Below, in pieces: positions 1 through 64,000 of a stretch of 64,000 nt of DNA (position 1 is the stretch's first letter; each line of letters begins with the position of its first letter). The stretch spans positions 1 through 64,000 of IMG/VR virus record IMGVR_UViG_3300048442_000818; one strand, written 5' to 3'. Below the pieces are notes generated by a model. That model had not been told where the DNA came from. It saw nothing but the letters and a program-made list of their open reading frames with translations, and searched no databases. The position numbers were made by a program, and so were the translations under genes. This DNA comes from a virus.

Positions 1-716
1 ACTCTGCCAGTAAATCCGTACAGGCTGCGGCTTATAAGCTCATCCTGGACCGTATGGTAGGTCAGCATAAGCTTCATCCTAACGTAGTGATCACAGCGGC
101 TGGTAACCTGTCTACTGACCGGGCTATTACTAATCCCATCAGTACAGCCATGCAGTCACGGGTTATTCACCTGGAAATGCAGATTAGTTTTGAAGAGTGG
201 CTTTATGATGTAGCTCTTAAGCAGAATTACGATAGTCGTATTATTGCTTACTTGAACCAATACAATTCAAAACTGATGGACTTCCGCCCTGACCATCAAG
301 AGAAAACTTTCTGCTGTCCCCGTACTTGGGAGTTTGCTAATAAACTGATCCAAGGAAAAGAACTTACTGATGAATTTGCTGTACTACTTGCTGGTACACT
401 TACCAGTGGTGTAGCAGTAGAGTTTGTTCAGTTTAGTCGTGTCTTCAAAAATATGATCTCTGTAGATCAAATCTGCAAAGATCCTGAGACATGTAATTTG
501 CCTACCGATACTTCTACTAAGTGGGCGGTTATTTCTCATATGATGGAAAAAGTAGATCATAAAAACTTTGAGTTTTTGTGTACCTACGCAAACCGTTTCA
601 CAGTGGACTTTCGTATTCTGTTCTATCGTTCAGTGTTGATTCGTCAACCTGATCTGCGGTCTCATCCTGCATTCACCCGAGCAATGTCTGAGTTGTCTCG
701 TTATCTTCATGGATAA
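1..716 (+). CDS. AAA+ ATPase, MoxR-like (5' end outside window)
   Basis: The reading frame is open from base 3, so the gene begins before the window and the Walker A and B motifs are not visible. What remains is the sensor-1 type strand (ITAAGN), a run with conserved arginine before the lid, and the C-terminal helical region. This fits a MoxR/RavA-like AAA+ ATPase. The metallopeptidase/VWA gene at 1154-2314 is the usual partner of such ATPases, and N4-like phages carry this pair in the middle region. Such pairs act as protein-remodelling chaperones; the phage target is unknown. The downstream gene starts three bases after the stop, which indicates one operon. Confidence 0.7.
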   Translation, partial: SASKSVQAAAYKLILDRMVGQHKLHPNVVITAAGNLSTDRAITNPISTAMQSRVIHLEMQISFEEWLYDVALKQNYDSRIIAYLNQYNSKLMDFRPDHQEKTFCCPRTWEFANKLIQGKELTDEFAVLLAGTLTSGVAVEFVQFSRVFKNMISVDQICKDPETCNLPTDTSTKWAVISHMMEKVDHKNFEFLCTYANRFTVDFRILFYRSVLIRQPDLRSHPAFTRAMSELSRYLHG

Positions 717-719
717 CCT

Positions 720-968
720 ATGCTGGTATCTCGGTATAATCTGAAAGATAAAAACCCTACGCTACTGGCTAATGTGCCAGGGCGTAGGAAATGGTTAGTT
801 AGCTTATATGTATCAGATGGTACAGAACAAATCACAAAAACTGTTCGTAATAAGCAACCCGCTACTCTCCCTGAATTTCTTGATCAAACATTAAAAGAGT
901 TACATGAGATGTACGATGAACTTGATCAGGTAATTGATGGGGGCTTTACCATTCGATTGTTGAGGTAA
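720..968 (+). CDS. hypothetical protein, 82 aa
   Basis: Small protein that I do not recognise. It starts three bases after the ATPase stop and ends three bases before the next start, so it is translationally linked to the ATPase/VWA operon. The C-terminal half has an amphipathic helix rich in Leu, Asp and Glu (LDQTLKELHEMYDELDQVI), which suggests a helical protein that binds a partner, perhaps the ATPase complex. The role is inferred from position only. Confidence 0.65.
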   Translation: MLVSRYNLKDKNPTLLANVPGRRKWLVSLYVSDGTEQITKTVRNKQPATLPEFLDQTLKELHEMYDELDQVIDGGFTIRLLR

Positions 969-971
969 GTA

Positions 972-1151
972 ATGGACTTCATTAACAAAAAAGATGTTAT
1001 TGATCGGCCTTATATTGCTGGCTTTAAGGACCAGAAAGTTGCTCTTTATGCTCGCAGTCTAGCTGCTGCCAAGCAAACAGCAGTAGAACATTTCCGACCG
1101 AAAAAACGTGATAAAGGTCTTCTTTGGGTAGAACTTGTTGACAGGAAATAA
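972..1151 (+). CDS. hypothetical protein, 59 aa
   Basis: Read directly from the sequence: ATG at 972, TAA at 1149-1151, 59 residues starting MDFINKKDVIDRPYIAGF and ending LLWVELVDRK. It fills the otherwise empty gap between the 82-aa protein and the VWA protein with three- and two-base spacings, which supports it as a real gene. It is basic in the second half (FRPKKRDKG). Function unknown. Confidence 0.6.
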   Translation: MDFINKKDVIDRPYIAGFKDQKVALYARSLAAAKQTAVEHFRPKKRDKGLLWVELVDRK

Positions 1152-1153
1152 TT

Positions 1154-2314
1154 ATGGATCTGCAACCTGCTGATGAAGATACACTCGATCTTAATCAACT
1201 CTCAAGAGAACTCGATAAAGCAAAATCCTCAGTGTTTCTTGGAAAGAATGCTGCTTTCCTTGGCTCACTAATGTGTACTTTGAATTTTGTTTGGACTCGT
1301 GGAATTCCATCAGCAGGTACAGATGCTGTTACGCTTTGGTGGAACCCAGATTGGTTTATGACACTGGATCCTAAAGTACGTGAAACTGTTCTTCTTCATG
1401 AACTGTGGCACGCTGCCAGACTTCACATGATTCGTGAAGGTAGCCGTAACCATGAAATCTGGAATTATGCCTGCGATATCCGAATCAATAATGACCTTGA
1501 AAACGAAGGTTATTCTTTCCTTGGGGTCGAAGACTGTTGGAAAGATCATTCAGTAGACCATAATGGCACTGCGGCTGAAGAGGATATTTATGATCTCCTC
1601 ATGCAGCACCAAAATCCGCCACCACCAAGTGGTAGTTGGGGTGATGGCAAATCAGACATGATTCCGATGTCTGAGTCCCAAAAACAGACGGCTGTTAATA
1701 ACGTCGTTCAGGCTGTACAACAGGCCAAAGTAGCTGGTCAAGCTGGTAATCTACCGGGTGGTATTGAAGAAACTCTGAAAAAGTTCCTTGAACCAGTGAT
1801 CCCATGGCAGAGTGTATTGATGCAATTCTTTACTGATTTGCTCAATGAAGATTTCACTTGGAAACGCCCAAACCGTCGTCACCAAAATATTTACCTCCCG
1901 TCACGCTATACCGATGATGGTCGATTAGAACATCTCATGTATTTCTTGGATGTGTCAGGCTCCATTAGGGAATCTGATCTACTTCGCTTTAATAGTGAAG
2001 TGAAATATATCCAAGAAACTCTCAAACCCCAAAAACTAACTCTTGTTCAGTTTGATACTAAAATCACTGATGTGAAAGAGTTTAAAGAAGATGATCCCTT
2101 TGATGAAATTAAAATCAAAGGTCGGGGTGGTACTTCATTTGTACCTGTTAAGCAATACATCGAAAAACATAAACCCACAGCAGCAATTATCTTTTCTGAT
2201 ATGTACTGTGCTCCTATGGAACCATTACAAGAAGAGATACCGATTATTTGGGTAGCTATTGATAATCGTGGTGCTACTGTTCCTTTCGGCAAGTTGATTC
2301 ATATCAGCGATTAG
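1154..2314 (+). CDS. VWA-like metallopeptidase-fold protein (DUF2201 type)
   Basis: 386 residues in two parts. The N-terminal part has a zinc-peptidase motif HELWH (His82, Glu83, His86), followed about 22 residues later by ACDIRINNDL (Asp108), as in the DUF2201 metallopeptidase-like domain. The C-terminal part is a von Willebrand A-like fold with a DVSGS metal-site motif near residue 264 and a conserved GGTSF loop near residue 325. The middle (about 130-180) is Pro/Gly/Ser rich. Proteins of this type are encoded next to MoxR ATPases, as here, and are thought to present substrates to the ATPase. Whether peptidase activity is retained cannot be seen from sequence alone. Confidence 0.82.
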   Translation: MDLQPADEDTLDLNQLSRELDKAKSSVFLGKNAAFLGSLMCTLNFVWTRGIPSAGTDAVTLWWNPDWFMTLDPKVRETVLLHELWHAARLHMIREGSRNHEIWNYACDIRINNDLENEGYSFLGVEDCWKDHSVDHNGTAAEEDIYDLLMQHQNPPPPSGSWGDGKSDMIPMSESQKQTAVNNVVQAVQQAKVAGQAGNLPGGIEETLKKFLEPVIPWQSVLMQFFTDLLNEDFTWKRPNRRHQNIYLPSRYTDDGRLEHLMYFLDVSGSIRESDLLRFNSEVKYIQETLKPQKLTLVQFDTKITDVKEFKEDDPFDEIKIKGRGGTSFVPVKQYIEKHKPTAAIIFSDMYCAPMEPLQEEIPIIWVAIDNRGATVPFGKLIHISD

Positions 2315-2322
2315 GTGATAAC

Positions 2323-2814
2323 ATGGTTGTTAACTCAACAGATCTTCTTGAAGCTAAACCGATTAAAGGTATGTTTCATCGTAAAATAAAAGAACATGGT
2401 GTTAGTCATGGTCTCGGTGAAGCTGGTTATGATATCCGCATTAAACAAGATGTAACCTTTAAAAGAGGTTTTTCTGAACTAGTAACTTTAGTTGATGGTG
2501 AAAGATTTCCTGGTTGGTTTGTTATTGCTTCTGCTATTGAAGAATTTCAAATGCCCACCAACCTCATGGGTATTGTCCATGATAAGTCTACCTGGGCACG
2601 CCAGGGACTTTCTGTATTCAACACAGTGATTGAGCCAGGATGGAATGGATTCCTCACCCTTGAGCTTGTATATCACGGCCACCAAGATCTGGTGATCCCT
2701 GCTGGTTCAGGTATTGCTCAAGTCATCTTCCATGAGTTAGCATTGGAAACTCAGTACACAGGTCGTTATCAGAACCAAGGGGATAAACCTATCCCGGCCA
2801 AACGTGCTGAATAA
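2323..2814 (+). CDS. dcd: dCTP deaminase / dUTPase-fold protein
   Basis: 163 residues of the dCTP deaminase family (trimeric dUTPase fold). The active-site block KSTWARQGL (residues 88-96) corresponds to RSSxARxGL in E. coli Dcd, with the first Arg replaced by Lys. EPGWNGFLTLEL (104-115) holds the Glu114 that matches the catalytic Glu138 of E. coli. The reaction would be dCTP to dUTP plus ammonia; a bifunctional deaminase/dUTPase or plain dUTPase activity cannot be excluded. It would feed dUMP to the ThyX encoded 3.3 kb downstream. The start is preceded by AGGTGA. Confidence 0.85.
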   Translation: MVVNSTDLLEAKPIKGMFHRKIKEHGVSHGLGEAGYDIRIKQDVTFKRGFSELVTLVDGERFPGWFVIASAIEEFQMPTNLMGIVHDKSTWARQGLSVFNTVIEPGWNGFLTLELVYHGHQDLVIPAGSGIAQVIFHELALETQYTGRYQNQGDKPIPAKRAE

Positions 2815-2821
2815 AGTTTAT

Positions 2822-2872
2822 CCGCAAAGGTAGGGATCCAACCCTTCCCCCAACCTATCTTTGCGGTTTTTT
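2822..2872 (+). terminator. rho-independent terminator after dCTP deaminase gene
   Basis: Inverted repeat of 13 bp with one G-T pair (2822-2834 with 2854-2866), then six T at 2867-2872. It ends four bases before tRNA-Pro. Confidence 0.85.
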
Positions 2873-2875
2873 ATT

Positions 2876-2953
2876 TCCGAGTTTAGCTCAGTTTGGTAGA
2901 GCACTTGCTTTGGGAGCAAGGGGTCGAAGGTTCAAGTCCTTCAACTCGGACCA
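2876..2953 (+). tRNA. tRNA-Pro (TGG)
   Basis: Full cloverleaf: acceptor TCCGAGT pairs with ACTCGGA, anticodon loop TTTGGGA gives TGG, T loop TTCAAGT. CCA is encoded. First of five tRNAs in a cluster. Confidence 0.95.
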
Positions 2954-2958
2954 ATTAT

Positions 2959-3033
2959 TGGCATGTAGCTCAGAGGTAGAGCAGGTGGCTGTTAACCACC
3001 CGGTCGTAGGTTCGATCCCTACCGTGCCAGCCA
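2959..3033 (+). tRNA. tRNA-Asn (GTT)
   Basis: Acceptor TGGCATG pairs with CGTGCCA, anticodon stem GGTGG/CCACC with loop CTGTTAA gives GTT. The discriminator is G and CCA is encoded. Confidence 0.95.
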
Positions 3034-3039
3034 GTTAAT

Positions 3040-3124
3040 GCGACTGTGGCGGAATTGGTAGACGCACTAGATTTAGGTTCTAGCGCCCTATGGCGTGGGA
3101 GTTCAAGTCTCCCCAGTCGTACCA
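3040..3124 (+). tRNA. tRNA-Leu (TAG)
   Basis: Acceptor GCGACTG pairs with CAGTCGT. Anticodon stem CTAGA/TCTAG with loop TTTAGGT gives TAG. A long variable arm (class II tRNA) supports leucine. CCA is encoded. Confidence 0.95.
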
Positions 3125-3129
3125 TTTAT

Positions 3130-3206
3130 GTTCCTGTAACTCAGTGGATTAGAGTAGTAGCCTTCTAAGCTATTTGTCGTAGGTTCAAATCCTACCAGGA
3201 ACGCCA
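3130..3206 (+). tRNA. tRNA-Arg (TCT)
   Basis: Acceptor GTTCCTG pairs with CAGGAAC. Anticodon loop CTTCTAA gives TCT, which reads AGA/AGG codons. CCA is encoded. The anticodon stem contains one G-T pair. Confidence 0.92.
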
Positions 3207-3208
3207 CT

Positions 3209-3282
3209 TTCTCCAGAACAGTATTACAAATGTTTTAATACTATTCAGTATCATAAAATATATTGAATGCTGTTCTGGAGAA
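3209..3282 (+). repeat. inverted repeat / possible three-way junction inside the tRNA cluster
   Basis: A 13-bp perfect inverted repeat (3209-3221 with 3270-3282) encloses two smaller hairpins: TATTA/TAATA (3222-3240) and ATTCA/TGAAT (3243-3268). It fills the whole gap between tRNA-Arg and the second tRNA-Leu. It is not itself a tRNA: the base stem is too long and there is no T loop. Confidence 0.7.
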
Positions 3283-3290
3283 CTTATTCA

Positions 3291-3377
3291 GCGAGTATGG
3301 TGAAATTGGTAGACACAAGAGACTTAAAATCTCTCGGCCTTATGGCTGTGCCGGTTCGAGTCCGGCTACTCGCACCA
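3291..3377 (+). tRNA. tRNA-Leu (TAA)
   Basis: Acceptor GCGAGTA pairs with TACTCGC. Anticodon stem AGAGA/TCTCT with loop CTTAAAA gives TAA. Class II variable arm. CCA is encoded. Confidence 0.95.
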
Positions 3378-3416
3378 ATCTCTGTAGTTATCTTTTAAAA
3401 CAATCCTGAGGTGCAA

Positions 3417-5408
3417 ATGAATAATTTCAAACCTTTTGCAGAAGCCCTGTGTCTGCATTTTGATAGCATGTCTGAAAATGAGTTGTACTGTGTAGATATT
3501 CCAGGACAAACCATTTGGGAAATGTATCTTGAAGCATTCCCTGAAGGCACTAATCCCATTTATCGCGTTCGTACTGAACATGATGGATCATATGATCGAT
3601 CTGTAATTCGTAAGATTGGTAATCTCGTTGTTATTAATGAAGATGGTAGTTTTACTACTATCTGGGATATCCCCAATCTCTCTTACCCTTATAAAGAAGT
3701 TTGTGCAACTCTTGCTTTTATTATTAAGAGTGCAGCAATCAATAATGTGTTTCGTATTAAAGAGCGTATGTTGGGTTATACCCAAACTACTGAAAAATTG
3801 GAAGATGGTTCCAACCATATCTGGCACCACTTTCATACAAAAATTGCCAATAAACACTATGCTCAATCCCCTGCTGAAGCTCAAGGCAGTTTGCAAACAA
3901 CCGCTTCAGTATTGGAGCGTGGTCTGCATGAAATTAGCATTCCTGCTCTCGATACTATTCTTGATCTTATCGAAAGAGGATCATTATACCGTGGTGATGA
4001 GTTCAAAAATCAAATTGTTAATTTCCGTTCTTTGAAAAAACAATTTGATTACTGTAGTACAACTCAGGCTATTAGTATTATTGTTTGGAAAAACGTGCAT
4101 AATCCTGTTGCTCGTTTTCGTAACACAGTGATTGGTACTCTTGCGGTTGATTTGTCTAATCAAATTGATCTTGAACAAGCTGTACGTTCTTTTGAACAAA
4201 AAGTAGCACCCACTAATTACAAACGTCCAACCGCATTGATCACACAAGGTATGATCGATAATGCTGTTAAGAAGATCGAGGAACTTGATCTTGAAAGTTC
4301 ATTGCAGCGTCGTCTTGCTAAACTGTCTGATGTATCAGTAAATGATGTACTTTGGGTTGGTAACAACGCTAAAGACAAAATGAAAGACGATGGTTTAACT
4401 GAACTGCTACAAAGTGAGGTTAAAAGTAACGTCACTAAACAGGTTAATGAAAATATTTCCATTGAAGATTTTGTTAAGCATGTACTGCCTGTAACACAGT
4501 CAATGGAAGTGTTGATGAAGAATCGTCTTCAGAGCAACCTGATGACCCTCACAGCACCTGCTAATGAAGACGCACGTAACATCTTCAAATGGTCTAACCC
4601 CTTTGCATGGTCCTACAACGGCAACATCACCGATGCCATTAAGGAGAAGGTGAAATTAGCCGGTGGTAATGTCAAAGCTGACATTCGGGTATCTTTGGCT
4701 TGGTTCAATTACGATGACCTTGATATCCACTGTCATGGTCCCATGGGTCATGTTTACTTTGGATCCCGTAAAGGAATCCTTGATGTAGACATGAATGCTG
4801 GTGGTCGTGAAAGTCGTGAACCAGTAGAAAATCTTGCTTTTGATAATCCTCAAGATGGTCACTACAAAATTGAGGTGAATCAATATTCTCAACGTGAAGT
4901 ATGTGATATCGGCTTCACAATACAGTTTGTTTCTGACGGTATAAATGAACAGTATCATTACGATGGTATCGTCAAAAATAGAGTGAGTGTGCTGGAATTT
5001 TTTGTCAAGAACGGCAAAATTGTAGATCATAAAGTTTTGGATAAAAATCTCAAAACTGAAGGTACTCCTGAAAATATCTGGGGTATTCAGACAGAAACAT
5101 TTGTTCCTGTTAGTACTCTCATGCTATCTCCAAATTATTGGAATGGTGAGACTGTTGGTAACAAACATTGGTTCTTCCTTTTGGAAGGTTGTAAAACCAG
5201 TGAACCAGTACGTGGGATTTACAATGAGTTTTTGCATTCAGAACTGGATGAATACCGTAAAGTATTCGAGGTACTGGGTAATAAAACTAAATGTGAACCT
5301 GTGGATGAGCAAATGTCCGGTCTTGGATTCAGTTCCACTAAACGCGAAGAAGTAACTGTTCGTGTTAAAGGAACAAAACTCAATAAAACTTATCTCGTGA
5401 AATTCTAA
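3417..5408 (+). CDS. 663-aa protein with YfaP-like (DUF2135-like) beta domain
   Basis: I chose the ATG at 3417 because TGAGG lies just upstream; an in-frame GTG at 3411 is the alternative. The N-terminal 370 residues are mostly helical and unrecognised. Near residues 420-500 there is a compact beta domain with the signature DLDIHCHGPMGHVYFG, then GILDVDMNAGG and EPVENLAF, the pattern of YfaP/DUF2135 domains (DLDLHV..P.G, LD.D.N.G, PENI). The last 130 residues are unassigned. No signal peptide is seen, so it probably acts in the cytoplasm. Its position near the ATPase/VWA operon suggests, but does not prove, a related function. Confidence 0.75.
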   Translation: MNNFKPFAEALCLHFDSMSENELYCVDIPGQTIWEMYLEAFPEGTNPIYRVRTEHDGSYDRSVIRKIGNLVVINEDGSFTTIWDIPNLSYPYKEVCATLAFIIKSAAINNVFRIKERMLGYTQTTEKLEDGSNHIWHHFHTKIANKHYAQSPAEAQGSLQTTASVLERGLHEISIPALDTILDLIERGSLYRGDEFKNQIVNFRSLKKQFDYCSTTQAISIIVWKNVHNPVARFRNTVIGTLAVDLSNQIDLEQAVRSFEQKVAPTNYKRPTALITQGMIDNAVKKIEELDLESSLQRRLAKLSDVSVNDVLWVGNNAKDKMKDDGLTELLQSEVKSNVTKQVNENISIEDFVKHVLPVTQSMEVLMKNRLQSNLMTLTAPANEDARNIFKWSNPFAWSYNGNITDAIKEKVKLAGGNVKADIRVSLAWFNYDDLDIHCHGPMGHVYFGSRKGILDVDMNAGGRESREPVENLAFDNPQDGHYKIEVNQYSQREVCDIGFTIQFVSDGINEQYHYDGIVKNRVSVLEFFVKNGKIVDHKVLDKNLKTEGTPENIWGIQTETFVPVSTLMLSPNYWNGETVGNKHWFFLLEGCKTSEPVRGIYNEFLHSELDEYRKVFEVLGNKTKCEPVDEQMSGLGFSSTKREEVTVRVKGTKLNKTYLVKF

Positions 5409-5420
5409 GGAGAAATATTC

Positions 5421-5828
5421 ATGGAAAAGCTATTTGAAAAAGCAAGCCGTGCTGCCTATCGTTTTCCTTCTGTAAAAGGTGAACTTACTGTTGAACAGCT
5501 CTGGCATATGCCTTTGCAATCAAACAGTAAATTCGATCTGGATAACGTAGCTCGTGCAGTGAATCAAGAACTCAAATCTGTAACTGAAGATAGCTTTGTT
5601 GAAACTCGTAGTAATCCCCGTAAGGGTTCACTGGAAAATAAGCTTGCTATTGTTAAGTATATTATCCAAGTGAAAATCGAAGAGAACAAAGCAAAGCGCG
5701 AAGCATCTCAACGTCAAGAAGAAATCCGTAAACTGGAAGATATTCTTGAACGTAAACGTCATCAAGAACTTGAAGGCAAAGAAGCTTCTGAGATTGAAAA
5801 ACGACTGGAAGAACTACGTAAAGGTTAA
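5421..5828 (+). CDS. conserved phage coiled-coil protein, 135 aa
   Basis: The N-terminus (MEKLFEKASRAAYRFPSVKG, then LTVEQLWHMPL) matches a small protein that I have seen in many tailed phages, of unknown function. Residues about 75-135 are highly charged and helical (Lys/Glu/Arg repeats), which predicts a long coiled coil. It follows the YfaP-like gene by 12 bp with the strong site AAGGAG. A terminator follows directly. Confidence 0.75.
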   Translation: MEKLFEKASRAAYRFPSVKGELTVEQLWHMPLQSNSKFDLDNVARAVNQELKSVTEDSFVETRSNPRKGSLENKLAIVKYIIQVKIEENKAKREASQRQEEIRKLEDILERKRHQELEGKEASEIEKRLEELRKG

Positions 5829-5853
5829 TCCTAGACGTAAGTGAACAGTACAC

Positions 5854-5888
5854 AGAAAAGCCAGAGATTTTCTCTGGCTTTTCTTTTT
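5854..5888 (+). terminator. rho-independent terminator
   Basis: 14-bp perfect stem (5854-5867 with 5871-5884) with a TTT loop, followed by TTTT. It closes the 3.4-5.8 kb unit. Confidence 0.85.
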
Positions 5889-5898
5889 AGAGATAACC

Positions 5899-6090
5899 AT
5901 GAGTACATTAATTGGATTTTTCATCCTATTAGTATTAGTGATCTTATATCAAAGACACATAACAGCTATAGCATGTGCTTTGTTAGGATTACTTTTCATT
6001 AACTTTTTGGGTGGAATCATTATAGGTTTCATAGTCTTCTGGTTAATGAAAGATAGTTCTGATCCAGAAGATGAAAACTTCAAACCCTGA
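5899..6090 (+). CDS. small membrane protein, 63 aa
   Basis: Two hydrophobic stretches (about residues 3-18 and 22-50, the second with GGIIIGFIVFWL) end in an acidic tail (DSSDPEDENF). It is likely an inner-membrane protein with one or two spans. It sits just after a terminator and 14 bp before thyX. Function unknown. Confidence 0.6.
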   Translation: MSTLIGFFILLVLVILYQRHITAIACALLGLLFINFLGGIIIGFIVFWLMKDSSDPEDENFKP

Positions 6091-6104
6091 ACCAAGGAAA
6101 AAAC

Positions 6105-7010
6105 ATGTTCCCTGCAACAGCTAAAATTATTGCTCACAGCATGAGTCCTGCTGAAATTCAACTAATTACTTTTCAACTGCGTTACTGGCGCCCAGTCCAC
6201 GCTGAATTGATGACACACCGTGTATTCAGCCGTAATGCTGGTAGTAGTCGTGCAAGGCCCAGTGCCAAGATCATTGAGCAAGTCCGACATGAACCATGGG
6301 GACCACTGCATTGGGGTAAGAATCAGCCCGGTATGCAAGCTAATACAGAGCTTACTGACTTTGAATTAACTCAAGCCCAAGAACAATGGTTCATGGCAGC
6401 GAATGACGCAGCCGATCACGCCAGTTCTTTGCTTAAACTTGGTGCGCACAAACAGGTAGTTAATCGTTTGTTGGAACCTTTCACCTACATTGATGTATTA
6501 GTGACAGCCACTGATTATAACAATTGGTATGCACTACGTGACCATCCGGATGCATACCCTGAAATCAGACAACTAGCTGTTGCTATGAAATCTGCTGTAG
6601 AGAGTAGTACCCCAAAGATCTTGGAACACGGTGAATGGCACTTGCCCTACATCACTGAGCATGATTGGGAATTAGCTCATGCTGAGCTTAAGAAGAATCG
6701 TATTGTTCGTAGTGAACCTACTAGCTACGAAAAAATGCAATTGCTTCGTAAAGTGAGTGCTGCCCGTTGTGCCCGTATTTCCTACAAAGCTTTTGATAAT
6801 TCCAGTAGCTTTGAAAAAGACCTGGAATTGTTCAATAAACTTCTTGTAGAAGAACCACTTCATGCATCTCCGGCTGAACATCAAGCTACTCCTGATTTCT
6901 ATGAACACACAAAGGATGGTCCACAATGGTCAAGCGAAGAACTCCATGGAAACTTCCGAGGGTGGATCCAGTTTCGCAAGATGCTGCCAAACGAGTCAGT
7001 TCAGTGGTAG
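6105..7010 (+). CDS. thyX: flavin-dependent thymidylate synthase (ThyX)
   Basis: 301 residues, a usual length for phage ThyX. The signature THRVFSRNAGSSRA (residues 37-50) corresponds to RHRx7S, with Thr in place of the first Arg and Ser47 in the expected place. SYKAFDN near residue 225 and SPAEHQAT near residue 255 match conserved blocks in phage ThyX proteins. The enzyme makes dTMP from dUMP with methylene-tetrahydrofolate, FAD and NADPH. It complements the dCTP deaminase at 2323-2814, giving a dCTP to dUMP to dTMP route. Confidence 0.92.
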   Translation: MFPATAKIIAHSMSPAEIQLITFQLRYWRPVHAELMTHRVFSRNAGSSRARPSAKIIEQVRHEPWGPLHWGKNQPGMQANTELTDFELTQAQEQWFMAANDAADHASSLLKLGAHKQVVNRLLEPFTYIDVLVTATDYNNWYALRDHPDAYPEIRQLAVAMKSAVESSTPKILEHGEWHLPYITEHDWELAHAELKKNRIVRSEPTSYEKMQLLRKVSAARCARISYKAFDNSSSFEKDLELFNKLLVEEPLHASPAEHQATPDFYEHTKDGPQWSSEELHGNFRGWIQFRKMLPNESVQW

Positions 7011-7330
7011 AAGAAACATATTATGAAACAGTTTCAGAATATATAAATGAAGAGGCTGAAAGAAAAAATATCTACAATAAGAAGGTTAATCAAGCTACTC
7101 AATTTGCTAATGAACCTGACAGCCAATCTTATAATGATTGGGTTGCATTATTTTTTATGGGACTTACTTTAGCTGGTCTTGAGTTATTACCTATAGAAAC
7201 AGGAATTACACCTAGACCTTATTGGGTACGCGCTCCTTTACCTCCTCTCAGTGATCCAGATGCTTGGACAGTCAGTTGGATTATTGAGGTTGATGCTTTC
7301 CATGATGGAGTAAAGTCTAATGACTCTTAA
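7004..7330 (+). CDS. hypothetical protein, about 108 aa (GTG start)
   Basis: The start is uncertain. An ATG at 6926 would overlap thyX by 85 bases and encode only a shadow of the ThyX C-terminus. The GTG at 7004, overlapping the thyX stop, gives a more plausible coupled start. The protein has a hydrophobic segment (WVALFFMGLTLAGLELL) and a Pro-rich middle. It overlaps the next gene by 11 bases. No family recognised. Confidence 0.5.
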   Translation: MVEETYYETVSEYINEEAERKNIYNKKVNQATQFANEPDSQSYNDWVALFFMGLTLAGLELLPIETGITPRPYWVRAPLPPLSDPDAWTVSWIIEVDAFHDGVKSNDS

Positions 7331-7583
7331 TGAGTATTTAGCTTCAAAGAGAATTCTCACTGATCACATTAATGATAAAAACATGTCTTCCTGTTTTGGT
7401 GATAGTTGGACTGTAGAAGATCTATCTCAGCTAACTTTATTAGCTGCTATGAATGGATTAGTGCTAATAGACACTGAGAAAGCTTTTGAAATGGAACAAG
7501 AACCTTTGTTATGTGGGTTGATTAGAATCCCCACATATGGCTTTCATTACGTATATCCGGCAGACCAAATAAACAATTCTTAG
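7320..7583 (+). CDS. hypothetical protein, 87 aa
   Basis: Begins inside the end of the previous gene (TAATGACT) and ends 9 bases before the rIIA-like gene, so it is part of the thyX-rII operon. The sequence is acidic with a Leu-rich helix (TVEDLSQLTLLAAMNGL). No recognised domain. Confidence 0.6.
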   Translation: MTLNEYLASKRILTDHINDKNMSSCFGDSWTVEDLSQLTLLAAMNGLVLIDTEKAFEMEQEPLLCGLIRIPTYGFHYVYPADQINNS

Positions 7584-7592
7584 GAGAAACCG

Positions 7593-10073
7593 ATGCGAGT
7601 ATCGCATGAACAAGATCATGTAACTCATGCTGTAGTTGGCGGCGAACAGTCAATTGATTTTGGTGTTTCAGATACCGCTGAATTCTACCATATGATGTCT
7701 AGTACTCTATACAGAGATCAAATCCTTGCTGTTGTTCGTGAGGTACTCTGTAATGCTTGGGACGCTCATATTGATAATGACATTATGGATAAACCTGTCA
7801 GAGTAACCCTAAACCCAAATGAACTTGTAATTCGGGATTTCGGTAAAGGTATTTCCAAACAGGATATTGGACCAATTTACGGTGTATATGGTCTATCTAC
7901 TAAAAAGAATGACGGTAAGCAAACTGGTGGTTTCGGTCTTGGCAGCAAATCTCCTTTTGCTTACACAGATCACTTTGATGTGGTTTCTTACCATCAAGGT
8001 ATCAAAACCATTTACAACATGAGTAAATCTTCTGCTCAAAAAATGGGTAAACCGAGTATTACACCTATTGCTTCTTTGCCCACTGAAGAATCTGGTTTGT
8101 CTGTTAAGATCAAAATTAAAGACCACAGCGATTTCACTCGTTTCAAACTCCTTATCCACCGTATTGCTTATAACGGTGATATGAATGTTGAGTTGAATGG
8201 TGAGCTATTACCAAAATTAGAATTTGATACAACAAAAAGTAACTATTTGGTAATTAAAAACACTCAGCTTATGGACACCAGTTCAACTATTTATGTTCGA
8301 TATGGTAATGTTATCTATCCTGTTGAATATGGTTCAGAAATCGAAAGTAAATATGATCAAATATCCGGTGTATTACGTAAGCTGGCTTCTAGGCAGACCG
8401 GCAGTTATCAAATCATTTTTCAAGCACCACCAAACAGTATCTCTGTAACTCCTAGTCGTGAATCACTTTCAATGCAGGAACATACAATAGATACTTTGAG
8501 AAAACTGTTTGATAATTTTATGAAACTCTATAAAACTGAGTTTTATCAATCATGTTCTAAAGCAGCTTTAAACAACATTGACGAGGCTATTCAAAGTAAA
8601 GATGTAGCTGCTTTGCTTAGTAAAAATGTTTGTTTACCGTCAAAAGACAACGCTGATAACGATTTTGAACCTAAAAAGCTCAATGATATCAATGAACTCG
8701 CTGACAAATATGTATCTGCAAATTATCCCGCAGGGATTGCCTTTAGAAGAAAGGATATTGCACGTCGTATTAACGGCTTAATTCGGGAAGGTGTTGTTGA
8801 CCGTGGTTTAGCTCAAAGTTATATAAAACAACTACAGAGAGCAACAACAATAAATACAGTACGTATGTACGGTCCAAGATTCCCCGATAGCTCTAACTGG
8901 TTGCAACGTAAAATTGTTTATCCCGTCATCAAAAAGATGGATGAAACTGAGTTCATGAGTCACAAAAAACTTTATGTTTTTGATGATGAGCTAACGGATC
9001 GTGGTTATAAATCCCGTGGTGAAAGAATCCCCATGGTTCCGGCAACTGGTGCAAATCTTGTTAATACCTTCACTGGTATGGTTTATCTAAGGAAAATTGT
9101 TGTTATTTCTTACGGTAAACTGGATATGTGGGCACGAGCCAAAAACAAAGATATATTTGACAAGCTAGGTAACCATCCTGGATTCTTGTTTTATCATACA
9201 GGACGTAAGATAAAAGAAAGAGAAGAAGCTGTTAAATTCTTCACTGATCTTGGTATGAATGTGATTGACCTAACTAAAGAAGCCAATCCATTTAGAAGTG
9301 ATACTCCTCAAAGAGCCACACCGAGAAAAAAGAAAAAGGGATTAGCTAAACTGAGTTCAGTGCATCAAGGCCCTAACCATACAATTGACATTCGTCAATC
9401 AAGGCTAGATTCAGCAGAACGTATCACTGAACCAAAATTTGCTATGTTCCTGCCAATTAATGAAAACGTATCAACTAAATCCATTGGTATATTTAATTCA
9501 ACTGACTCACGTATTATCGTCGAGTTATTTGGAGATGAGGGTGGTCTAGCAGTTAATAATAAACAGTTAGATACTTGGCTAAGTAAACCAAATATTAAAA
9601 CATTCAAAGAATACGTCGCAGAAAAAGTAATTAATTACCTGAAAAATAATAAGAATACAAAAGCACTTTGGGAATTTGATCTTGATCGTACCATACATTA
9701 TGGTAGTTCAGTGGATAGATTCAGATTTAGTGAGGACTTGTTAAAAGTAGTTTTCAATAATGCTGAATTAAGAATTAAACACAAACTACCTAATCCACCT
9801 ACACCAACTGAAATTAAATATTTCAGACTTTGGAAAAAAATATCTGATTCATATACATGGAGTCAGATGGATATAGTTAAAGACTATATTGATGAACTAG
9901 AAAAAATTCCTCTTTCTCCGGTTTGTAAGGGTCTTGTTGATAAAATCATTAAAAATGATTCAGCAGAATTTATTAAAGTTTATGCATTATCTAGTGCTTT
10001 AAATTCAACTGATAAAAAATCTAAGAGGTATAAAATTGCTCGTGAAATCTTTGACACTATCTTCGACAACTAA
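7593..10073 (+). CDS. rIIA: rIIA-like protein with GHKL ATPase domain
   Basis: 826 residues. The N-terminal 125 residues contain the GHKL (gyrase/Hsp90/histidine kinase/MutL) ATP site: EVLCNAWDAHIDN (Asn54, Asp57), RDFGKGIS (Asp82, Gly84), and TGGFGLGSKSPF (111-122). This matches the T4 RIIA family. The rest is unassigned; residues about 570-585 are very basic (RATPRKKKKG). RIIA/RIIB pairs are conserved in N4-like phages. In T4 they protect against the Rex exclusion system and associate with the membrane, but the biochemical role is unknown. The start has GGAG 8 bases upstream and the rIIB-like gene follows by 11 bp. Confidence 0.88.
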   Translation: MRVSHEQDHVTHAVVGGEQSIDFGVSDTAEFYHMMSSTLYRDQILAVVREVLCNAWDAHIDNDIMDKPVRVTLNPNELVIRDFGKGISKQDIGPIYGVYGLSTKKNDGKQTGGFGLGSKSPFAYTDHFDVVSYHQGIKTIYNMSKSSAQKMGKPSITPIASLPTEESGLSVKIKIKDHSDFTRFKLLIHRIAYNGDMNVELNGELLPKLEFDTTKSNYLVIKNTQLMDTSSTIYVRYGNVIYPVEYGSEIESKYDQISGVLRKLASRQTGSYQIIFQAPPNSISVTPSRESLSMQEHTIDTLRKLFDNFMKLYKTEFYQSCSKAALNNIDEAIQSKDVAALLSKNVCLPSKDNADNDFEPKKLNDINELADKYVSANYPAGIAFRRKDIARRINGLIREGVVDRGLAQSYIKQLQRATTINTVRMYGPRFPDSSNWLQRKIVYPVIKKMDETEFMSHKKLYVFDDELTDRGYKSRGERIPMVPATGANLVNTFTGMVYLRKIVVISYGKLDMWARAKNKDIFDKLGNHPGFLFYHTGRKIKEREEAVKFFTDLGMNVIDLTKEANPFRSDTPQRATPRKKKKGLAKLSSVHQGPNHTIDIRQSRLDSAERITEPKFAMFLPINENVSTKSIGIFNSTDSRIIVELFGDEGGLAVNNKQLDTWLSKPNIKTFKEYVAEKVINYLKNNKNTKALWEFDLDRTIHYGSSVDRFRFSEDLLKVVFNNAELRIKHKLPNPPTPTEIKYFRLWKKISDSYTWSQMDIVKDYIDELEKIPLSPVCKGLVDKIIKNDSAEFIKVYALSSALNSTDKKSKRYKIAREIFDTIFDN

Positions 10074-10084
10074 GGAATATAACC

Positions 10085-11779
10085 ATGAGTAAAGTGATTG
10101 TCCGTATTGTTGCTATTGTTGTAGATAAGCAACACCTAACCATGTACAAGGAAGACGGTGATACCATTATCATTCGTCAAGGTGATCATCGTGTACGGAA
10201 AATTGTAGATGAGGTCACACCTATTATCGCTAAACAAGGATATGCAGATATTGATCTGTCCTCTGAATACAGTAACCCATACCAACGCTTTGAGGAGAAA
10301 TCGAACGGTTCTGTTCGTTTGTTCCGTGTAGCTAAAAACAAATTGAAAAGTTTGTTTGGTATGGATAACGATGAAAAACCTGTTGAAGTTGCTTCTATTG
10401 GAGTTGTACCTCATAAAGACTTTGATCAGGCGAAAGGTGAAAACCTCCACAACGCAGTAAATGAAATCATTGAAAATGCTGTTTCTGTTAGTGATCCCTC
10501 ATTTAATGAGGAAAGTGTATCCCAACAAGGTAAAATTACTGATAAGGAAAAACGTGGTTCAACGGAAGAATCTAATTACAGTGATACTGTTGTAGCACTT
10601 GTGAATGGTAAGATCATTCCCGGTATGGAAAAAATCAAATCCCAGTTTGCTCGTGCAACTAAATTAGGTTCAACCAAAGGTGTAGAGAATTTCCTACTTC
10701 GCCTTAGTTCTGTAATTGACGAACGTAAGCACTCTGTGGATGATCTGCTCAATTTCATGGAACGCGGTGATCTACCTATTGCTGATGATGGTTCCATACT
10801 GGTCTATAAAGTTCTACGTACAACATCTGAAAAAGATGTGTTTGTAGACTGTCATTCCAAGAAAGTAAAACAATGGGTTGGTGCTTATGTTTGTATGGAT
10901 CCATCCATGGTAGACCATGATCGCCGTAAGGCATGTTCTAACGGTCTGCATATTGCCCGCCGTGGTTACCTCTCTGGTGGCTTCACAGGTGATGTTTGTG
11001 TGCTTGCTAAGCTTGCACCTGAAGATGTGATTGCTGTTCCTGAGTACGACGCAGATAAGCTCAGGGCTTGTGGTTATCACATCATTGGTCTGCTCAGTGA
11101 TGAACACCATCAGCTCATTAAAAACCATAAGCCGATCAGTGAAACCACTAAAGGTAAGATCATTATTGGTAAAGCTATTGCTGGTGAGCATATTGGTAAA
11201 ACACATGAAGTTCGTATTACCAAACAACAAGGTGAAGGTGTCATTGTTACAGAGTTAATCAAAGACGCTAAGCCAGTTAAGACTACCAAAGCTAAACCAG
11301 TAGATGCTCTATCTGATGTGGATGAAGAAACCAATGATGAAGTTGTTGATCCCAAAAAAGTAGCAAAAGACTTCAATGATCTCACTCGTAAAGAACAAGT
11401 TAACAGACTTGTTGAACAAATTAACACTATGTTCAAGCGTGAACAGTGGGAAGAAGTAAAAGCACTTTGGGTTGTATTGCAAAGTACTAAACGTAAAAGC
11501 AAAGTGAGTTGGGAAAAATTAGGTGTTAGCTCTGCATTCCTAAAATCTATGGATTCTGTAGTTAAGCACTCTAACTCAGTTAAAGAAATTCCCAAAGCTA
11601 TTCCTAACAAACCAATCAATAAAACAAAAAGAGAAATCATTCATGAAATGATTCCACCAACTACTAAACAACAAGCTCTTGATATTATTTCTATCAAAAA
11701 GAAAGCTAAAAAAAGTTGGTCTAGTTTGGGAGTTACGGAAGAGCAAGTTAAACATATTGAGTCAATGTCTCAAAAATAG
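10085..11779 (+). CDS. rIIB: rIIB-like protein
   Basis: 564 residues. The region about 200-345 carries the typical RIIB core: LLRLSSVIDERKHSVDDL, FMERGDLPIADDGSILVYKVL, and GLHIARRGYLSGGF. The C-terminal third is Lys-rich and contains two similar 20-residue units (near 470-490, WEKLGVSS; near 538-560, WSSLGVTEE) that look like a duplicated small helical module. It is the downstream partner of the rIIA-like gene. Function as for RIIA: exclusion resistance or membrane and DNA association in T4, unknown here. Confidence 0.85.
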   Translation: MSKVIVRIVAIVVDKQHLTMYKEDGDTIIIRQGDHRVRKIVDEVTPIIAKQGYADIDLSSEYSNPYQRFEEKSNGSVRLFRVAKNKLKSLFGMDNDEKPVEVASIGVVPHKDFDQAKGENLHNAVNEIIENAVSVSDPSFNEESVSQQGKITDKEKRGSTEESNYSDTVVALVNGKIIPGMEKIKSQFARATKLGSTKGVENFLLRLSSVIDERKHSVDDLLNFMERGDLPIADDGSILVYKVLRTTSEKDVFVDCHSKKVKQWVGAYVCMDPSMVDHDRRKACSNGLHIARRGYLSGGFTGDVCVLAKLAPEDVIAVPEYDADKLRACGYHIIGLLSDEHHQLIKNHKPISETTKGKIIIGKAIAGEHIGKTHEVRITKQQGEGVIVTELIKDAKPVKTTKAKPVDALSDVDEETNDEVVDPKKVAKDFNDLTRKEQVNRLVEQINTMFKREQWEEVKALWVVLQSTKRKSKVSWEKLGVSSAFLKSMDSVVKHSNSVKEIPKAIPNKPINKTKREIIHEMIPPTTKQQALDIISIKKKAKKSWSSLGVTEEQVKHIESMSQK

Positions 11780-11788
11780 TCCCTTCCG

Positions 11789-11823
11789 GGATACCTCTAG
11801 TTAAAGTTATACTGGGGGTATCC
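11789..11823 (+). other. strong intergenic hairpin without U-tract
   Basis: 13-bp stem with two G-T pairs (11789-11801 with 11811-11823) and a 9-base loop, between rIIB and the HTH gene. No T run follows, so it is not a classical terminator. Confidence 0.6.
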
Positions 11824-11851
11824 TCATTACTGAACCAGAAAGGAAAGCACC

Positions 11852-12268
11852 ATGTCTAATGCCTATCGTGCAAACCGTAAGGCGTCTGACGCTGACATCA
11901 TTCGCTTGAACAGCGTAGGGCTGTCCCTGGCGACGATTGCCCGAGCGTTAGACTGTCACCCCACAACGATCACTTTACGCCTCAGATCACTGAACATTGC
12001 CCCTGCTGATACACGTCGTTCTTTCATGGAGGACGTGTTTCTTTCCTTGGATCTACCAACCCAAGAGTGGTTAGCCGATGAGCTAAGCTCAGGCATGTCT
12101 GTGAAAGAGTATGTACGTGAATTAATCGTTCAAGAGCACCAACGACACCTTAAACCTAAGGAGAAACAATCTAATGAGCACTCTCTACAACATTCACGAA
12201 TGGTTTCAGAAAGCGGTACCCCAACCGACGGGCAAGAATCTAGCAGTACAAACGGGAGTACATCTTGA
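11852..12268 (+). CDS. helix-turn-helix DNA-binding protein
   Basis: 138 residues. Residues about 14-48 (DADIIRLNSVGLSLATIARA, then LDCHPTTITLRLRSLNI) form a resolvase-type helix-turn-helix. The part ADTRRSFMEDVFLSLDLPTQ to about residue 95 is a helical region seen with similar HTH domains in other phages. The last 40 residues are polar Ser/Gly/Gln and overlap the start of the next gene by 95 bases in another frame. A likely transcription regulator. RBS AAAGGAAAG. Confidence 0.75.
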   Translation: MSNAYRANRKASDADIIRLNSVGLSLATIARALDCHPTTITLRLRSLNIAPADTRRSFMEDVFLSLDLPTQEWLADELSSGMSVKEYVRELIVQEHQRHLKPKEKQSNEHSLQHSRMVSESGTPTDGQESSSTNGSTS

Positions 12269-12614
12269 AGAAGTATGTGAATTCGTAAGGGAAATGCGTA
12301 CTAATGATCTTCATGCTAGAGCATTGATTAAAAATCTAAATGATAGTTTAAATGATCTAGCTGATTATCTTAAAACTAAAGACATTCAAATTGAATTCCC
12401 TGATCCAGTAGAAACACTGGATGCTTTGTGTGATCAAATTGTCACTTCCGTGGGCATTGGTTACATGCTTGATATGGATGTTCCTGGTGGTACAGAGGAA
12501 GTCACAGATTCTAATTGGTCCAAGTTTGTCGATTATGAACCACAATTCGATGAAAACGGTAAAATTGACAAAGGACCGGACTACTTCAAACCAGATCTCA
12601 CCTCTTATGTTTAA
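12174..12614 (+). CDS. MazG-like nucleotide pyrophosphohydrolase
   Basis: 146 residues of the all-alpha NTP pyrophosphohydrolase type. HLEEVCEFVREM (30-41) gives the ExxE metal site (Glu33, Glu36) and DALCDQIVTSVGIGYMLDMD gives the second acidic helix (Asp82, Asp86). SNWSKFVDYEPQFDENGKI followed by KGPDYFKPDL is the tail typical of phage MazG-like enzymes acting on (d)NTPs. The substrate is unknown. The N-terminus overlaps the end of the HTH gene; GGAGAAAC precedes the start. Probable role: nucleotide-pool control, or lowering (p)ppGpp-type signals. Confidence 0.75.
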   Translation: MSTLYNIHEWFQKAVPQPTGKNLAVQTGVHLEEVCEFVREMRTNDLHARALIKNLNDSLNDLADYLKTKDIQIEFPDPVETLDALCDQIVTSVGIGYMLDMDVPGGTEEVTDSNWSKFVDYEPQFDENGKIDKGPDYFKPDLTSYV

Positions 12615-12628
12615 TACTTAACAAGTTT

Positions 12629-12650
12629 GGGGATCCTTTTCTGGATCCCC
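12629..12650 (+). other. intergenic hairpin without U-tract
   Basis: 8-bp perfect stem (12629-12636 with 12643-12650, GGGGATCC/GGATCCCC) and a 6-base loop between the MazG-like and helicase genes. The ribosome-binding site AAGGA follows directly. Confidence 0.55.
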
Positions 12651-12666
12651 CTCAAGGATAATTCCC

Positions 12667-13971
12667 ATGAATCAAGATTCTCGTGATCCTTTGAACCAAG
12701 GACAACAGGCCGCTGCTGACGGTTTTTTTCAGTTTCTCTTTGACGAAGGAAACGAGTTAATTATCAGTGGTCCTGGTGGTGTAGGTAAAACTTTCCTTAT
12801 GGGTCATCTCATTGATGAGATTATGCCCAGATACCATGAGACCTGTGCCTTGATGGGTATCAAAGCTCACTACCAAGATGTGGTGATGACCGCCACCACC
12901 AACCAAGCAGCAGAAGTTTTAGGTGCTGCTACCGGTAGACCTGCCACTACCATTCATTCCTTTCTTAACCTGAAAGTCACAGATGATTATGCTACTGGTA
13001 GAAGTATCTTAACTAAAACAGCAAACTGGAAAGTACACCATAACCTAATTATTTTTATTGATGAGGCTTATATGACTGATCGTGCTCTGTTGGCAAAATT
13101 ACGGGAAGGTACACATAATTGTAAGATCGTATTTGTTGGTGATCATTGTCAGTTGGCTCCCATCATGGAACCAGTAAGTGCAATATCCACACAGAACTTA
13201 CCTTTCTATGAACTAACTGAACCAATGCGCAATGGTGCTCAACCTGCATTAATGAGAGTTTGCCAACAATTACGAAACACTGTTGAGACTGGTGATTTTC
13301 ATCCAATACAAATTGTTCCCGGTGTCATTGATTACCTTGATAATGCTGAAATGGAACAAGAAGTAAATAGAGTCTTTACAGATCCAAACACTAATTCCCG
13401 TATCCTGGCTTATACCAATGCTCGTGTAGTGGCATATAACGATCATATTCGGGATATCCGTCAGCTAACTGAAACGTATACTCTGAATGAAAAACTAATT
13501 AATAACTCAGCAATTCGTATGCGTAACGGTATGCTGTCTGTTCAAGAAGAAGTTGAGATTATCCATCTTGATCATTCTTCACATAACGTAGAGATTGCTG
13601 AAGATGTGTTCCTACAGGTTATTGCGGCAGATATCAAAACACGTTTTGGTGATATCTATAAAGGTGTTCATTTACCTGTTGATAAAGACCACTTCAACGC
13701 TTTAATTAAATTCTATCGCAGACAAAAGAACTGGAATCGTTATTTCTATCTTAAAAATAACTTTCCTGATCTACGCCCGCGTGATGCGGTAACCGTACAC
13801 AAAGCTCAAGGTAGTACCTTTGATTCTGTATTTATTGATCTCGGTAACCTATCTACTTGTCACAATCCCAATCAAGCTGCTCGACTGCTGTACGTGGCTT
13901 TTACTCGTGCTTGCGGTAGAGTAGTGCTCTACGGGAAACTGGCTGATAAGTACGGAGGGGTTATCCAATAG
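12667..13971 (+). CDS. SF1B DNA helicase, Dda/RecD-like
   Basis: 434 residues with the SF1 helicase motifs in order: Walker A GPGGVGKT (about 35-42), motif Ia TTNQAAEVL, motif II IDEAYMTD (Walker B, DEA), motif III GDHCQLAPI, and the C-terminal VTVHKAQGSTFDSVF and LLYVAFTRA. This is the layout of T4 Dda and N4 helicase (5'-3' ssDNA translocase). It lies three genes before or beside DNA polymerase in the replication block, as in N4. Confidence 0.9.
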   Translation: MNQDSRDPLNQGQQAAADGFFQFLFDEGNELIISGPGGVGKTFLMGHLIDEIMPRYHETCALMGIKAHYQDVVMTATTNQAAEVLGAATGRPATTIHSFLNLKVTDDYATGRSILTKTANWKVHHNLIIFIDEAYMTDRALLAKLREGTHNCKIVFVGDHCQLAPIMEPVSAISTQNLPFYELTEPMRNGAQPALMRVCQQLRNTVETGDFHPIQIVPGVIDYLDNAEMEQEVNRVFTDPNTNSRILAYTNARVVAYNDHIRDIRQLTETYTLNEKLINNSAIRMRNGMLSVQEEVEIIHLDHSSHNVEIAEDVFLQVIAADIKTRFGDIYKGVHLPVDKDHFNALIKFYRRQKNWNRYFYLKNNFPDLRPRDAVTVHKAQGSTFDSVFIDLGNLSTCHNPNQAARLLYVAFTRACGRVVLYGKLADKYGGVIQ

Positions 13972-13980
13972 GAGTTAATC

Positions 13981-14487
13981 ATGGGAGATGGTCAAATCCT
14001 CCAATGGATAGAAAGTATAAAAAGACAATTGTTCAAAGCTGAGCTTAGACGACATAACGAAATCATTGAAGAACTTAATGAACGTAATTCAAAAATCAAA
14101 CAAATTCAATATATAGGATTTACTCATAGAGGTGATTTCTTCATTCCAAAAAGCTGTCAACATATAAGAATAAAACCAAAGTTACCAACATTAGCTTTTG
14201 AATTAATACCAGAAGCTGAAAAATTCTTTTTAGAGCTGGATAAATTTAATTTGGATAGTAAACAGATACACCAGATACTTTTTAAGCTGCTAAACCCTTG
14301 TATGGATAAGCAAGATATAAGAGACGCTTTGCCTGAGTGTATTGTCGCTTTATTTCCAAAACTTTCAGCTATAGAAAGAAGAAATGAACCTCAATGGTCT
14401 ATCAGAAATAACCCTCGTGCTATAAAAGAGTATCAAAAAATACTCCCCAAAATTGAAATGTATTCGATGTCTCGTTTGCTGTATTAA
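13981..14487 (+). CDS. hypothetical protein, 168 aa
   Basis: Between helicase and DNA polymerase genes with 9-base spacings on both sides and GGAG upstream. The N-terminus is charged and helical (IKRQLFKAELRRHNEIIEEL), the rest is basic with no known motif. AT-rich compared with its neighbours. The tight packing suggests a replication accessory protein, but this is inference from position. Confidence 0.65.
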   Translation: MGDGQILQWIESIKRQLFKAELRRHNEIIEELNERNSKIKQIQYIGFTHRGDFFIPKSCQHIRIKPKLPTLAFELIPEAEKFFLELDKFNLDSKQIHQILFKLLNPCMDKQDIRDALPECIVALFPKLSAIERRNEPQWSIRNNPRAIKEYQKILPKIEMYSMSRLLY

Positions 14488-14496
14488 GGAACTGCC

Positions 14497-17094
14497 ATGC
14501 GTTACCTGACGCTCACCGATCAAGAACAACCCAGCTATCCTCTAGCGCTATTGGTTCCCACTATCCGTAAAAACGAAATTCAACAAGAATATATAGATCC
14601 TTTTGGTATTCCTTATGAAGATGTGTTGATCATGGATCTTCACTACTCTCAGATTAAAAAGAAAACTCCTGTATCTGAAATCAAGGAGTATATCAAAAGT
14701 GAACTCGTACCGGCATTAACAGATATCAAAACTAAATATATTGTTGTTGCTGACGGGGATTATTTTAAAGTACTCACAGGTGTTACCAAAGTAGAAGTAA
14801 ATTTGGGTTATGTCTTAGATTGTGCTTTTGGTCCGTGGAAAGTTATCTACGTACCAAACTATCGATCTATTTTTTATGACCCAGAAAAAGTACGCAATAA
14901 AATTAAACAAGGCATGGATGCTTTGATTAGTCATGCTTCTAACCAGTATGTTGAACCGGGGAATAGTATTATTCACTTTGCTGAGTACCCCCGAACCAAT
15001 AAGGAAATTCAGCAATGGTTAGATAAACTTCTTGAGATGGATTGTGATCTAGCTATCGATATCGAAGCATTCGATTTGAAGCACCATAAAGCTGGTATCG
15101 GTACGATTACCTTCTGTTGGAATAAGCATGAAGGTATTGCTTTCCCTGTTGATTACGTAGAAATCCCAGGCGCTACAGAAGCACCTTTCGGTAAGCAGGT
15201 TAGAAATGATTCTATTCGTCAGATGCTGCGGATATTTTTTGAGCAGTATGTGCAGAAAGTAATTTACCACAATATCACTTATGACGTGTATATTTTGATT
15301 TATGAACTATACATGACAGAAATTCTTGATACTAAGGGATTACTTAAAGGTATTGAGGTATTGCTCAAAAACTGGGATGACACTAAGCTAATTACTTATT
15401 TAGCAACAAACTCATGTTCCGGTAATAAATTATCTCTTAAAGATCAAGCACAAGAATTTGCTGGTAACTATGCTAAAAGTGATATCTACGATATTACAAG
15501 AATACCTTTACCAGATCTTTTGAAATATAACCTTGTAGATGGTTTATCAACTTGGTATGTCCACGAGAAACATTGGAATACTATGATTGCTGATAAACAA
15601 GGTGATATATACGAAAGCCTGTTTAAAAAAGCTGCTACTGATATCATCCAAATGCAGCTTACAGGTATGCCTATTAACATGGATGAGGTTAAACGTGTAA
15701 AGAGTATTCTTGAAAGTGACGAAAAGAAAGCACTAGATACGCTGCACAGCAGTTCAATAGTTCAGCAATACACTTATCGTATGAACGAGAATTGGGTTAA
15801 ATGGAAGAACTCCACACTTAAAAAGAAAAGAGTTACTTTGGCTGATGCTAAGGAAGTATTTAATCCAAACTCAAATCCTCAATTACAAGATTTACTCTAT
15901 AATATGCTTGGTTTACCTGTCTTATCTTTAACAGACAGTAAACAACCTTCAACAGATAAAGATACTATTAAAGCTCTGTTGAATCATACAAGTGACAAAT
16001 TCATTAAAGAGTTCCTTAAAGCTTTACAGGATTTTTCTGCTGTTACCAAGATCCTCAGTAGCTTTATTCCAGCAATGGAAAATGCTGCTCAAGGATCTGA
16101 TGGTTGGCATTACCTGTTTGGGAACTTTAACCTCGGTGGAACAGTGTCAGGCCGGTTAAGTAGTTCAGATCCAAACCTACAAAACCTTCCTGCCACTGGG
16201 TCCAGATACGCCAAACTGATCAAGGGCTGCTTCCAGGCTCCTCCTGGTTGGCTCTTCTGTGGTCTGGATTTTGCATCCTTGGAAGACCGCATTTCAGCGC
16301 TTACCACCAAGGATCCTAACAAGCTTGCTGTCTACCTTGATGGGTATGATGGTCACAGTCTCCGTGCCTACACATACTTTAGTGAGCAGATGCCGGATAT
16401 TGATCCTGACTCAGTAGAAAGTATTAACTCGATCCAAGAAAAATATAAGAGTTACCGACAAGAAAGTAAGGCACCGACATTTGCACTAACGTACCAAGGA
16501 ACCTTCAAAACACTCATGACCAATTGCGGTTTCTCCGAAGAAGACGCTAAGATCATTGAGGCACGTTACCACGAGCTTTATCAGGTCAGTGACGCTTGGG
16601 TACAGGATAAGCTGAACCAAGCAAGCAAGGACGGTTATGTCACTGTGGCGTTCGGTTTACGGGTAAGGACACCACTGCTTAAGCAGGTAGTCATGGGTAA
16701 CAGCAAAACACCTTATGAAGCTATGGCAGAAGGCAGAACAGCAGGTAATGCATTAGGTCAATCATGGTGCTTACTGAATAGCCGAGCTAGTGGTGAGTTT
16801 ATGGAAAAGGTGCGCAAAAGTGAGCACAGACTAAATATTCGTCCTTGTGCTCATATCCATGATGCCCAGTATATGTTAGTGAAAGATGATATTAGTGCGG
16901 TGCTTTATGCTAACAAACATCTTGTTAAAGCAGTAGAATGGCAAGAGCACCCCGATATCGCTCACGATGAGGTTAAGCTGGGTGGGGAGTTTTCAATCTT
17001 CTGGCCTGATTGGTCAAAGGAGATTACTATCCCCAATGGAGCCACCGAATCAGTTGTTAGATCTGTAATCGAAAACCATCTGTTATCGGAGTAG
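14497..17094 (+). CDS. DNA polymerase I (family A) with 3'-5' exonuclease
   Basis: 865 residues, close to N4 gp39. The exonuclease domain is intact: Exo I LAIDIEAFD (about 186), Exo II YHNITYDVYI, Exo III YNLVDGLSTWYV. The polymerase has motif A GLDFASLEDR (about 588), motif B RQESKAPTFALTYQG (about 653, with Lys, Phe and Tyr at the O-helix positions; Phe rather than Tyr at the sugar-selecting site, and a Gln inserted before the usual Gly), and motif C HIHDAQY (about 786). There is no 5'-3' exonuclease domain. It is the replicative polymerase of the phage. Confidence 0.96.
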   Translation: MRYLTLTDQEQPSYPLALLVPTIRKNEIQQEYIDPFGIPYEDVLIMDLHYSQIKKKTPVSEIKEYIKSELVPALTDIKTKYIVVADGDYFKVLTGVTKVEVNLGYVLDCAFGPWKVIYVPNYRSIFYDPEKVRNKIKQGMDALISHASNQYVEPGNSIIHFAEYPRTNKEIQQWLDKLLEMDCDLAIDIEAFDLKHHKAGIGTITFCWNKHEGIAFPVDYVEIPGATEAPFGKQVRNDSIRQMLRIFFEQYVQKVIYHNITYDVYILIYELYMTEILDTKGLLKGIEVLLKNWDDTKLITYLATNSCSGNKLSLKDQAQEFAGNYAKSDIYDITRIPLPDLLKYNLVDGLSTWYVHEKHWNTMIADKQGDIYESLFKKAATDIIQMQLTGMPINMDEVKRVKSILESDEKKALDTLHSSSIVQQYTYRMNENWVKWKNSTLKKKRVTLADAKEVFNPNSNPQLQDLLYNMLGLPVLSLTDSKQPSTDKDTIKALLNHTSDKFIKEFLKALQDFSAVTKILSSFIPAMENAAQGSDGWHYLFGNFNLGGTVSGRLSSSDPNLQNLPATGSRYAKLIKGCFQAPPGWLFCGLDFASLEDRISALTTKDPNKLAVYLDGYDGHSLRAYTYFSEQMPDIDPDSVESINSIQEKYKSYRQESKAPTFALTYQGTFKTLMTNCGFSEEDAKIIEARYHELYQVSDAWVQDKLNQASKDGYVTVAFGLRVRTPLLKQVVMGNSKTPYEAMAEGRTAGNALGQSWCLLNSRASGEFMEKVRKSEHRLNIRPCAHIHDAQYMLVKDDISAVLYANKHLVKAVEWQEHPDIAHDEVKLGGEFSIFWPDWSKEITIPNGATESVVRSVIENHLLSE

Positions 17095-17129
17095 TGCTGT
17101 ACCTTAGTCTAAATAAAGGGGATCAGTCC

Positions 17130-17462
17130 ATGTCTGCAAAGCCTACCCCATTTAAACGGGGACAGACTTTTAGTTTCCTGTTGGAAATACCTGCTGAAAT
17201 TGATGATGGAGCTTTGAACAGTTGGAAACCAACTGCTCAATTGCGTCGAGAACGTGATAACACTCCTACCGGTAAAATTGCTGATATGAACTGCTTTTGG
17301 GCAGATCCAGGTATCAACAGATATCTAACTGTATATCACAATAACACAGGTAGCTGGCCTTTGGGTTTAGCAGAATTCGATGTTTTGCTTACTTCATCTG
17401 ATGGTCAGCAGTTACGATCTACAACAGCACTTTTCGATATTCAAAGAGGTATCACAAAATGA
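17130..17462 (+). CDS. small tail-fibre-associated beta protein, 110 aa
   Basis: I chose the ATG at 17130 (GGGGAT upstream) over the GTG at 17094, which overlaps the polymerase stop. The sequence ([12 protein letters not shown], then [15 protein letters not shown]) resembles small beta-rich proteins that often precede tail-fibre genes. It overlaps the collagen-like gene by 4 bp (ATGA), so the two are translated together. Possible attachment adaptor for the fibre; inferred from context. Confidence 0.6.
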
Positions 17463-18598
17463 GTATTTCCCCTTCTGCACTGGAGGGGTTAAGCCTCTCC
17501 TTAGTTGGTACTCCCATTCAAGGGCCTCCAGGGAACCAAGGTCAAAAAGGTGACAAGGGTGACCCTGGTCCTGCTGGTCCTCAAGGCATAAAAGGAGATA
17601 AAGGCGATACCGGTGATACCGGACCCAAGGGGGATACTGGTTATCCTGGTCCTCAGGGTATCCAAGGCCCAATTGGACCAGAAGGTCCACAAGGCCCTCA
17701 GGGTCCACAAGGTGAAAAAGGTGATTCAGGTCAAGGTCTGATACCCCGTGGTGATTTTGTTTTAGGTGAAACTTATAACCCAAATGAGTATGTATTCTCC
17801 CTTGGTTCTGGGGGTGTTACATCTATGTTCATTTGCCAATCTACAGTTTCATTTGTTGCAGATGAAACACCATTAAATGACCCCACTAATTGGACCGAAT
17901 TTGAAGCACCAGCCGGTGCTGATGGTAAGTCTGTTGAGTTACAAAAAAATGCTACGCATATCCAATGGCGCCAGGAAGGTGGTAATTGGCAAGATCTTAT
18001 TGCTGTAGCCGATCTTCAAGGACCACAGGGCATTCAGGGTGAGCAAGGCCCTGCTGGTGACCCTGGAACGGATGGTATAGATGGTGAAGACGGTAAGACC
18101 ATCTACACTGTGTCCGGTGCTCCAAGTGCTGCTACAGGCGTTGATGGTGATTACGCTATTGATCCAACTGCACAAATGTTCTATGGCCCTAAAGACTCTG
18201 GATCCTGGCCTGCTGGTGTCAGTATTAAAGGGGAAAAAGGTGATCCTGGGGATGGTACTACTGTTGATGAAAGTCAGTTCCTTAAAAAAGTAACACCACC
18301 CATTGTTCAATCAGGTACTGCACTGACTGTTACCGCTGCTTGGACAGGTGAAGTTGTTGAGTTAACGGCTGCCACTAACCAAACAATCACACTTCCAGAA
18401 GATGCTACAGAAAACTTACCTGTTGGTTCCCAAGGTGTATTTTGGGTAACAGGTGATGGTGTACCAACTTTCCAAATTGAGGGTACAGATCAACTTATCT
18501 CGTTCAATGATTTAGTAACCGCTGCTGGTAAAAACAGTTGGGTTACATGGTACAAAGCCGCATCTGGTCGTTGGACTCTTGGAGGACAGTTAGCATGA
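17459..18598 (+). CDS. collagen-like tail fibre protein
   Basis: 379 residues. Residues about 22-93 are an unbroken Gly-X-Y series (for example [20 protein letters not shown]), with a second short series near 186-212. Between and after them are small beta domains of the kind seen in fibre proteins ([30 protein letters not shown]). The C-terminal 100 residues ([20 protein letters not shown]) look like a beta-rich tip. It should trimerise as a collagen-type rod. It is on the plus strand among replication genes, far from the late structural block. Confidence 0.82.
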
Positions 18599-20265
18599 TG
18601 TTACCAATGCTCCATGGATTATTGTCCTCTAAAGCAGGTATTGTACCCCCAGCTGAAGCTGAAGCACCTACTGGTTTCTTAACAGGTGATACTCTTATTG
18701 AATCAAGCACATCAACACTAACACCTGCACGTCCTGTAGGTGGAGGTGATGGTACATATTATGCCTGGATTATGCACCGAGACACTCTGACTTTACCTGC
18801 TGGTTGGGAAGAAGTAGCTACTCAGTTTGTTGGTAATCAGGAACTAAACCAAGCACTGACAGTAGCTAAAGCCCCTGCGTCAGTAACTAATATGACTTTT
18901 ACCCAAGCAAGTGCTCAACGGTTTCTCGGTGTGGTTTTAGAAACAATAGGTGGTAGTGATTGGATTGAAACAATTACAAGCCAAGATGGTATTAATGTAA
19001 ATGGTTGGCATGTTGGGTCAACAATCACACCTCCCGGTAAAGGTATTGTTATGTCGGGTAGTTGCTCCACCCTTGCAAATACTAGTGGAGCAACTGAATA
19101 TATGAGTACTCTACCTAGAATTACTCCTTATGATGTTGACGATAACCGTCTCTGTGTTGCTACAGGTAATGTAGTTAAAAATAATGAAGTAACACCAGAA
19201 TTTTATTCTGAACCTTCTAATACCGAATTAGCAGAAATTTCTATCACTTTAACCGATAATTCAGAAACTCCAGAAGAATTTTCAACAATACCTTTTATTA
19301 CTCGATGGAAAGCTGGGGCATTTGGTGAAGACTTTATAGTGTTACCTCTAGTTTCAGGTGGTAATTATGATTTTTGGGTAGATTGGGGTTTTGGGGTAGT
19401 AGACCATATAACATCCTATGATGATGCTAAAAACTCATTTCCATTTGCCGACAGCAGTACACCAACATATGATGTTAAAATTTATGGTGAATGTGATCGT
19501 TGGCAATTTGGCAGTGTTTCTGCTGCCAGAGATTCATTTAAAGATGTCATTCAATGGGGTGATGTTGAGTGGTCTACTTGTTTTGAAATGTTTAATAATG
19601 TTGATTTTGGTGTAGATGTACTTACCGCCACAGATATACCGAATACCACAAATGTAACTGATTTTAGTTATATGTTTGCTCAAAGTAACGGCTTGACAGT
19701 TGCGCCCGACCTAGATATGGGTCAGGCTTTAAACGCTAGTAATATGTTTTATCTGTCAGACATAGAACAGACACCGTACTACAACACCGCGCTTTGCCAA
19801 GACTTCGGGTATATGTTCTACGGCCTGAACAATTTATCTGGGTTTGGTGGTCTGGATACTTCATCCGCAATTGAAACCAATGACATGTTTTTTGACTGCG
19901 AGGGTCTAACCTCCGTCAATATAAATACAACCACAGTTGAAAATTTCTCAGGCATGTTTGCCAATAACGCAAGCATTATAGACTGCGGTACGTTAGACAT
20001 AGGTAACAATGGTAGTACTATCCTCAACGTTTTCAATAATACCATTAACCTAACAACTTTCCGCATATTAAATGCCAATTCCGAGCTGCAATTAGAAGAT
20101 ACTGCCGTAACTTGGGCAACTATATCGCAGCTTTGGGATGATCTACCTGTTGTAAGTGGAGAGCTTTACCATAGGATTAATATACAAGGCACTCCAGCAG
20201 TGTCCGATCCAAACTACGATCCTCAACCGGCCATAGATAAAGGATGGACAGTTACAGACGCATAA
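18595..20265 (+). CDS. fibre-tip / adhesin with BspA-like (DUF285) repeats
   Basis: The start is the ATG at 18595, overlapping the collagen-like stop by 4 bases with GGAGG upstream. 556 residues. The N-terminal 220 residues are beta-rich and unassigned. From about residue 240 there is the entry domain typical of BspA proteins ([23 protein letters not shown]), then repeats with the spacing ..MF......L.....D....N.. ([60 protein letters not shown]). BspA repeats mediate surface binding. Likely the receptor-binding partner of the collagen-like rod. Confidence 0.75.
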
Positions 20266-20318
20266 GCTTACTGGTAAAGTGGTAGACCTTTTTCTGGTTC
20301 TACTGCTGAACTCACCCA

Positions 20319-20342
20319 GGGGGTCTAAGGATCCCCTTTTTT
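20319..20342 (+). terminator. rho-independent terminator after fibre cassette
   Basis: 6-bp GC-rich stem (20319-20324 with 20331-20336, one G-T pair), then six T. A weaker imperfect hairpin lies just before it at about 20276-20309. Confidence 0.75.
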
Positions 20343-20360
20343 AACTCTGGAGATGTACTA

Positions 20361-20744
20361 ATGAATGATCCCACTCTCAAACACCACCATCATCTTATTA
20401 CCGGTGAAATTGTATTTACTGGTAATAATGATGAGGTTAATGCTATCCGAGTTAACGGAGTACTTATCGATCCTGAAATCAGTATTCCTACCCGTTTACT
20501 TGGCAAAGCTCAGCAAATTCTTCAGTTAAATTTCCATCAGAAAATGCAAGACGATAAAATCAAAGTTCTTGATGTTATCTTACTAAACTTCACCTATTTA
20601 GGTCATATGACTCAAGAAGAGTTTCATAAAGACCCTGAGGGTATGAAGCGTCAAGAGAAGAAAGAATCTGCTGAAAATAAACCAGATCTTTCTGTTGTTG
20701 GAACCAAAGAGGGGAACGACAATGGTTCAGAAGGCCAAGAATAA
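20361..20744 (+). CDS. hypothetical protein, 127 aa
   Basis: Starts after CTGGAG. The first 85 residues are mixed alpha/beta (GEIVFTGNNDEVNAIRVNG; LLGKAQQILQLNF); the tail is charged and probably disordered. It overlaps the next gene by 23 bases. Not recognised; it lies where N4 has small replication-region genes. Confidence 0.65.
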   Translation: MNDPTLKHHHHLITGEIVFTGNNDEVNAIRVNGVLIDPEISIPTRLLGKAQQILQLNFHQKMQDDKIKVLDVILLNFTYLGHMTQEEFHKDPEGMKRQEKKESAENKPDLSVVGTKEGNDNGSEGQE

Positions 20745-21054
20745 AACAATCAATGCAGCACTGGATAACCAGCAAAATAACCTATCCGGTGGCTTTACTA
20801 ATTACTATCTCGCTCAAGTAGATAATCCACAGCGGGATGAACAAGAACCTTATCAAGCTGAATGTGAGGATATCATTGAAGCTCTTGAGATGAATCCTGA
20901 TGAAGCCAATATTTTTAAAGAAATTTGGCGTACAGCTAATGCTCGAAAGGGTAACGGCAAACCAGGTAATACACCCCTAAGAGCAGCAGAAAAGTATGTT
21001 CACTACTCTCGTCGTATTTATCGACGTGCTTTAAGAACAGCTAAAGCTCAGTAA
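20722..21054 (+). CDS. conserved phage protein, 110 aa
   Basis: The ATG at 20722 follows GAGGGG; a TTG further upstream is less likely. The sequence AECEDIIEALEMNPDEANIF followed by KEIWRTANARKGNGKPG is a recognisable block in small proteins of N4-like and other phages that are encoded next to replication genes. It is helical and basic at the C-terminus (YSRRIYRRALRTAKAQ). Function unknown; nucleic-acid contact is plausible. Confidence 0.7.
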   Translation: MVQKAKNKTINAALDNQQNNLSGGFTNYYLAQVDNPQRDEQEPYQAECEDIIEALEMNPDEANIFKEIWRTANARKGNGKPGNTPLRAAEKYVHYSRRIYRRALRTAKAQ

Positions 21055-21061
21055 CATCCCC

Positions 21062-21089
21062 AAGCCGTAATCTCCGGTTACGGCTTTTT
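21062..21089 (+). terminator. rho-independent terminator
   Basis: 9-bp perfect stem (21062-21070 with 21078-21086), 7-base loop, then a T run to 21089. Confidence 0.85.
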
Positions 21090-21107
21090 ATTCCAAGGAG
21101 ATATTCC

Positions 21108-22076
21108 ATGGTTGTAACCAATAAGGGAGATATCCCTATCGGTTTAGCTGTGTGGTTGCTGCATGATGAGTATGACTACGTTAATGAGTCAAATTACATC
21201 TCAGTAACCCAATTAATGAAACCACTGAGACACATCATTCTACCTCGCAGAGTACCCGCAGAAGACCGTGTAGCAGACCTGGAAGATTACACCTCTCGTG
21301 CTTTGGGTAACTCTATCCATGATTCTATTGAGAAAGCCTGGATCAAGGGTTATGAGCGCAGCCTTAAGCTACTAGGTTACCCAGACAGTATGATTAAACG
21401 TGTCTGTGTAAATCCCACAGACGAAGAATTGGCAACTATTGAAAACCCCATTCCTGTTTACCTGGAACAACGTAGTATCCGTGAGTTTGGTAAATACAAA
21501 CTTGGTGGTAAATATGACATGGTTGCTGAAGGTATTGTTCACGATAACAAATCAACTTCAGCATATACATGGTTATTTGGAACCAGAGATGAAGAGCACC
21601 GTCTTCAGGGTAGTCTTTATCGTTGGCTCAATCCAAAGAGAATCACTGAAGATTTTATCCGTATTAACTTTATCTTCACTGATTGGCAAAAAGCTCAAGC
21701 TGCTCAAAATCCCAAGTATCCCCAAAAGCGTTTACTTCATAAAGACATTCCTCTTCTGTCTATTCAAGAAACAGAAGATTGGATCCAAGCTAAACTTAAT
21801 TTGGTAGAGAAATACATCGATAGTCCTGAAAAGGATATTCCTGAATGCACAGATGAAGAACTCTGGCGTTCAGAAACTCAGTATAAGTACTACGCTAACC
21901 CCGAGAAGACCACTGGTCGATCCACTAAGAATTTCTCTGATCCAGCATCAGCAAAGAAATACATGATGGAGAAAGGTGGTAAAGGTGTAATCGTCACTGT
22001 TCCTGGTGAGGTTAAGCGTTGTAATTACTGTGATGCTTTCCCTATCTGCACCCAAAAGGACAAGTACTTCTCATGA
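21108..22076 (+). CDS. PD-(D/E)XK nuclease, Cas4/RecB-like
   Basis: 322 residues. The nuclease core is LGGKYDMVAEGIVHDNKSTS near 133-152 (Asp ... Asp-x-Lys), preceded by the helix GNSIHDSIEKAW with its conserved His. The C-terminus has Cys305, Cys308 and Cys314 (CNYCDAFPIC), as in Cas4-type iron-sulfur exonucleases; the fourth Cys is not obvious. It would process DNA ends in recombination or replication. It overlaps the helicase-primase start by 4 bases (ATGA). Confidence 0.82.
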   Translation: MVVTNKGDIPIGLAVWLLHDEYDYVNESNYISVTQLMKPLRHIILPRRVPAEDRVADLEDYTSRALGNSIHDSIEKAWIKGYERSLKLLGYPDSMIKRVCVNPTDEELATIENPIPVYLEQRSIREFGKYKLGGKYDMVAEGIVHDNKSTSAYTWLFGTRDEEHRLQGSLYRWLNPKRITEDFIRINFIFTDWQKAQAAQNPKYPQKRLLHKDIPLLSIQETEDWIQAKLNLVEKYIDSPEKDIPECTDEELWRSETQYKYYANPEKTTGRSTKNFSDPASAKKYMMEKGGKGVIVTVPGEVKRCNYCDAFPICTQKDKYFS

Positions 22077-24220
22077 TTGATCTAACTGGAGTCAGTCACC
22101 ATCCCGCAATTGAAGAAATTGTGGAGGTGCTCTGTAATAAAACTCAGAATACTGATCGTGGTTTCTTTAGGACTGAAGTGGCTTACTTTTTGGCCAAGCT
22201 TGCTAGCAATATGCGGGCAACCGTTGTCACGAAGGATCGTGGCGAGATTCCAGTAAATCTGTACGCACTAGCTTTAGCTACTTCTGGCTTCGGTAAAGGC
22301 CATTCAGTGAACGTCATGGAAAATGAGTTCATCAGGGGCTTTAAGAAAAGATTCACAGAAGATACTATGCCAATTATCGCAGAGAAACATCTCTGGGATA
22401 TTGCCAATGATCGTGCTCTCCGCAAAGGTACTGACCAACAAGAAGAATACGATAAGGTAGAGGGCGAGTATAGGCGTGCTGGTGCGTTCCCGTTTACTTT
22501 TGACAGTGGTACCCCACCTGCTGTTAAACAGCTACGCCACAAGCTACTTCTGGCAGGCTGTGGCTCAATCAATCTACAGATTGATGAAATCGGTTCTAAC
22601 CTGCTTGGTTCAGTAGATGTTCTTACTTTGTTCCTGGAGCTTTATGACCAGGGTATTGTGAAACAGAAACTAACCAAAAATACCAATGAGAACCAACGGA
22701 GTGAGGAGATCGATGGTAAAACCCCAACGAACGCTCTGTTATTTGGTACCCCAAGCAAGCTGTTAGATGGTGGTCAGACCGAAGATCAGTTCTATTCTTT
22801 CCTGGAAACAGGGTATGCACGCCGATGTATCTTTGGGTATGGACAACATGATCGAAAAGCCTTTAACTCGATGTCCCCTGAAGAGATCTACAAGCGGTTG
22901 ATCCAGCCAGCAAACCACAATCTGGTGAACAAATGGGCAAATCAGTTTGATAAATTAGCTGATCCCGCCATGTTCGGTTGGAAAATGGTAGTAGAAGATG
23001 ATGTAGCTATACGTCTCTTGGAATACAAAATTGCATGTGAAATGTCTGCTGACAACATGGCAGATCATGAAGAGATACGTAAAGCAGAACTCAGTCATCG
23101 GTACTTCAAGGCACTCAAATTAGCAGGTGCTTATGCTTTCATTGATGAAAGTAGTGAAGTGGAGATGGATCACTTAATGCAAGCAATTCTCTTGGTGGAA
23201 GAGTCTGGTGCTGCTTTTCAGACAATTCTCAATAGAGAAAAAACTTACGTTAAGTTGGCCAAATATATTGCTTCTGTTGGTTCAGAAGTAACCCATGCTG
23301 ATTTGTTGGAAGCATTGCCATTTTATAAATCAGGTAATGCTGCCCGTAATGAAATGATGACTTTAGCGACAGCATGGGGTTACAAAAAGCATATCATCAT
23401 TAAGAAATCTTTTATTGATGGTATTGAATTCTTCAAGGGTGAAACTTTGGAGGAAACTGATCTAAATGAAATGGTGGTGGCTTACAGTGATCATTGGGCT
23501 TATCACTATTTGGGTGAGCGTGTTCCTTTTGATCAACTGCACGTAATGACTCAAGCAAAAGGAATGCATTGGGCAAACCATTTCTTTAAAAATGGCCACA
23601 GAGCCGAAGAGAATGTCTTTGCTGGTTTCAACATGGTCGTTATTGATGTCGATGGCGATATCAGCTTAGATGCTGCCCATGAACTTATGAAAGAATATAA
23701 GTTCATGACTTATACCACTAAACGACACACTGAGGAGGAGAATAGATTCAGACTTATTCTTCCCATCAACTACATGTTGGAATTGGATTCTGAAGAGTAT
23801 AAAGAATTCATGAACAATGTGATGGGATGGTTACCGTTTAAAACAGATGATTCAGCTAACCAGAGATCCAAGAAGTGGGAGAGTTTCGATGGAAACTACC
23901 ATTATAATTTTGATGGTGAAATTCTGGATGCTTTGAAGTTCATTCCTAAAACAAGTAAGAATGAATCTTATAAAAAGCAATTCCAGCAAGTGCAGTCCTT
24001 GGATAATCTGGAGCGTTGGTTCGCTCAACGCATCAGTACAGGTAATCGTAATAAGCAAATGCTGAAATACGCATTAGCTCTTGTTGATAATGGAATGAGC
24101 CTTGTGGATGTTAATAAACAGGTTCATGAATTTAACAGCAAAATCAACAATCCACTTGATGCTTCAGAGATCGAATCAACGATCATGATTACTGTGGCAA
24201 AACGCTATCAACGCACCTAA
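22073..24220 (+). CDS. helicase-primase fusion (N4 gp43-like)
   Basis: 715 residues. The N-terminal half has an unusual P-loop SGFGKGHS (71-78) and a Walker B-like LQIDEIGSN near 170-180, as in replicative helicase-type ATPases. The C-terminal part has an archaeo-eukaryotic primase core: VVIDVDGD (about 522, DxD), then TYTTKRHTEEENRFRLILPI (about 545-565, with the His and Arg), then a serine/lysine-rich loop. The last 80 residues (RWFAQRISTGNRNKQMLKYA) resemble a PriCT helical domain. This suits N4 gp43, an essential replication protein. The order is helicase first, primase second. Confidence 0.75.
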   Translation: MIDLTGVSHHPAIEEIVEVLCNKTQNTDRGFFRTEVAYFLAKLASNMRATVVTKDRGEIPVNLYALALATSGFGKGHSVNVMENEFIRGFKKRFTEDTMPIIAEKHLWDIANDRALRKGTDQQEEYDKVEGEYRRAGAFPFTFDSGTPPAVKQLRHKLLLAGCGSINLQIDEIGSNLLGSVDVLTLFLELYDQGIVKQKLTKNTNENQRSEEIDGKTPTNALLFGTPSKLLDGGQTEDQFYSFLETGYARRCIFGYGQHDRKAFNSMSPEEIYKRLIQPANHNLVNKWANQFDKLADPAMFGWKMVVEDDVAIRLLEYKIACEMSADNMADHEEIRKAELSHRYFKALKLAGAYAFIDESSEVEMDHLMQAILLVEESGAAFQTILNREKTYVKLAKYIASVGSEVTHADLLEALPFYKSGNAARNEMMTLATAWGYKKHIIIKKSFIDGIEFFKGETLEETDLNEMVVAYSDHWAYHYLGERVPFDQLHVMTQAKGMHWANHFFKNGHRAEENVFAGFNMVVIDVDGDISLDAAHELMKEYKFMTYTTKRHTEEENRFRLILPINYMLELDSEEYKEFMNNVMGWLPFKTDDSANQRSKKWESFDGNYHYNFDGEILDALKFIPKTSKNESYKKQFQQVQSLDNLERWFAQRISTGNRNKQMLKYALALVDNGMSLVDVNKQVHEFNSKINNPLDASEIESTIMITVAKRYQRT

Positions 24221-24226
24221 CCATTA

Positions 24227-24267
24227 GGGATAATCAGTTCTTTCTTTGGTTTTGAACTGGTTATCCC
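24227..24267 (+). other. long intergenic hairpin without U-tract
   Basis: 14-bp stem with one G-T pair (24227-24240 with 24254-24267) and a 13-base pyrimidine-rich loop, directly before the ribosome-binding site of the Sak4-like gene. No T run. Confidence 0.65.
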
Positions 24268-24283
24268 ACAACAGGAGATTGAT

Positions 24284-25021
24284 ATGTCTCACGACCCGAA
24301 TGAACCCAATGACCAGCTAGTACTGGTAGTTGGTTATTCAGCCACGGGTAAGAGTGCTTCTCTTAGAAATATCAGAGATCAGGATAAGTGGCTTTATCTG
24401 AATACTGAATCTGGTAAGCGCTTACCCTTCAAAAATAAGTTTCAATCATTTCGTATTTCAGATCCTTATCAAGTGTTTGAGGCATTTGATCATGGTACAG
24501 ATAATCCTGATGTTAATGGTAACATTGTTGACTCACTTACCTTCCTCATGGATATGTATGAGTCTCAGTACGTATTGGGATCTTCTAATACCATGCAAGG
24601 TTGGAGTAATTTCCAACAATACTTTAAAGAGTTGATGCAACAGAAGGTCACTCTGTTTAATAAACCAACTATTTTCACTGCCCATGTTCGTGATGACCTT
24701 GATGAAAAAAGTATGGAAATGAAAACTTCCGTACCCATTAAAGGTGCATTAAAGAACAATGGTGTGGAAGCTTATTTCTCCACGGTGGTAGCTGCTAAAA
24801 AAGTATCCATCAAAGAATTGGAGAAATATGGGAGTAACCTGTTAACCATTACTGAGGAAGAGAAGGATTTGGGCTATAAGCACGTATTCCAGACTCGACC
24901 TACAGCAAAAACAACAGGCGAAAGGATTCGATCTCCCATGGGACTCTTTGATAAGAGTCAAACGTATATGGACAATGATGTTCAGCTTCTGCTGGATCAT
25001 CTAAATGATTTCTACGATTAA
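24284..25021 (+). CDS. Sak4-like RecA-fold ATPase
   Basis: 245 residues, Walker A GYSATGKS (17-24) and Walker B NIVDSLTFLMDM near 85. Size, the early LYLNTESGKRLPF segment and the position next to the SSB gene match the Sak4 group of single-strand annealing ATPases and the corresponding N4 replication gene. It would promote strand annealing or recombination together with the SSB encoded directly downstream. RBS AGGAG. Confidence 0.8.
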   Translation: MSHDPNEPNDQLVLVVGYSATGKSASLRNIRDQDKWLYLNTESGKRLPFKNKFQSFRISDPYQVFEAFDHGTDNPDVNGNIVDSLTFLMDMYESQYVLGSSNTMQGWSNFQQYFKELMQQKVTLFNKPTIFTAHVRDDLDEKSMEMKTSVPIKGALKNNGVEAYFSTVVAAKKVSIKELEKYGSNLLTITEEEKDLGYKHVFQTRPTAKTTGERIRSPMGLFDKSQTYMDNDVQLLLDHLNDFYD

Positions 25022-25051
25022 CTACCTACCTTTGCAAAGGAAGTAATTATC

Positions 25052-25792
25052 ATGAGTATGTTTAATAATCTAACCAATGAAGGTCTCGAAGAAACTCAAG
25101 ACCGCCTTGGTGGTTTTGCTCCACTGGAAACTGGTATTTACACCGGTGAAATTAAAGCATTGTACGGTGGTAAATCAGCCGGTGGTGCTACCAGTCTTAC
25201 AGTCATTGTTGATTTTGAGGGTCGTGAGTACCGGGAAACCCTGTATGTCACTAACCGTAAGGGAGAAAACTTCTTCCTGAATAAAGACGACAATACCAAA
25301 AAAGTACCTTTACCGGGCTTCACTGTTGCAGATGACATTTGTTTGATTGCAACTGGTGAGCCACTTGCGAACCAGGAACCAGAAGAGAAAGTAATCAAGG
25401 TATTCGATTTCGATGCCAAAAAGGAACTGCCTACCAATGTTCCAATGATTACTGCTGCTATCGGTCAAAAGATCTCTCTGGGTATCGTCAAGCAAACCGT
25501 TAATAAGAACGAAAAGCAAGGCGATGAATGGGTACCTACTGCTGAAACTCGTGACGAAAATGTCATTGAGAAGGTATTCCATCCTGAGCTAAAACTGACT
25601 GTTGCAGAAGCACGTAATGGTCAGGAAGAAGCTAAGTTCTGGGATGCCTGGATCCAGAAGAACGAAGGTCAGACCCGAGACAAGCGTAAGCTTAAAGGTG
25701 ATCAAGGTGGTGTAACCGGTGCTCCTAAAGCCGGTGGTTCAGCCCCAGCATCATCCGGTCAACCACGTAAAAGCCTGTTTGGTGATAAGTAA
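25052..25792 (+). CDS. single-stranded DNA-binding protein (N4 SSB-like)
   Basis: 246 residues. Length, position after the Sak4-like gene and the OB-fold-like beta pattern in residues 20-130 (GIYTGEIKALYGG, LTVIVDFEGREYRETLYVTN) agree with N4 gp45 and related SSBs. The C-terminal 40 residues are Gly/Ala/Ser rich and end with PRKSLFGDK. In N4 the SSB also activates the phage middle RNA polymerase through its C-terminal region; whether this protein does so is inference. Confidence 0.75.
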   Translation: MSMFNNLTNEGLEETQDRLGGFAPLETGIYTGEIKALYGGKSAGGATSLTVIVDFEGREYRETLYVTNRKGENFFLNKDDNTKKVPLPGFTVADDICLIATGEPLANQEPEEKVIKVFDFDAKKELPTNVPMITAAIGQKISLGIVKQTVNKNEKQGDEWVPTAETRDENVIEKVFHPELKLTVAEARNGQEEAKFWDAWIQKNEGQTRDKRKLKGDQGGVTGAPKAGGSAPASSGQPRKSLFGDK

Positions 25793-25798
25793 GTTTTA

Positions 25799-25817
25799 GG
25801 GGGTGTATTACACCCCC
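25799..25817 (+). other. tight intergenic hairpin with 3-base loop
   Basis: 8-bp GC-rich perfect stem (25799-25806 with 25810-25817) with an ATT loop. No T run follows; the RBS of the next gene begins 15 bases later. Confidence 0.55.
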
Positions 25818-25842
25818 AACTCTCACCTAAACAGGATGAGAT

Positions 25843-26664
25843 ATGTGGACAATCGAATTACCAATCCGAGTACCAATATCCAAAAAGAAGTTTTTCCTAA
25901 TCAATTTGAATATGTACCGTAATGCTCACTTCCAAACACTGAACAAAGCTAAAAAGGTGTTTGCTGAACAGGTATCTCCGTTATTAAAAGGAATACCACA
26001 CATGAGCGGTTGTACCATGGAATTTGTTCTATATCCTGGTTCCCATCGTCTATGTGATGTGAGTAATATATGTTCAGTCGTGGATAAGTTTTTCTGCGAT
26101 ACGTTGGTAACTTGTGGTCATTTACCTGATGACAACTACAATTACCTAACTGATATACGGTACAGGTTTGGAAAGGTGGATAAAATGAATCCTCGGGTTG
26201 AAGTCACTATTTCACCAGTGGGGGAAACCTCACCCATTAATCAGAATCAAAAGGAACAAGACATGCAAATCATCCTCGTCCAAGCCGAAGTAGAACAGGC
26301 TATCAAAGATTACATCAGTGAACGTCTCACTCTCAGTGATGGTACTGAAATCCAAATCGATCTGTCCGCTACTCGTGGTGCAGATGGTATTAAAGCTACC
26401 ATCGATTTGGTTGAAGGCCCCTCTCCTGTGGTAGAGAAAGACAAAGGTGTAAGTACCGATCAACCACAGAAAGCAGAAGCACAGGTTAAAACTGAAGAAG
26501 TAAAGTCTGAAGAGCCAGAAGCAGTTGAAGCCCCTGCTACCAAAGAACCAGAGCCAGATGCTGTTGAAGCTGTTGAAGCTAGTGAAGGCAAAGAAGAAGA
26601 TAAAGAGGAAGAGGTTAAACCAAAAAGCCTATTCTCTAATCTGAGTAAGCCTAAAAATAACTAG
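25843..26664 (+). CDS. RusA-like Holliday junction resolvase fused to an acidic C-terminal protein
   Basis: 273 residues. Residues 1-125 match the RusA fold: early basic strand (LNMYRNAHFQTLNKAKKVF), then DVSNICSVVDKFFCDTL with Asp72, Asp81 and Asp86, then PDDNYNYLTDIRYRFGK. The C-terminal part from Met141 starts a separate small domain (MQIILVQAEVEQAIKDYI) followed by a long Glu/Pro/Ala/Lys-rich tail ending in KPKSLFSNLSKPKNN. A good internal ribosome-binding site sits before Met141, so both the full-length protein and the C-terminal product may be made. RusA-type enzymes cut branched DNA before packaging. Confidence 0.78.
   Translation: MWTIELPIRVPISKKKFFLINLNMYRNAHFQTLNKAKKVFAEQVSPLLKGIPHMSGCTMEFVLYPGSHRLCDVSNICSVVDKFFCDTLVTCGHLPDDNYNYLTDIRYRFGKVDKMNPRVEVTISPVGETSPINQNQKEQDMQIILVQAEVEQAIKDYISERLTLSDGTEIQIDLSATRGADGIKATIDLVEGPSPVVEKDKGVSTDQPQKAEAQVKTEEVKSEEPEAVEAPATKEPEPDAVEAVEASEGKEEDKEEEVKPKSLFSNLSKPKNN
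26263..26664 (+). CDS. possible internal in-frame product of the resolvase gene, 133 aa
   Basis: ATG at 26263 (codon 141 of the resolvase gene) is preceded by AAAAGGAACAAGAC, a strong ribosome-binding site with good spacing. The product begins MQIILVQAEVEQAIKDYISE, a start that resembles stand-alone phage proteins, and continues with GADGIKATIDLVEG and an acidic tail. This is a proposed second product, not a separate frame. Confidence 0.4.
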   Translation: MQIILVQAEVEQAIKDYISERLTLSDGTEIQIDLSATRGADGIKATIDLVEGPSPVVEKDKGVSTDQPQKAEAQVKTEEVKSEEPEAVEAPATKEPEPDAVEAVEASEGKEEDKEEEVKPKSLFSNLSKPKNN

Positions 26665-26687
26665 TACAGTTATTTTATAGCAGATAT

Positions 26688-26715
26688 AAAAAGCCCCCTG
26701 TAAGGGGGCTTTTTA
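26688..26715. terminator. rho-independent terminator (works on both strands)
   Basis: AAAAAGCCCCC / GGGGGCTTTTT stem with a 5-base loop and T runs on both strands. Confidence 0.88.
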
Positions 26716-26728
26716 TTTGGAGAAGTAA

Positions 26729-26965
26729 ATGAATACTTATTATCATTTTCAACGTAGAAAACTAAAATCCTGGTATTCAATAATTATTGAAACAGATGAG
26801 GAAAACGAAAGTAAATATGTGTTCTTTACATCAAAAATACATAAGACAAAAAAACTTAAATTACCTATTTCATTTTCATTAGAATTTACAGATCAACAGA
26901 TACTTAATGATCGTGATTTAGGAACTCAGTTATATAATAGATATGGAACAGATATTACTGAATAA
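26729..26965 (+). CDS. hypothetical protein, 78 aa
   Basis: A very AT-rich small gene lodged between two terminators. GGAG precedes the ATG. The protein is basic and beta-rich (YSIIIETDEENESKYVFFTS). No family recognised. Its base composition differs from the SSB/resolvase genes, so it may be a recent insertion. Expression would depend on read-through of the upstream terminator. Confidence 0.55.
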   Translation: MNTYYHFQRRKLKSWYSIIIETDEENESKYVFFTSKIHKTKKLKLPISFSLEFTDQQILNDRDLGTQLYNRYGTDITE

Positions 26966-26991
26966 AAGCCCCCTATCCTTGGGGGCTTTTT
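26964..26991. terminator. bidirectional terminator between middle (+) and late (-) genes
   Basis: AAAAGCCCCC (26964-26973) pairs with GGGGGCTTTT (26981-26990), with T runs on both strands. It ends the plus-strand middle genes and the minus-strand late operon that converge here. Confidence 0.9.
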
Positions 26992-26998
26992 ATTTTGG

Positions 26999-29900
26999 TT
27001 AGTCCATCAGACTATACCAGGGGTTCAGTTCCCAACTGTTCCAACCCATTTCAGGACCAATTGAGTAACCAAGACTACCATCCATAGCTTGAGTGAAGAT
27101 GTTATCATTTACTGGTAAACCAACACTGCTGGGTGCAGGTAGAGTTGATGCTACTAAGAAATGTAGAGGATTGTTTCTAAGAGTACTTAAGGCAATCTTA
27201 GCAATACGGATCTTGTAGTTGTAAAACCACAGTAGACCCATATTCTCCATATACCCTCTCCAACGTCCCGGTAAGCGATCATAGTTCGCAAACTCGGTAG
27301 TTACCCTACCCAAAGCATCAGCACTACTCATTTTCTTACGTTGAGTTAAATCATCGTAGAGTACTGCTTTAGCTACAAAGTCACTGTACTGTACAGACTT
27401 TTGAAGAGCCTGGAACAGTGGAGTGTCTTTCATGATTAAACCATACCGGGCAGCCGTTCTGAGTTTGGGGGGCAGCTTATCAATCTGCTTACTGAAGTAG
27501 CTGTACAGATTACCAGTAGTCAGTTCCAGATCTTCAGAAGACATACCGATATCCGCAATAGTGCTGAATTCCCCTGCCTGGATCAAAGGCCAGATACTCA
27601 GACGCTGATTAGAGTCAGTGATGGATCGGATCTCAGCACGCAGTTTACGCTCCCGTACAAAGTCTTGGCCTACCGCCCTGAGTTCAGCTTCCAAATCAAT
27701 CTGACGTAAGCGGTTCTTCACATAAGCATTGATCTCTACCAGCTTAGCTGGATACCCACGTTTGATATCCCGTACCGGTACACCTCTACTCACCAACTGG
27801 TAAGTGGTTGAAATGAAGTTATACACCGGTACTACCACCGATCTAACAATAATGTTAGTACGAATATCAGACATTATATTTTGTGTGAATTGTTCACCTT
27901 TCACTAGAGTTTTATAAGCATCTGGTCCCATTAAACCAACAAAGAAGTTTCTCCAAGCTTCATTAGTTAATGGATCTCTGTTGTTGCTATTGGTCCAGAA
28001 ATCACCAACAGAAGGGTTACGATAACCTACTGCATCTTCTAGCATATCTTTACGAACCCAGAATTCATCCCCAAATTTGCGATGAATATAATCTCTAGTA
28101 TCGTCAGAGAATAAATTCACAGCATCTCTTTGTACTGGGCTAAGATTAGAACCAAAAAGGTTCACATACTCGTTGATTTTATCACGGCTAATTTTCATAT
28201 CAGCCGTATACATATCATGGAGTCTATCAATAGAAGTCTCGTTGAAAATTTGAGACATCTTTTCTTCAACCTGACGACCTCGCCAAACACCTAACATCCG
28301 GCTTAGGTCTTGTGATTCAGGTTCCAAACGGGCTTTCTGTGCTGGATCCACTGACTGCTCGTAAGCAAAGATTTGGCCTCTCTCATCGAATACAGGCATC
28401 AGGTTCTCAACATCACCCTGTTCTTGAGACAGTCTGCGAGTGATTCGGGTCACATCAGCACGCCCAAAGATACGACCTGCCACCAGATCAGAGGTGAGAC
28501 CTGTATGGGGATCAACTCCTGAAGCCGTACGGTTGATGTTCTGAATAAAGCCTTGAGCATAAGCAGTACGACCAGAAATAGGAGTAAAGTAGTAGCTCTT
28601 GCTTGAGCGTCGGTTATCCACATTACTACCGTTATACGGACCCATGTTCACATAACCACGGATCCGCATATTGGACTCCTGGGCATTCTCTTCAATACGT
28701 AGAGATGCACCAGGGCTTTGCTCAGCCGGTATATGGCCTTTGTAGTGGTTCACCAGGGCCTTACCCTTGTTTGCCTTACGAAGCTCTGTTCTACGCTGTC
28801 CTTGAAGGTATCCCAGCACGAAGTTGAGACCATTGCTCTCATCCTGAACCAAGGAGGCCATAGCCTGCTTATCCTGGGTGGATAAACCATCCACAGCGTA
28901 CAGAGTGATCAGTTGATCAATAGACCGTTGTATGGAGCTGTCAGGTGCCTTCCAGCCTGCTTGTCTGGATTCACCAAATAGGTTTGAGATCGCATAAGCA
29001 TTACGAAGCAGACTGACCCCTGTTTTACCGGTGTTCATGAAAGTGGCAAGTTGCTTCATCTTTCTTTGGTAAATAGGCCAGTGAGCAGTATCACTCTGCT
29101 GAATGAGTCCTTCCAGATCGTTGATCAAAGCATCCAGTGAAGTTTGGCTCTGGAATAGATCCACGATATCTTGCGCAGGCATTGTTTCCATCAGGGCTGC
29201 CAGATCCGTTTTACCCATAGAACGGTACATTGAGGACCATTCTTCCTGAGACAGCTTTCGACTGAATTTGTTATGCAGCACTCGTGGAATTTCATCTCTA
29301 AAGTTCTGACGTAATTGCTGCACTGCTGCCCTGACAGTTTTGATCATGTCATAGACTTGAGCATTGCCTTCGGTACGATCTACAAGGTTGTTCACCAAAT
29401 CATAGAACGGCTTCCAGATCCGACCACGGTTCATTAATCCCATCAGTTCTTGGGATACCATGTCGGCTCGTTCTTCAGAGGCAATGGACGAAGCCAGCTT
29501 TAGGAAGTTACCTGCGAGTTTAGTTGGAAGACTCTGGGATTCCTGTCCTTTGGTTCCAAGTTTGTAACCGGTATCTGCAAGGGTTTGCATACCGTTTACC
29601 ATCCAATCGTTTACAGCGTCATATTTATTACCAATCTTATCTGTTACCTCGCGGATAGTGGTCTGCTCATCCAAAGCAGCTTTGGTAATCTGATTCATCA
29701 AATTATCCATAGCCGCTTTGACATTGGCAGCATCACGCTGACCTGACATACGATTTGACAGTGAATCTGATGCAGTGACCAATAAGTTATCCAAAGCAGC
29801 ATCCATAGTTTTTTGATCTGACTTAACAGATTTTGGAACCTGCATATTTGCTAAGATATCTCTAAACTCTTGGTTCACAGTGGATAGTGCAATGAACACA

Positions 29901-32900
29901 GGTAACAGAGTAGTGCGCCCATATGCATCTGTTTGACGATTTACTCGACCCAAAATAGTGTTGTATTTTTCTTGCGCATAATAGCGATCAGCATCAGGGT
30001 TACGAGAATTCTCTGGCATAAAGCTATCAACACTCAGGTTTTTAGTTACATGAGTGTATAGCTCCTGCATTTGAGCCAAAGCGTTAGGATCCAATTTAGC
30101 TTCAGTAGCCAGAGTAGCTACGATTGTTTTGAATGTGGTGGCTTCATTGATATCCATATTGAAGTGAGCACTTACTGCATCATTCAGAGCATCAATGGCT
30201 ACTTGGCCTGATTCTGAAAGGAGGCGGTTCTGCTGCACTTCGCGTTCGGTATCGGGATACTCATCTAAGAGATCAACAATCTTGGTTTGAAGAGCATTAC
30301 GGATATCTCGTAAGCGGGTATTATTCCCATAGGTTGCATGGAATAACGTACCTTCCTGGAATACAGAAGATAGATTTGGCTGAGTACGAATAATGATACC
30401 GGTGTTGAATTGTAGATTACTCAACACATCATCAGCGTGTTTAGGAGCGTGCTTACGACCCCAAACTAATTTCTTGATTTCTTGCCACAGATCTTTAGCA
30501 AGTTGAACTAACTTGTTCGTTTTTGTTTTCTTCAGTCGATTAGTGATCTGTTCGTTAGTAAGACCCCATGCCATAAACTCGTTAAGGGCTTTAGCCTGTG
30601 AGGCAGCAGGATCCATATTCAGATCATTCTGAGCACTCTCAATAGCAGCTCTAGCATTATCAAATGCCATGTACATTTCGTTAGGTAAACCACTTTCCAG
30701 ATCCATGGAAAGAAAATCATTGAGCATGATCTCCATTCGCTCAATAGCCCTTCTTGCTTCTGGATCCACTTTTTCACCACGATAATATGAAAGCAGTGTT
30801 TCATAGGTAGAAGCGTGAACCATTTCGTGGACCAAGGTTTCAGTGGTTGGGTTGATCAGATAAATCACCCGTTCCGCTACTGAAATCACACCGTGAGCCG
30901 TAGCATCTCCCGTGTTAATTGAACTCAAGCCAGTTTCACGTTGGTATGCAGCAATTTGCTCAGGTGTACCAGCAATGATTTTGTAATCTTTGGTTCCCAG
31001 ATTACGAATGATTTGAGCATAGATATCTCTTTGTGGTTGGGTCATGTTGACCAACCGACCGAGATTTTTCAGGGCTGTCCAGCTAATTACACGTACACCT
31101 GAAGCTTTATGTTCACGGCCCACTTTCTGAATATCTTCAGACATGCCATCAGCTACAGGAGCTTCTTCTGTAGCTTGCTGTTTGCCTGAAATTTTCTCTT
31201 GATAACGAGCATTCAATTCATCAGCAATTTGTTCAGGTGTCATCTGTGCATCAAGAGTTACAGTTCCATTCACATAAGGTGAGGCAGCACCAGCCATATG
31301 ATCAATAGAATGAAGAACATCACTCATTACCTGACGACGAATAGAGACACTATCTTCCGCTTGCTGAAGAAATTTACCTTTCCTATCCAACATATCCAAG
31401 ATAGCTTGAGAAGTAGCTACTTCTTCTTCTGGATCCAGATAAGGAAACAAGGCACGGGTAAAATCTCTATGCATCGGTGTATCTTTCACCTGCATATCAT
31501 TCTTTAACATATCTTCGATTAGATCTTTTGATTTCATAAATTGTTTATAGGAATCATTGACTGCCTTAAACGGATTACCATTGATCCAGGAGTCATACAC
31601 AGCCTTATTGGCTTTTTCACTGTATTCAGTGATTTTATCCAAAGGCATGTTGATACCATCAAAGATATCAAGGGTATTGTTCATTTCAGTATCCAGAGAA
31701 GTTCTCTGGATCATGTTAGCGTCACCCATACCAATGGTTAGGAACGGAATACCCGCAACACCAGCATTGGCTGGGGCATAAGCGTAAGCATCCGTTCTCA
31801 TGGTTCCATCAAGAGCACGACTGAATGCTGGACCACCTTCAAGCATCTGAGTCTTAGCAATTAGAAATACTTGACCTTGTGTTTGAACCAAAGGAGATAC
31901 TTTGAATATTTCTTTGTAGATTGCAGTGAAGTCTTTACGAGAAAGGAAATCACCAGGACGGTAGGTAGGATCATTTTTCTTACGATCCTCTAACCGTTCA
32001 TTAATCAATCTACGGAACAGATACTCCAAAACAATAGACTGTGATTGGGTTGCTTGACGGATTTTATCAACAGACCTCATAAGAGGAGCACCAACTGTAT
32101 CTTCAATACCAAACCGCAGAGGTCTAACAAAACCTTCAAGCATGTTTTGTTTGATACTTTGGATCTGTTCTGGTGTAAAAGTGAACTCTACTGGATCCGC
32201 AGACTGACGTGTGCGATCTGAAGGTTCTAAGAAGTATTCACCACTTCTCTGGTTATAGCGTATTTTATTGGCTAACAGGGTATTTAAAGCATCAACAAAC
32301 TGACGACCCTGTTTTTCAGGATTTGGTTCATTAGGGAATAGAGCTTCACCCAAGGTAATTTTAGGATAAGCTTCTCTTGCCTGGGCAAATTGAGACATTT
32401 TACTGTAAATGTCTTTCACCATTTGGGATGTAAGATTACCAGCAATACCTGAGATTGAAGAACCATACACCAAAATGGTAAGTGGGTTCTTGGCAATACC
32501 ACGGTCAAGCTCAAAGGATCCTGGCTCACCTAATTCAACATCACCGTTGTACTTAACACCCGGTAATGTGACATTCATCAATGTCATCAATGCCTTAACG
32601 TTACCTAGTAGCCCATCAGATTTCTTATTACGACCCAGTACATTGATAAGGGTACGTAGATGCTTATCTGAATTGATCGTAGCTGTTTTGTACAAATCAA
32701 CAGGATCTCTTTGGCTGAGTTCAGCCATAGTTTGGCGAGTGCCGATAGAGACACCACCTTTAGAAATATTCTGGATCCACTCAGGAGTAAACCGGCCTGG
32801 GGTCATTAACATCATAGCGTTGATTGGGCCATCGGTTACACCATCCCCCTCAAGATATATTGAGGTACGGAAAGATTCTCTCTCACCTAACGGAGTTTGT

Positions 32901-35900
32901 GTTAACCGTGCGTATTCCATAAGAGCATTCAAAGCTACAGGCGTAACATCAATACCCGCAGAATCAAGATGACCCTTCAGAATATAAGCATCCAGAGGAT
33001 TTACCTCAGTAGTTATTAATGAGTTGGTATCAGTGCCACTTACCCAATCGTTGATCAGATCCAGAGCAGGGACCAAAGGACCAGTAAGTAAGTTTTGTAC
33101 TTGCTCAACTGTATCTTCTAAAAGTTGATTATGAACTTTAATATCTAATGCTTGACCAATAGAAAGTAAGAAATGATTGTAAATAGTACTGTTTTCATTA
33201 GACAAATCAACAGTACTCCACGTAGGTAGAATAGCCTCACGAACTGCTTTATCTGATTGAGGGTTGTAAGCACCCAGCATCTGCATACGCCCAACACGGG
33301 AAATATTATAAGCGTACCGAATTGGCATCTCAGAAACCGATACACCTTCTGTTTCAGCACGGTTAACCATACGATCAACCGTATTAAATAGGTGATTGTA
33401 TGCAGAAGTAATAGTGCGATTTTTACCTTCAATAGATTTAGCATGGTTTATATTAAGGGTTTGATTATCACCCGCTGATTCACCAAGCAGAGTTAACATA
33501 CCCTCTCTACCGAAAGCAGAGTATAGATTTACCATTGGAATATTCAGATAAAAAGGTACTTTTTGTTTGTTCTCAATCGCTTCTTTTTGTTTTATAGTGT
33601 TAGCTACTTCTGGGTTATTCATCTGACGCTGGGCAACAGGAATTTCCTGATCACCAATGTAGAACACTTCTTCTGGACTAATTAGAACAGCATCATCAAT
33701 AGCAGTTGGGTAAGCATGAATTGGATTACCTTCCATTGGTGATACAAGATACCGATTAGGTGTTTTATCTGAATCCAGACCAAAGGATTTCAGGTCAACG
33801 GTAGTGACACCCATCATACCCGTATCAATAAAAGCCCTGATCATTTCAGCAGCTACTGCTTCAGGAATACCCTCAGAATAAGCAATGTCCGCATCAGCAG
33901 TAGCCGTTACACCCCAGTATTCTTTGATCTTGTTAGCAAGAGATCGCTTCACCTGCTCAAGACTCATACCCTCATTGAGAAGGCGTATGACCTCATAAGG
34001 TACGATTTCAGCGTCCACACCAGTGATAGCAGAGATGTCTGAATCATCCATTGGAGTGTGGTACTGGTTAGATGTCAGTAACCACTGAATAGCTGCTAAA
34101 GCAGCAGTCTCTAACAATTCTGGGTTGTATTGGTAACCTTCTGGTGTTTCATCAACAATATTAAGTGCTTTACCTCTAGCCCATCTTTGAATATCAGCAT
34201 CAGTTTCTAATACATCACGGATCGTTCTTTTATCTTTATTTGAAGACCATGAATAACGACTATTTAAGAAACGATCTAAATTAGCAGACATAGCTGACAT
34301 AAGACCACCGACAGATTGAACACTTTTAATCTGTGCAGCAGTAAGATCATTAGTTTCACTCTTTATCAGGTATTCACTTGCTTTTGGATCATTGCGTAAC
34401 AAAGTTTGATATTCAGATGCGATCTCAGGAGTTAAAGTGTATTTAGGGGTATTACCCATAAATTCAATCAAACTCCCGGATGAAGATAAAGCATCTTGAA
34501 CCAAGAGGATGGGGGATCCTTCTTGACCGATTAATCGAGTAGGTGCTTCTTCTGTGTTCGGTAATCTGAACACTTTTTTGAAGAAGTTTTCACCGCGAGT
34601 AAGTAGATTTGGGTATAGGGAATCCAAACCTGTAGTGGGGGTATCTACCGGTTCAGCCTCAGCAGAAACAGGTTCTGGGGTGGATTCCTCTATAGTGGTA
34701 TCCACTTCTTCCTGGGGCTGTGTTTGAACAGGCTCTGGATCAGGTTGAGTTTCAGTAACTGGCTCAGGTTCTGGCTGTGCTTCTTGTTCTTGCACCTCTG
34801 GTTCAGGTTCAGCCGGTTTATTGATCTCAGCAAACGCCTCCGCAGGGGTAAGCTTACGGATATCAGCATCTGTTAAGCCACGCTCTCTTAATTGAGCACG
34901 CATAGCTTGCGTGATCATTACGGGTACGCTGGCTGTAGTGGTTTTTTGTGTTGGCGTATCTTTTGTGATTTGCTGTACCTGATCGGGGTTAAATACTACA
35001 ACCTCCTCGTAACGGAACTCAGGGTCTGCATAAAGTAAGCCGTCATACCCTTCCGTTATTAAGGCATCACGTTGTTCTGGTGTGATGCCTGTAATCACTA
35101 TGGGATCATTATCTTTAACCAAATAAGGATTTTGAATGTTTACCCGGAAAGTGAGTGTTACTCCCCCTTCTTGCATTCCTTGGGAATATGCAATGTTTTT
35201 TGTAGTGTAAAACCCAACGAGAGTACCCGTGTTGTTTCCTATAAAATGCACAGTAGAAGGTCGTTCACGTTCAGCAATCACTTTAAAATTTTCTGCTTCT
35301 ACTGCCCTTGTTGTGTGGTAAGTCAACCCTTTTACTACGCTATCCGGAAAAATGTGATCGTATGCAGAAGTATCAGAAATAATCTCTGATTTTGGTTCAG
35401 CTTTTTTTAATTCAGAATTAGAGGTTGACTTATTTTGTTGATTTTTCGTAAATATTTCACGTAATCTTTCAGCATTAGCAACAGCAGTAGATTTACGACG
35501 TTCAAGATCAGATTTTATCTGCTCATACCTACTATCATTTTTATCTACACCGGGATTTATATTGAGATTACGTGCATATCTTTCTGCCCTAAGTACTATA
35601 TATTCTGCAAGATCAAAACGATCATTATTAATTGCTGTATTTAGTTGTGCAAAAGTTTCTGGGTTTGAGGGATCAATTACTGGAGCAACTACCGCATCAT
35701 ATAGAGTTTTTTCTATTTCTGGGCTGTTTTGTCCTGGCGCACGATCACCCCTTATATATATTTGTTCATTCTTTTCAAAATCTAATTGTGCTTCGAGAGT
35801 CTCAATACGTAGTTCTGACCCTGACTCAAGAGTAGATTCTGCCTGTTCTTGCTGTTGTTCTGGCTCTGCTGTTACTTCAGCTTGTCTTTGTCCAGGTACA

Positions 35901-38749
35901 ACACGCTCACCGGAACGGAAAGCATCAACAACTTCTTGTGGTGTGCCTTCTAATGCTGGATCTAAAAATAGGGGTTCAAATTTCTCATTACCAAGCTCTG
36001 GGAATGCATCAACTAAACCATTGTAAATATTCACAAGAGTTTCTTGCTCAGCTTGTACTGACTTAACCAGTTCTACTGATTTAGCTGATTTCCAGTTAAC
36101 ATACATGCCTTTGCTATCTGCTTTAGGGTTATTAGATGACAATAACCACTCACGGGTAACAGGTACCAATGACATATACGGAACAGCTTCAGCATTAGGA
36201 TTGCCGTTATCAAAGTGTTCATTAGCTGCTCTAACTTTGTTTTGCATGTGTTGTACAAACAAACCAAAGTCTTCCAGACGAGCACTAGCAATATCAGGAC
36301 GATTACCACGAACAGCCTCAACAATACCTTTGGTATGCTGTAAAGCTGATCTGGCATTCTCCCTTCTTGGATCATTACTTGCTACGATCTGACTAGAAAC
36401 TACGTCTTTAGCGGTTTGCAGACCACTATCAGCAATTTTCTTCTCAAGCTTTTGACGCTCACGAAGTAAGTCATAACTAACCTGTAATGCTTGACGTTGT
36501 GAGTTAGTTAACTCTAAACGACCCTCTTCAGCGTGCTTAAGAATACCTTCAATCACTTCAGGGTTGCCCTGGTCAGGCATTAGTTCAGCCATGGCAACGG
36601 CTGTACGGACACGGCGTTGACCTTCTTCCGTGTTGACGTTTCTTTCCGTAACAGGCTTCAGTGATTTAGTTACAGCACCACTTTTAGCGGATGCATCTAA
36701 AGCACGCATAGCTCTCATTACAGAAGCATTCTTTTCCAGATCCCAGATTAACCGGTCATATCGAAGCAATGTATCTCTGGCTTCGTGATCCTCAGGGATT
36801 TTTTCCATGATAGCCGGTTCAGCTTCTTTCAGGTCCAGAAGTGGCTGCATTAGCTCCTGTAGCACTGCTGCGGCTTGGATCTGTTCTGGGCCTTCGGGTA
36901 GGCGGGCTACTTCACGAGCTACTTCCTGAATTGCTTCAACACGGTTTGTGGCCGTGGCTGTCACTTCACGAAGATTTTCTGGCACAGATTCAGGGTCAAA
37001 CTGCATAGACTGAACCAAGGAAGAAACGTAAGCATTGCCTTCTGCACGCTCTTCTGGAGTGGCTTCTACGGTGTTGATCGTATCAGACAGGTCTTGTGCT
37101 GTTTCAGCCGTCTGTTGTGCTGTAGCGGCTGCCTGCTCTCTCATGGCTTCATCACCAACAGGTGATTGCTGCTGTACCTGCTGACGAATTTTGTCACCTC
37201 TTTCAACGATAGCGTTGAAAGCAGGCTTACCTGCTTCAATAGCAGAAGAGATAGCCTTACGAGTTATTTTGTAAGTAGGTTCAGCAACAGTTCTAGTTGC
37301 TTGGGCAGCAGCACCAGGAGATCTAATAGCACCGGCGGAAGTTACACCGTAAGCAGCACCTTCACCGACTTGACGGCCCACATCAGCAGATAATGACTGC
37401 TCAGGGTCAACATATTCCTGACTAGCTAAATTCTCGGCCACACCGCTGACAGCGCCCTGTAATGCTTCTTCTCCAGGTTCTCTAAGTAGAACATCACCTG
37501 CTAACTGTCGAGCGCCAACAGCACGGAAAGGTGCTTCACCGATTCGTGAGATTGTACCTAAGCCTGCTGCAATAGGAGCTGTTCGGGTAGCAGCATAAAG
37601 ACCAGCTTCATTAGCCAAATGTGTTTTGGCTTGTTCCTGGGCTGTTGCTTCATCCATACCCTGGTCAAGAAAGTTTTGCTTCAGTTCACGATAAGGTTGT
37701 GATGTCTGTTCCAGTTGTTCTACCGGAGTAGACATAATCTCGGTATTGACCTGTTGGTAGACACCACCACCTTCCATAGCACCAATAGCAGCAGGCCAAG
37801 CAGAAGCACTGGCTAAATCACGAGTACGATCTGCTACCCTGGCAGCCGACATAGTGTCAGTTGCCCTGTCCAATTCAGCAGCTAAACGGGTAGAAACACT
37901 TCCTGCCACACCACCTGTGACAGCCCGACCAATGGCTTTAAGACCTTTGGTAATGACACCACCACCAACAATGGAACCAACACCCTCAGATGTACCTGAA
38001 AGCAACATGGTTGGGTCCGACACAGCATTGGCAATGGCATCAACAGCATCACTACCGACACGTTTAAGACCAGATACTAGTTCACCATCACCGGCTGCTA
38101 AATTAGCTTGATACTCAGCTTCATTATCTCTTTCAGCTAAATTTTGACGAGCTTCGTAATTACGACGAGCAGCACTTAACTGTTCTGATTGAGTGCCTTG
38201 TACCCATTCATTAGCGCTATTCATACCGTCAGTAATAGAAGCACCTAATTCAGCATCCAGTAAACCACCGCCCACTGCGGCAATACCACCAATGCTATTG
38301 CCCACACCAGCGGCTATCCCAGAAGCAGTGTCCCACAGTGCTTCACCAGTTGTACGGTCATAACCGGCTCTATCACGGCTTACCTCGGAAGAAGCAGCAG
38401 AAAACTGTCTAATCAATTCTGGTGCATCAGCCCCGTACTTCAAATATAACGAGGGGGTATCTAGGGTTCTGAGATCTTCCTCTAATTCACCCATGCTGGC
38501 AGCACCCATTTGGTTACCACGGCCAGCAGCAGCTTGATACATATCGGGGTTTATTTGGGGTAGTACACTACTGATTTGATCTTGCTTTTGGGCTGAAGCC
38601 TGGGTAATAGAATTCTTCTTTTCTCCTAGAGCACGTTGGAAAGCATTGTTCATAATCCCCCGTTCATCCACAGATAGTGGAGTTGCTCCTTGAGTTGGGG
38701 TAGTAGAAGACGTAACTGCTTGATCCAAGAGGGTCTGAAAATCTGCCAT
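26999..38749 (-). CDS. virion RNA polymerase, N4 gp50-like, about 3,916 aa
   Basis: Start chosen at the ATG at 38749 (MADFQTLLDQAV). The central part carries N4 virion polymerase motifs: SRVGR (Arg1821, the TxxGR motif), EGDGVTDGP (Asp1969, motif A), RGIAKNPLTILVYG (Arg2083, Lys2087, Tyr2095, motif B) and DIFDG (Asp2364, motif C). Spacings A to B (114) and B-Lys to C (277) are close to N4 (107 and 281). Other parts: Ala/Gly-rich N-terminus with hydrophobic patches; an ADP-ribosyltransferase-like domain (about 1128-1260); a Pro/Glu linker (about 1306-1376); and HEMVH (His2641-His2645). By analogy it is packaged, ejected with the DNA and transcribes early genes from hairpin promoters. Confidence 0.95.
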   Translation of the reverse strand: MADFQTLLDQAVTSSTTPTQGATPLSVDERGIMNNAFQRALGEKKNSITQASAQKQDQISSVLPQINPDMYQAAAGRGNQMGAASMGELEEDLRTLDTPSLYLKYGADAPELIRQFSAASSEVSRDRAGYDRTTGEALWDTASGIAAGVGNSIGGIAAVGGGLLDAELGASITDGMNSANEWVQGTQSEQLSAARRNYEARQNLAERDNEAEYQANLAAGDGELVSGLKRVGSDAVDAIANAVSDPTMLLSGTSEGVGSIVGGGVITKGLKAIGRAVTGGVAGSVSTRLAAELDRATDTMSAARVADRTRDLASASAWPAAIGAMEGGGVYQQVNTEIMSTPVEQLEQTSQPYRELKQNFLDQGMDEATAQEQAKTHLANEAGLYAATRTAPIAAGLGTISRIGEAPFRAVGARQLAGDVLLREPGEEALQGAVSGVAENLASQEYVDPEQSLSADVGRQVGEGAAYGVTSAGAIRSPGAAAQATRTVAEPTYKITRKAISSAIEAGKPAFNAIVERGDKIRQQVQQQSPVGDEAMREQAAATAQQTAETAQDLSDTINTVEATPEERAEGNAYVSSLVQSMQFDPESVPENLREVTATATNRVEAIQEVAREVARLPEGPEQIQAAAVLQELMQPLLDLKEAEPAIMEKIPEDHEARDTLLRYDRLIWDLEKNASVMRAMRALDASAKSGAVTKSLKPVTERNVNTEEGQRRVRTAVAMAELMPDQGNPEVIEGILKHAEEGRLELTNSQRQALQVSYDLLRERQKLEKKIADSGLQTAKDVVSSQIVASNDPRRENARSALQHTKGIVEAVRGNRPDIASARLEDFGLFVQHMQNKVRAANEHFDNGNPNAEAVPYMSLVPVTREWLLSSNNPKADSKGMYVNWKSAKSVELVKSVQAEQETLVNIYNGLVDAFPELGNEKFEPLFLDPALEGTPQEVVDAFRSGERVVPGQRQAEVTAEPEQQQEQAESTLESGSELRIETLEAQLDFEKNEQIYIRGDRAPGQNSPEIEKTLYDAVVAPVIDPSNPETFAQLNTAINNDRFDLAEYIVLRAERYARNLNINPGVDKNDSRYEQIKSDLERRKSTAVANAERLREIFTKNQQNKSTSNSELKKAEPKSEIISDTSAYDHIFPDSVVKGLTYHTTRAVEAENFKVIAERERPSTVHFIGNNTGTLVGFYTTKNIAYSQGMQEGGVTLTFRVNIQNPYLVKDNDPIVITGITPEQRDALITEGYDGLLYADPEFRYEEVVVFNPDQVQQITKDTPTQKTTTASVPVMITQAMRAQLRERGLTDADIRKLTPAEAFAEINKPAEPEPEVQEQEAQPEPEPVTETQPDPEPVQTQPQEEVDTTIEESTPEPVSAEAEPVDTPTTGLDSLYPNLLTRGENFFKKVFRLPNTEEAPTRLIGQEGSPILLVQDALSSSGSLIEFMGNTPKYTLTPEIASEYQTLLRNDPKASEYLIKSETNDLTAAQIKSVQSVGGLMSAMSANLDRFLNSRYSWSSNKDKRTIRDVLETDADIQRWARGKALNIVDETPEGYQYNPELLETAALAAIQWLLTSNQYHTPMDDSDISAITGVDAEIVPYEVIRLLNEGMSLEQVKRSLANKIKEYWGVTATADADIAYSEGIPEAVAAEMIRAFIDTGMMGVTTVDLKSFGLDSDKTPNRYLVSPMEGNPIHAYPTAIDDAVLISPEEVFYIGDQEIPVAQRQMNNPEVANTIKQKEAIENKQKVPFYLNIPMVNLYSAFGREGMLTLLGESAGDNQTLNINHAKSIEGKNRTITSAYNHLFNTVDRMVNRAETEGVSVSEMPIRYAYNISRVGRMQMLGAYNPQSDKAVREAILPTWSTVDLSNENSTIYNHFLLSIGQALDIKVHNQLLEDTVEQVQNLLTGPLVPALDLINDWVSGTDTNSLITTEVNPLDAYILKGHLDSAGIDVTPVALNALMEYARLTQTPLGERESFRTSIYLEGDGVTDGPINAMMLMTPGRFTPEWIQNISKGGVSIGTRQTMAELSQRDPVDLYKTATINSDKHLRTLINVLGRNKKSDGLLGNVKALMTLMNVTLPGVKYNGDVELGEPGSFELDRGIAKNPLTILVYGSSISGIAGNLTSQMVKDIYSKMSQFAQAREAYPKITLGEALFPNEPNPEKQGRQFVDALNTLLANKIRYNQRSGEYFLEPSDRTRQSADPVEFTFTPEQIQSIKQNMLEGFVRPLRFGIEDTVGAPLMRSVDKIRQATQSQSIVLEYLFRRLINERLEDRKKNDPTYRPGDFLSRKDFTAIYKEIFKVSPLVQTQGQVFLIAKTQMLEGGPAFSRALDGTMRTDAYAYAPANAGVAGIPFLTIGMGDANMIQRTSLDTEMNNTLDIFDGINMPLDKITEYSEKANKAVYDSWINGNPFKAVNDSYKQFMKSKDLIEDMLKNDMQVKDTPMHRDFTRALFPYLDPEEEVATSQAILDMLDRKGKFLQQAEDSVSIRRQVMSDVLHSIDHMAGAASPYVNGTVTLDAQMTPEQIADELNARYQEKISGKQQATEEAPVADGMSEDIQKVGREHKASGVRVISWTALKNLGRLVNMTQPQRDIYAQIIRNLGTKDYKIIAGTPEQIAAYQRETGLSSINTGDATAHGVISVAERVIYLINPTTETLVHEMVHASTYETLLSYYRGEKVDPEARRAIERMEIMLNDFLSMDLESGLPNEMYMAFDNARAAIESAQNDLNMDPAASQAKALNEFMAWGLTNEQITNRLKKTKTNKLVQLAKDLWQEIKKLVWGRKHAPKHADDVLSNLQFNTGIIIRTQPNLSSVFQEGTLFHATYGNNTRLRDIRNALQTKIVDLLDEYPDTEREVQQNRLLSESGQVAIDALNDAVSAHFNMDINEATTFKTIVATLATEAKLDPNALAQMQELYTHVTKNLSVDSFMPENSRNPDADRYYAQEKYNTILGRVNRQTDAYGRTTLLPVFIALSTVNQEFRDILANMQVPKSVKSDQKTMDAALDNLLVTASDSLSNRMSGQRDAANVKAAMDNLMNQITKAALDEQTTIREVTDKIGNKYDAVNDWMVNGMQTLADTGYKLGTKGQESQSLPTKLAGNFLKLASSIASEERADMVSQELMGLMNRGRIWKPFYDLVNNLVDRTEGNAQVYDMIKTVRAAVQQLRQNFRDEIPRVLHNKFSRKLSQEEWSSMYRSMGKTDLAALMETMPAQDIVDLFQSQTSLDALINDLEGLIQQSDTAHWPIYQRKMKQLATFMNTGKTGVSLLRNAYAISNLFGESRQAGWKAPDSSIQRSIDQLITLYAVDGLSTQDKQAMASLVQDESNGLNFVLGYLQGQRRTELRKANKGKALVNHYKGHIPAEQSPGASLRIEENAQESNMRIRGYVNMGPYNGSNVDNRRSSKSYYFTPISGRTAYAQGFIQNINRTASGVDPHTGLTSDLVAGRIFGRADVTRITRRLSQEQGDVENLMPVFDERGQIFAYEQSVDPAQKARLEPESQDLSRMLGVWRGRQVEEKMSQIFNETSIDRLHDMYTADMKISRDKINEYVNLFGSNLSPVQRDAVNLFSDDTRDYIHRKFGDEFWVRKDMLEDAVGYRNPSVGDFWTNSNNRDPLTNEAWRNFFVGLMGPDAYKTLVKGEQFTQNIMSDIRTNIIVRSVVVPVYNFISTTYQLVSRGVPVRDIKRGYPAKLVEINAYVKNRLRQIDLEAELRAVGQDFVRERKLRAEIRSITDSNQRLSIWPLIQAGEFSTIADIGMSSEDLELTTGNLYSYFSKQIDKLPPKLRTAARYGLIMKDTPLFQALQKSVQYSDFVAKAVLYDDLTQRKKMSSADALGRVTTEFANYDRLPGRWRGYMENMGLLWFYNYKIRIAKIALSTLRNNPLHFLVASTLPAPSSVGLPVNDNIFTQAMDGSLGYSIGPEMGWNSWELNPWYSLMD

Positions 38750-38803
38750 GAGAACGGTACCCAATGTGAATATATGTTTGGAAGTAACTCTACCATAGAT
38801 TTG

Positions 38804-38834
38804 AAAAAAAGAAGCCCCACCAATGCAGGGCTTC
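38804..38834 (-). terminator. rho-independent terminator upstream of the virion polymerase gene
   Basis: On the minus strand, GAAGCCC pairs with GGGCTTC (38834-38828 with 38817-38811) followed by seven T (38810-38804). It lies between the lytic transglycosylase gene and the polymerase gene. Confidence 0.8.
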
Positions 38835-38862
38835 AAGTATTACAAGGTAGAGTTTACATGCC

Positions 38863-40728
38863 CTACTCAATCATAAACCCTCCAGGCATATGCCGCATCA
38901 TACTATTTAATCGTTCTGTGCGGGTAGGCTCTTCACGGGTTTCCACTTCTTCTGGTTGTGTCACTGTTCTTGTTGGCATTAACGTGTCACTAGAAGCAGC
39001 ACCTTGCTGTAGCGTCCTAAGTCTCTGTTCTGCAATATCAAGTTGAGCTTTAGCCTGCCTCACTGAACCAGCTAAACCAGGACGGCTTCGGGCTGCATTT
39101 ACCAGAGTTTGGTATTCTTGATAAACCGCATTGTACTGCTGTTGGGCAGCTTCTACCTGCTGACTGATTGCTGCAACAGTCTCGTTGGCATCTTGGACTT
39201 GTGGTCCAGCACCTTGAAGATATCGATCAATTTGTTCAGAAAAACGCTCATCATTTATTCTTCGATCATTGCCAAGGTTGGGGGTCCGTCCTGTGATAGC
39301 TTGCCCTATTCCACCAAGACCTATTTCACCAAGAAATCCCAAACGACCAATATAATCGAGTACACCACCAATACCAGTTTCTGTTGGCATACCGCTGTTA
39401 AGTAACATTCTACCAATTTCTTTAGGTGGTATTTGACCACCATTTTCCTGATAAACTCTATTAATAGTTCTTTCTAGGAATTCTCCTGAAGTACCAGCAA
39501 AAGGACTATTTTCACCTGATAATTGTTGTGCAACATCATAAGGTGAAGCTGTATCAGGTAGTTCATCCAAAATAGGTGCAGAAAAGTTACCTGTTCTAAT
39601 TTGGTTTTCTGAAACACGTTCATTCAGTCTACGCTGTAGAGCAGAAGTCCCGAGGTTATTAGCAATGGTTTGCTGTTGTTTTTGTTGGCTCCAATCATCG
39701 ACGTTACCTGGACCAGCGTTATAGGCAGCCAAGGCTTTATCAACGTCCCCATCGTAGCGTTCAAGCATAGCACCCAGGTAATCACGTCCTACCCGTGCAA
39801 GCTCTTCTGGTGAGTTGTTTTCAGCCGGTCTGACGCCATAACCGGGATCTGTAGCAGTAGCAGGCATGACTTGCATCTCGCCTTGGGCACGCTCACCAGT
39901 ACGGGTAACTGGACCCTGAATTAAACTACCATCAGGGTTATATCGACGGTTACCTGATTCTTGTTGTAGTACATGAGGTACCAAAGCTTCTAGTTTTTCT
40001 TGGTTACTTTTACCAGATAAATCACCAGCAGCTTGTGTAATATTAGCCACATAGTTACGAGTTTCCTCAAAGGGGATACTTTGAACGAAACTGGAACCAA
40101 CGGGGGAAGTTGCAGGGTTAGAGCCACCAGAAGCTGCACTGGAACCAGAAGAACCAGTAACCGGACCCATTACGTTTCCATAACCGTTACCTTCCAGAAG
40201 GGCGGTAATACGGTTAGCTTGACTTGGGGTGTACTGACCAGATTGAAGACCTTGAGCGATGATGGCATTGGCTGCTTCAGCATTAGGCGCTCTCTGGACA
40301 ATATCCATATAAGCAGCTTCAGCCGCAGCATTTGTTTCATTAGCCTTACGCTCACGATCACGAGTGTATTGGGTCCAATCCTGATTTGATTGTGTAATAT
40401 CACGTTGATCTTGAGCAGTAGCACGCTGTAGCAACGTATCAGCACGGCGATCCGTTGACCGTAGTGCTTCAAGTGAAGCTCTGTTATTTAGACCATCAAC
40501 TAGTGATCCATTCTGTAGTGCTGCTCTATAGGCTTCTGGATCCTGAATAGAATTAGCACGTTGAATCAAAGCACGATCTGCTGCATCAGTTTGAGCACCG
40601 GTATAAGTATCAACACCACTTTGGGCACTGGATACAGCACGATTTAATAGATCAGCCGCAGTACGAGTACCGTAAATAGCTGACCCAAAACTGGGTGCTG
40701 AAACATTACGCCACGTTAGAGTAGCCAT
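38863..40728 (-). CDS. internal virion protein with lytic transglycosylase (SLT) domain
   Basis: 621 residues, first in the ejection-protein group (MATLTWRNVSAPSFG is the usual start of N4 gp51-type proteins). Residues about 246-345 form a soluble lytic transglycosylase domain: VLQQESGN with catalytic Glu257, GEMQVMPATA, and LAAYNAGPGNVDDW. The region 60-180 is helical, and 480-600 is a Gln/Ala-rich coiled coil. It should be carried in the virion and open the peptidoglycan during DNA and polymerase ejection. RBS AAGGAG on the minus strand. Confidence 0.85.
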   Translation of the reverse strand: MATLTWRNVSAPSFGSAIYGTRTAADLLNRAVSSAQSGVDTYTGAQTDAADRALIQRANSIQDPEAYRAALQNGSLVDGLNNRASLEALRSTDRRADTLLQRATAQDQRDITQSNQDWTQYTRDRERKANETNAAAEAAYMDIVQRAPNAEAANAIIAQGLQSGQYTPSQANRITALLEGNGYGNVMGPVTGSSGSSAASGGSNPATSPVGSSFVQSIPFEETRNYVANITQAAGDLSGKSNQEKLEALVPHVLQQESGNRRYNPDGSLIQGPVTRTGERAQGEMQVMPATATDPGYGVRPAENNSPEELARVGRDYLGAMLERYDGDVDKALAAYNAGPGNVDDWSQQKQQQTIANNLGTSALQRRLNERVSENQIRTGNFSAPILDELPDTASPYDVAQQLSGENSPFAGTSGEFLERTINRVYQENGGQIPPKEIGRMLLNSGMPTETGIGGVLDYIGRLGFLGEIGLGGIGQAITGRTPNLGNDRRINDERFSEQIDRYLQGAGPQVQDANETVAAISQQVEAAQQQYNAVYQEYQTLVNAARSRPGLAGSVRQAKAQLDIAEQRLRTLQQGAASSDTLMPTRTVTQPEEVETREEPTRTERLNSMMRHMPGGFMIE

Positions 40729-40738
40729 TTACGTCTCC

Positions 40739-41131
40739 TTATCGACGTAGACGATTCTGGTCGATGTATTGTTGGGTTTGCTCGGCAGACTGGCCTTCCA
40801 TTGCACCACGGGCACGGGCACGATCTTCTAGGGTAGTGTTGTAAGATTTGATCTGATTAGCCAAATTAGTATTAGTTACATCTTTGGTGTAATCCAATTG
40901 ATCACGGGCAATTTTGTTAGCTTGCCATGCACCCCAAAGATTACCAATAGTACCTAGACCATCTAGGCCCATTTTAAAAGTGGGGGCATTTAAGCCAAAT
41001 TCAAAACCTCCGTTTTGACCCATCTGATTACCATTAAACAAGTTACCTTTATTTTGTTGTTGCATAGCTTGATTAACAGCACTCATCGGCACATTACCGA
41101 AACCTTGAATAGTTAGAAAATCTTCATTCAT
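40739..41131 (-). CDS. small internal virion protein, 130 aa (N4 gp52-like position)
   Basis: Between the SLT protein (10 bp away) and the 898-aa protein (10 bp). It is Gln/Asn/Gly-rich with a low-complexity N-terminal third (NQAMQQQNKGNLFNGNQMGQ) and a helical C-terminal part (QLDYTKDVTNTNLANQIKSY). This agrees with the small structural gene in the same position of N4. Exact role unknown. Confidence 0.65.
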   Translation of the reverse strand: MNEDFLTIQGFGNVPMSAVNQAMQQQNKGNLFNGNQMGQNGGFEFGLNAPTFKMGLDGLGTIGNLWGAWQANKIARDQLDYTKDVTNTNLANQIKSYNTTLEDRARARGAMEGQSAEQTQQYIDQNRLRR

Positions 41132-41141
41132 GATCCAACTC

Positions 41142-43838
41142 CTAGATAGTTGGTAATTCTGAGTTGATGGTGATATCGGTGAAGTTGGTGAGTAGGGATA
41201 TACTCATATCCGCAACGTCACTCCCCACCATCATGGTACGTTCTAAAAACGAGGCAGCAGGCTCATTAAAACTACCACGAATGTCGGTAAGGATTGTAGG
41301 GTCGAAAATACCAGGACCATATCCAATATTTTTAGCATAGAGTTCCTCTAGTTGTTTAGATTGTCTCTCATACTCATATTGAATTTCTTGGGATTCCTGA
41401 AGAGTTTCGCTGGCTTCAGCCGACATATAATCAGCATACCCATTACCCACTGAACTCATGATACTCATAATACTATCAGCACGCATCATATTAGCGTAAC
41501 TGGTTGCCAGATTCCCACCATTAGCAAGTGAAGTACCAACCCGCATTGCAATCACAGAAGCTACAGCAGCGACAATAGCACCTATCTTTTCACCAAATAG
41601 TGCTACAGCCCCAGCTTGGATGATCCTCATTAGAACCATGGCAGCAATAGCATTAGCAACAGCACCCACCACAATAGCCGCCATGCCCGTAAACCCTAAT
41701 GAAGCACCAACGCCAGCAGCCGTACCTAATAGACCTGCACCTAAACCACCCGTGTAAACAGCAACAACAACAGCAACTACAATAAGAACTACTTTAAAGA
41801 TACCTCTTTCATACCACCGCTGTTTAACAATCTCATAGCTATTAAATACCATGAAACAACAAGCAGTAGACATTTGAGTAGCATCTTTAAGACTCATTTC
41901 TTTATAGATACCTTCATGAATAGGAATAATAAAGCCTGATTCATCATTATCACGTAAAGCATCTTCAGCATATGTAGTCACATATTTACGACCATATACT
42001 CGATTATAGTGAACTAATCCATTTATTTCTAAACGTCTCCAAGTGTTTTCTGTTACTTGGTGATTTAGGTAAATTGCTGTTACTGAGTCGTATACTTCAA
42101 TACCATAGTTAGGAATACCTGATGTATTTAATTCTAAGGTTCTTTGTGTAAAATCTCTTGTTGGTCCAATTTCAAACCAAAATTCATCTTCCTCAGCATC
42201 AGGTTTAAGCAATCCTGTACCAAATTCTTCAGTAATAAAGTTCCATCGAATATCCATATCATAACGGAGAATTGGTAAATTATCCGCTGCAATGCTTAAC
42301 CTGTTATTGGGCATTTCAGGATAAGGTAATCTTTCTGGTTCTGGCTCCACAGAACTAAATCGACCTCTGCTTTTTTGATTTCCACGCCAAGTGAGCCATT
42401 CTTCCCAAGATTGATCAGCCGCTTCCCAGCGATCAACCCAAGATAAATGATCAGCTTTATTTGTTAATCTTGGGTCATTCATAATTGATTCAAAGAATCT
42501 ATAAATATATTTTCTACAAGCCTGTTCTTCAACATTAAGTGATACACCGAATACAGCAAAGGCATAATCGATATCTTCTAATGAATCATTGTCTGCAATG
42601 ATGGATTGCAAATCACTATAGTCAGCACCGGTTGCTTTTTGTAGTGCTCTTTTAGCACGAGGATAAATAGAATTAGGCCACCGACGAGACACAAACTGAT
42701 TATCTACCCGCATAGGTATAAAGGGTAAGAATGAACCACTATGCTCAGTCGGGATATCAAATAATGCATCTAATTCAGCATTACTAGAGTCTTTACCATA
42801 AATGAATACTTGAGTTGGGCCTGCGGAATAGTAAGTAGTAGTCTGTGAATCAATTCTATAAGATTTATCTAAGACTAACGTATCTGTCACAGTAGTTGTA
42901 GTAGTTGTTTTGGTAACACCACCACCTACATCTTCTTCTTCTGTAGTTACGGTTGTTTCTTGGGTAATGGATCCAGTTTGGTCTAAATACATAGTTTCAT
43001 TTTTAGTTTCAATAGTATCAGTTAGACCGTCATTATCTACTGGAGTACTCTTTAACCAAATTTCATGAATAATATCGTAAGTTTGATTATCTGTGGTTGT
43101 TTGCTCATCAGTAGTGCCAGGGGAACCATCCGAGTAAGTAACTTCGGTTGTCACCACAGTATCTAAATCAACTGATTCAGTTGAATTTGTGTCACTATCA
43201 AAAGTCCAATCTGTAGTGTCAGGGAAAGGATCACTTGGATTTAGGTCAACAGTATCACCCGGAACCAAAGGGCCTACGATATTTTCTTCTGTTACATAAT
43301 ACGTTGAATACAAATATTGGTTATAGGGATCAAAACCAACGGGAGAAAAAGAAATAGGAGTATGGGATTCATCATCCCAAGTGATTGTAATTGTGTTGGT
43401 ATCCCCATTAATATCTGAGGTATACGGAGTACTACGTAATAGTGGATAATTTTCCGCTATATATTGATCAGCCCACATACCAAAATCGGCTGAACCAGTA
43501 TAAGCAGATTGCACTACAACACTGCTTCCGCTGTTGTGGGGGATTTCTTCTTTAAGTACGGTAGTATCAATTGAGTCACCTACTCTAATTGAACCAGAAC
43601 GAATACCCACAGCATTTGAGTATCCACTTGTTCTGGCCCAACGAGCGAAGTTACGTAGCTTTATACCCGGTCCTTGGATATAACTGTCAGTGATGGTGTT
43701 ACCCAGAGATTCACTCCCTGTAATAACACCACCAATAACAGTAGTTTTTAAATAATCAGGTCTACCTGATTCTGGTCCTGCAAGGTTATAAACCACAGAA
43801 CCAACAAAAACTTTTTTCTTACTACCAAAAATACTCAC
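41142..43838 (-). CDS. large internal virion protein with membrane-like segment, 898 aa
   Basis: Starts MSIFGSKKKVFVGSVVYNLA, the form usual for this N4-like structural gene. Residues about 200-330 are Thr/Asp-rich (VTTEEEDVGGGVTKTTTTTT). A long hydrophobic stretch near residues 675-790 (VVLIVVAVVVAVYTGGLGAG and following) could span a membrane several times. The C-terminal 90 residues are helical. The mix of a soluble N-terminal part and a late hydrophobic block suits a protein that forms the ejection channel across the envelope; this is inference. Confidence 0.72.
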   Translation of the reverse strand: MSIFGSKKKVFVGSVVYNLAGPESGRPDYLKTTVIGGVITGSESLGNTITDSYIQGPGIKLRNFARWARTSGYSNAVGIRSGSIRVGDSIDTTVLKEEIPHNSGSSVVVQSAYTGSADFGMWADQYIAENYPLLRSTPYTSDINGDTNTITITWDDESHTPISFSPVGFDPYNQYLYSTYYVTEENIVGPLVPGDTVDLNPSDPFPDTTDWTFDSDTNSTESVDLDTVVTTEVTYSDGSPGTTDEQTTTDNQTYDIIHEIWLKSTPVDNDGLTDTIETKNETMYLDQTGSITQETTVTTEEEDVGGGVTKTTTTTTVTDTLVLDKSYRIDSQTTTYYSAGPTQVFIYGKDSSNAELDALFDIPTEHSGSFLPFIPMRVDNQFVSRRWPNSIYPRAKRALQKATGADYSDLQSIIADNDSLEDIDYAFAVFGVSLNVEEQACRKYIYRFFESIMNDPRLTNKADHLSWVDRWEAADQSWEEWLTWRGNQKSRGRFSSVEPEPERLPYPEMPNNRLSIAADNLPILRYDMDIRWNFITEEFGTGLLKPDAEEDEFWFEIGPTRDFTQRTLELNTSGIPNYGIEVYDSVTAIYLNHQVTENTWRRLEINGLVHYNRVYGRKYVTTYAEDALRDNDESGFIIPIHEGIYKEMSLKDATQMSTACCFMVFNSYEIVKQRWYERGIFKVVLIVVAVVVAVYTGGLGAGLLGTAAGVGASLGFTGMAAIVVGAVANAIAAMVLMRIIQAGAVALFGEKIGAIVAAVASVIAMRVGTSLANGGNLATSYANMMRADSIMSIMSSVGNGYADYMSAEASETLQESQEIQYEYERQSKQLEELYAKNIGYGPGIFDPTILTDIRGSFNEPAASFLERTMMVGSDVADMSISLLTNFTDITINSELPTI

Positions 43839-43840
43839 GA

Positions 43841-44680
43841 TTATACTTCCAAATCGTTGTTTGATTTAATCTTACCTAAGATTTCATCAACACTAGCATT
43901 TTCAAAGTTTGGTGGCGGTAACAGACCTTCATCGATGGTTTTCTGGGTAATCCAGGCGTCAGTGAATAGCTTAGCAGCTTTGATTTCATCGTTGCGCTGG
44001 TAACTGGTAATTTGTTGCGTATACAGGTCTTTCTGCTTACCTAACACACCAGCAACTGATCCACCATCAGTACGGGTATCACTGGTTTGAGCACGTTGAG
44101 CTTCTGTCTGCTCAGTTACCATGAGAAGCTGCTGAGGCAGCATACTATCAATATTAAATTGACCGGCTGCGTAGGTAACATCTTCAGTTGCTAGTTTTAA
44201 TTTAGTTAGCGCAAAATTAGCTTTATTAACTAACGCTTCAAGATGTAAAGAAGCATACTGCACTTTAGCTGTTTCAAGTTGAACTCTTGCAGTAATTGCT
44301 TGAGCTTGAGCTTGTACAGCTTGCCAATAGGAAGCATCTCTACCAAGCAAAAATTGAACAGCATTACTCATTGCACCTTGAGTTAGCTGAATAAATGCTT
44401 TGGTATACTCACCACCCGAAATACGACCCTTCTCGTATTCAATTTTAAGGTGGGCTGCAAAACCAGACATTAATGCATCAAAGGTACCTGCCCCGTTAAC
44501 TTCACGAGTTGTTAGATCTTCATTGGTTACCTTAATGATGGGTTGGTACATCTCTGAATCTGTACCACCAGGGATCTGGAATTCAGGACCAGAGAAATCG
44601 ATATCAGGGATACTGACATCTTCCCCAGCCAGTAAAGCGGCTAGGAGTTCATTTGCTGATACATCGCCACCATATGTCAT
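43841..44680 (-). CDS. structural protein, 279 aa (N4 gp54-like position)
   Basis: Mostly helical, Ala/Gln/Leu-rich (YWQAVQAQAQAITARVQLET), with a conserved final region (AKLFTDAWITQKTIDEGLLP). Same place and similar size as N4 gp54, a virion protein. It overlaps nothing and is separated from the 898-aa gene by 2 bp. The exact position in the particle is not clear from sequence. Confidence 0.68.
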   Translation of the reverse strand: MTYGGDVSANELLAALLAGEDVSIPDIDFSGPEFQIPGGTDSEMYQPIIKVTNEDLTTREVNGAGTFDALMSGFAAHLKIEYEKGRISGGEYTKAFIQLTQGAMSNAVQFLLGRDASYWQAVQAQAQAITARVQLETAKVQYASLHLEALVNKANFALTKLKLATEDVTYAAGQFNIDSMLPQQLLMVTEQTEAQRAQTSDTRTDGGSVAGVLGKQKDLYTQQITSYQRNDEIKAAKLFTDAWITQKTIDEGLLPPPNFENASVDEILGKIKSNNDLEV

Positions 44681-44716
44681 GGGGATTCCTTCACTCTTTG
44701 TAGTTCAAATACACAA

Positions 44717-44746
44717 ACGGCCCTACAGATTATATCTGAGGGCCGT
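44717..44746 (-). terminator. hairpin after the 230-aa gene, possible partial terminator
   Basis: Outer stem ACGGCCCT/AGGGCCGT (44717-44724 with 44739-44746) plus inner stem CAGAT/ATCTG with a 3-base loop. On the minus strand it is followed by TTTGTGTATTTG, a weak T tract. Confidence 0.5.
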
Positions 44747-44770
44747 CCACGTTACCGCTTACTATGACCT

Positions 44771-45463
44771 TTAATTCAAACTACCAGCAGCGGTTTGTGC
44801 AGAGGCCAGTTTTTCAAGTTCCTCTTTGGTCAGAGGAGGTAAAACCTCAAGAGCAAATTCCTGTGCCCAACTCTGCTCAACTTTGATTTGGTTGTTATTA
44901 CGACGATCCTTGAAGGTACGGATATTCAAGAATTTACGGGACTTCAGGTTTTTGTAAATACAATATGGTACATGGTAACCGTTTTCAGTTACTTCACCAA
45001 AGGGCACAAATTTACGTACAGTACCCATATACTCATTTGCAACAGTGATAATTTCACCCGGAAGATCCTTTTTCTTTGGATCCAGGTTAGTAATTCGTAG
45101 CCGTACTAGCTTTAGATTTTCTTCAGCTAGTTTTTGTCGAAGCGTTTTACGCTTCTTTTTCGGTGCTGGGGTGGATACCTCGGGATCTTCCATTGAAGGT
45201 ACGTTAGTGCCTCCACCCGATTGAGTAGTATTGCCCTGATCTTTATCACCGGACATTTTAGCTTGAATACGTTCTTTAAGCGTTTCAATGCCGATATTAT
45301 TGGAAAATTCAACACCCATCATACGAGCACGTTGTTTGAGCAAGGAAAGCTCATCAACACTATCATCGTTACTGTTTTGGGTTTGTTCCTTTGCTTGTTT
45401 GGTTTTATCTTCTTCTTTCATTTCAGCTTGCTCATTAGTATTGAGATTCTGATCTTCACTCAT
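44771..45463 (-). CDS. hypothetical structural protein, 230 aa (N4 gp55-like position)
   Basis: Start at ATG 45463 (MSEDQNLNTNEQAEMKEED) with AAGGAA upstream; an upstream in-frame start would add 12 residues. The N-terminal 110 residues are acidic, then basic and probably disordered. A short SAP-like helix-turn motif may exist (LSLLKQRARMMGVEFSNNIG). Residues 120-220 are a compact domain (PGEIITVANEYMGTVRKFVP). Located directly after the capsid gene. Confidence 0.65.
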   Translation of the reverse strand: MSEDQNLNTNEQAEMKEEDKTKQAKEQTQNSNDDSVDELSLLKQRARMMGVEFSNNIGIETLKERIQAKMSGDKDQGNTTQSGGGTNVPSMEDPEVSTPAPKKKRKTLRQKLAEENLKLVRLRITNLDPKKKDLPGEIITVANEYMGTVRKFVPFGEVTENGYHVPYCIYKNLKSRKFLNIRTFKDRRNNNQIKVEQSWAQEFALEVLPPLTKEELEKLASAQTAAGSLN

Positions 45464-45495
45464 GGTCTTATTCCTTAGGTTCAGAATGGATTGAA

Positions 45496-45519
45496 CCAAG
45501 GGGAGCGAACTCCCCCTGG
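45496..45519 (-). other. intergenic hairpin after the capsid gene
   Basis: On the minus strand GGGGAG-TTCG-CTCCCC, a UUCG tetraloop hairpin between the capsid gene and the next gene. No real T tract, so it may stabilise or process the abundant capsid mRNA. Confidence 0.55.
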
Positions 45520-45531
45520 ATCAGTTGCCCA

Positions 45532-46761
45532 TTATACCGGGGCGACGGTTTTGATTAGACCAATACGCTCAGGGCGCTTAACCAGGATACCGTAGTACCA
45601 CTTGATGGAACTGAAGCCAGTTTCACCATATGGATCATTACGGTCAGCGGTTTCACGACCCGGCATTTTAGTCAGTACGTTGAACTTCACAGTTTTACCA
45701 TCAGTTTGGAAGCCGATGGTGGTGAAGCTGTCATCGCCCACAACCAAAATGGGGAATACATCATAGCGCTCAGTACCGCCAACGGTAGAAGAACGATAAC
45801 CAGGGTTATCATCTACTTCAGCGCCAACGCCAGCCCAATGAAGCATCTCAGGAACCTGAACAAAACGGAAAGCATCAATAGAGCCAATCTCACCGTTAAG
45901 GATATTACCGGCATCAGCGTAGTGTTGAACTTCAACAAACGCTTTATTACCGAACAGATCCTGCATTTCTTTCAGCAGAGGTACCAACTCAGAACCCACA
46001 TAAGCTACCCGGCCAGCCGGAATAACTTTGGTATCGATCATCCGTGAACCAGTGATGATCTTGGTTTGCTTCGGAGTCCGGTTGTCAGTCAGGATTTGAT
46101 CCAGACGCATAAGGTTCCGGTAGCTAACCAGAGAAGCCGGTACAACCGCATTTGGATCGGTATCATCTTCTTCACCGGTAACCTCATCATCGCTGGTGGC
46201 AGCACCAGCATAGAGGGTTACACCAGCACTGGAGAGCAGGTCTTTCTGGAGTACAGCTTCAGTAAGCTGAACTGCACCATTCATCAATTCCCGGCTCAGG
46301 TGGTCCTTCAGGCTGTCATCAGAATCAAAATCCATAGATTCTTGGGTGAACTCATAGAAGAAACCAAACTTATGGATGGAACCTTCACGAGTTAGACGAG
46401 TGAAACCAATCCGGTTTACTCGGCCACCGTTCTCAGTAAGAGTCGGCAGTTTAGAGGTAATGGTGCCCACATCACGACTGGAACCATAGAGGTTACCATC
46501 AGCGATACTAACACCGTTTGCATCGATACCTTGATCGTTGATGTTACGATCATCAAGCAGAGGCACATACTCGTAAACCTTGATGGTTTTACCGTAGTGC
46601 TTCGGCATATTGGTAACACTCGCTAGAGGCATAAAATACTGCTCTTTGCGAGATTCGATGATGGACTTCTTCAGGTAGAAGAAGGTGTTCATTTGATCAG
46701 AACCGTCACCATCAACGGTGGACTTCTGACCATCAATCGGAGCGTTATAGTTAAGAGTCAT
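45532..46761 (-). CDS. major capsid protein (N4 gp56-like)
   Basis: 409 residues, the size of N4 gp56 (HK97 fold expected). Typical parts: [20 protein letters not shown] at about residue 25, then [20 protein letters not shown], and [20 protein letters not shown]. The region [20 protein letters not shown] to [20 protein letters not shown] matches the C-terminal domain of N4-like capsid proteins. Preceded by the acidic scaffold-like gene and followed by a hairpin. Confidence 0.9.
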
Positions 46762-46772
46762 GACCTAATTCC

Positions 46773-48077
46773 TTAAAGGCGATCTGCCATTTTTTTGAGA
46801 AACTCGTCATCTGACATTGCCAGAGGATTAACGATTTTCTCGGCTTTTTGGGTTGTACTGCGCGTTGCAGACGCTGCACTCGCTTTATCTCCATTCTTTA
46901 CTTGCGGTTTAGGCTGCTGAACTCTGGTAGCAACAGGAGTCTTTTCTGGAACTGGATCCTGTTGTTGTACCTGTTTTTGGGGGTTATTTTGAACCAGATC
47001 GGCAAAAGCGCCTGCTTGATTCATTTCATCCCCTACAGCTTTATACGCCGTAATGAACGATGTTTGAGCGGGAATAGCCCCAAGAGCTTTACGGCGTTCA
47101 ACCTCATTAGCGATACGTTCATAGATACCGTTTTCGCGTTGAGAGTGGATTACCGACATTAACTCAGGTGACTTCCACAACACTTCCTTACTGGCTTGAT
47201 CCCATTGGGAATTGATCGTTTGAAGAGTTTCCGTACCGCTTGGATTAGATCTAAGATCTTCCAATGCATTAACGAATGCAGCCTCTTCATCCGACACCCT
47301 GTGATTGCCTTCTCGGTAAGTCGGTTCTTGATTGGTATCGATATCCATAGGATCGATACCGGCCTCTTTGATGAGCTTTTTAATGGCTTCAGGGTTCTTC
47401 TTATCCAAATCAATTAGATAAGACAGTTTACCTTCATCCAGTAGCTCATTATTTTCCAGCATGAGCAGAACTTTTCGATACGGCGTAATAGCCTGCATCT
47501 TTTTGGTGTAGTTAGCACCCATCTGCATCAACTGAATTGCCTCTTCAGGCGAATTAAGTTGGATGGTTTTTCCATTTGCTTTTAATGGAGCCATCACTTG
47601 TTTGTAGAAAGCTTCATAATCTGGAGCTTCCTCTTTTTTATCCTTGTCTTCCTTTTCTTTACTTTCTGGATCCTTATCCTGTTCCTCTTTGGATTTAGGA
47701 TCAGGATCTTGTTTGTCAGGATCTTTATCGTCCTTTTTATCTTTGGGGTCAACCCCATCATCCTCTTTTTTAGAGGTGTCTTTAGGATCAACTACACTAT
47801 CATCATCTTTAGGGTCAGTGTTAGCTGGATCATCTTCATCACTTACAGTACCAGCTTCATGCTCAGGATCTTTATTTGGATCCTCTTCAGGATCTACCTC
47901 AGGCGGATCATCCTGGATTTTATCGGGATCTGGGTCATCATCAGTATTGGTATTATCTGGATCTGGAGTTACCTCACCAGGATCCTCCCCACCCGCCGAA
48001 GCAGGTGGGGAGTTCATGGTCAGGAACTCATCATCAGACATACCTAAGATGTCTTGATCTTCGTTCCTGGTACCCAT
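46773..48077 (-). CDS. scaffold-like protein, 434 aa (N4 gp57-like position)
   Basis: The N-terminal 150 residues are extremely acidic and repetitive (Asp-Pro, Asp-Lys and Glu runs such as DPDPKSKEEQDKDPESKEKE). The C-terminal part has helices with Gln/Lys and a short end motif NPLAMSDDEFLKKMADRL, which repeats the N-terminal ILGMSDDEFLTM. Acidic, helical, next to the capsid gene: these are typical features of a capsid scaffold. Confidence 0.7.
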   Translation of the reverse strand: MGTRNEDQDILGMSDDEFLTMNSPPASAGGEDPGEVTPDPDNTNTDDDPDPDKIQDDPPEVDPEEDPNKDPEHEAGTVSDEDDPANTDPKDDDSVVDPKDTSKKEDDGVDPKDKKDDKDPDKQDPDPKSKEEQDKDPESKEKEDKDKKEEAPDYEAFYKQVMAPLKANGKTIQLNSPEEAIQLMQMGANYTKKMQAITPYRKVLLMLENNELLDEGKLSYLIDLDKKNPEAIKKLIKEAGIDPMDIDTNQEPTYREGNHRVSDEEAAFVNALEDLRSNPSGTETLQTINSQWDQASKEVLWKSPELMSVIHSQRENGIYERIANEVERRKALGAIPAQTSFITAYKAVGDEMNQAGAFADLVQNNPQKQVQQQDPVPEKTPVATRVQQPKPQVKNGDKASAASATRSTTQKAEKIVNPLAMSDDEFLKKMADRL

Positions 48078-48409
48078 TATTCACCCTCCTCCTGTCGAGC
48101 AGCTTCAATCTCATACTCAAGACCTTGAATGCTGCTTTCTGCTTGATTACCTAGAGTAACAACTACAGACAGGTAACGACGGAGATGACCAGCAGCTTGA
48201 GCAAGAGCAATGGCATCGGCACGTTCACGATCACCCAGGTTAGGATCAGCACTGGTTTGGGCGTAACGAGCACACTCATTAACACAGAATTCTTCGAGAA
48301 TTAGTTTCTTAAACTCTCGGTTACTATGGAGTTTAAGAGCCATTTCACGACGATTCATCAGTTGCTTGGCTTCTTCAAGTTGCTTTTCGAGTGCAAAGAC
48401 TTCAGACAT
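48077..48409 (-). CDS. hypothetical protein, 110 aa
   Basis: Helical, Glu/Lys/Leu-rich with heptad-like spacing in the first 40 residues (ALEKQLEEAKQLMNRREMAL). Its stop codon overlaps the start of the scaffold-like gene by one base. Lies between portal and scaffold genes as N4 gp58 does. Probably an assembly cofactor; inference only. Confidence 0.62.
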   Translation of the reverse strand: MSEVFALEKQLEEAKQLMNRREMALKLHSNREFKKLILEEFCVNECARYAQTSADPNLGDRERADAIALAQAAGHLRRYLSVVVTLGNQAESSIQGLEYEIEAARQEEGE

Positions 48410-48448
48410 GGCTGGTTGGTCCTTTTAGGTCCAGTTAATTAATACAGG

Positions 48449-50677
48449 TCAAGGTTGTATTGGTGGATTTTGCCTTGCCAATACATCTTGACCCCATGGG
48501 GACTCAGACGGATTGCCTTGGTCCTGTTCCCTTAATATATCACTAAGTTGGTTGAAACCGATAGCAGCTTCGATATCGGGATCACGTTCACCTTCTTTTC
48601 TTGCTTCAGTGAGCGCCTTAGTGACCTCAAGGTTCTGATTACCCTGAGACTGAGCTTGTTGCTTATCCATCTCACGGGCGTGTTTTGTACCTGTCTCTTG
48701 TTCAACAAAATCAAGATCAGCTTGGTCTTTCTTAGCTGCTGCTTCTGCTGCTTTGGCATTATTGAGATTAATCTCACTCTGAATCTCTTGATTCTCTAAT
48801 CTCAATTTCTCAACTTCTAATTGAGCTTTCTCTTGCTCAACTGGATCAGGTGTTGGTTCCCAATTCTTCAATTGATGTGCCAAAGACGGCATACGTTTCA
48901 ATGTAGCAATTTCAGACAGAATAGTCATGCTAATTTTAGGATCCATGTTTGGACCCATGGTTTGTAGCATAAAGCCTAGATCCTGCGCTTTAGCGTCATC
49001 AACCTCAGCAGTTGCAATATCTACTTCAAGATCGAAATTGCCTTTAAGATCCTCACGATTAACCGTAACGAAATCATCATTGGTAACTCTAACAACTTCT
49101 TCTTCAGAAAGAAACTCTGAGTTCATAGCAATGATTTTAGTGCCGATCTCAGACATCCCTTTGGCTAAACGACGGAGAATAGCCATTTCACGCTTAGAAG
49201 CTGCATCTAATACGCTACGGGTATTAGCTGCTACATCCCCGTAACTGTCACCAGAAATACCCCCACTGAACGATTTGACCCCTGTTAGAGCTTCTGCTTC
49301 TTGGTTCTGGAGATTAAGCATCAGCATGGCTGATTGGGGGATTTCAGGGTATTTATGTTCAATGATGCCCTGGTTAGTAGGCATATTGGGGTTGAATTCA
49401 TAATCCTGACCGTTCTCATACCGACGACGGTTTAATGGATCCAACATGCCCTTAGCAAAGCCTTGCTGACTGTTTGCTGAACGACCCAGTAGATCGATCA
49501 TACCCCGTGTTACAGCGCCTAGAATCGCTTGGTTATCCCCAAGCATCTCAGCATCAGGTTCACCGTACAGATCACGTTTGATGGGCAAATAGGGAACCAG
49601 AACAAAGGGGAGTTTATTGTCTGGGAATGGGTTTAATTCCATCCGAATAAGTGTATCCCCGATCCAGGTAGCAACAAACGGAACTAACTCACCATCATCC
49701 TCAAGATCATAGAAACCCCAGTATTCGTAAGCGACTACTTTTTTACGCATCGCATCACTGAAGTTATATTCTTGGGGTGTGGTGGTTTCGTGGTCCGGTT
49801 GAGAAAGAGGAGTACTACCTTCCCAGTTAACTCGATCTAAATTTTTATACCGTTTACCTTCTTTTTTTAACTCTGCTTGATTTGTTTCAAATGAAACAAT
49901 AACAAATAGGGCTTTATCTAAATCACCATTACAAGAGGGATCAATAACCACATTGGCTGGATTCATGATCTCAACAGTAGGACGATTTTCAATAACCTTT
50001 TCAGATTCAATCTCTTCTTCACCCACCTGAACAGCAACAGTAATTAGTTCCTGTTCTTCATAAAGTTCAACAGCCGCTTTTAGTGCAGGGCTAACCTGTT
50101 CGTTGAACATTCGTGGATTTTCAAGTTTAGTTTCCAATGCTTGCTGGAAAATCTGAAGATCTTGCTCATCAGTAATTTCATAATGTTCCCATACAGGAAC
50201 AGTAGAATTTACAGTTTTAGTGACACGTTTCCAACCTAGACGAGCAACACACGTACCTTCATCAACTGTTGAACGCACGTAATCATCAATTAATTTAACT
50301 CTGTTTAGTTTAGTACGGAATTGCCAATTAAGTACTAATTCATTCTGTCTTGCACTATCTGTATCTTCCCAAGTAACGGGGTCAACTTTGAACAATCTAT
50401 CTGAACTAAGAAATGGCTCAGATAAAGCAGAGTATCGCCACTCAGCTTGGCGACGAACAAGCTTGGGTTGAACACTAGAACGTCCTTTTACTTTAGGGGG
50501 ACGTGCTTTACCCCGGATCTTAAGTAGATCAGTCCATTCTTCGATACGCTGTAACTGAGCATCATGAGAAGGTTTGGCTTGTTCCAAATCTTGCTTAAGA
50601 GTCAGCAATGTAGGTTCGTTCTTCCAATTCGTCATTTTTTTAGCGAACGGAGTACGGGGTAATTGACTATTGTCCAT
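48449..50677 (-). CDS. portal protein (N4 gp59-like)
   Basis: 742 residues, near the 763 of N4 gp59. Portal-type features: an N-terminal charged region, then [25 protein letters not shown]-like beta strands, the [16 protein letters not shown] block near residue 235, [20 protein letters not shown] near 365, and a long C-terminal helix of Gln/Glu/Lys from about 620. Forms the 12-fold channel at the capsid vertex. Its start overlaps the spanin gene stop by 11 bp. Confidence 0.9.
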
Positions 50678-51221
50678 TGGTTCCGCCTACAGTTTCGTCG
50701 CTTAGGAGAGTTCGATCATTCATGATCTGTTCGCCTAATCGTCTGAGTTGGTTTTCACGGAGTCTAAGAGTGTCCCTGAGTTCTCGTACCAAATATCTAC
50801 CCTCTTCAAGAGATTGGTCGAGTTCGGCTGCATGGCTTGCAAGACTTCTACACTCAGCGGCTCCACTTTCGGCCTGACGTTGATATACTCTGGCTCGCTC
50901 GGTACTGTTCTGCAACCTACGCTCATACTCAGAACGCTGATTAGCAATAGCCACTTCATATTCGCGTTGAGCTTCAGATAGTTCATGGGTAATCCTCGTA
51001 TTTTCTTCCCGAAACTCTTCTTCTTTATCAGCAATGATATCTTTTAATCGCTTAATTTCTTTGCGCTCTGCTTTTTTGGCTTCATCCCATTTATCTTGAA
51101 CTTCATTTGAACCATGGGAAACACCTGCATCATAGAGTTTATACGCCCCATACCCAATAAGGGCAATCACCATTAGGTATGGTAAGGCTTTCAAAAGATA
51201 TTTACCGATTAGCGGACCCAT
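50667..51221 (-). CDS. Rz-like inner-membrane spanin (i-spanin)
   Basis: 184 residues. One N-terminal membrane span (about residues 9-28) followed by a long charged coiled coil ([20 protein letters not shown]) and a periplasmic C-terminus, the layout of Rz. The o-spanin gene is nested inside in another frame at 50735-50959, as in lambda-type Rz/Rz1 pairs. It overlaps the endolysin gene by 20 bp and the portal gene by 11 bp. Acts in the last step of lysis by fusing inner and outer membranes. Confidence 0.85.
50735..50959 (-). CDS. Rz1-like outer-membrane lipoprotein spanin (o-spanin), nested
   Basis: 74 residues from the ATG at 50959, or 83 if the ATG at 50986 is used. The N-terminus [20 protein letters not shown] is a lipoprotein signal with lipobox MSVGC and Cys16 as the lipidated residue. 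The mature part is Pro-poor compared with other Rz1 proteins. It lies wholly inside the Rz-like gene in a different frame, which is the classic arrangement for embedded spanins. Confidence 0.8.
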   Translation of the reverse strand: MKWLLLISVLSMSVGCRTVPSEPEYINVRPKVEPLSVEVLQAMQPNSTNLLKRVDIWYENSGTLLDSVKTNSDD

Positions 51222-51825
51222 AATCTTGGCAAGCCTTTAAAGGTACGTTACTAATTCTATGATCTACCCACCCCACAGTAAATTGGGGTAAGTGATCAAG
51301 TTCCATGTAATATACAGCTTGTTGTGCATCAATTAACTTAATAATCAATTCACAAGCTTTCACATCACCACGAATACGTTCAAGAGATTCATACGCATTA
51401 ATTGTTGCTGGACCTACTCTACCATCAACACTTATTTCTAGGTAGTCCAAACCATCTCTGTTTAACGAGTTCAATGCTTTTTGGAACCAACGGGATGGAC
51501 GGGTAGGGCCGGTATTCACACCAGCATCAATTAATTTATGAGCTACTGCTGGTTGAATCTGAACCAGGGGAAGAAATCCCGGCTTGTCTATGTAATCTTC
51601 GTAGTAGATCTCTTGAGCAAACTCTTTGGGGAGGTTCTGCATTGGTCCCACATAACCGTGGTTACGTGCTACCTCTTCTGTGATGCCGTGGTTAGTGGCT
51701 CCACCAGGATCATCGGGATTGTTAACGTAACCCCCTTCCACATTAAAAATAGCGGCAATAATTAATGCACCGATACCGGCAACACTACCGCCTATTAGAC
51801 CTTTTTTTGTGGTAGAGCGCTTCAT
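51202..51825 (-). CDS. SAR endolysin, N-acetylmuramidase (GH108, N4 gp61-like)
   Basis: 207 residues. A weakly hydrophobic Gly/Ala-rich N-terminal segment (residues 9-27) fits a signal-anchor-release sequence. It is followed at once by the GH108 active-site block EGGYVNNPDDPGGATNHGIT, with catalytic Glu30. A peptidoglycan-binding-like helical part (LIDAGVNTGPTRPSRWFQKA) follows. N4 gp61 has the same architecture and is an SAR endolysin. It overlaps the holin by 4 bases (ATGA). Confidence 0.9.
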   Translation of the reverse strand: MKRSTTKKGLIGGSVAGIGALIIAAIFNVEGGYVNNPDDPGGATNHGITEEVARNHGYVGPMQNLPKEFAQEIYYEDYIDKPGFLPLVQIQPAVAHKLIDAGVNTGPTRPSRWFQKALNSLNRDGLDYLEISVDGRVGPATINAYESLERIRGDVKACELIIKLIDAQQAVYYMELDHLPQFTVGWVDHRISNVPLKACQDYGSANR

Positions 51826-52154
51826 AGACCTCGTTCCCTGATAGCAGCTAATTGAGCTTCGTGAAGCTCTTTACGGCGTCTCTCTTCAGCTAGTTGTAAC
51901 TCACGTTTGAACTCAATTTGTTCTGTTTCTCTGCGATCCCTTCTACGTTGAAAATAATAGTTAATCAAGAAACCGAGGACAGTTACAAGAATACCAATCA
52001 GAACAGCAGCAGCATTGCTGGTAAACCAACCGAAAATACTAGCCATGGTACCCCCTCCCATACCCCATTTAGATGCTATCGAAGATACCGTGGCATCTAC
52101 TGCTGTATCTTGAAGAGACATACGATTCCCCAAAGGTTTGCTGTTAGTGTTCAT
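51822..52154 (-). CDS. holin-like protein, 110 aa
   Basis: Start at ATG 52154 with GAGG upstream (an ATG 12 bases earlier lacks spacing). One membrane span (residues about 47-67, VLIGILVTVLGFLINYYFQ) is followed by a strongly charged coiled-coil tail (RRRDRRETEQIEFKRELQL). This is the form of single-span phage holins of the HP1-like group. First gene of the holin, endolysin, Rz/Rz1 lysis unit. With an SAR endolysin it could be a pinholin. Confidence 0.75.
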   Translation of the reverse strand: MNTNSKPLGNRMSLQDTAVDATVSSIASKWGMGGGTMASIFGWFTSNAAAVLIGILVTVLGFLINYYFQRRRDRRETEQIEFKRELQLAEERRRKELHEAQLAAIRERGL

Positions 52155-52226
52155 TGGAATCCTCATCCTGTGAGGGATTGTTACATTTTAGAGGGTTTCT
52201 GTGTACAAAAATATCCTCTAAAACAC
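52155..52226 (-). other. intergenic region before the lysis unit, with inverted repeat
   Basis: Contains TTTTAGAGG/CCTCTAAAA (minus strand) around an AT-rich spacer. TTGTAC and TGTAAC at 17-base spacing could be a weak late promoter. The stem lies between the adhesin stop and the holin start; either terminator or promoter is possible. Confidence 0.35.
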
Positions 52227-55145
52227 CTATTCAGATTCATCTGGGTTAGCGTAAACCACTAGATTCCCCGATGTTGCATAGAATGTTTGGGTATCGCTAC
52301 TGTAATTTAATTGGGAGCGTCTTGGAACATAAGTGTAATCACTCAATACCCAGGATTCTCCAGGCAGCTTCATTGCTAGATTTGTTGGGGAAGAGTAAGT
52401 AGATGCCCACATAACTTGGTCATTTGCACCAATATCACTGATACCCCAAGAATCTTCTGTTAAATCCCATAATAATTGTTCAAACTGCCAATCTTGACCT
52501 AATAAATTGCAACTAACAACTTTACGGTTAGTAGTTAAAATATAGATTCTACCATCAAATTGTACCGTCTTGTTAAAATTTAAACCTGCCAAATCACCTG
52601 TTAACTCAGGAAGTATTGTTACATTTTTACTTGACGGATCGTAAATATAACGCCCACCACCTAATACTAAATAAGTGTTATCACTTAATTTATGTGAACA
52701 ATTTAGTCTACCCTGGTTAACTAACTCACTTGGTCCGTAGAACAATTCCCACTTGTCTACTTGAGAACTATCTGGTGATACTGTTCCAAATAAATTAATA
52801 CCATTCATTGTTCTACAGAACAGTAATCTATCTCCTGTTGTATCATATGGGATAATAACAGGGAATTGTGTTGTAGAACCTCTTAGAAAATCATCATAGG
52901 GAAAACTCACATCACCATTGGGATTTTGAGCATATAAACCAATGCCGGCAGTTATATATAAACTATCCCCAACACTGATTATATCTCCATTATTTGTTAA
53001 TGAGTCTGTGAATTCACCAAATACATTTATATTGGTGTACTCATCCCAAACATCTAAAGCAGTGTTACTAATAAAATGAGTTGGTGATATAGCATCTTCT
53101 TTTAGTATTACTCTATTATCTGATAGTACTTTATAACGACCAGGTTCAAACTCACGTTCACCACCAAACGGAGTAGGTATTTTTGGTATAATTGAGTTAT
53201 TGGTGACAAGTTCCCAAACAAGGAAATTATTTTCCCAACTGCTTGAGGAAATTCCTGTTGATTTAAACAGATAAAGTTCCCCATCTGAATCTTTTGTTTG
53301 GGTCATATAGGCAGTATCACCTATAATAAAGGTAAAGGAGTTACCCATATATTCTGGGTATGGTGGACCACTTATAGGTGAAACTCCTTCACCACCATTC
53401 CAGTTAACAAAGTCTGAAGTACTGTAGACATAACTAGTATCAGGGAAGTAGAAATAATCCCCATAACAAAAAATACCATATACGAATTTTGCAACTCTGT
53501 GCCAAGATAAACCATCACTGGTGTAGAAAACAGATGCCCGTAATTGAGATGTATCCGTTGTAGTGACAAATGCGGTATAGGATCCATTACCAACAATATT
53601 ACCTAATACTTCAAATTCAAAACCACTGGTGTTAAAACCATTATCAAATGAATTTGCTTTGGTCCAGGTATCACCATTATCATTGCTTACAAGAAATCTT
53701 TCTGCATAGTAAGCATTATCCTGACTACCAGTAAATTTATTATGTACAGCATATATTTTGTTACCAAATACATGAAAATTAAAGTTACTGCTAATAGTTG
53801 AATCTATATCTGATACATATACTTCAGTATAAGAATTATTTTTTAGTTTTAAAAATACAATTCTAATATCGTCTTCAGATATAAACTTACTAGCAGTGAT
53901 TAATAAACCACCGTCATTAGTTCCTGTACCACTACCTAGAGAATATGGATGCTCTGTGCAGGCCCCATTAACCGGTTCATAGATTGAACCGTTTAATTTG
54001 TATGTATTTTCTCCAGAGACAAAAAGCTCATTATTTGCTTTTTGAAAGTTAGTCAGTCTAGCTGTATCAACAGTAAAAGCCTCTGATCTGATACTAATTG
54101 TTATTGGGTTCTCTTCACCAAAATTCAAAGTATCTTTAAAAGGTGCTCTATTTTTTGTTGAATCTTTATTTACTAGGTAATGTACTTTACCTGCATAAGA
54201 AATAGTATCTAAAATTTCTTCATTACCTAAATCTACATCCAACACTTTAATCCATTCTGGAATGTCTGGATGAGATTCATATGTTGCTGTGTCAGGGTAG
54301 CTATAACTGAACTCATCAGGTAGCTGAGTTAATTTAGCAGTAAAATCAATGTTACGGGGTTGTCCATAATCAATAGCAGTAATATTGGTAGTGCCCATAT
54401 TAGGTAAATATTCAGTGATACTACTTAAAATAGCTACACTTGTTAATAAATTACCATCTACATAAAATAAAACTGAATTTGTTGATGGTTTAAATTGTAA
54501 TGCAAAAACAGTTGTTAGGGGTACTTCAATTCGGCCAATACCACCTGAACCATCTGCATACATCAACTGGATAATGCTTGTGTCCTCTGAAGACACAGTT
54601 AAGTAAGCAACACCAGCACCAATCTCTGTCAGGGTCCAAGTGAAATTAGCACCCGATAGTGTATTAAATTGGAATTCTATGACTGAATTTGGGGGTGTTT
54701 CTGCGACAAGATCTGGGTACTCAACCATACCGCCCACACCCACCCCAAAAGTGCTTGCTGGAGCAGATGCTGAACCAGTAACAGTGAACCCCCAGTCTGT
54801 TTGTTCTACTGAACTGTTTTCCCCAATAGCCTGCCAAATGATTGGATATTCCAGAGAAGGTTTTATATAGGCAGGGATACTTACAACACCCTCACCATCA
54901 GAAATATTTGCATTTTCTGGTGATGTTAATAGCACGCTAAATTGCGTATCTACTGTGGCAGGTGATTGATCCACTATTGGAATGAAAATATCCTTTTCAG
55001 TTTCTCCTGGGCGAAACGTAAGTACCCCGGACTTCACTTCATAGAAATCCGGGGCAATGGCTGTACCGTCTTGAGTGGTATATTCCACTGTAACTGTTTC
55101 AGGAGTCATCTCACTCAAAACAACAGTGAACCGTGCTTGTTTCAT
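52227..55145 (-). CDS. Calx-beta / Asp-box propeller adhesin, 972 aa
   Basis: Residues 1-95 form a Calx-beta domain (VTVEYTTQDGTAIAPDFYEV, then GVLTFRPGETEKDIFIPIVD). Residues 100-290 resemble a lectin-like beta sandwich. From about 300 to the end there are repeated blades with Asp-box-like motifs (SNDNGDTWTKA, TSDGLSWHRVA, TSDFVNWNGG), indicating one or more beta propellers. This fits a surface-binding tail protein. In N4 this region encodes the tail sheath gp65, but the sequence here is different. It probably recognises a surface glycan. Confidence 0.72.
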   Translation of the reverse strand: MKQARFTVVLSEMTPETVTVEYTTQDGTAIAPDFYEVKSGVLTFRPGETEKDIFIPIVDQSPATVDTQFSVLLTSPENANISDGEGVVSIPAYIKPSLEYPIIWQAIGENSSVEQTDWGFTVTGSASAPASTFGVGVGGMVEYPDLVAETPPNSVIEFQFNTLSGANFTWTLTEIGAGVAYLTVSSEDTSIIQLMYADGSGGIGRIEVPLTTVFALQFKPSTNSVLFYVDGNLLTSVAILSSITEYLPNMGTTNITAIDYGQPRNIDFTAKLTQLPDEFSYSYPDTATYESHPDIPEWIKVLDVDLGNEEILDTISYAGKVHYLVNKDSTKNRAPFKDTLNFGEENPITISIRSEAFTVDTARLTNFQKANNELFVSGENTYKLNGSIYEPVNGACTEHPYSLGSGTGTNDGGLLITASKFISEDDIRIVFLKLKNNSYTEVYVSDIDSTISSNFNFHVFGNKIYAVHNKFTGSQDNAYYAERFLVSNDNGDTWTKANSFDNGFNTSGFEFEVLGNIVGNGSYTAFVTTTDTSQLRASVFYTSDGLSWHRVAKFVYGIFCYGDYFYFPDTSYVYSTSDFVNWNGGEGVSPISGPPYPEYMGNSFTFIIGDTAYMTQTKDSDGELYLFKSTGISSSSWENNFLVWELVTNNSIIPKIPTPFGGEREFEPGRYKVLSDNRVILKEDAISPTHFISNTALDVWDEYTNINVFGEFTDSLTNNGDIISVGDSLYITAGIGLYAQNPNGDVSFPYDDFLRGSTTQFPVIIPYDTTGDRLLFCRTMNGINLFGTVSPDSSQVDKWELFYGPSELVNQGRLNCSHKLSDNTYLVLGGGRYIYDPSSKNVTILPELTGDLAGLNFNKTVQFDGRIYILTTNRKVVSCNLLGQDWQFEQLLWDLTEDSWGISDIGANDQVMWASTYSSPTNLAMKLPGESWVLSDYTYVPRRSQLNYSSDTQTFYATSGNLVVYANPDESE

Positions 55146-55156
55146 TTTTATACCCT

Positions 55157-56002
55157 TCAGATTGTAATACCTGAACCAGTGAGGGGAATACTGAGTACTT
55201 GTCTTGGTAAATCTTCCCTTGATAGATACACAATAATGTATCCGTTATATTCTCTTACTTCGGTTGGTTGGAAACCAATTTCTATAGTATTTGTGTCATT
55301 TGGTTCCATAGTAGTATCTACTAGGCTGCCCCCCGACACTAAAGTGAATACACCAGTAACGGTCACAGAATCGATAACAAAACTGACATTACCAGAATTT
55401 TCCAGAGTTACTGCTAGAACTTCACTATCTACAAGATTGACTTCTATATCACCAAAATCCAACGATTCAGGTGTTATGGAGGCAGCCATAACTTGAGGTT
55501 CAGGATCAGGATCTGGATCAGATTCGTCAATGACACCATCCAAGATGCTTAAGGTTTCTGCTTGGGGTTCAGGTGAGTTAGTAGCACCATACCCAATGAA
55601 CTCAATGAATTCTTTGCCTCTGGCATCACCAGTATCAATGTAAACACCGCCAGTGTTTAAACCTACATTTTTAGGTTTAAAAGTGACATTGAGTTCAAAT
55701 GTTTCATCAGGTTCCAGAGTTGCCGGTGCGTTATGACTAACAATAAATGCACCCACAGGGGTGATATCGACAATATTTAATGGTCGGTAGCCTGTATTGC
55801 GTACTGTCCCTGTTTGGGACGTAGATAACTCATCGACCATTAAGGTACCGAAGGTCATCTTAGAGGGAGTTACATCAGCATCATAGGGATACTCATCACG
55901 ATGCATATCATGAATTACACGACTGGAGGCATCCCGATTAGGGCTATAGGCATCAATCGGGATATAACCCTCTGGCTTATCGCCGTAAGGACCATGTGTC
56001 AT
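55157..56002 (-). CDS. ASH/Hydin-type Ig-fold tail protein, 281 aa
   Basis: Residues about 45-145 (FGTLMVDELSTSQTGTVRNT, FELNVTFKPKNVG) and 175-280 (LDFGDIEVNLVDSEVLAVTL, TIEIGFQPTEVREYNG) are two copies of the ASPM-SPD-2-Hydin / choice-of-anchor D immunoglobulin-like fold. They are joined by an acidic linker. This is unusual in phages but found in some tail proteins. It lies between the propeller adhesin and a coiled-coil fibre protein, so it may connect them. It shares 1 base with the next gene. Confidence 0.7.
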   Translation of the reverse strand: MTHGPYGDKPEGYIPIDAYSPNRDASSRVIHDMHRDEYPYDADVTPSKMTFGTLMVDELSTSQTGTVRNTGYRPLNIVDITPVGAFIVSHNAPATLEPDETFELNVTFKPKNVGLNTGGVYIDTGDARGKEFIEFIGYGATNSPEPQAETLSILDGVIDESDPDPDPEPQVMAASITPESLDFGDIEVNLVDSEVLAVTLENSGNVSFVIDSVTVTGVFTLVSGGSLVDTTMEPNDTNTIEIGFQPTEVREYNGYIIVYLSREDLPRQVLSIPLTGSGITI

Positions 56003-56937
56003 TATGGATTCTCCAATGTCTCAATACGGGTTGCCAGGGCTTCAATGGTGGCCTGTAAATCACCAGCAGTAACCCCACCATCACCAGCAGCAATCGTTAC
56101 AGTAGTACCGTCTTGGGTTCCTGTATGTTTAGTCCGATTCAGTAGATATGCGTCTGTTTGGTTAGCTGTGGCGTTCTCTTGTATAGCTGCCAGTTTATCT
56201 TTCTCAGCTTGAGAGTAGACAACTAAGTTACCTAACTCAGCATAAATTGCCATAAGCTGTGTCATGTTATCTTCAATGGCAAGAAGCTCAGTCAGGCTAC
56301 CGTGTACAGCTAAAAGCTCAGTGATATTAGAACCAATAGGAACAAGATCAGTGAGGTTATCACTGATTGTCTGAAGCATTGCCAAGTTAGATTGGATATC
56401 TAACAAAGCTGTCATATTGGTTTCAATGTTCAATAGCTCAGTTAAGTTAGTGTGTAGATCAACCAACTTAGTTAGGTCATTAAATAGAGCAGTTAGTTTG
56501 GGAATTTCAGGAACTAAAGCCTCAATTTCATCTAGTACACCATAGATTGCCAATAATTGGCTCATATTAGTGAATAGACTGTTTATTTGTTGTAGGTTAG
56601 CTTCAACCTCTGAAATAGGACCAAGATTGTTAGCAACTTGCACAACTTTAGTGATATCACCCGATACTGCTTCAATATCATTAATATTTTCATGAACAAT
56701 TAGCAGTTGTTCTTCAATTGCAGCAATCTGTTGGATGACTTCGAGATTACCAACAATAGTGGCAATATCTTCTAACTGTTGGCTGACGTTATAGACTTCT
56801 TCCAAGTGATGAGAAACATGCTTTACAAAAGCAATGTTCAATGCCAGAAATTTCACGGTGTCATACGCATTGCCGATCATCTTATCAACAAGCGGATCCG
56901 TGCCACCATAAGGGTCATTTACTGTTCTTAAGCCCAT
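56002..56937 (-). CDS. coiled-coil tail appendage protein with short repeats, 311 aa
   Basis: ATG 56937 chosen (MGLRTVNDPYGGTDPLVD); ATG 56949 lacks space for a ribosome-binding site. Residues about 45-230 are built of repeats of about 17 residues with the pattern LLxIxxNLTxL (for example ELLNIETNMTALLDIQSNLA). They predict a long trimeric coiled coil or beta-helical rod. Late residues (NQTDAYLLNRTKHTGTQDGT) resemble fibre C-terminal joints. N4 gp66 (appendage) is in a similar position. Confidence 0.7.
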   Translation of the reverse strand: MGLRTVNDPYGGTDPLVDKMIGNAYDTVKFLALNIAFVKHVSHHLEEVYNVSQQLEDIATIVGNLEVIQQIAAIEEQLLIVHENINDIEAVSGDITKVVQVANNLGPISEVEANLQQINSLFTNMSQLLAIYGVLDEIEALVPEIPKLTALFNDLTKLVDLHTNLTELLNIETNMTALLDIQSNLAMLQTISDNLTDLVPIGSNITELLAVHGSLTELLAIEDNMTQLMAIYAELGNLVVYSQAEKDKLAAIQENATANQTDAYLLNRTKHTGTQDGTTVTIAAGDGGVTAGDLQATIEALATRIETLENP

Positions 56938-56939
56938 GA

Positions 56940-57644
56940 TTAAACCCATCCTCTTCTTTGGAATCGAGTATTGGTAGTTGAGATACTAGTGCTGACCAGA
57001 TCATGTTCTTCTGCATCAGCGCAGATATTCTCGTAGTAGATATAGAACTCTTGGGATTTGGCGGTGGTTTCCTGGGTATTCATGTTGCCAAAAATTTTTG
57101 AGGCAATGAACGCAGTAAGGGCACCATGGAGTACATCAGGTAAGTCCACCTCATCTTCCAGATTTTCATGGGAAAGGGGTGGGTGCTTTGCTTGATATAG
57201 TACACTTAAAGCAACTCCAGGTTTTACGTGGGGAACCTGAAGTACTTTAGCTTGTGGGGTAAATAGTGAATCACAGCGTTCACTATCATTCAATGGAAGC
57301 TTACAATTTAAGCTGTCATAGACTTCTAAAATTCTAATTACATCTTCTAGGAAAGGTTCTCTACCCAAATCTTTAATATATGGGTAAGAAGTTTCTTCTG
57401 GATTCCAATTAGTTTCAGCGAACCGTTTTGTAAGATGGTAGTTAGTAATACCCTCTACCATCTCAACAATCACATCTTTTTCACTTAGAACAAATCGAGA
57501 GTATAAACGTAGCAAACCCTCGTTAGCATGAATAATCACCTTTTCTTGGTGTTCTTCTGCAATTGTCCCAGTGCCGTCTACTGATAGGGATAAGTTACTC
57601 AATTCCCCGTAGGATAGCTTTTTAAATAACTCTGCTACGTTCAT
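56940..57644 (-). CDS. structural protein, 234 aa (N4 gp67-like)
   Basis: The sequence ANEGLLRLYSRFVLSEKDVI, then SYPYIKDLGREPFLEDVIRI and LPDVLHGALTAFIASKIFGN, matches N4 gp67-type proteins, which serve as head-tail adaptors in the virion. It is two genes upstream of terminase in the map, as in N4. The stop codon overlaps the next gene's upstream start. The start lies 14 bp after the terminase gene. Confidence 0.75.
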   Translation of the reverse strand: MNVAELFKKLSYGELSNLSLSVDGTGTIAEEHQEKVIIHANEGLLRLYSRFVLSEKDVIVEMVEGITNYHLTKRFAETNWNPEETSYPYIKDLGREPFLEDVIRILEVYDSLNCKLPLNDSERCDSLFTPQAKVLQVPHVKPGVALSVLYQAKHPPLSHENLEDEVDLPDVLHGALTAFIASKIFGNMNTQETTAKSQEFYIYYENICADAEEHDLVSTSISTTNTRFQRRGWV

Positions 57645-57657
57645 ACGTTATGTGTCC

Positions 57658-59247
57658 TCACACGATATAGGAAGATAGGCCATTTACTTCCCGTGGCTGC
57701 TGATCATCATCCCAAATTTCTGTTTCCATTGGTGAAGCAGGCACTGCGTCTGAGGGCTTCCAGGCTTTAATAAATCCAAGCATTGAAATGGCATCAATAC
57801 AGTCATCTTTACCTTTGATACCACTGATCGTTGCTAACCGGATCTGTTGCATGGTTTGGCCCATAATGGTGGAAGATTTCATCTCTTCCGGGAAATACAT
57901 TTTCCCAGCCTTAAACCAAGGCACCACCAAATTGAATCGGGACAGTTTATCTTGGATGGGTCGGATACCCGGTTGACCGCTCTTCTCTGAAGAAGCAAAG
58001 TTAAACCAAATATTTCGAGTTACCATCTCGCTCTGGAGCCAATTAATAAAAGCTCCTTGCTGACCTGTTACCTCAATACCAACTTGCTGTGGCTTGTACA
58101 ACTGTACTAAACGAAACAGGTCATTGATAGTGTGATCCATGGTCTGGCGCTCACAAATACCATCTACCCAGAACCAGTCACCATTAGCATTGTACGCCCA
58201 AACAAATATAACAGAGAAGTCTGCTGTTTGTTTTTTTGAGGTCGCAAAGTCAGTGGTAATGTAGAAATTGAAAATTCCCTGGTTAGACAACAACTTACTG
58301 CGACTATACCAACGAATTTCTTCGTCCTGTACTAGCCTTTCATCCGAAGAGCTAATACGTAACATCAGTTCCTGGTAAAACCCTGACAGTTTACCAGTCT
58401 TTTCTGCCAGATCGTACTGACTCTTAATGTAGTCGTAGGTAAAGCGATCTGGCCATGCACTGGAGAATTCTGATTCCTCACAAGGGAATTTCTCACAGAC
58501 AGGCCATACGTTCACGTCCCAAGCACCCGATTCTACTGCTTCAATCAAGATATCTTCCTGATTAAAGGGAGTACCATTAAACACCACTTTACGACGGTCA
58601 GGATCTAGCGCGTGGTTCACACCCTTATAAACAGTGTCCTTAATAGCCATCATAGATGCTTTAGAATTCGCATCATCATCACTGACCAAATCATCCAACA
58701 CCGCCAGCATCGGACGTTTACCAAAGATTTTGGTACCACGGAGACTTGTTTTGGCCCCGAACATACGGATACCCAACAACTCACCATTACGGTTACCAAA
58801 CTCAATATAGCTATCTGTAAAGTGACTATGAGGAATCCACTGTTGGGCAAACTCTGAGTTGTTATATCTAAACTCAATATTCTTACGTGCTGACTTAACA
58901 CCATTTTCCATAGAATCCGAAATGTAGATCATTCCATCCACAGGACCAAATCCAGGAATATAGTGGAACATACCTAAGAATAGACTTAGGTATTCCATAA
59001 ATAGAGTAGTCTTACTTGCACCCCGAAAACATAGATTAGCTACATAAGGGCTGGGTTCCACCAACTTATCTAGCATTTTTAGGTGTACAGGGGGGGTTCT
59101 GTGAGATTCCCCCTCTTTACCATTTACTAGCTTAATGAAGTTCATAAATGTCAGTGAGAATTCCGTAGGTACATATTCTCTGGAATTCAGACTATCGTAA
59201 TTAACTTCATCTAACCATTCATCGAGACTTTGCTTACGGAGTGCCAT
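57658..59247 (-). CDS. terL: terminase large subunit (N4 gp68-like)
   Basis: 529 residues from the ATG at 59247, with GGAGAG upstream; a TTG further up would add 6 residues. The ATPase has the variant Walker A FRGASKTT (about 74-81) and Walker B MLAVLDDLVSDD near 185. The nuclease has DFATSK near 330, an acidic GIEVTGQQ near 400 and DDCIDAISML near 490. It cuts concatemeric DNA and drives it into the prohead through the portal. It overlaps the small-subunit gene by 14 bp. Confidence 0.93.
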   Translation of the reverse strand: MALRKQSLDEWLDEVNYDSLNSREYVPTEFSLTFMNFIKLVNGKEGESHRTPPVHLKMLDKLVEPSPYVANLCFRGASKTTLFMEYLSLFLGMFHYIPGFGPVDGMIYISDSMENGVKSARKNIEFRYNNSEFAQQWIPHSHFTDSYIEFGNRNGELLGIRMFGAKTSLRGTKIFGKRPMLAVLDDLVSDDDANSKASMMAIKDTVYKGVNHALDPDRRKVVFNGTPFNQEDILIEAVESGAWDVNVWPVCEKFPCEESEFSSAWPDRFTYDYIKSQYDLAEKTGKLSGFYQELMLRISSSDERLVQDEEIRWYSRSKLLSNQGIFNFYITTDFATSKKQTADFSVIFVWAYNANGDWFWVDGICERQTMDHTINDLFRLVQLYKPQQVGIEVTGQQGAFINWLQSEMVTRNIWFNFASSEKSGQPGIRPIQDKLSRFNLVVPWFKAGKMYFPEEMKSSTIMGQTMQQIRLATISGIKGKDDCIDAISMLGFIKAWKPSDAVPASPMETEIWDDDQQPREVNGLSSYIV

Positions 59248-59920
59248 CTTCGGTCTCTCCTTCAATTAATCTCTGGTCAGCGATTTCTTTTGTGCTAACA
59301 CCCCCAGAGATTAGATTTCTTTGTTTTGTGGCCAGTTCTACCAACATATCCTTGAGTTCATTCATACCAGATTGTTCTCCCATATCAATGTTAACCAGAG
59401 GCCCTGCCTCTTTAGGCTTAGCTAGGTGGGTTAATACACTGTTTGCAGCTTGTGTACGGACCATCTCACTTTGAGCATTGGTCATCAAATCAACTTGAGT
59501 ATTGATCGCTTTCTGATATGCATCCTGGTTCAGTACCCAACTGGGTACCAATGTCTGTTCCAGGATCAGGTTTACCAACTTACCTCTATTGTAGGCAGAC
59601 ACGTAAGCAGCAATGTCTTTTGAGCTTGTCCCTTTTGCGACTAACTGAGCGTGCCTTTGAGGAAACGTCCTGAAGTAAGCATCTTGATTACTCATCCCCA
59701 TAAGCTTGAAGCTGACATAGGTCACAGCATGGAGGTAGTCTTCTGTTTTGAATTTCCCCTCCTGCAAAACTTTGGTGTAGGAGATAAAGTTCTCCCTCAC
59801 CTGCTCTGCAACAATTGGATCCTGAACAATCGTATTGATCTTGTTCACCAAAGAAGGGGTGGCAGCATTTTTCAAGTTTGCGGGGAGTGCCCGTGCTACT
59901 TGATCCACTGTCAAAGTCAT
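59234..59920 (-). CDS. putative terminase small subunit, 228 aa
   Basis: Helical protein just before terL and overlapping it. It contains NQDAYFRTFPQRHAQLVAKG, a run that resembles an HTH-type DNA-binding region of small terminases, and a C-terminal acidic tail. The position agrees with N4-like maps. Recognition of packaging sites is inferred; the cos/pac site is presumably in the non-coding region 60.8-61.3 kb. Confidence 0.65.
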   Translation of the reverse strand: MTLTVDQVARALPANLKNAATPSLVNKINTIVQDPIVAEQVRENFISYTKVLQEGKFKTEDYLHAVTYVSFKLMGMSNQDAYFRTFPQRHAQLVAKGTSSKDIAAYVSAYNRGKLVNLILEQTLVPSWVLNQDAYQKAINTQVDLMTNAQSEMVRTQAANSVLTHLAKPKEAGPLVNIDMGEQSGMNELKDMLVELATKQRNLISGGVSTKEIADQRLIEGETEDGTP

Positions 59921-59954
59921 TTCTAGTTACCTCTGTTCAAATATATGCTGTGGG

Positions 59955-59990
59955 GCGCTCAGACCACCCAAGGGTGGTCTTCGCGTTTTT
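59955..59990. other. intergenic hairpin between the Gp49-like and small terminase genes
   Basis: AGACCACC/GGTGGTCT with loop CAAG (59961-59980), extended by GCG/CGC. T run only on the plus-strand side, so it would terminate antisense rather than the late minus-strand transcripts. Confidence 0.5.
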
Positions 59991-59994
59991 GTCA

Positions 59995-60771
59995 TTATAC
60001 TCTACTTAACCTGATACTCAGAATAGTACAGTATTGAACCATTGTGCCAAGCTGATCTTTCAACAGTTTTTGGTCTTCTTCAGGTAGCTTATTAATAGTG
60101 TCACCTACCAAAAAAGCCTCTAATTTACCGATCTTCTGATTAAGCTCAGCGTATTCTTTACGCAAACGATCTGCATAAGTGGCCCCGGTACTGTCAAAAG
60201 CCTCATAGCTTTGCTCAAAGACATCTTGGGGGGACCAGCTCACGTAACCGCCAAACCCATCTACGTTCTTGGCTCCACCATCGGCGTACATCACCAAATA
60301 ACCAGGATCATCCCCATTTTCATCAGAAGGCAGTTCCCAACTACGGAGATCGTTATACGTCTGACGACTCATCGGTACCGCATAAACTACCTTAGTACCG
60401 ATATAGGTCTTTGGATCCCCAAACTTAAACAGGAGGTCATCCATGCTTAGTGGGGTAGACTGTTCTACCAGACTGGCTTTGTTCCGAAGGGCATACCCTT
60501 CCAATCCCCAGATCTTTTCACGGGCATTCTTACGAGCCACGTCCCGGCCCACATCTGCATCAAAATTGGCAGGGCTGGCACAGGCACTCTCACCCGTCAC
60601 GGTGTACCCATTCTTCAAGGTAAGCAGACAGATCGTCTGACAGGTACCAGGGAAGACGTAGTAATCCTCAGTTACAATCTGATCATCCACGTCGCTAGGC
60701 TTGATCCGAGGAGCAGTAAGACCCTTGCTCTGGATCATCTCTTCAATCGTATTTTCCTGTTCAGTACTCAT
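59995..60771 (-). CDS. Gp49-family protein with crAss001_48-like C-terminus, 258 aa
   Basis: Start at ATG 60771 (GAGAGG upstream); 42 further codons are open upstream but contain no good site. Three parts: residues 20-90 form the Phage Gp49 domain (YYVFPGTCQTICLLTLKNGY, ACASPANFDADVGRDVARKN); residues 105-190 (AVPMSRQTYNDLRSWELPSD; GYVSWSPQDVFEQSYEA) is a module often attached to it; residues 200-258 (LRKEYAELNQKIGKLEAFLV) form a helical hairpin like crAss001_48-related proteins. Such accessory proteins are common, but their function is not established. Confidence 0.72.
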   Translation of the reverse strand: MSTEQENTIEEMIQSKGLTAPRIKPSDVDDQIVTEDYYVFPGTCQTICLLTLKNGYTVTGESACASPANFDADVGRDVARKNAREKIWGLEGYALRNKASLVEQSTPLSMDDLLFKFGDPKTYIGTKVVYAVPMSRQTYNDLRSWELPSDENGDDPGYLVMYADGGAKNVDGFGGYVSWSPQDVFEQSYEAFDSTGATYADRLRKEYAELNQKIGKLEAFLVGDTINKLPEEDQKLLKDQLGTMVQYCTILSIRLSRV

Positions 60772-60954
60772 GGTGTAACCTCTCTGTTGTGTTGTCGTCG
60801 AATGACACGTAGACTTTAGACCACATTTAGCCACCAAACAATACTTCACCACTAGGGTAAGAGGTAGACGGAGCCTATTGTCTTGTGCCAAGACCATCAG
60901 GAGTGTTGGCTATCTACTAATAACAAACAACACCTAAGACTTGAACCAAGGGAA

Positions 60955-61116
60955 AAACGGGGCTAATCTCGTATGTGTTAGGCGTGAGAAGCGGCAACAG
61001 GCCCCAGCAAAGAGGTGGGCTGAATAACCCTTTGCAGGTAGAGCTGCCCTGCTAGCACAGCACCTCCAGGCAGTGATCTACTACTAAGCCCTCTACCCAA
61101 ATAGAGGGCTTTTTTA
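60955..61116 (+). ncRNA. structured RNA candidate ending in a terminator
   Basis: Several consecutive hairpins: GGGGC (near 60960) with GCCCC (near 61004); GCAAAG with CTTTGC and inner GGT/ACC (about 61008-61037); AGGT..CTG with CAG.CACCT (about 61038-61069); then the terminator stem. No reading frame of note. No clear promoter was found. A phage sRNA or structured leader is possible. Confidence 0.4.
61087..61116 (+). terminator. rho-independent terminator
   Basis: AGCCCTCT (61087-61094) pairs with AGAGGGCT (61103-61110), loop of 8, then TTTTT. It ends whatever is transcribed from 60.9-61.1 kb. Confidence 0.85.
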
Positions 61117-61139
61117 TGCCCCATATAAAGTAGGTACTC

Positions 61140-61224
61140 AGAATTCCCCTTCACGAATAAATCTCCTCCTCGCAGGGACTAGCGTCCCTGCTCAGTCGTC
61201 GCTTTATTTGCTCAGGGGAATTCT
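61140..61224. repeat. 85-bp nested palindrome
   Basis: Three concentric stems: 11 bp outer (61140-61150 with 61214-61224, contains GAATTC), an 8-bp middle with one mismatch or wobble (61154-61161 with 61203-61210), and an 8-bp perfect inner stem (61172-61179 with 61184-61191) with loop TAGC. Internal loops are nearly symmetric (3/3 and 10/11 bases). Confidence 0.85.
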
Positions 61225-61245
61225 TCGCGTTTTGATAAAAAAGAG

Positions 61246-61273
61246 TTGTAATGTGTGATTCTTGATGTAAGAT
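61246..61273 (+). promoter_or_regulatory. sigma70-like promoter for the first early gene
   Basis: TTGTAA (61246-61251), 16-base spacer, TAAGAT (61268-61273), about 30 bases before the ATG at 61304. It overlaps one copy of the early motif CKTGATRNNNGR (61261). Weak match; role uncertain. Confidence 0.35.
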
Positions 61274-61303
61274 GGAATCTCTAACCAACTAGGAGATATG
61301 AAA

Positions 61304-61639
61304 ATGTTTACTCCCGCTTTCGAGAATGATGACGTGCTAGCTGCTCACACTACCTCCAAAAGAGGCCGTAAGCCTAGTGAATTGTTCGTACAACTTCGTG
61401 ATATGCCTGTATCAGACACTTGGTATGAAGTAGATGGTGAAGTATATCCTGATGCACAGAAATTCCGTGCTAAGGTATATCGCTATGCCAAAAACGGTGC
61501 CGGCAAATTCAAAGTCCGTGCTACTCCAGAAGGTACTTTCATTAAGAAAGTTTCTGGTCCGGGTTCTAATCAGGAAGTTGCACAAGCTACTCCCGACACT
61601 GAATCTGAAGATCAACATGATGGTCAAGCAGATGAATGA
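61304..61639 (+). CDS. early protein, 111 aa
   Basis: AGGAG at 61291 fits the ATG at 61304 better than the ATG at 61298 (spacing). Basic middle (RAKVYRYAKNGAGKFKVRAT) and acidic Gln/Asp-rich end (TPDTESEDQHDGQADE). Residues 20-40 (KRGRKPSELFVQLRDMPVSD) look like an AT-hook-type start followed by a beta-rich part. First early gene after the presumed genome end. A DNA-binding or host-takeover role is possible but not shown. Confidence 0.7.
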   Translation: MFTPAFENDDVLAAHTTSKRGRKPSELFVQLRDMPVSDTWYEVDGEVYPDAQKFRAKVYRYAKNGAGKFKVRATPEGTFIKKVSGPGSNQEVAQATPDTESEDQHDGQADE

Positions 61640-61690
61640 TCTATAAAACAGATCATGAAAAAAGCCCCTTAATTGGGGCTTTTTTTTTTG
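61636..61690 (+). terminator. terminator pair after the first early gene
   Basis: A 7-bp hairpin ATGATCT/AGATCAT (61636-61656, includes the stop codon) followed by AAAGCCCC/GGGGCTTT (61662-61681) and a run of ten T. Strong intrinsic terminator. Confidence 0.88.
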
Positions 61691-61694
61691 TCTA

Positions 61695-61768
61695 TACTTC
61701 AAACTTACCTCGTGATAGTAGGTACCTCCAAAATATATTGAGTAGTACTTCAAATTTATATCGTGATA
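61695..61768 (+). repeat. two direct 23-bp repeats, 51 bp apart
   Basis: TACTTCAAACTTACCTCGTG with ATA following, and TACTTCAAATTTATATCGTG with ATA following: 20 of 23 positions the same. Both end in the early motif CGTGATA. Spacing of 51 bp is about five helical turns. Probable operator or promoter pair. Confidence 0.65.
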
Positions 61769-61808
61769 TTTGGAGCAATTCAGATTTTTTTATAGTTATG
61801 TACGGTTG

Positions 61809-61823
61809 TAGTGTTTCACACTA
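61809..61823 (+). promoter_or_regulatory. 6-bp hairpin with 3-base loop
   Basis: TAGTGT-TTC-ACACTA. Size fits N4 virion-polymerase promoter hairpins (5-7 bp stem, 3-base loop, purine in the centre of the template-strand loop GAA). But it is not followed by the expected GG start. Confidence 0.35.
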
Positions 61824-61902
61824 TTCACACCCATCACACTAAAGTACCCCCCCGGTGTACGTATATATCTCACACTGGTCCTACCCTACCCCATGTGAGC
61901 TT

Positions 61903-61921
61903 GCGGCTGCGCCGCTTCTGG
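61903..61921 (+). promoter_or_regulatory. candidate virion RNA polymerase hairpin promoter
   Basis: GCGGC-TGC-GCCGC (61903-61915), then TTCT (61916-61919), then GG (61920-61921). N4 promoter P2 read on the same strand has a 5-bp stem with 3-base loop, four T, then GG. It lies 88 bases before the early gene at 62009. The loop centre on the template strand is C rather than a purine. Confidence 0.45.
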
Positions 61922-62008
61922 TGATTCATTGTGTACGTGTGTGTGGTTTCTTTGGTTCCAGTAACTGAGAACCATACTACTAACTTAACTCTAGGAGAAA
62001 CTCATATC

Positions 62009-62347
62009 ATGGCTAACTCACGCATGACCATCAGTGCTGTATTGGGCATGGTTCAGTCCACTGCTCAGACCATTACCAACTCACTCAACGCTGTCAACGA
62101 CGGTGTGGAGATGATCAACAATGCAGTGTCTGATGCTGCTGAACGTCAACAGATCCGCTCTGATAACGACATGGCAATGTACGAATCAGTGTATGTTGCT
62201 GAGAAAGCTCTTGAGCTTGACCAGAGTCGTGATCACATTCGTTCTTACATCTCTCAGTCTGAACAGCACAAAAGTGGTTACGAATCAGCTTTAACCGAAC
62301 TTCAACAAGCTGTAGCCCAACGCAAATCCAAGCGTGGTAATAAGTAA
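62009..62347 (+). CDS. early protein, 112 aa, helical
   Basis: ATG 62009 after AGGAG (spacing 10-12); an open stretch upstream lacks features. All-helical with Asn/Gln/Ala/Ser (MVQSTAQTITNSLNAVNDGV) and a charged tail (QQAVAQRKSKRGNK). May oligomerise as a coiled coil. No recognised family. First gene after the candidate virion-polymerase promoter. Confidence 0.68.
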   Translation: MANSRMTISAVLGMVQSTAQTITNSLNAVNDGVEMINNAVSDAAERQQIRSDNDMAMYESVYVAEKALELDQSRDHIRSYISQSEQHKSGYESALTELQQAVAQRKSKRGNK

Positions 62348-62356
62348 CCGATAACC

Positions 62357-62400
62357 TAACGGCTCTACTCTCTATCTTGAGTACTTGAGTAGAGTCGTTA
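62357..62400 (+). other. long hairpin without U-tract
   Basis: 14-bp stem with one G-T pair (62357-62370 with 62387-62400), loop of 16. Ends the 112-aa gene region; no T run. Confidence 0.6.
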
Positions 62401-62445
62401 ATTCTCCCTTCAACTTACCTCTACTTATCTTGGGAGTATTGACTC

Positions 62446-62619
62446 ATGTCTCCATTCTCTCCATGTGACCCTGACAAGCTGACTCATGCTTCCTTGCTTG
62501 AGCTAGAGATCTACTTTGGTCTGCCTGCTGACCAAGCTCAACAGCTACTGGATCAAGGTATGTCCTTGAGTGAAATCAAGGAGTTGCAACGTCAACGGTA
62601 TCAACAAACTGTCCACTAA
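62446..62619 (+). CDS. small early protein, 57 aa
   Basis: Read directly: ATG 62446 after TGGGAG, TAA 62617-62619. The protein is helical (LTHASLLELEIYFGLPADQA; MSLSEIKELQRQRY). It might be a small DNA- or protein-binding helix bundle. Function unknown. Confidence 0.6.
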   Translation: MSPFSPCDPDKLTHASLLELEIYFGLPADQAQQLLDQGMSLSEIKELQRQRYQQTVH

Positions 62620-62631
62620 GAGGCTACTCTT

Positions 62632-62763
62632 ATGCGTGAATATCTCATCCTGCTCATCGTTGTAATGTTTATCCTCTTCGGTGCGCTGTACTTCACTTCA
62701 CCAATGCAACTGTTGCCTGAATGTCAGGGGCGTCAAGTTCCTCTGTTCTGTGTGCAAGACTGA
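62632..62763 (+). CDS. small early membrane protein, 43 aa
   Basis: ATG 62632, TGA 62761-62763. One N-terminal hydrophobic segment (LILLIVVMFILFGALYF, residues 5-21) followed by a short tail with two Cys (31 and 40) that could form a disulfide in the periplasm. It follows the 57-aa gene by 12 bp. Confidence 0.58.
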   Translation: MREYLILLIVVMFILFGALYFTSPMQLLPECQGRQVPLFCVQD

Positions 62764-62828
62764 CTTCTGTTCTTTTGGTTGGTTATAAACCTCAAACTCT
62801 TTACCTATAAATCTGGAGTAACATTCTC

Positions 62829-63221
62829 ATGGCTATTGATTTCGATAAAACTTTCGGTGCTCGTGCTGCTGGTAACAAACCTGCTCAACAGGCTGACCGT
62901 CCCAAATCTCAGTACTGGCTGAACTTGGGTTATACCTCTGACGTGGAAGACGAAGACGGCTCCATGCGCTTCGTATCTCTGCCCATTGGTATTCCTCTGG
63001 ACAACCAGGAACGGCTTCCCACAAACAGCCGTAACCAGGAGTTCGCTGCGTTTCAGTCAGCACGTAACGATCTTCTGGACCAGATCCAGGAAGTCGCTAA
63101 AAGCCTGGAACCGGGCGAATACCGTACTCTCAACCTTGAGATCCAACTGCGTCGTGTCAACGATGACGCTCCTGAGATCTCTGCTGATGCGAATCCGTTC
63201 ACCAAGAAGCTCGATCTCTGA
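62829..63221 (+). CDS. early protein, 130 aa
   Basis: CTGGAG upstream of the ATG. MAIDFDKTFGARAAGNKPAQ is followed by a likely beta-rich part (QYWLNLGYTSDVEDEDGSMR; FVSLPIGIPLD) and an acidic helix. Similar small proteins occur in many phages; the function is not known to me. GC-richer than its neighbours. Followed by a strong terminator. Confidence 0.72.
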   Translation: MAIDFDKTFGARAAGNKPAQQADRPKSQYWLNLGYTSDVEDEDGSMRFVSLPIGIPLDNQERLPTNSRNQEFAAFQSARNDLLDQIQEVAKSLEPGEYRTLNLEIQLRRVNDDAPEISADANPFTKKLDL

Positions 63222-63229
63222 ACCATCCT

Positions 63230-63265
63230 AGAACCATCTCTTGTAACTAAGAGGTGGTTCTTTTT
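63230..63265 (+). terminator. rho-independent terminator
   Basis: 13-bp stem with one G-T pair (63230-63242 with 63249-63261) followed by TTTTT. Confidence 0.88.
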
Positions 63266-63270
63266 ATTCA

Positions 63271-63302
63271 ATTCTTGATAGTGGATAGAGTAGACATAAA
63301 TA
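63271..63302 (+). promoter_or_regulatory. promoter-like region with early motif
   Basis: TTGATA (63275-63280), 16-base spacer, TAAATA (63297-63302). It contains ATTCTTGATN4GATRGA, also found at 61258-61276, before the first early gene. It lies between a terminator and the gene at 63369. Confidence 0.45.
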
Positions 63303-63368
63303 TAGGTGCGATAAACTAAGTTCTACTTTTGAGCACTTTTTGACTAATCCAACTGAAAGGATAAGACC

Positions 63369-63548
63369 ATGGACCAAGATGCTATTTATGCTGGTGTAGT
63401 GTGCCCTCAATGTGGGCCTGTGGACCTGACATTCCGTCAATACATGGACCAAATTTGTAAACCTGATGCTCTCTGGAAATGCCCTAAGTGTGGTCAGGAC
63501 TCTGACTTCGATGATGAGCGTTTTGAAGAGATTCAGGGTATTAACTAA
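63369..63548 (+). CDS. small zinc-ribbon protein, 59 aa
   Basis: ATG 63369 (GGATAAG upstream), TAA 63546-63548. Two CPxC pairs (CPQC near 12-15 and CPKC near 38-41) form a zinc ribbon, followed by an acidic helix (DSDFDDERFEEIQ). Such proteins often bind nucleic acid or RNA polymerase. Confidence 0.7.
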   Translation: MDQDAIYAGVVCPQCGPVDLTFRQYMDQICKPDALWKCPKCGQDSDFDDERFEEIQGIN

Positions 63549-63563
63549 TAAGTGAGAACAAAC

Positions 63564-63749
63564 ATGAAATTCATTAAATGGGTTATCAAACTGAGATTCA
63601 GTATCATTGATCTATTGACTTACGGTATGTTCATAGCACTACTGCAACATGATATGTTTGCTATTGCTATGTTCACAATGATCATTGGTATTGGTACCTC
63701 TGTATTTCTTGAGGGTAGATATGGACACCTACTAAAAAGGAACTACTAA
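63564..63749 (+). CDS. small membrane protein, 61 aa
   Basis: ATG 63564 chosen over an upstream GTG at 63552. Two hydrophobic segments (about residues 12-28 and 30-48) with basic ends (MKFIKWVIKLR; GHLLKRNY) predict a two-span inner-membrane protein. Its stop overlaps the next start (TAATG). Confidence 0.6.
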   Translation: MKFIKWVIKLRFSIIDLLTYGMFIALLQHDMFAIAMFTMIIGIGTSVFLEGRYGHLLKRNY

Positions 63750-63880
63750 TGTTTCATAGATCAACAACTAAACCCAGTCTCAAGATAAAACTCATCAGTG
63801 CTTTGATTGTTATCATGATGTTGTCAATCCAAGGCACCATTCTCTATGTAATTGGTCATTTCATTATTAAATACTGGTAG
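63749..63880 (+). CDS. small membrane protein, 43 aa
   Basis: ATG 63749 overlapping the previous stop; TAG 63878-63880. Basic N-terminus (FHRSTTKPSLKIK), then one hydrophobic span (residues 15-40, ALIVIMMLSIQGTILYVIG). Coupled to the gene before it. Confidence 0.58.
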   Translation: MFHRSTTKPSLKIKLISALIVIMMLSIQGTILYVIGHFIIKYW

Positions 63881-63900
63881 ATATAAATAGGAGAAAGATC

Positions 63901-64000
63901 ATGTCCAAGACGCTTATCTATGCGGGCATCGGTAGCCGCCAAACACCAGAGCCTGTGCTGGCCTCCATGTATTCGATAGCACAACAATTGTCTGACTTCT
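63901..64000 (+). CDS. SLOG/DprA-like Rossmann-fold protein (3' end outside window)
   Basis: Only the first 33 residues are visible: MSKTLIYAGIGSRQTPEPVL, then ASMYSIAQQLSDF. The pattern YAGIGSRQTP is the start of the SLOG superfamily (DprA/LOG-type nucleotide-binding folds). GGAGAAAG precedes the ATG. Phage members of unknown role are common; some SLOG proteins bind nucleotide signals. Confidence 0.7.
   Translation, partial: MSKTLIYAGIGSRQTPEPVLASMYSIAQQLSDF

What the first reader, a model, noticed from the sequence alone, without database searches (positions are those of the whole stretch)
34975..35365. ADP-ribosyltransferase-like domain inside the ejected polymerase protein
Residues about 1128-1260 read as an ART of the H-Y-E type found in polyvalent proteins: YHTTR (His1145), VGFYTTKN (Tyr1181), ITEGYDGLL, then RYEEVVVFNPDQV (Glu1248/1249). 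The polypeptide is expected to enter the cell with the DNA, so this could modify host proteins at time zero, as T4 Alt does, using a polymerase as carrier. I know of no described N4-type vRNAP with such a domain.
Basis: partly seen in the sequence, partly recalled or inferred. Interest (0 to 1): 0.85.

Follow-up and report, generated by a model that had tools for sequence, protein, structure and literature searches.

The report
ADP-ribosyltransferase inside a phage's injected polymerase
A phage related to coliphage N4 carries, inside the giant RNA polymerase that such phages inject with their DNA, a small domain that by sequence and predicted fold is a probably working ADP-ribosyltransferase; this kind of fusion was described in marine relatives in 2017, so it is a new example rather than a new kind, but it sits at a site where related phages swap several different enzyme domains.

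Summary
Residues ~1131-1275 of the 3916-aa N4-type virion RNA polymerase (vRNAP; 26999-38749, minus) form an ADP-ribosyltransferase (ART) domain with His1145, Tyr1181 and Glu1249 in place. Pfam ART-PolyVal matches below its curated cut-off (23.2 vs 31.2 bits). A profile built from 50 phage polyvalent ARTs finds it at E=1e-6, above all 300 shuffles. AlphaFold2 (pLDDT 80.6), on an alignment made mostly of polyvalent ARTs, gives a PARP-like fold whose best solved matches are PARPs.

The novelty claim does not hold. Iyer et al. 2017 (PMC5512222) described an ART fused to an N4-type vRNAP in Roseovarius Plymouth podovirus 1 and proposed the same T4-Alt-like role. I find it in four roseophage vRNAPs, in one metagenomic schitovirus at the same site (40% identical), and in a third virus on a separate protein near a divergent N4-type polymerase.

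The ART fills an insertion in the flexible linker between the membrane-anchoring N-terminal domain and the polymerase. In relatives that linker holds nothing, or acetyltransferase-like, DprA/SLOG-like or M90 peptidase-like domains, and differs between close relatives: an effector cargo slot. Most likely the ART enters with the polymerase and ADP-ribosylates host macromolecules; activity and target are untested.

The parts
26999..38749 (-). vRNAP gene, N4 gp50-like, 3916 aa from ATG 38749 (the open frame extends to a TTG at 38836)
   Evidence: Pfam vRNAP domains; PHROG 2206 virion RNA polymerase, 2682 bits; 41% identity to N4 vRNAP over residues 1309-3914
35900..38749 (-). N-terminal domain (residues 1-950), counterpart of the membrane-inserting ejection domain of N4 vRNAP
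   Evidence: aligned to N4 and others at 25-40% identity; role from PMC12633501
34826..35821 (-). cargo insertion, residues 977-1308: about 332 residues where N4 has about 4
   Evidence: blastp: window 44-976 = N4 30-952 and window 1309-3914 = N4 956-3510 (locus L002)
34925..35359 (-). ART domain, residues 1131-1275 (Pfam span 1144-1267 = 34949-35320)
35315..35317 (-). His1145, predicted NAD-binding residue of strand 1
   Evidence: 45/45 H in alignment A7
35207..35209 (-). Tyr1181, predicted NAD-binding residue (GFYTT)
   Evidence: Y or F in 41/45
35042..35044 (-). Asp1236 of the GYDG motif
   Evidence: D in 42/45
35003..35005 (-). Glu1249, predicted catalytic glutamate (RYEEVVVF)
   Evidence: E in 22/45; kept in L051/L109 and L108
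34430..34924 (-). linker, residues 1276-1440, partly Pro/Glu-rich, joining the ART to the polymerase
   Evidence: sequence directly
31292..33589 (-). polymerase core (Pfam vRNAP domains, residues 1721-2486), catalytic residues retained
30815..30829 (-). HEMVH (residues 2641-2645), zincin-type motif of the C-terminal region, as in N4
   Evidence: PMC12633501 describes HExxH in the N4 C1 domain

Best explanation
The domain is an H-Y-E (PARP-like) mono-ADP-ribosyltransferase related to the polyvalent-protein ARTs, carried as cargo in the flexible linker between the membrane-anchoring N-terminal domain and the polymerase of the injected vRNAP. A few copies per virion (4 +/- 1 in N4) pass through the tail in an extended form. 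The ART refolds on the cytoplasmic side next to the polymerase, uses host NAD+, and ADP-ribosylates one or more host macromolecules before any phage gene is expressed. Shown here: the domain's presence, family, predicted fold, conserved triad and position. Inferred: delivery with the vRNAP (from N4), catalytic activity (from the triad), action on host targets (from T4 Alt and the polyvalent-protein model); the target is unknown.
For: ART detection above shuffled and reversed controls; profile-profile 98.9%; AF2 fold matching PARPs and exotoxin A domain III in the PDB, and phage PolyVal ARTs plus a Roseobacter phage vRNAP in BFVD. Triad conserved across the family and in the nearest relatives L051 (40% identity, pairwise E 6e-35) and L108 (46-47%). 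Same inter-domain site in L051 and, roughly, in the roseophages. Both closest relatives lie in or near an N4-type polymerase, and no bacterial relative was found. N4 vRNAP is ejected and membrane-anchored through its N-terminal domain, with a flexible ~100-residue linker to the polymerase (PMC12633501). The same role was proposed before (PMC5512222).
Against: I found no report of activity for any vRNAP-linked ART. Pfam scores are under the curated cut-off for the window (23.2 bits) and L051 (29.6). The fold was predicted from an alignment made mostly of polyvalent ARTs, so it is not independent of the sequence match; with 3 sequences the prediction failed (pLDDT 32). PDB matches are modest (best E 3e-3, TM 0.44). 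Most schitoviruses lack the domain, so it is dispensable for the polymerase's job. Glu1249 is not universal in the family.
Confidence: 0.6

Rival explanations
1. Active ART, but the purpose is counter-defence or modification of small molecules, RNA or DNA (for example blocking an NAD-dependent or other host defence), not reprogramming of host proteins as by Alt.
For: The slot elsewhere holds other conflict-type domains: DprA/SLOG-like, GNAT-like, M90 peptidase. RPP1 also encodes a NADAR protein, an ADP-ribose-processing family.
Against: Biochemically characterised phage ARTs of the common families modify proteins or nucleic acids, mostly proteins (PMC9503650); no Macro or NADAR match in the window's own record.
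Confidence: 0.17
2. Active ART that modifies the phage's own ejection or polymerase proteins (auto-ADP-ribosylation) to tune assembly, refolding or transcription.
For: It is tethered next to the polymerase in a flexible linker, and only a few copies enter (PMC12633501).
Against: Slot content differs between closely related polymerases, so the polymerase does not depend on it; L108 carries the ART on a separate protein.
Confidence: 0.1
3. Catalytically dead ART fold kept as a spacer or ligand-binding module.
For: The Glu position is variable in the family (22/45) and the aligned crAss-like cr55_1 sequence lacks the His and Glu; low Pfam scores suggest divergence.
Against: Window, L051 and L108 all keep H, Y and E together with the flanking motifs at 40-47% identity, which suggests selection on the active site.
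Confidence: 0.1
4. Chance resemblance in a variable linker.
For: Sub-threshold Pfam score.
Confidence: 0.02

Closest known systems
ART-bearing vRNAPs of roseophages (Roseovarius Plymouth podovirus 1, EE36phi1, V17, DS-1410Ws-06; Schitoviridae, Rhodovirinae); the first is described in PMC5512222
   Same: ART of the polyvalent group inserted between the N-terminal domain and the polymerase of an N4-type vRNAP
   Different: only ~22-23% identity in the ART; the acidic position is E or D in a different local context; RPP1 also has an M90-type peptidase match in the same slot; their polymerases are distant (~25-27% identity)
vRNAP of IMGVR_UViG_3300048852_000007 (L051) and ART protein of IMGVR_UViG_3300017527_000170 (L108)
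   Same: closest ARTs, 40-47% identity, triad kept; L051 at the same slot
   Different: L108 carries it near the end of a separate 1311-aa protein, with a divergent N4-type polymerase on another reading frame
ART-PolyVal (PF18760); Tox-ART-HYD2 / 'N4-like' ART family of the HY-[EDQ] clade
   Same: predicted fold, H and Y, GYDG, E followed by a hydrophobic strand and a conserved Q
   Different: below the Pfam cut-off; lacks the WFGDW...SKVVDENGEP lead-in of the polyvalent ARTs gathered here
T4 Alt
   Same: virion-carried ART acting at the start of infection (function only, by analogy)
   Different: R-S-E clade, separate protein, host RNA polymerase among its targets (PMC5512222)

Membership tests
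N4-type virion RNA polymerase | vRNAP core domains with T7-like catalytic residues, N-terminal and C-terminal regions | tested here: met
N4-type virion RNA polymerase | packaged and ejected with the DNA | not testable with these tools
   known for N4 (PMC12633501); inferred here
ART superfamily, H-Y-E (PARP-like) clade | His, Tyr and Glu in the three motif strands | tested here: met
ART superfamily, H-Y-E (PARP-like) clade | ART fold | tested here: met
   caveat: the alignment used was mostly family-derived and PDB scores are modest
ART superfamily, H-Y-E (PARP-like) clade | NAD+-dependent transferase activity | not testable with these tools
   no experiment
ART-PolyVal (PF18760) | score at or above the Pfam gathering cut-off (31.2 bits) | tested here: not met
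   23.2 bits in a 217-aa piece
ART-PolyVal (PF18760) | relationship by profile comparison with polyvalent ARTs | tested here: met
   hhalign 98.9%; own HMM E 1e-6
T4 Alt family | R-S-E active site | tested here: not met
   H-Y-E found

The most novel reading that the evidence does not exclude
The flexible linker between the membrane-anchoring domain and the polymerase of N4-type vRNAPs is a general cargo slot, in which schitoviruses swap injected effector domains (ART, acetyltransferase, DprA/SLOG-like, M90 peptidase and unnamed ones) faster than the polymerase itself evolves, making the polymerase an interchangeable effector-delivery chassis.
Probability: 0.6. Interest if true: 0.6.

Novelty: new member of a known kind. 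Interest (0 to 1): 0.42.

Why it matters
It adds a divergent H-Y-E ART, outside the marine roseophages, to the known set of ART-bearing vRNAPs, and places it in the linker that the 2025 N4 structure work describes as flexible. If the slot reading is right, one can read off, phage by phage, which effectors may be delivered at time zero, and the tolerance of the linker for inserts could be tested directly in N4 and laboratory E. coli.

Tried and rejected
Single-protein scans with the ART found no relative in viral contigs and only weak crAss-like or plasmid matches by tblastn. L051 was found through its polymerase, L108 through a two-sequence ART alignment; wider ART alignments found only the same two. 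Two genome-contig scans found no bacterial relative. PDB sequence searches gave nothing usable. AlphaFold2 with 3 sequences failed and was replaced by a 45-sequence alignment. GC content of the ART segment (0.416) is within the vRNAP range (0.432, sd 0.041), so it gives no sign of recent transfer. NCBIfam gave nothing. BLASTP of the L108 proteins against the window N-terminal domain and polymerase was not significant; only the profile comparison showed the polymerase. Searches failed because of a wrong frame. A helical-hairpin motif seen by eye in several slots was not significant in the window.

Full report
What is there. The minus-strand frame 26999-38749 encodes a 3916-residue N4-type virion RNA polymerase: four Pfam vRNAP domains between residues 1721 and 2486, PHROG 2206 at 2682 bits, and the catalytic residues invariant in a ten-sequence alignment (D1969, R2083, K2087, Y2095, D2343). 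The whole record is a 73,830-base virus. Against N4, window residues 44-976 align with 30-952 and 1309-3914 with 956-3510, so about 332 residues stand where N4 has about four.

The ART domain. Inside that insertion, residues 1144-1267 match Pfam ART-PolyVal, but below its curated cut-off. I built an HMM from 50 polyvalent ARTs found in IMG/VR with two crAss-like sequences as query. It finds the domain in the window vRNAP (24.7 bits, E 1e-6), in L051, in four roseophages and in the L108 protein, and in no other vRNAP at a meaningful score; the best of 300 shuffled window proteins reached 10.6 bits. Profile-profile comparison with the three closest sequences gave 98.9%. In the 45-sequence alignment His1145 is invariant, Tyr1181 is Y or F in 41 rows, and Glu1249 is E in 22. 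AlphaFold2 on that alignment gave pLDDT 80.6, and Foldseek returned PARP10, PARP13, tankyrases, PARP1 and exotoxin A domain III from the PDB, and PolyVal ARTs and a Roseobacter phage vRNAP from BFVD. The PDB matches are modest (best E 3e-3, TM 0.44), and the alignment was mostly family-derived, so the fold result supports rather than independently proves the assignment.

Relatives. The closest ARTs are at the same slot in L051 (40% identity, E 6e-35) and, at 46-47%, near the end of a separate 1311-residue protein in L108. About 5 kb downstream of that protein, L108 has a reading frame that hhalign matches to the vRNAP core at 97.6%, with the motif A and motif B regions recognisable. No bacterial relative was found. 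On a tree of 89 vRNAP cores the ART label needs four changes, at least three of them forced by well-supported branches, so the domain was gained, exchanged or lost repeatedly.

A cargo slot. The stretch between the conserved N-terminal domain and the polymerase ranges from 27 to about 650 residues in relatives; for the distant roseophages the anchors lie further out, so their lengths are not directly comparable. Pfam finds ART in L051 (below cut-off), L022 and L005; M90 peptidase in L005 and L015; weak, sub-cut-off GNAT matches in L011 (Xanthomonas phage PB119) and L080; and a sub-cut-off DprA-type match in L067. Close pairs differ: L028 and L033 are 89% identical over polymerase and C-terminus, yet the slot is 96 versus 329 residues; PB119 and L037 are 81% identical over the same part and the slot is 195 versus 83 residues, the longer one holding the GNAT-like stretch. 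In N4 this stretch is a flexible ~100-residue linker (907-1007) between a membrane-inserting N-terminal domain and the polymerase (PMC12633501).

Prior knowledge. PMC5512222 (2017) describes an ART fused to the N4-like vRNAP of Roseovarius Plymouth podovirus 1, calls it the prototype of polyvalent ARTs, and suggests an Alt-like role; it also notes ART, lysozyme and PBECR associations of N4-like RNAPs. That paper gives the prototype's active site as H, Y and D; here E1249 is the best-supported third residue, and D1236 is also conserved. PMC9503650 (2022) lists an 'N4-like' ART family. The finding is therefore a new, divergent member of a described kind. What I did not find described is the slot as a fast-exchanging site, though my literature search covered only open-licence papers.

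How it most likely works. By analogy with N4, a few vRNAP copies are ejected, the N-terminal domain stays at the inner membrane, and the polymerase refolds in the cytoplasm; an ART in the linker would then sit at the cytoplasmic face next to it, with access to host NAD+. What it modifies is unknown. Delivery, activity and target are inference.

Noticed in passing
slots of L011 (7528-8112), L080 (5826-7028), L067 (5088-7031), L015 (7288-8388): Other effector-like domains in the same vRNAP slot: GNAT-like, DprA/SLOG-like and M90 peptidase-like.
   Followed up: partly
L052 6033-7127 (G7C) and L033 666-1652: An unnamed domain (SPWL..DG..G...DHIS) shared by eye between the G7C slot and the L033 slot; no Pfam match.
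   Followed up: no
L108 4782-8717 and 14037-16430: Apparent split system: ART on one 1311-aa protein, divergent N4-type polymerase on a separate frame.
   Followed up: partly
L114 1-6465 (crAss-like cr85_1): An ART with YHGT and FEEIVV motifs near the end of a protein annotated as an RNA-polymerase subunit: a possible parallel in a different phage polymerase system.
   Followed up: partly
NC_049345.1 1223-1624: Roseovarius Plymouth podovirus 1 also encodes a NADAR-family protein.
   Followed up: no
38863-40728: The ejection-type protein just upstream of the vRNAP carries an SLT transglycosylase domain, E 6.5e-14; [quoted passage not shown]
   Followed up: no
52227-55145: Protein with a Calx-beta domain at its N terminus, E 7e-15.
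   Followed up: no
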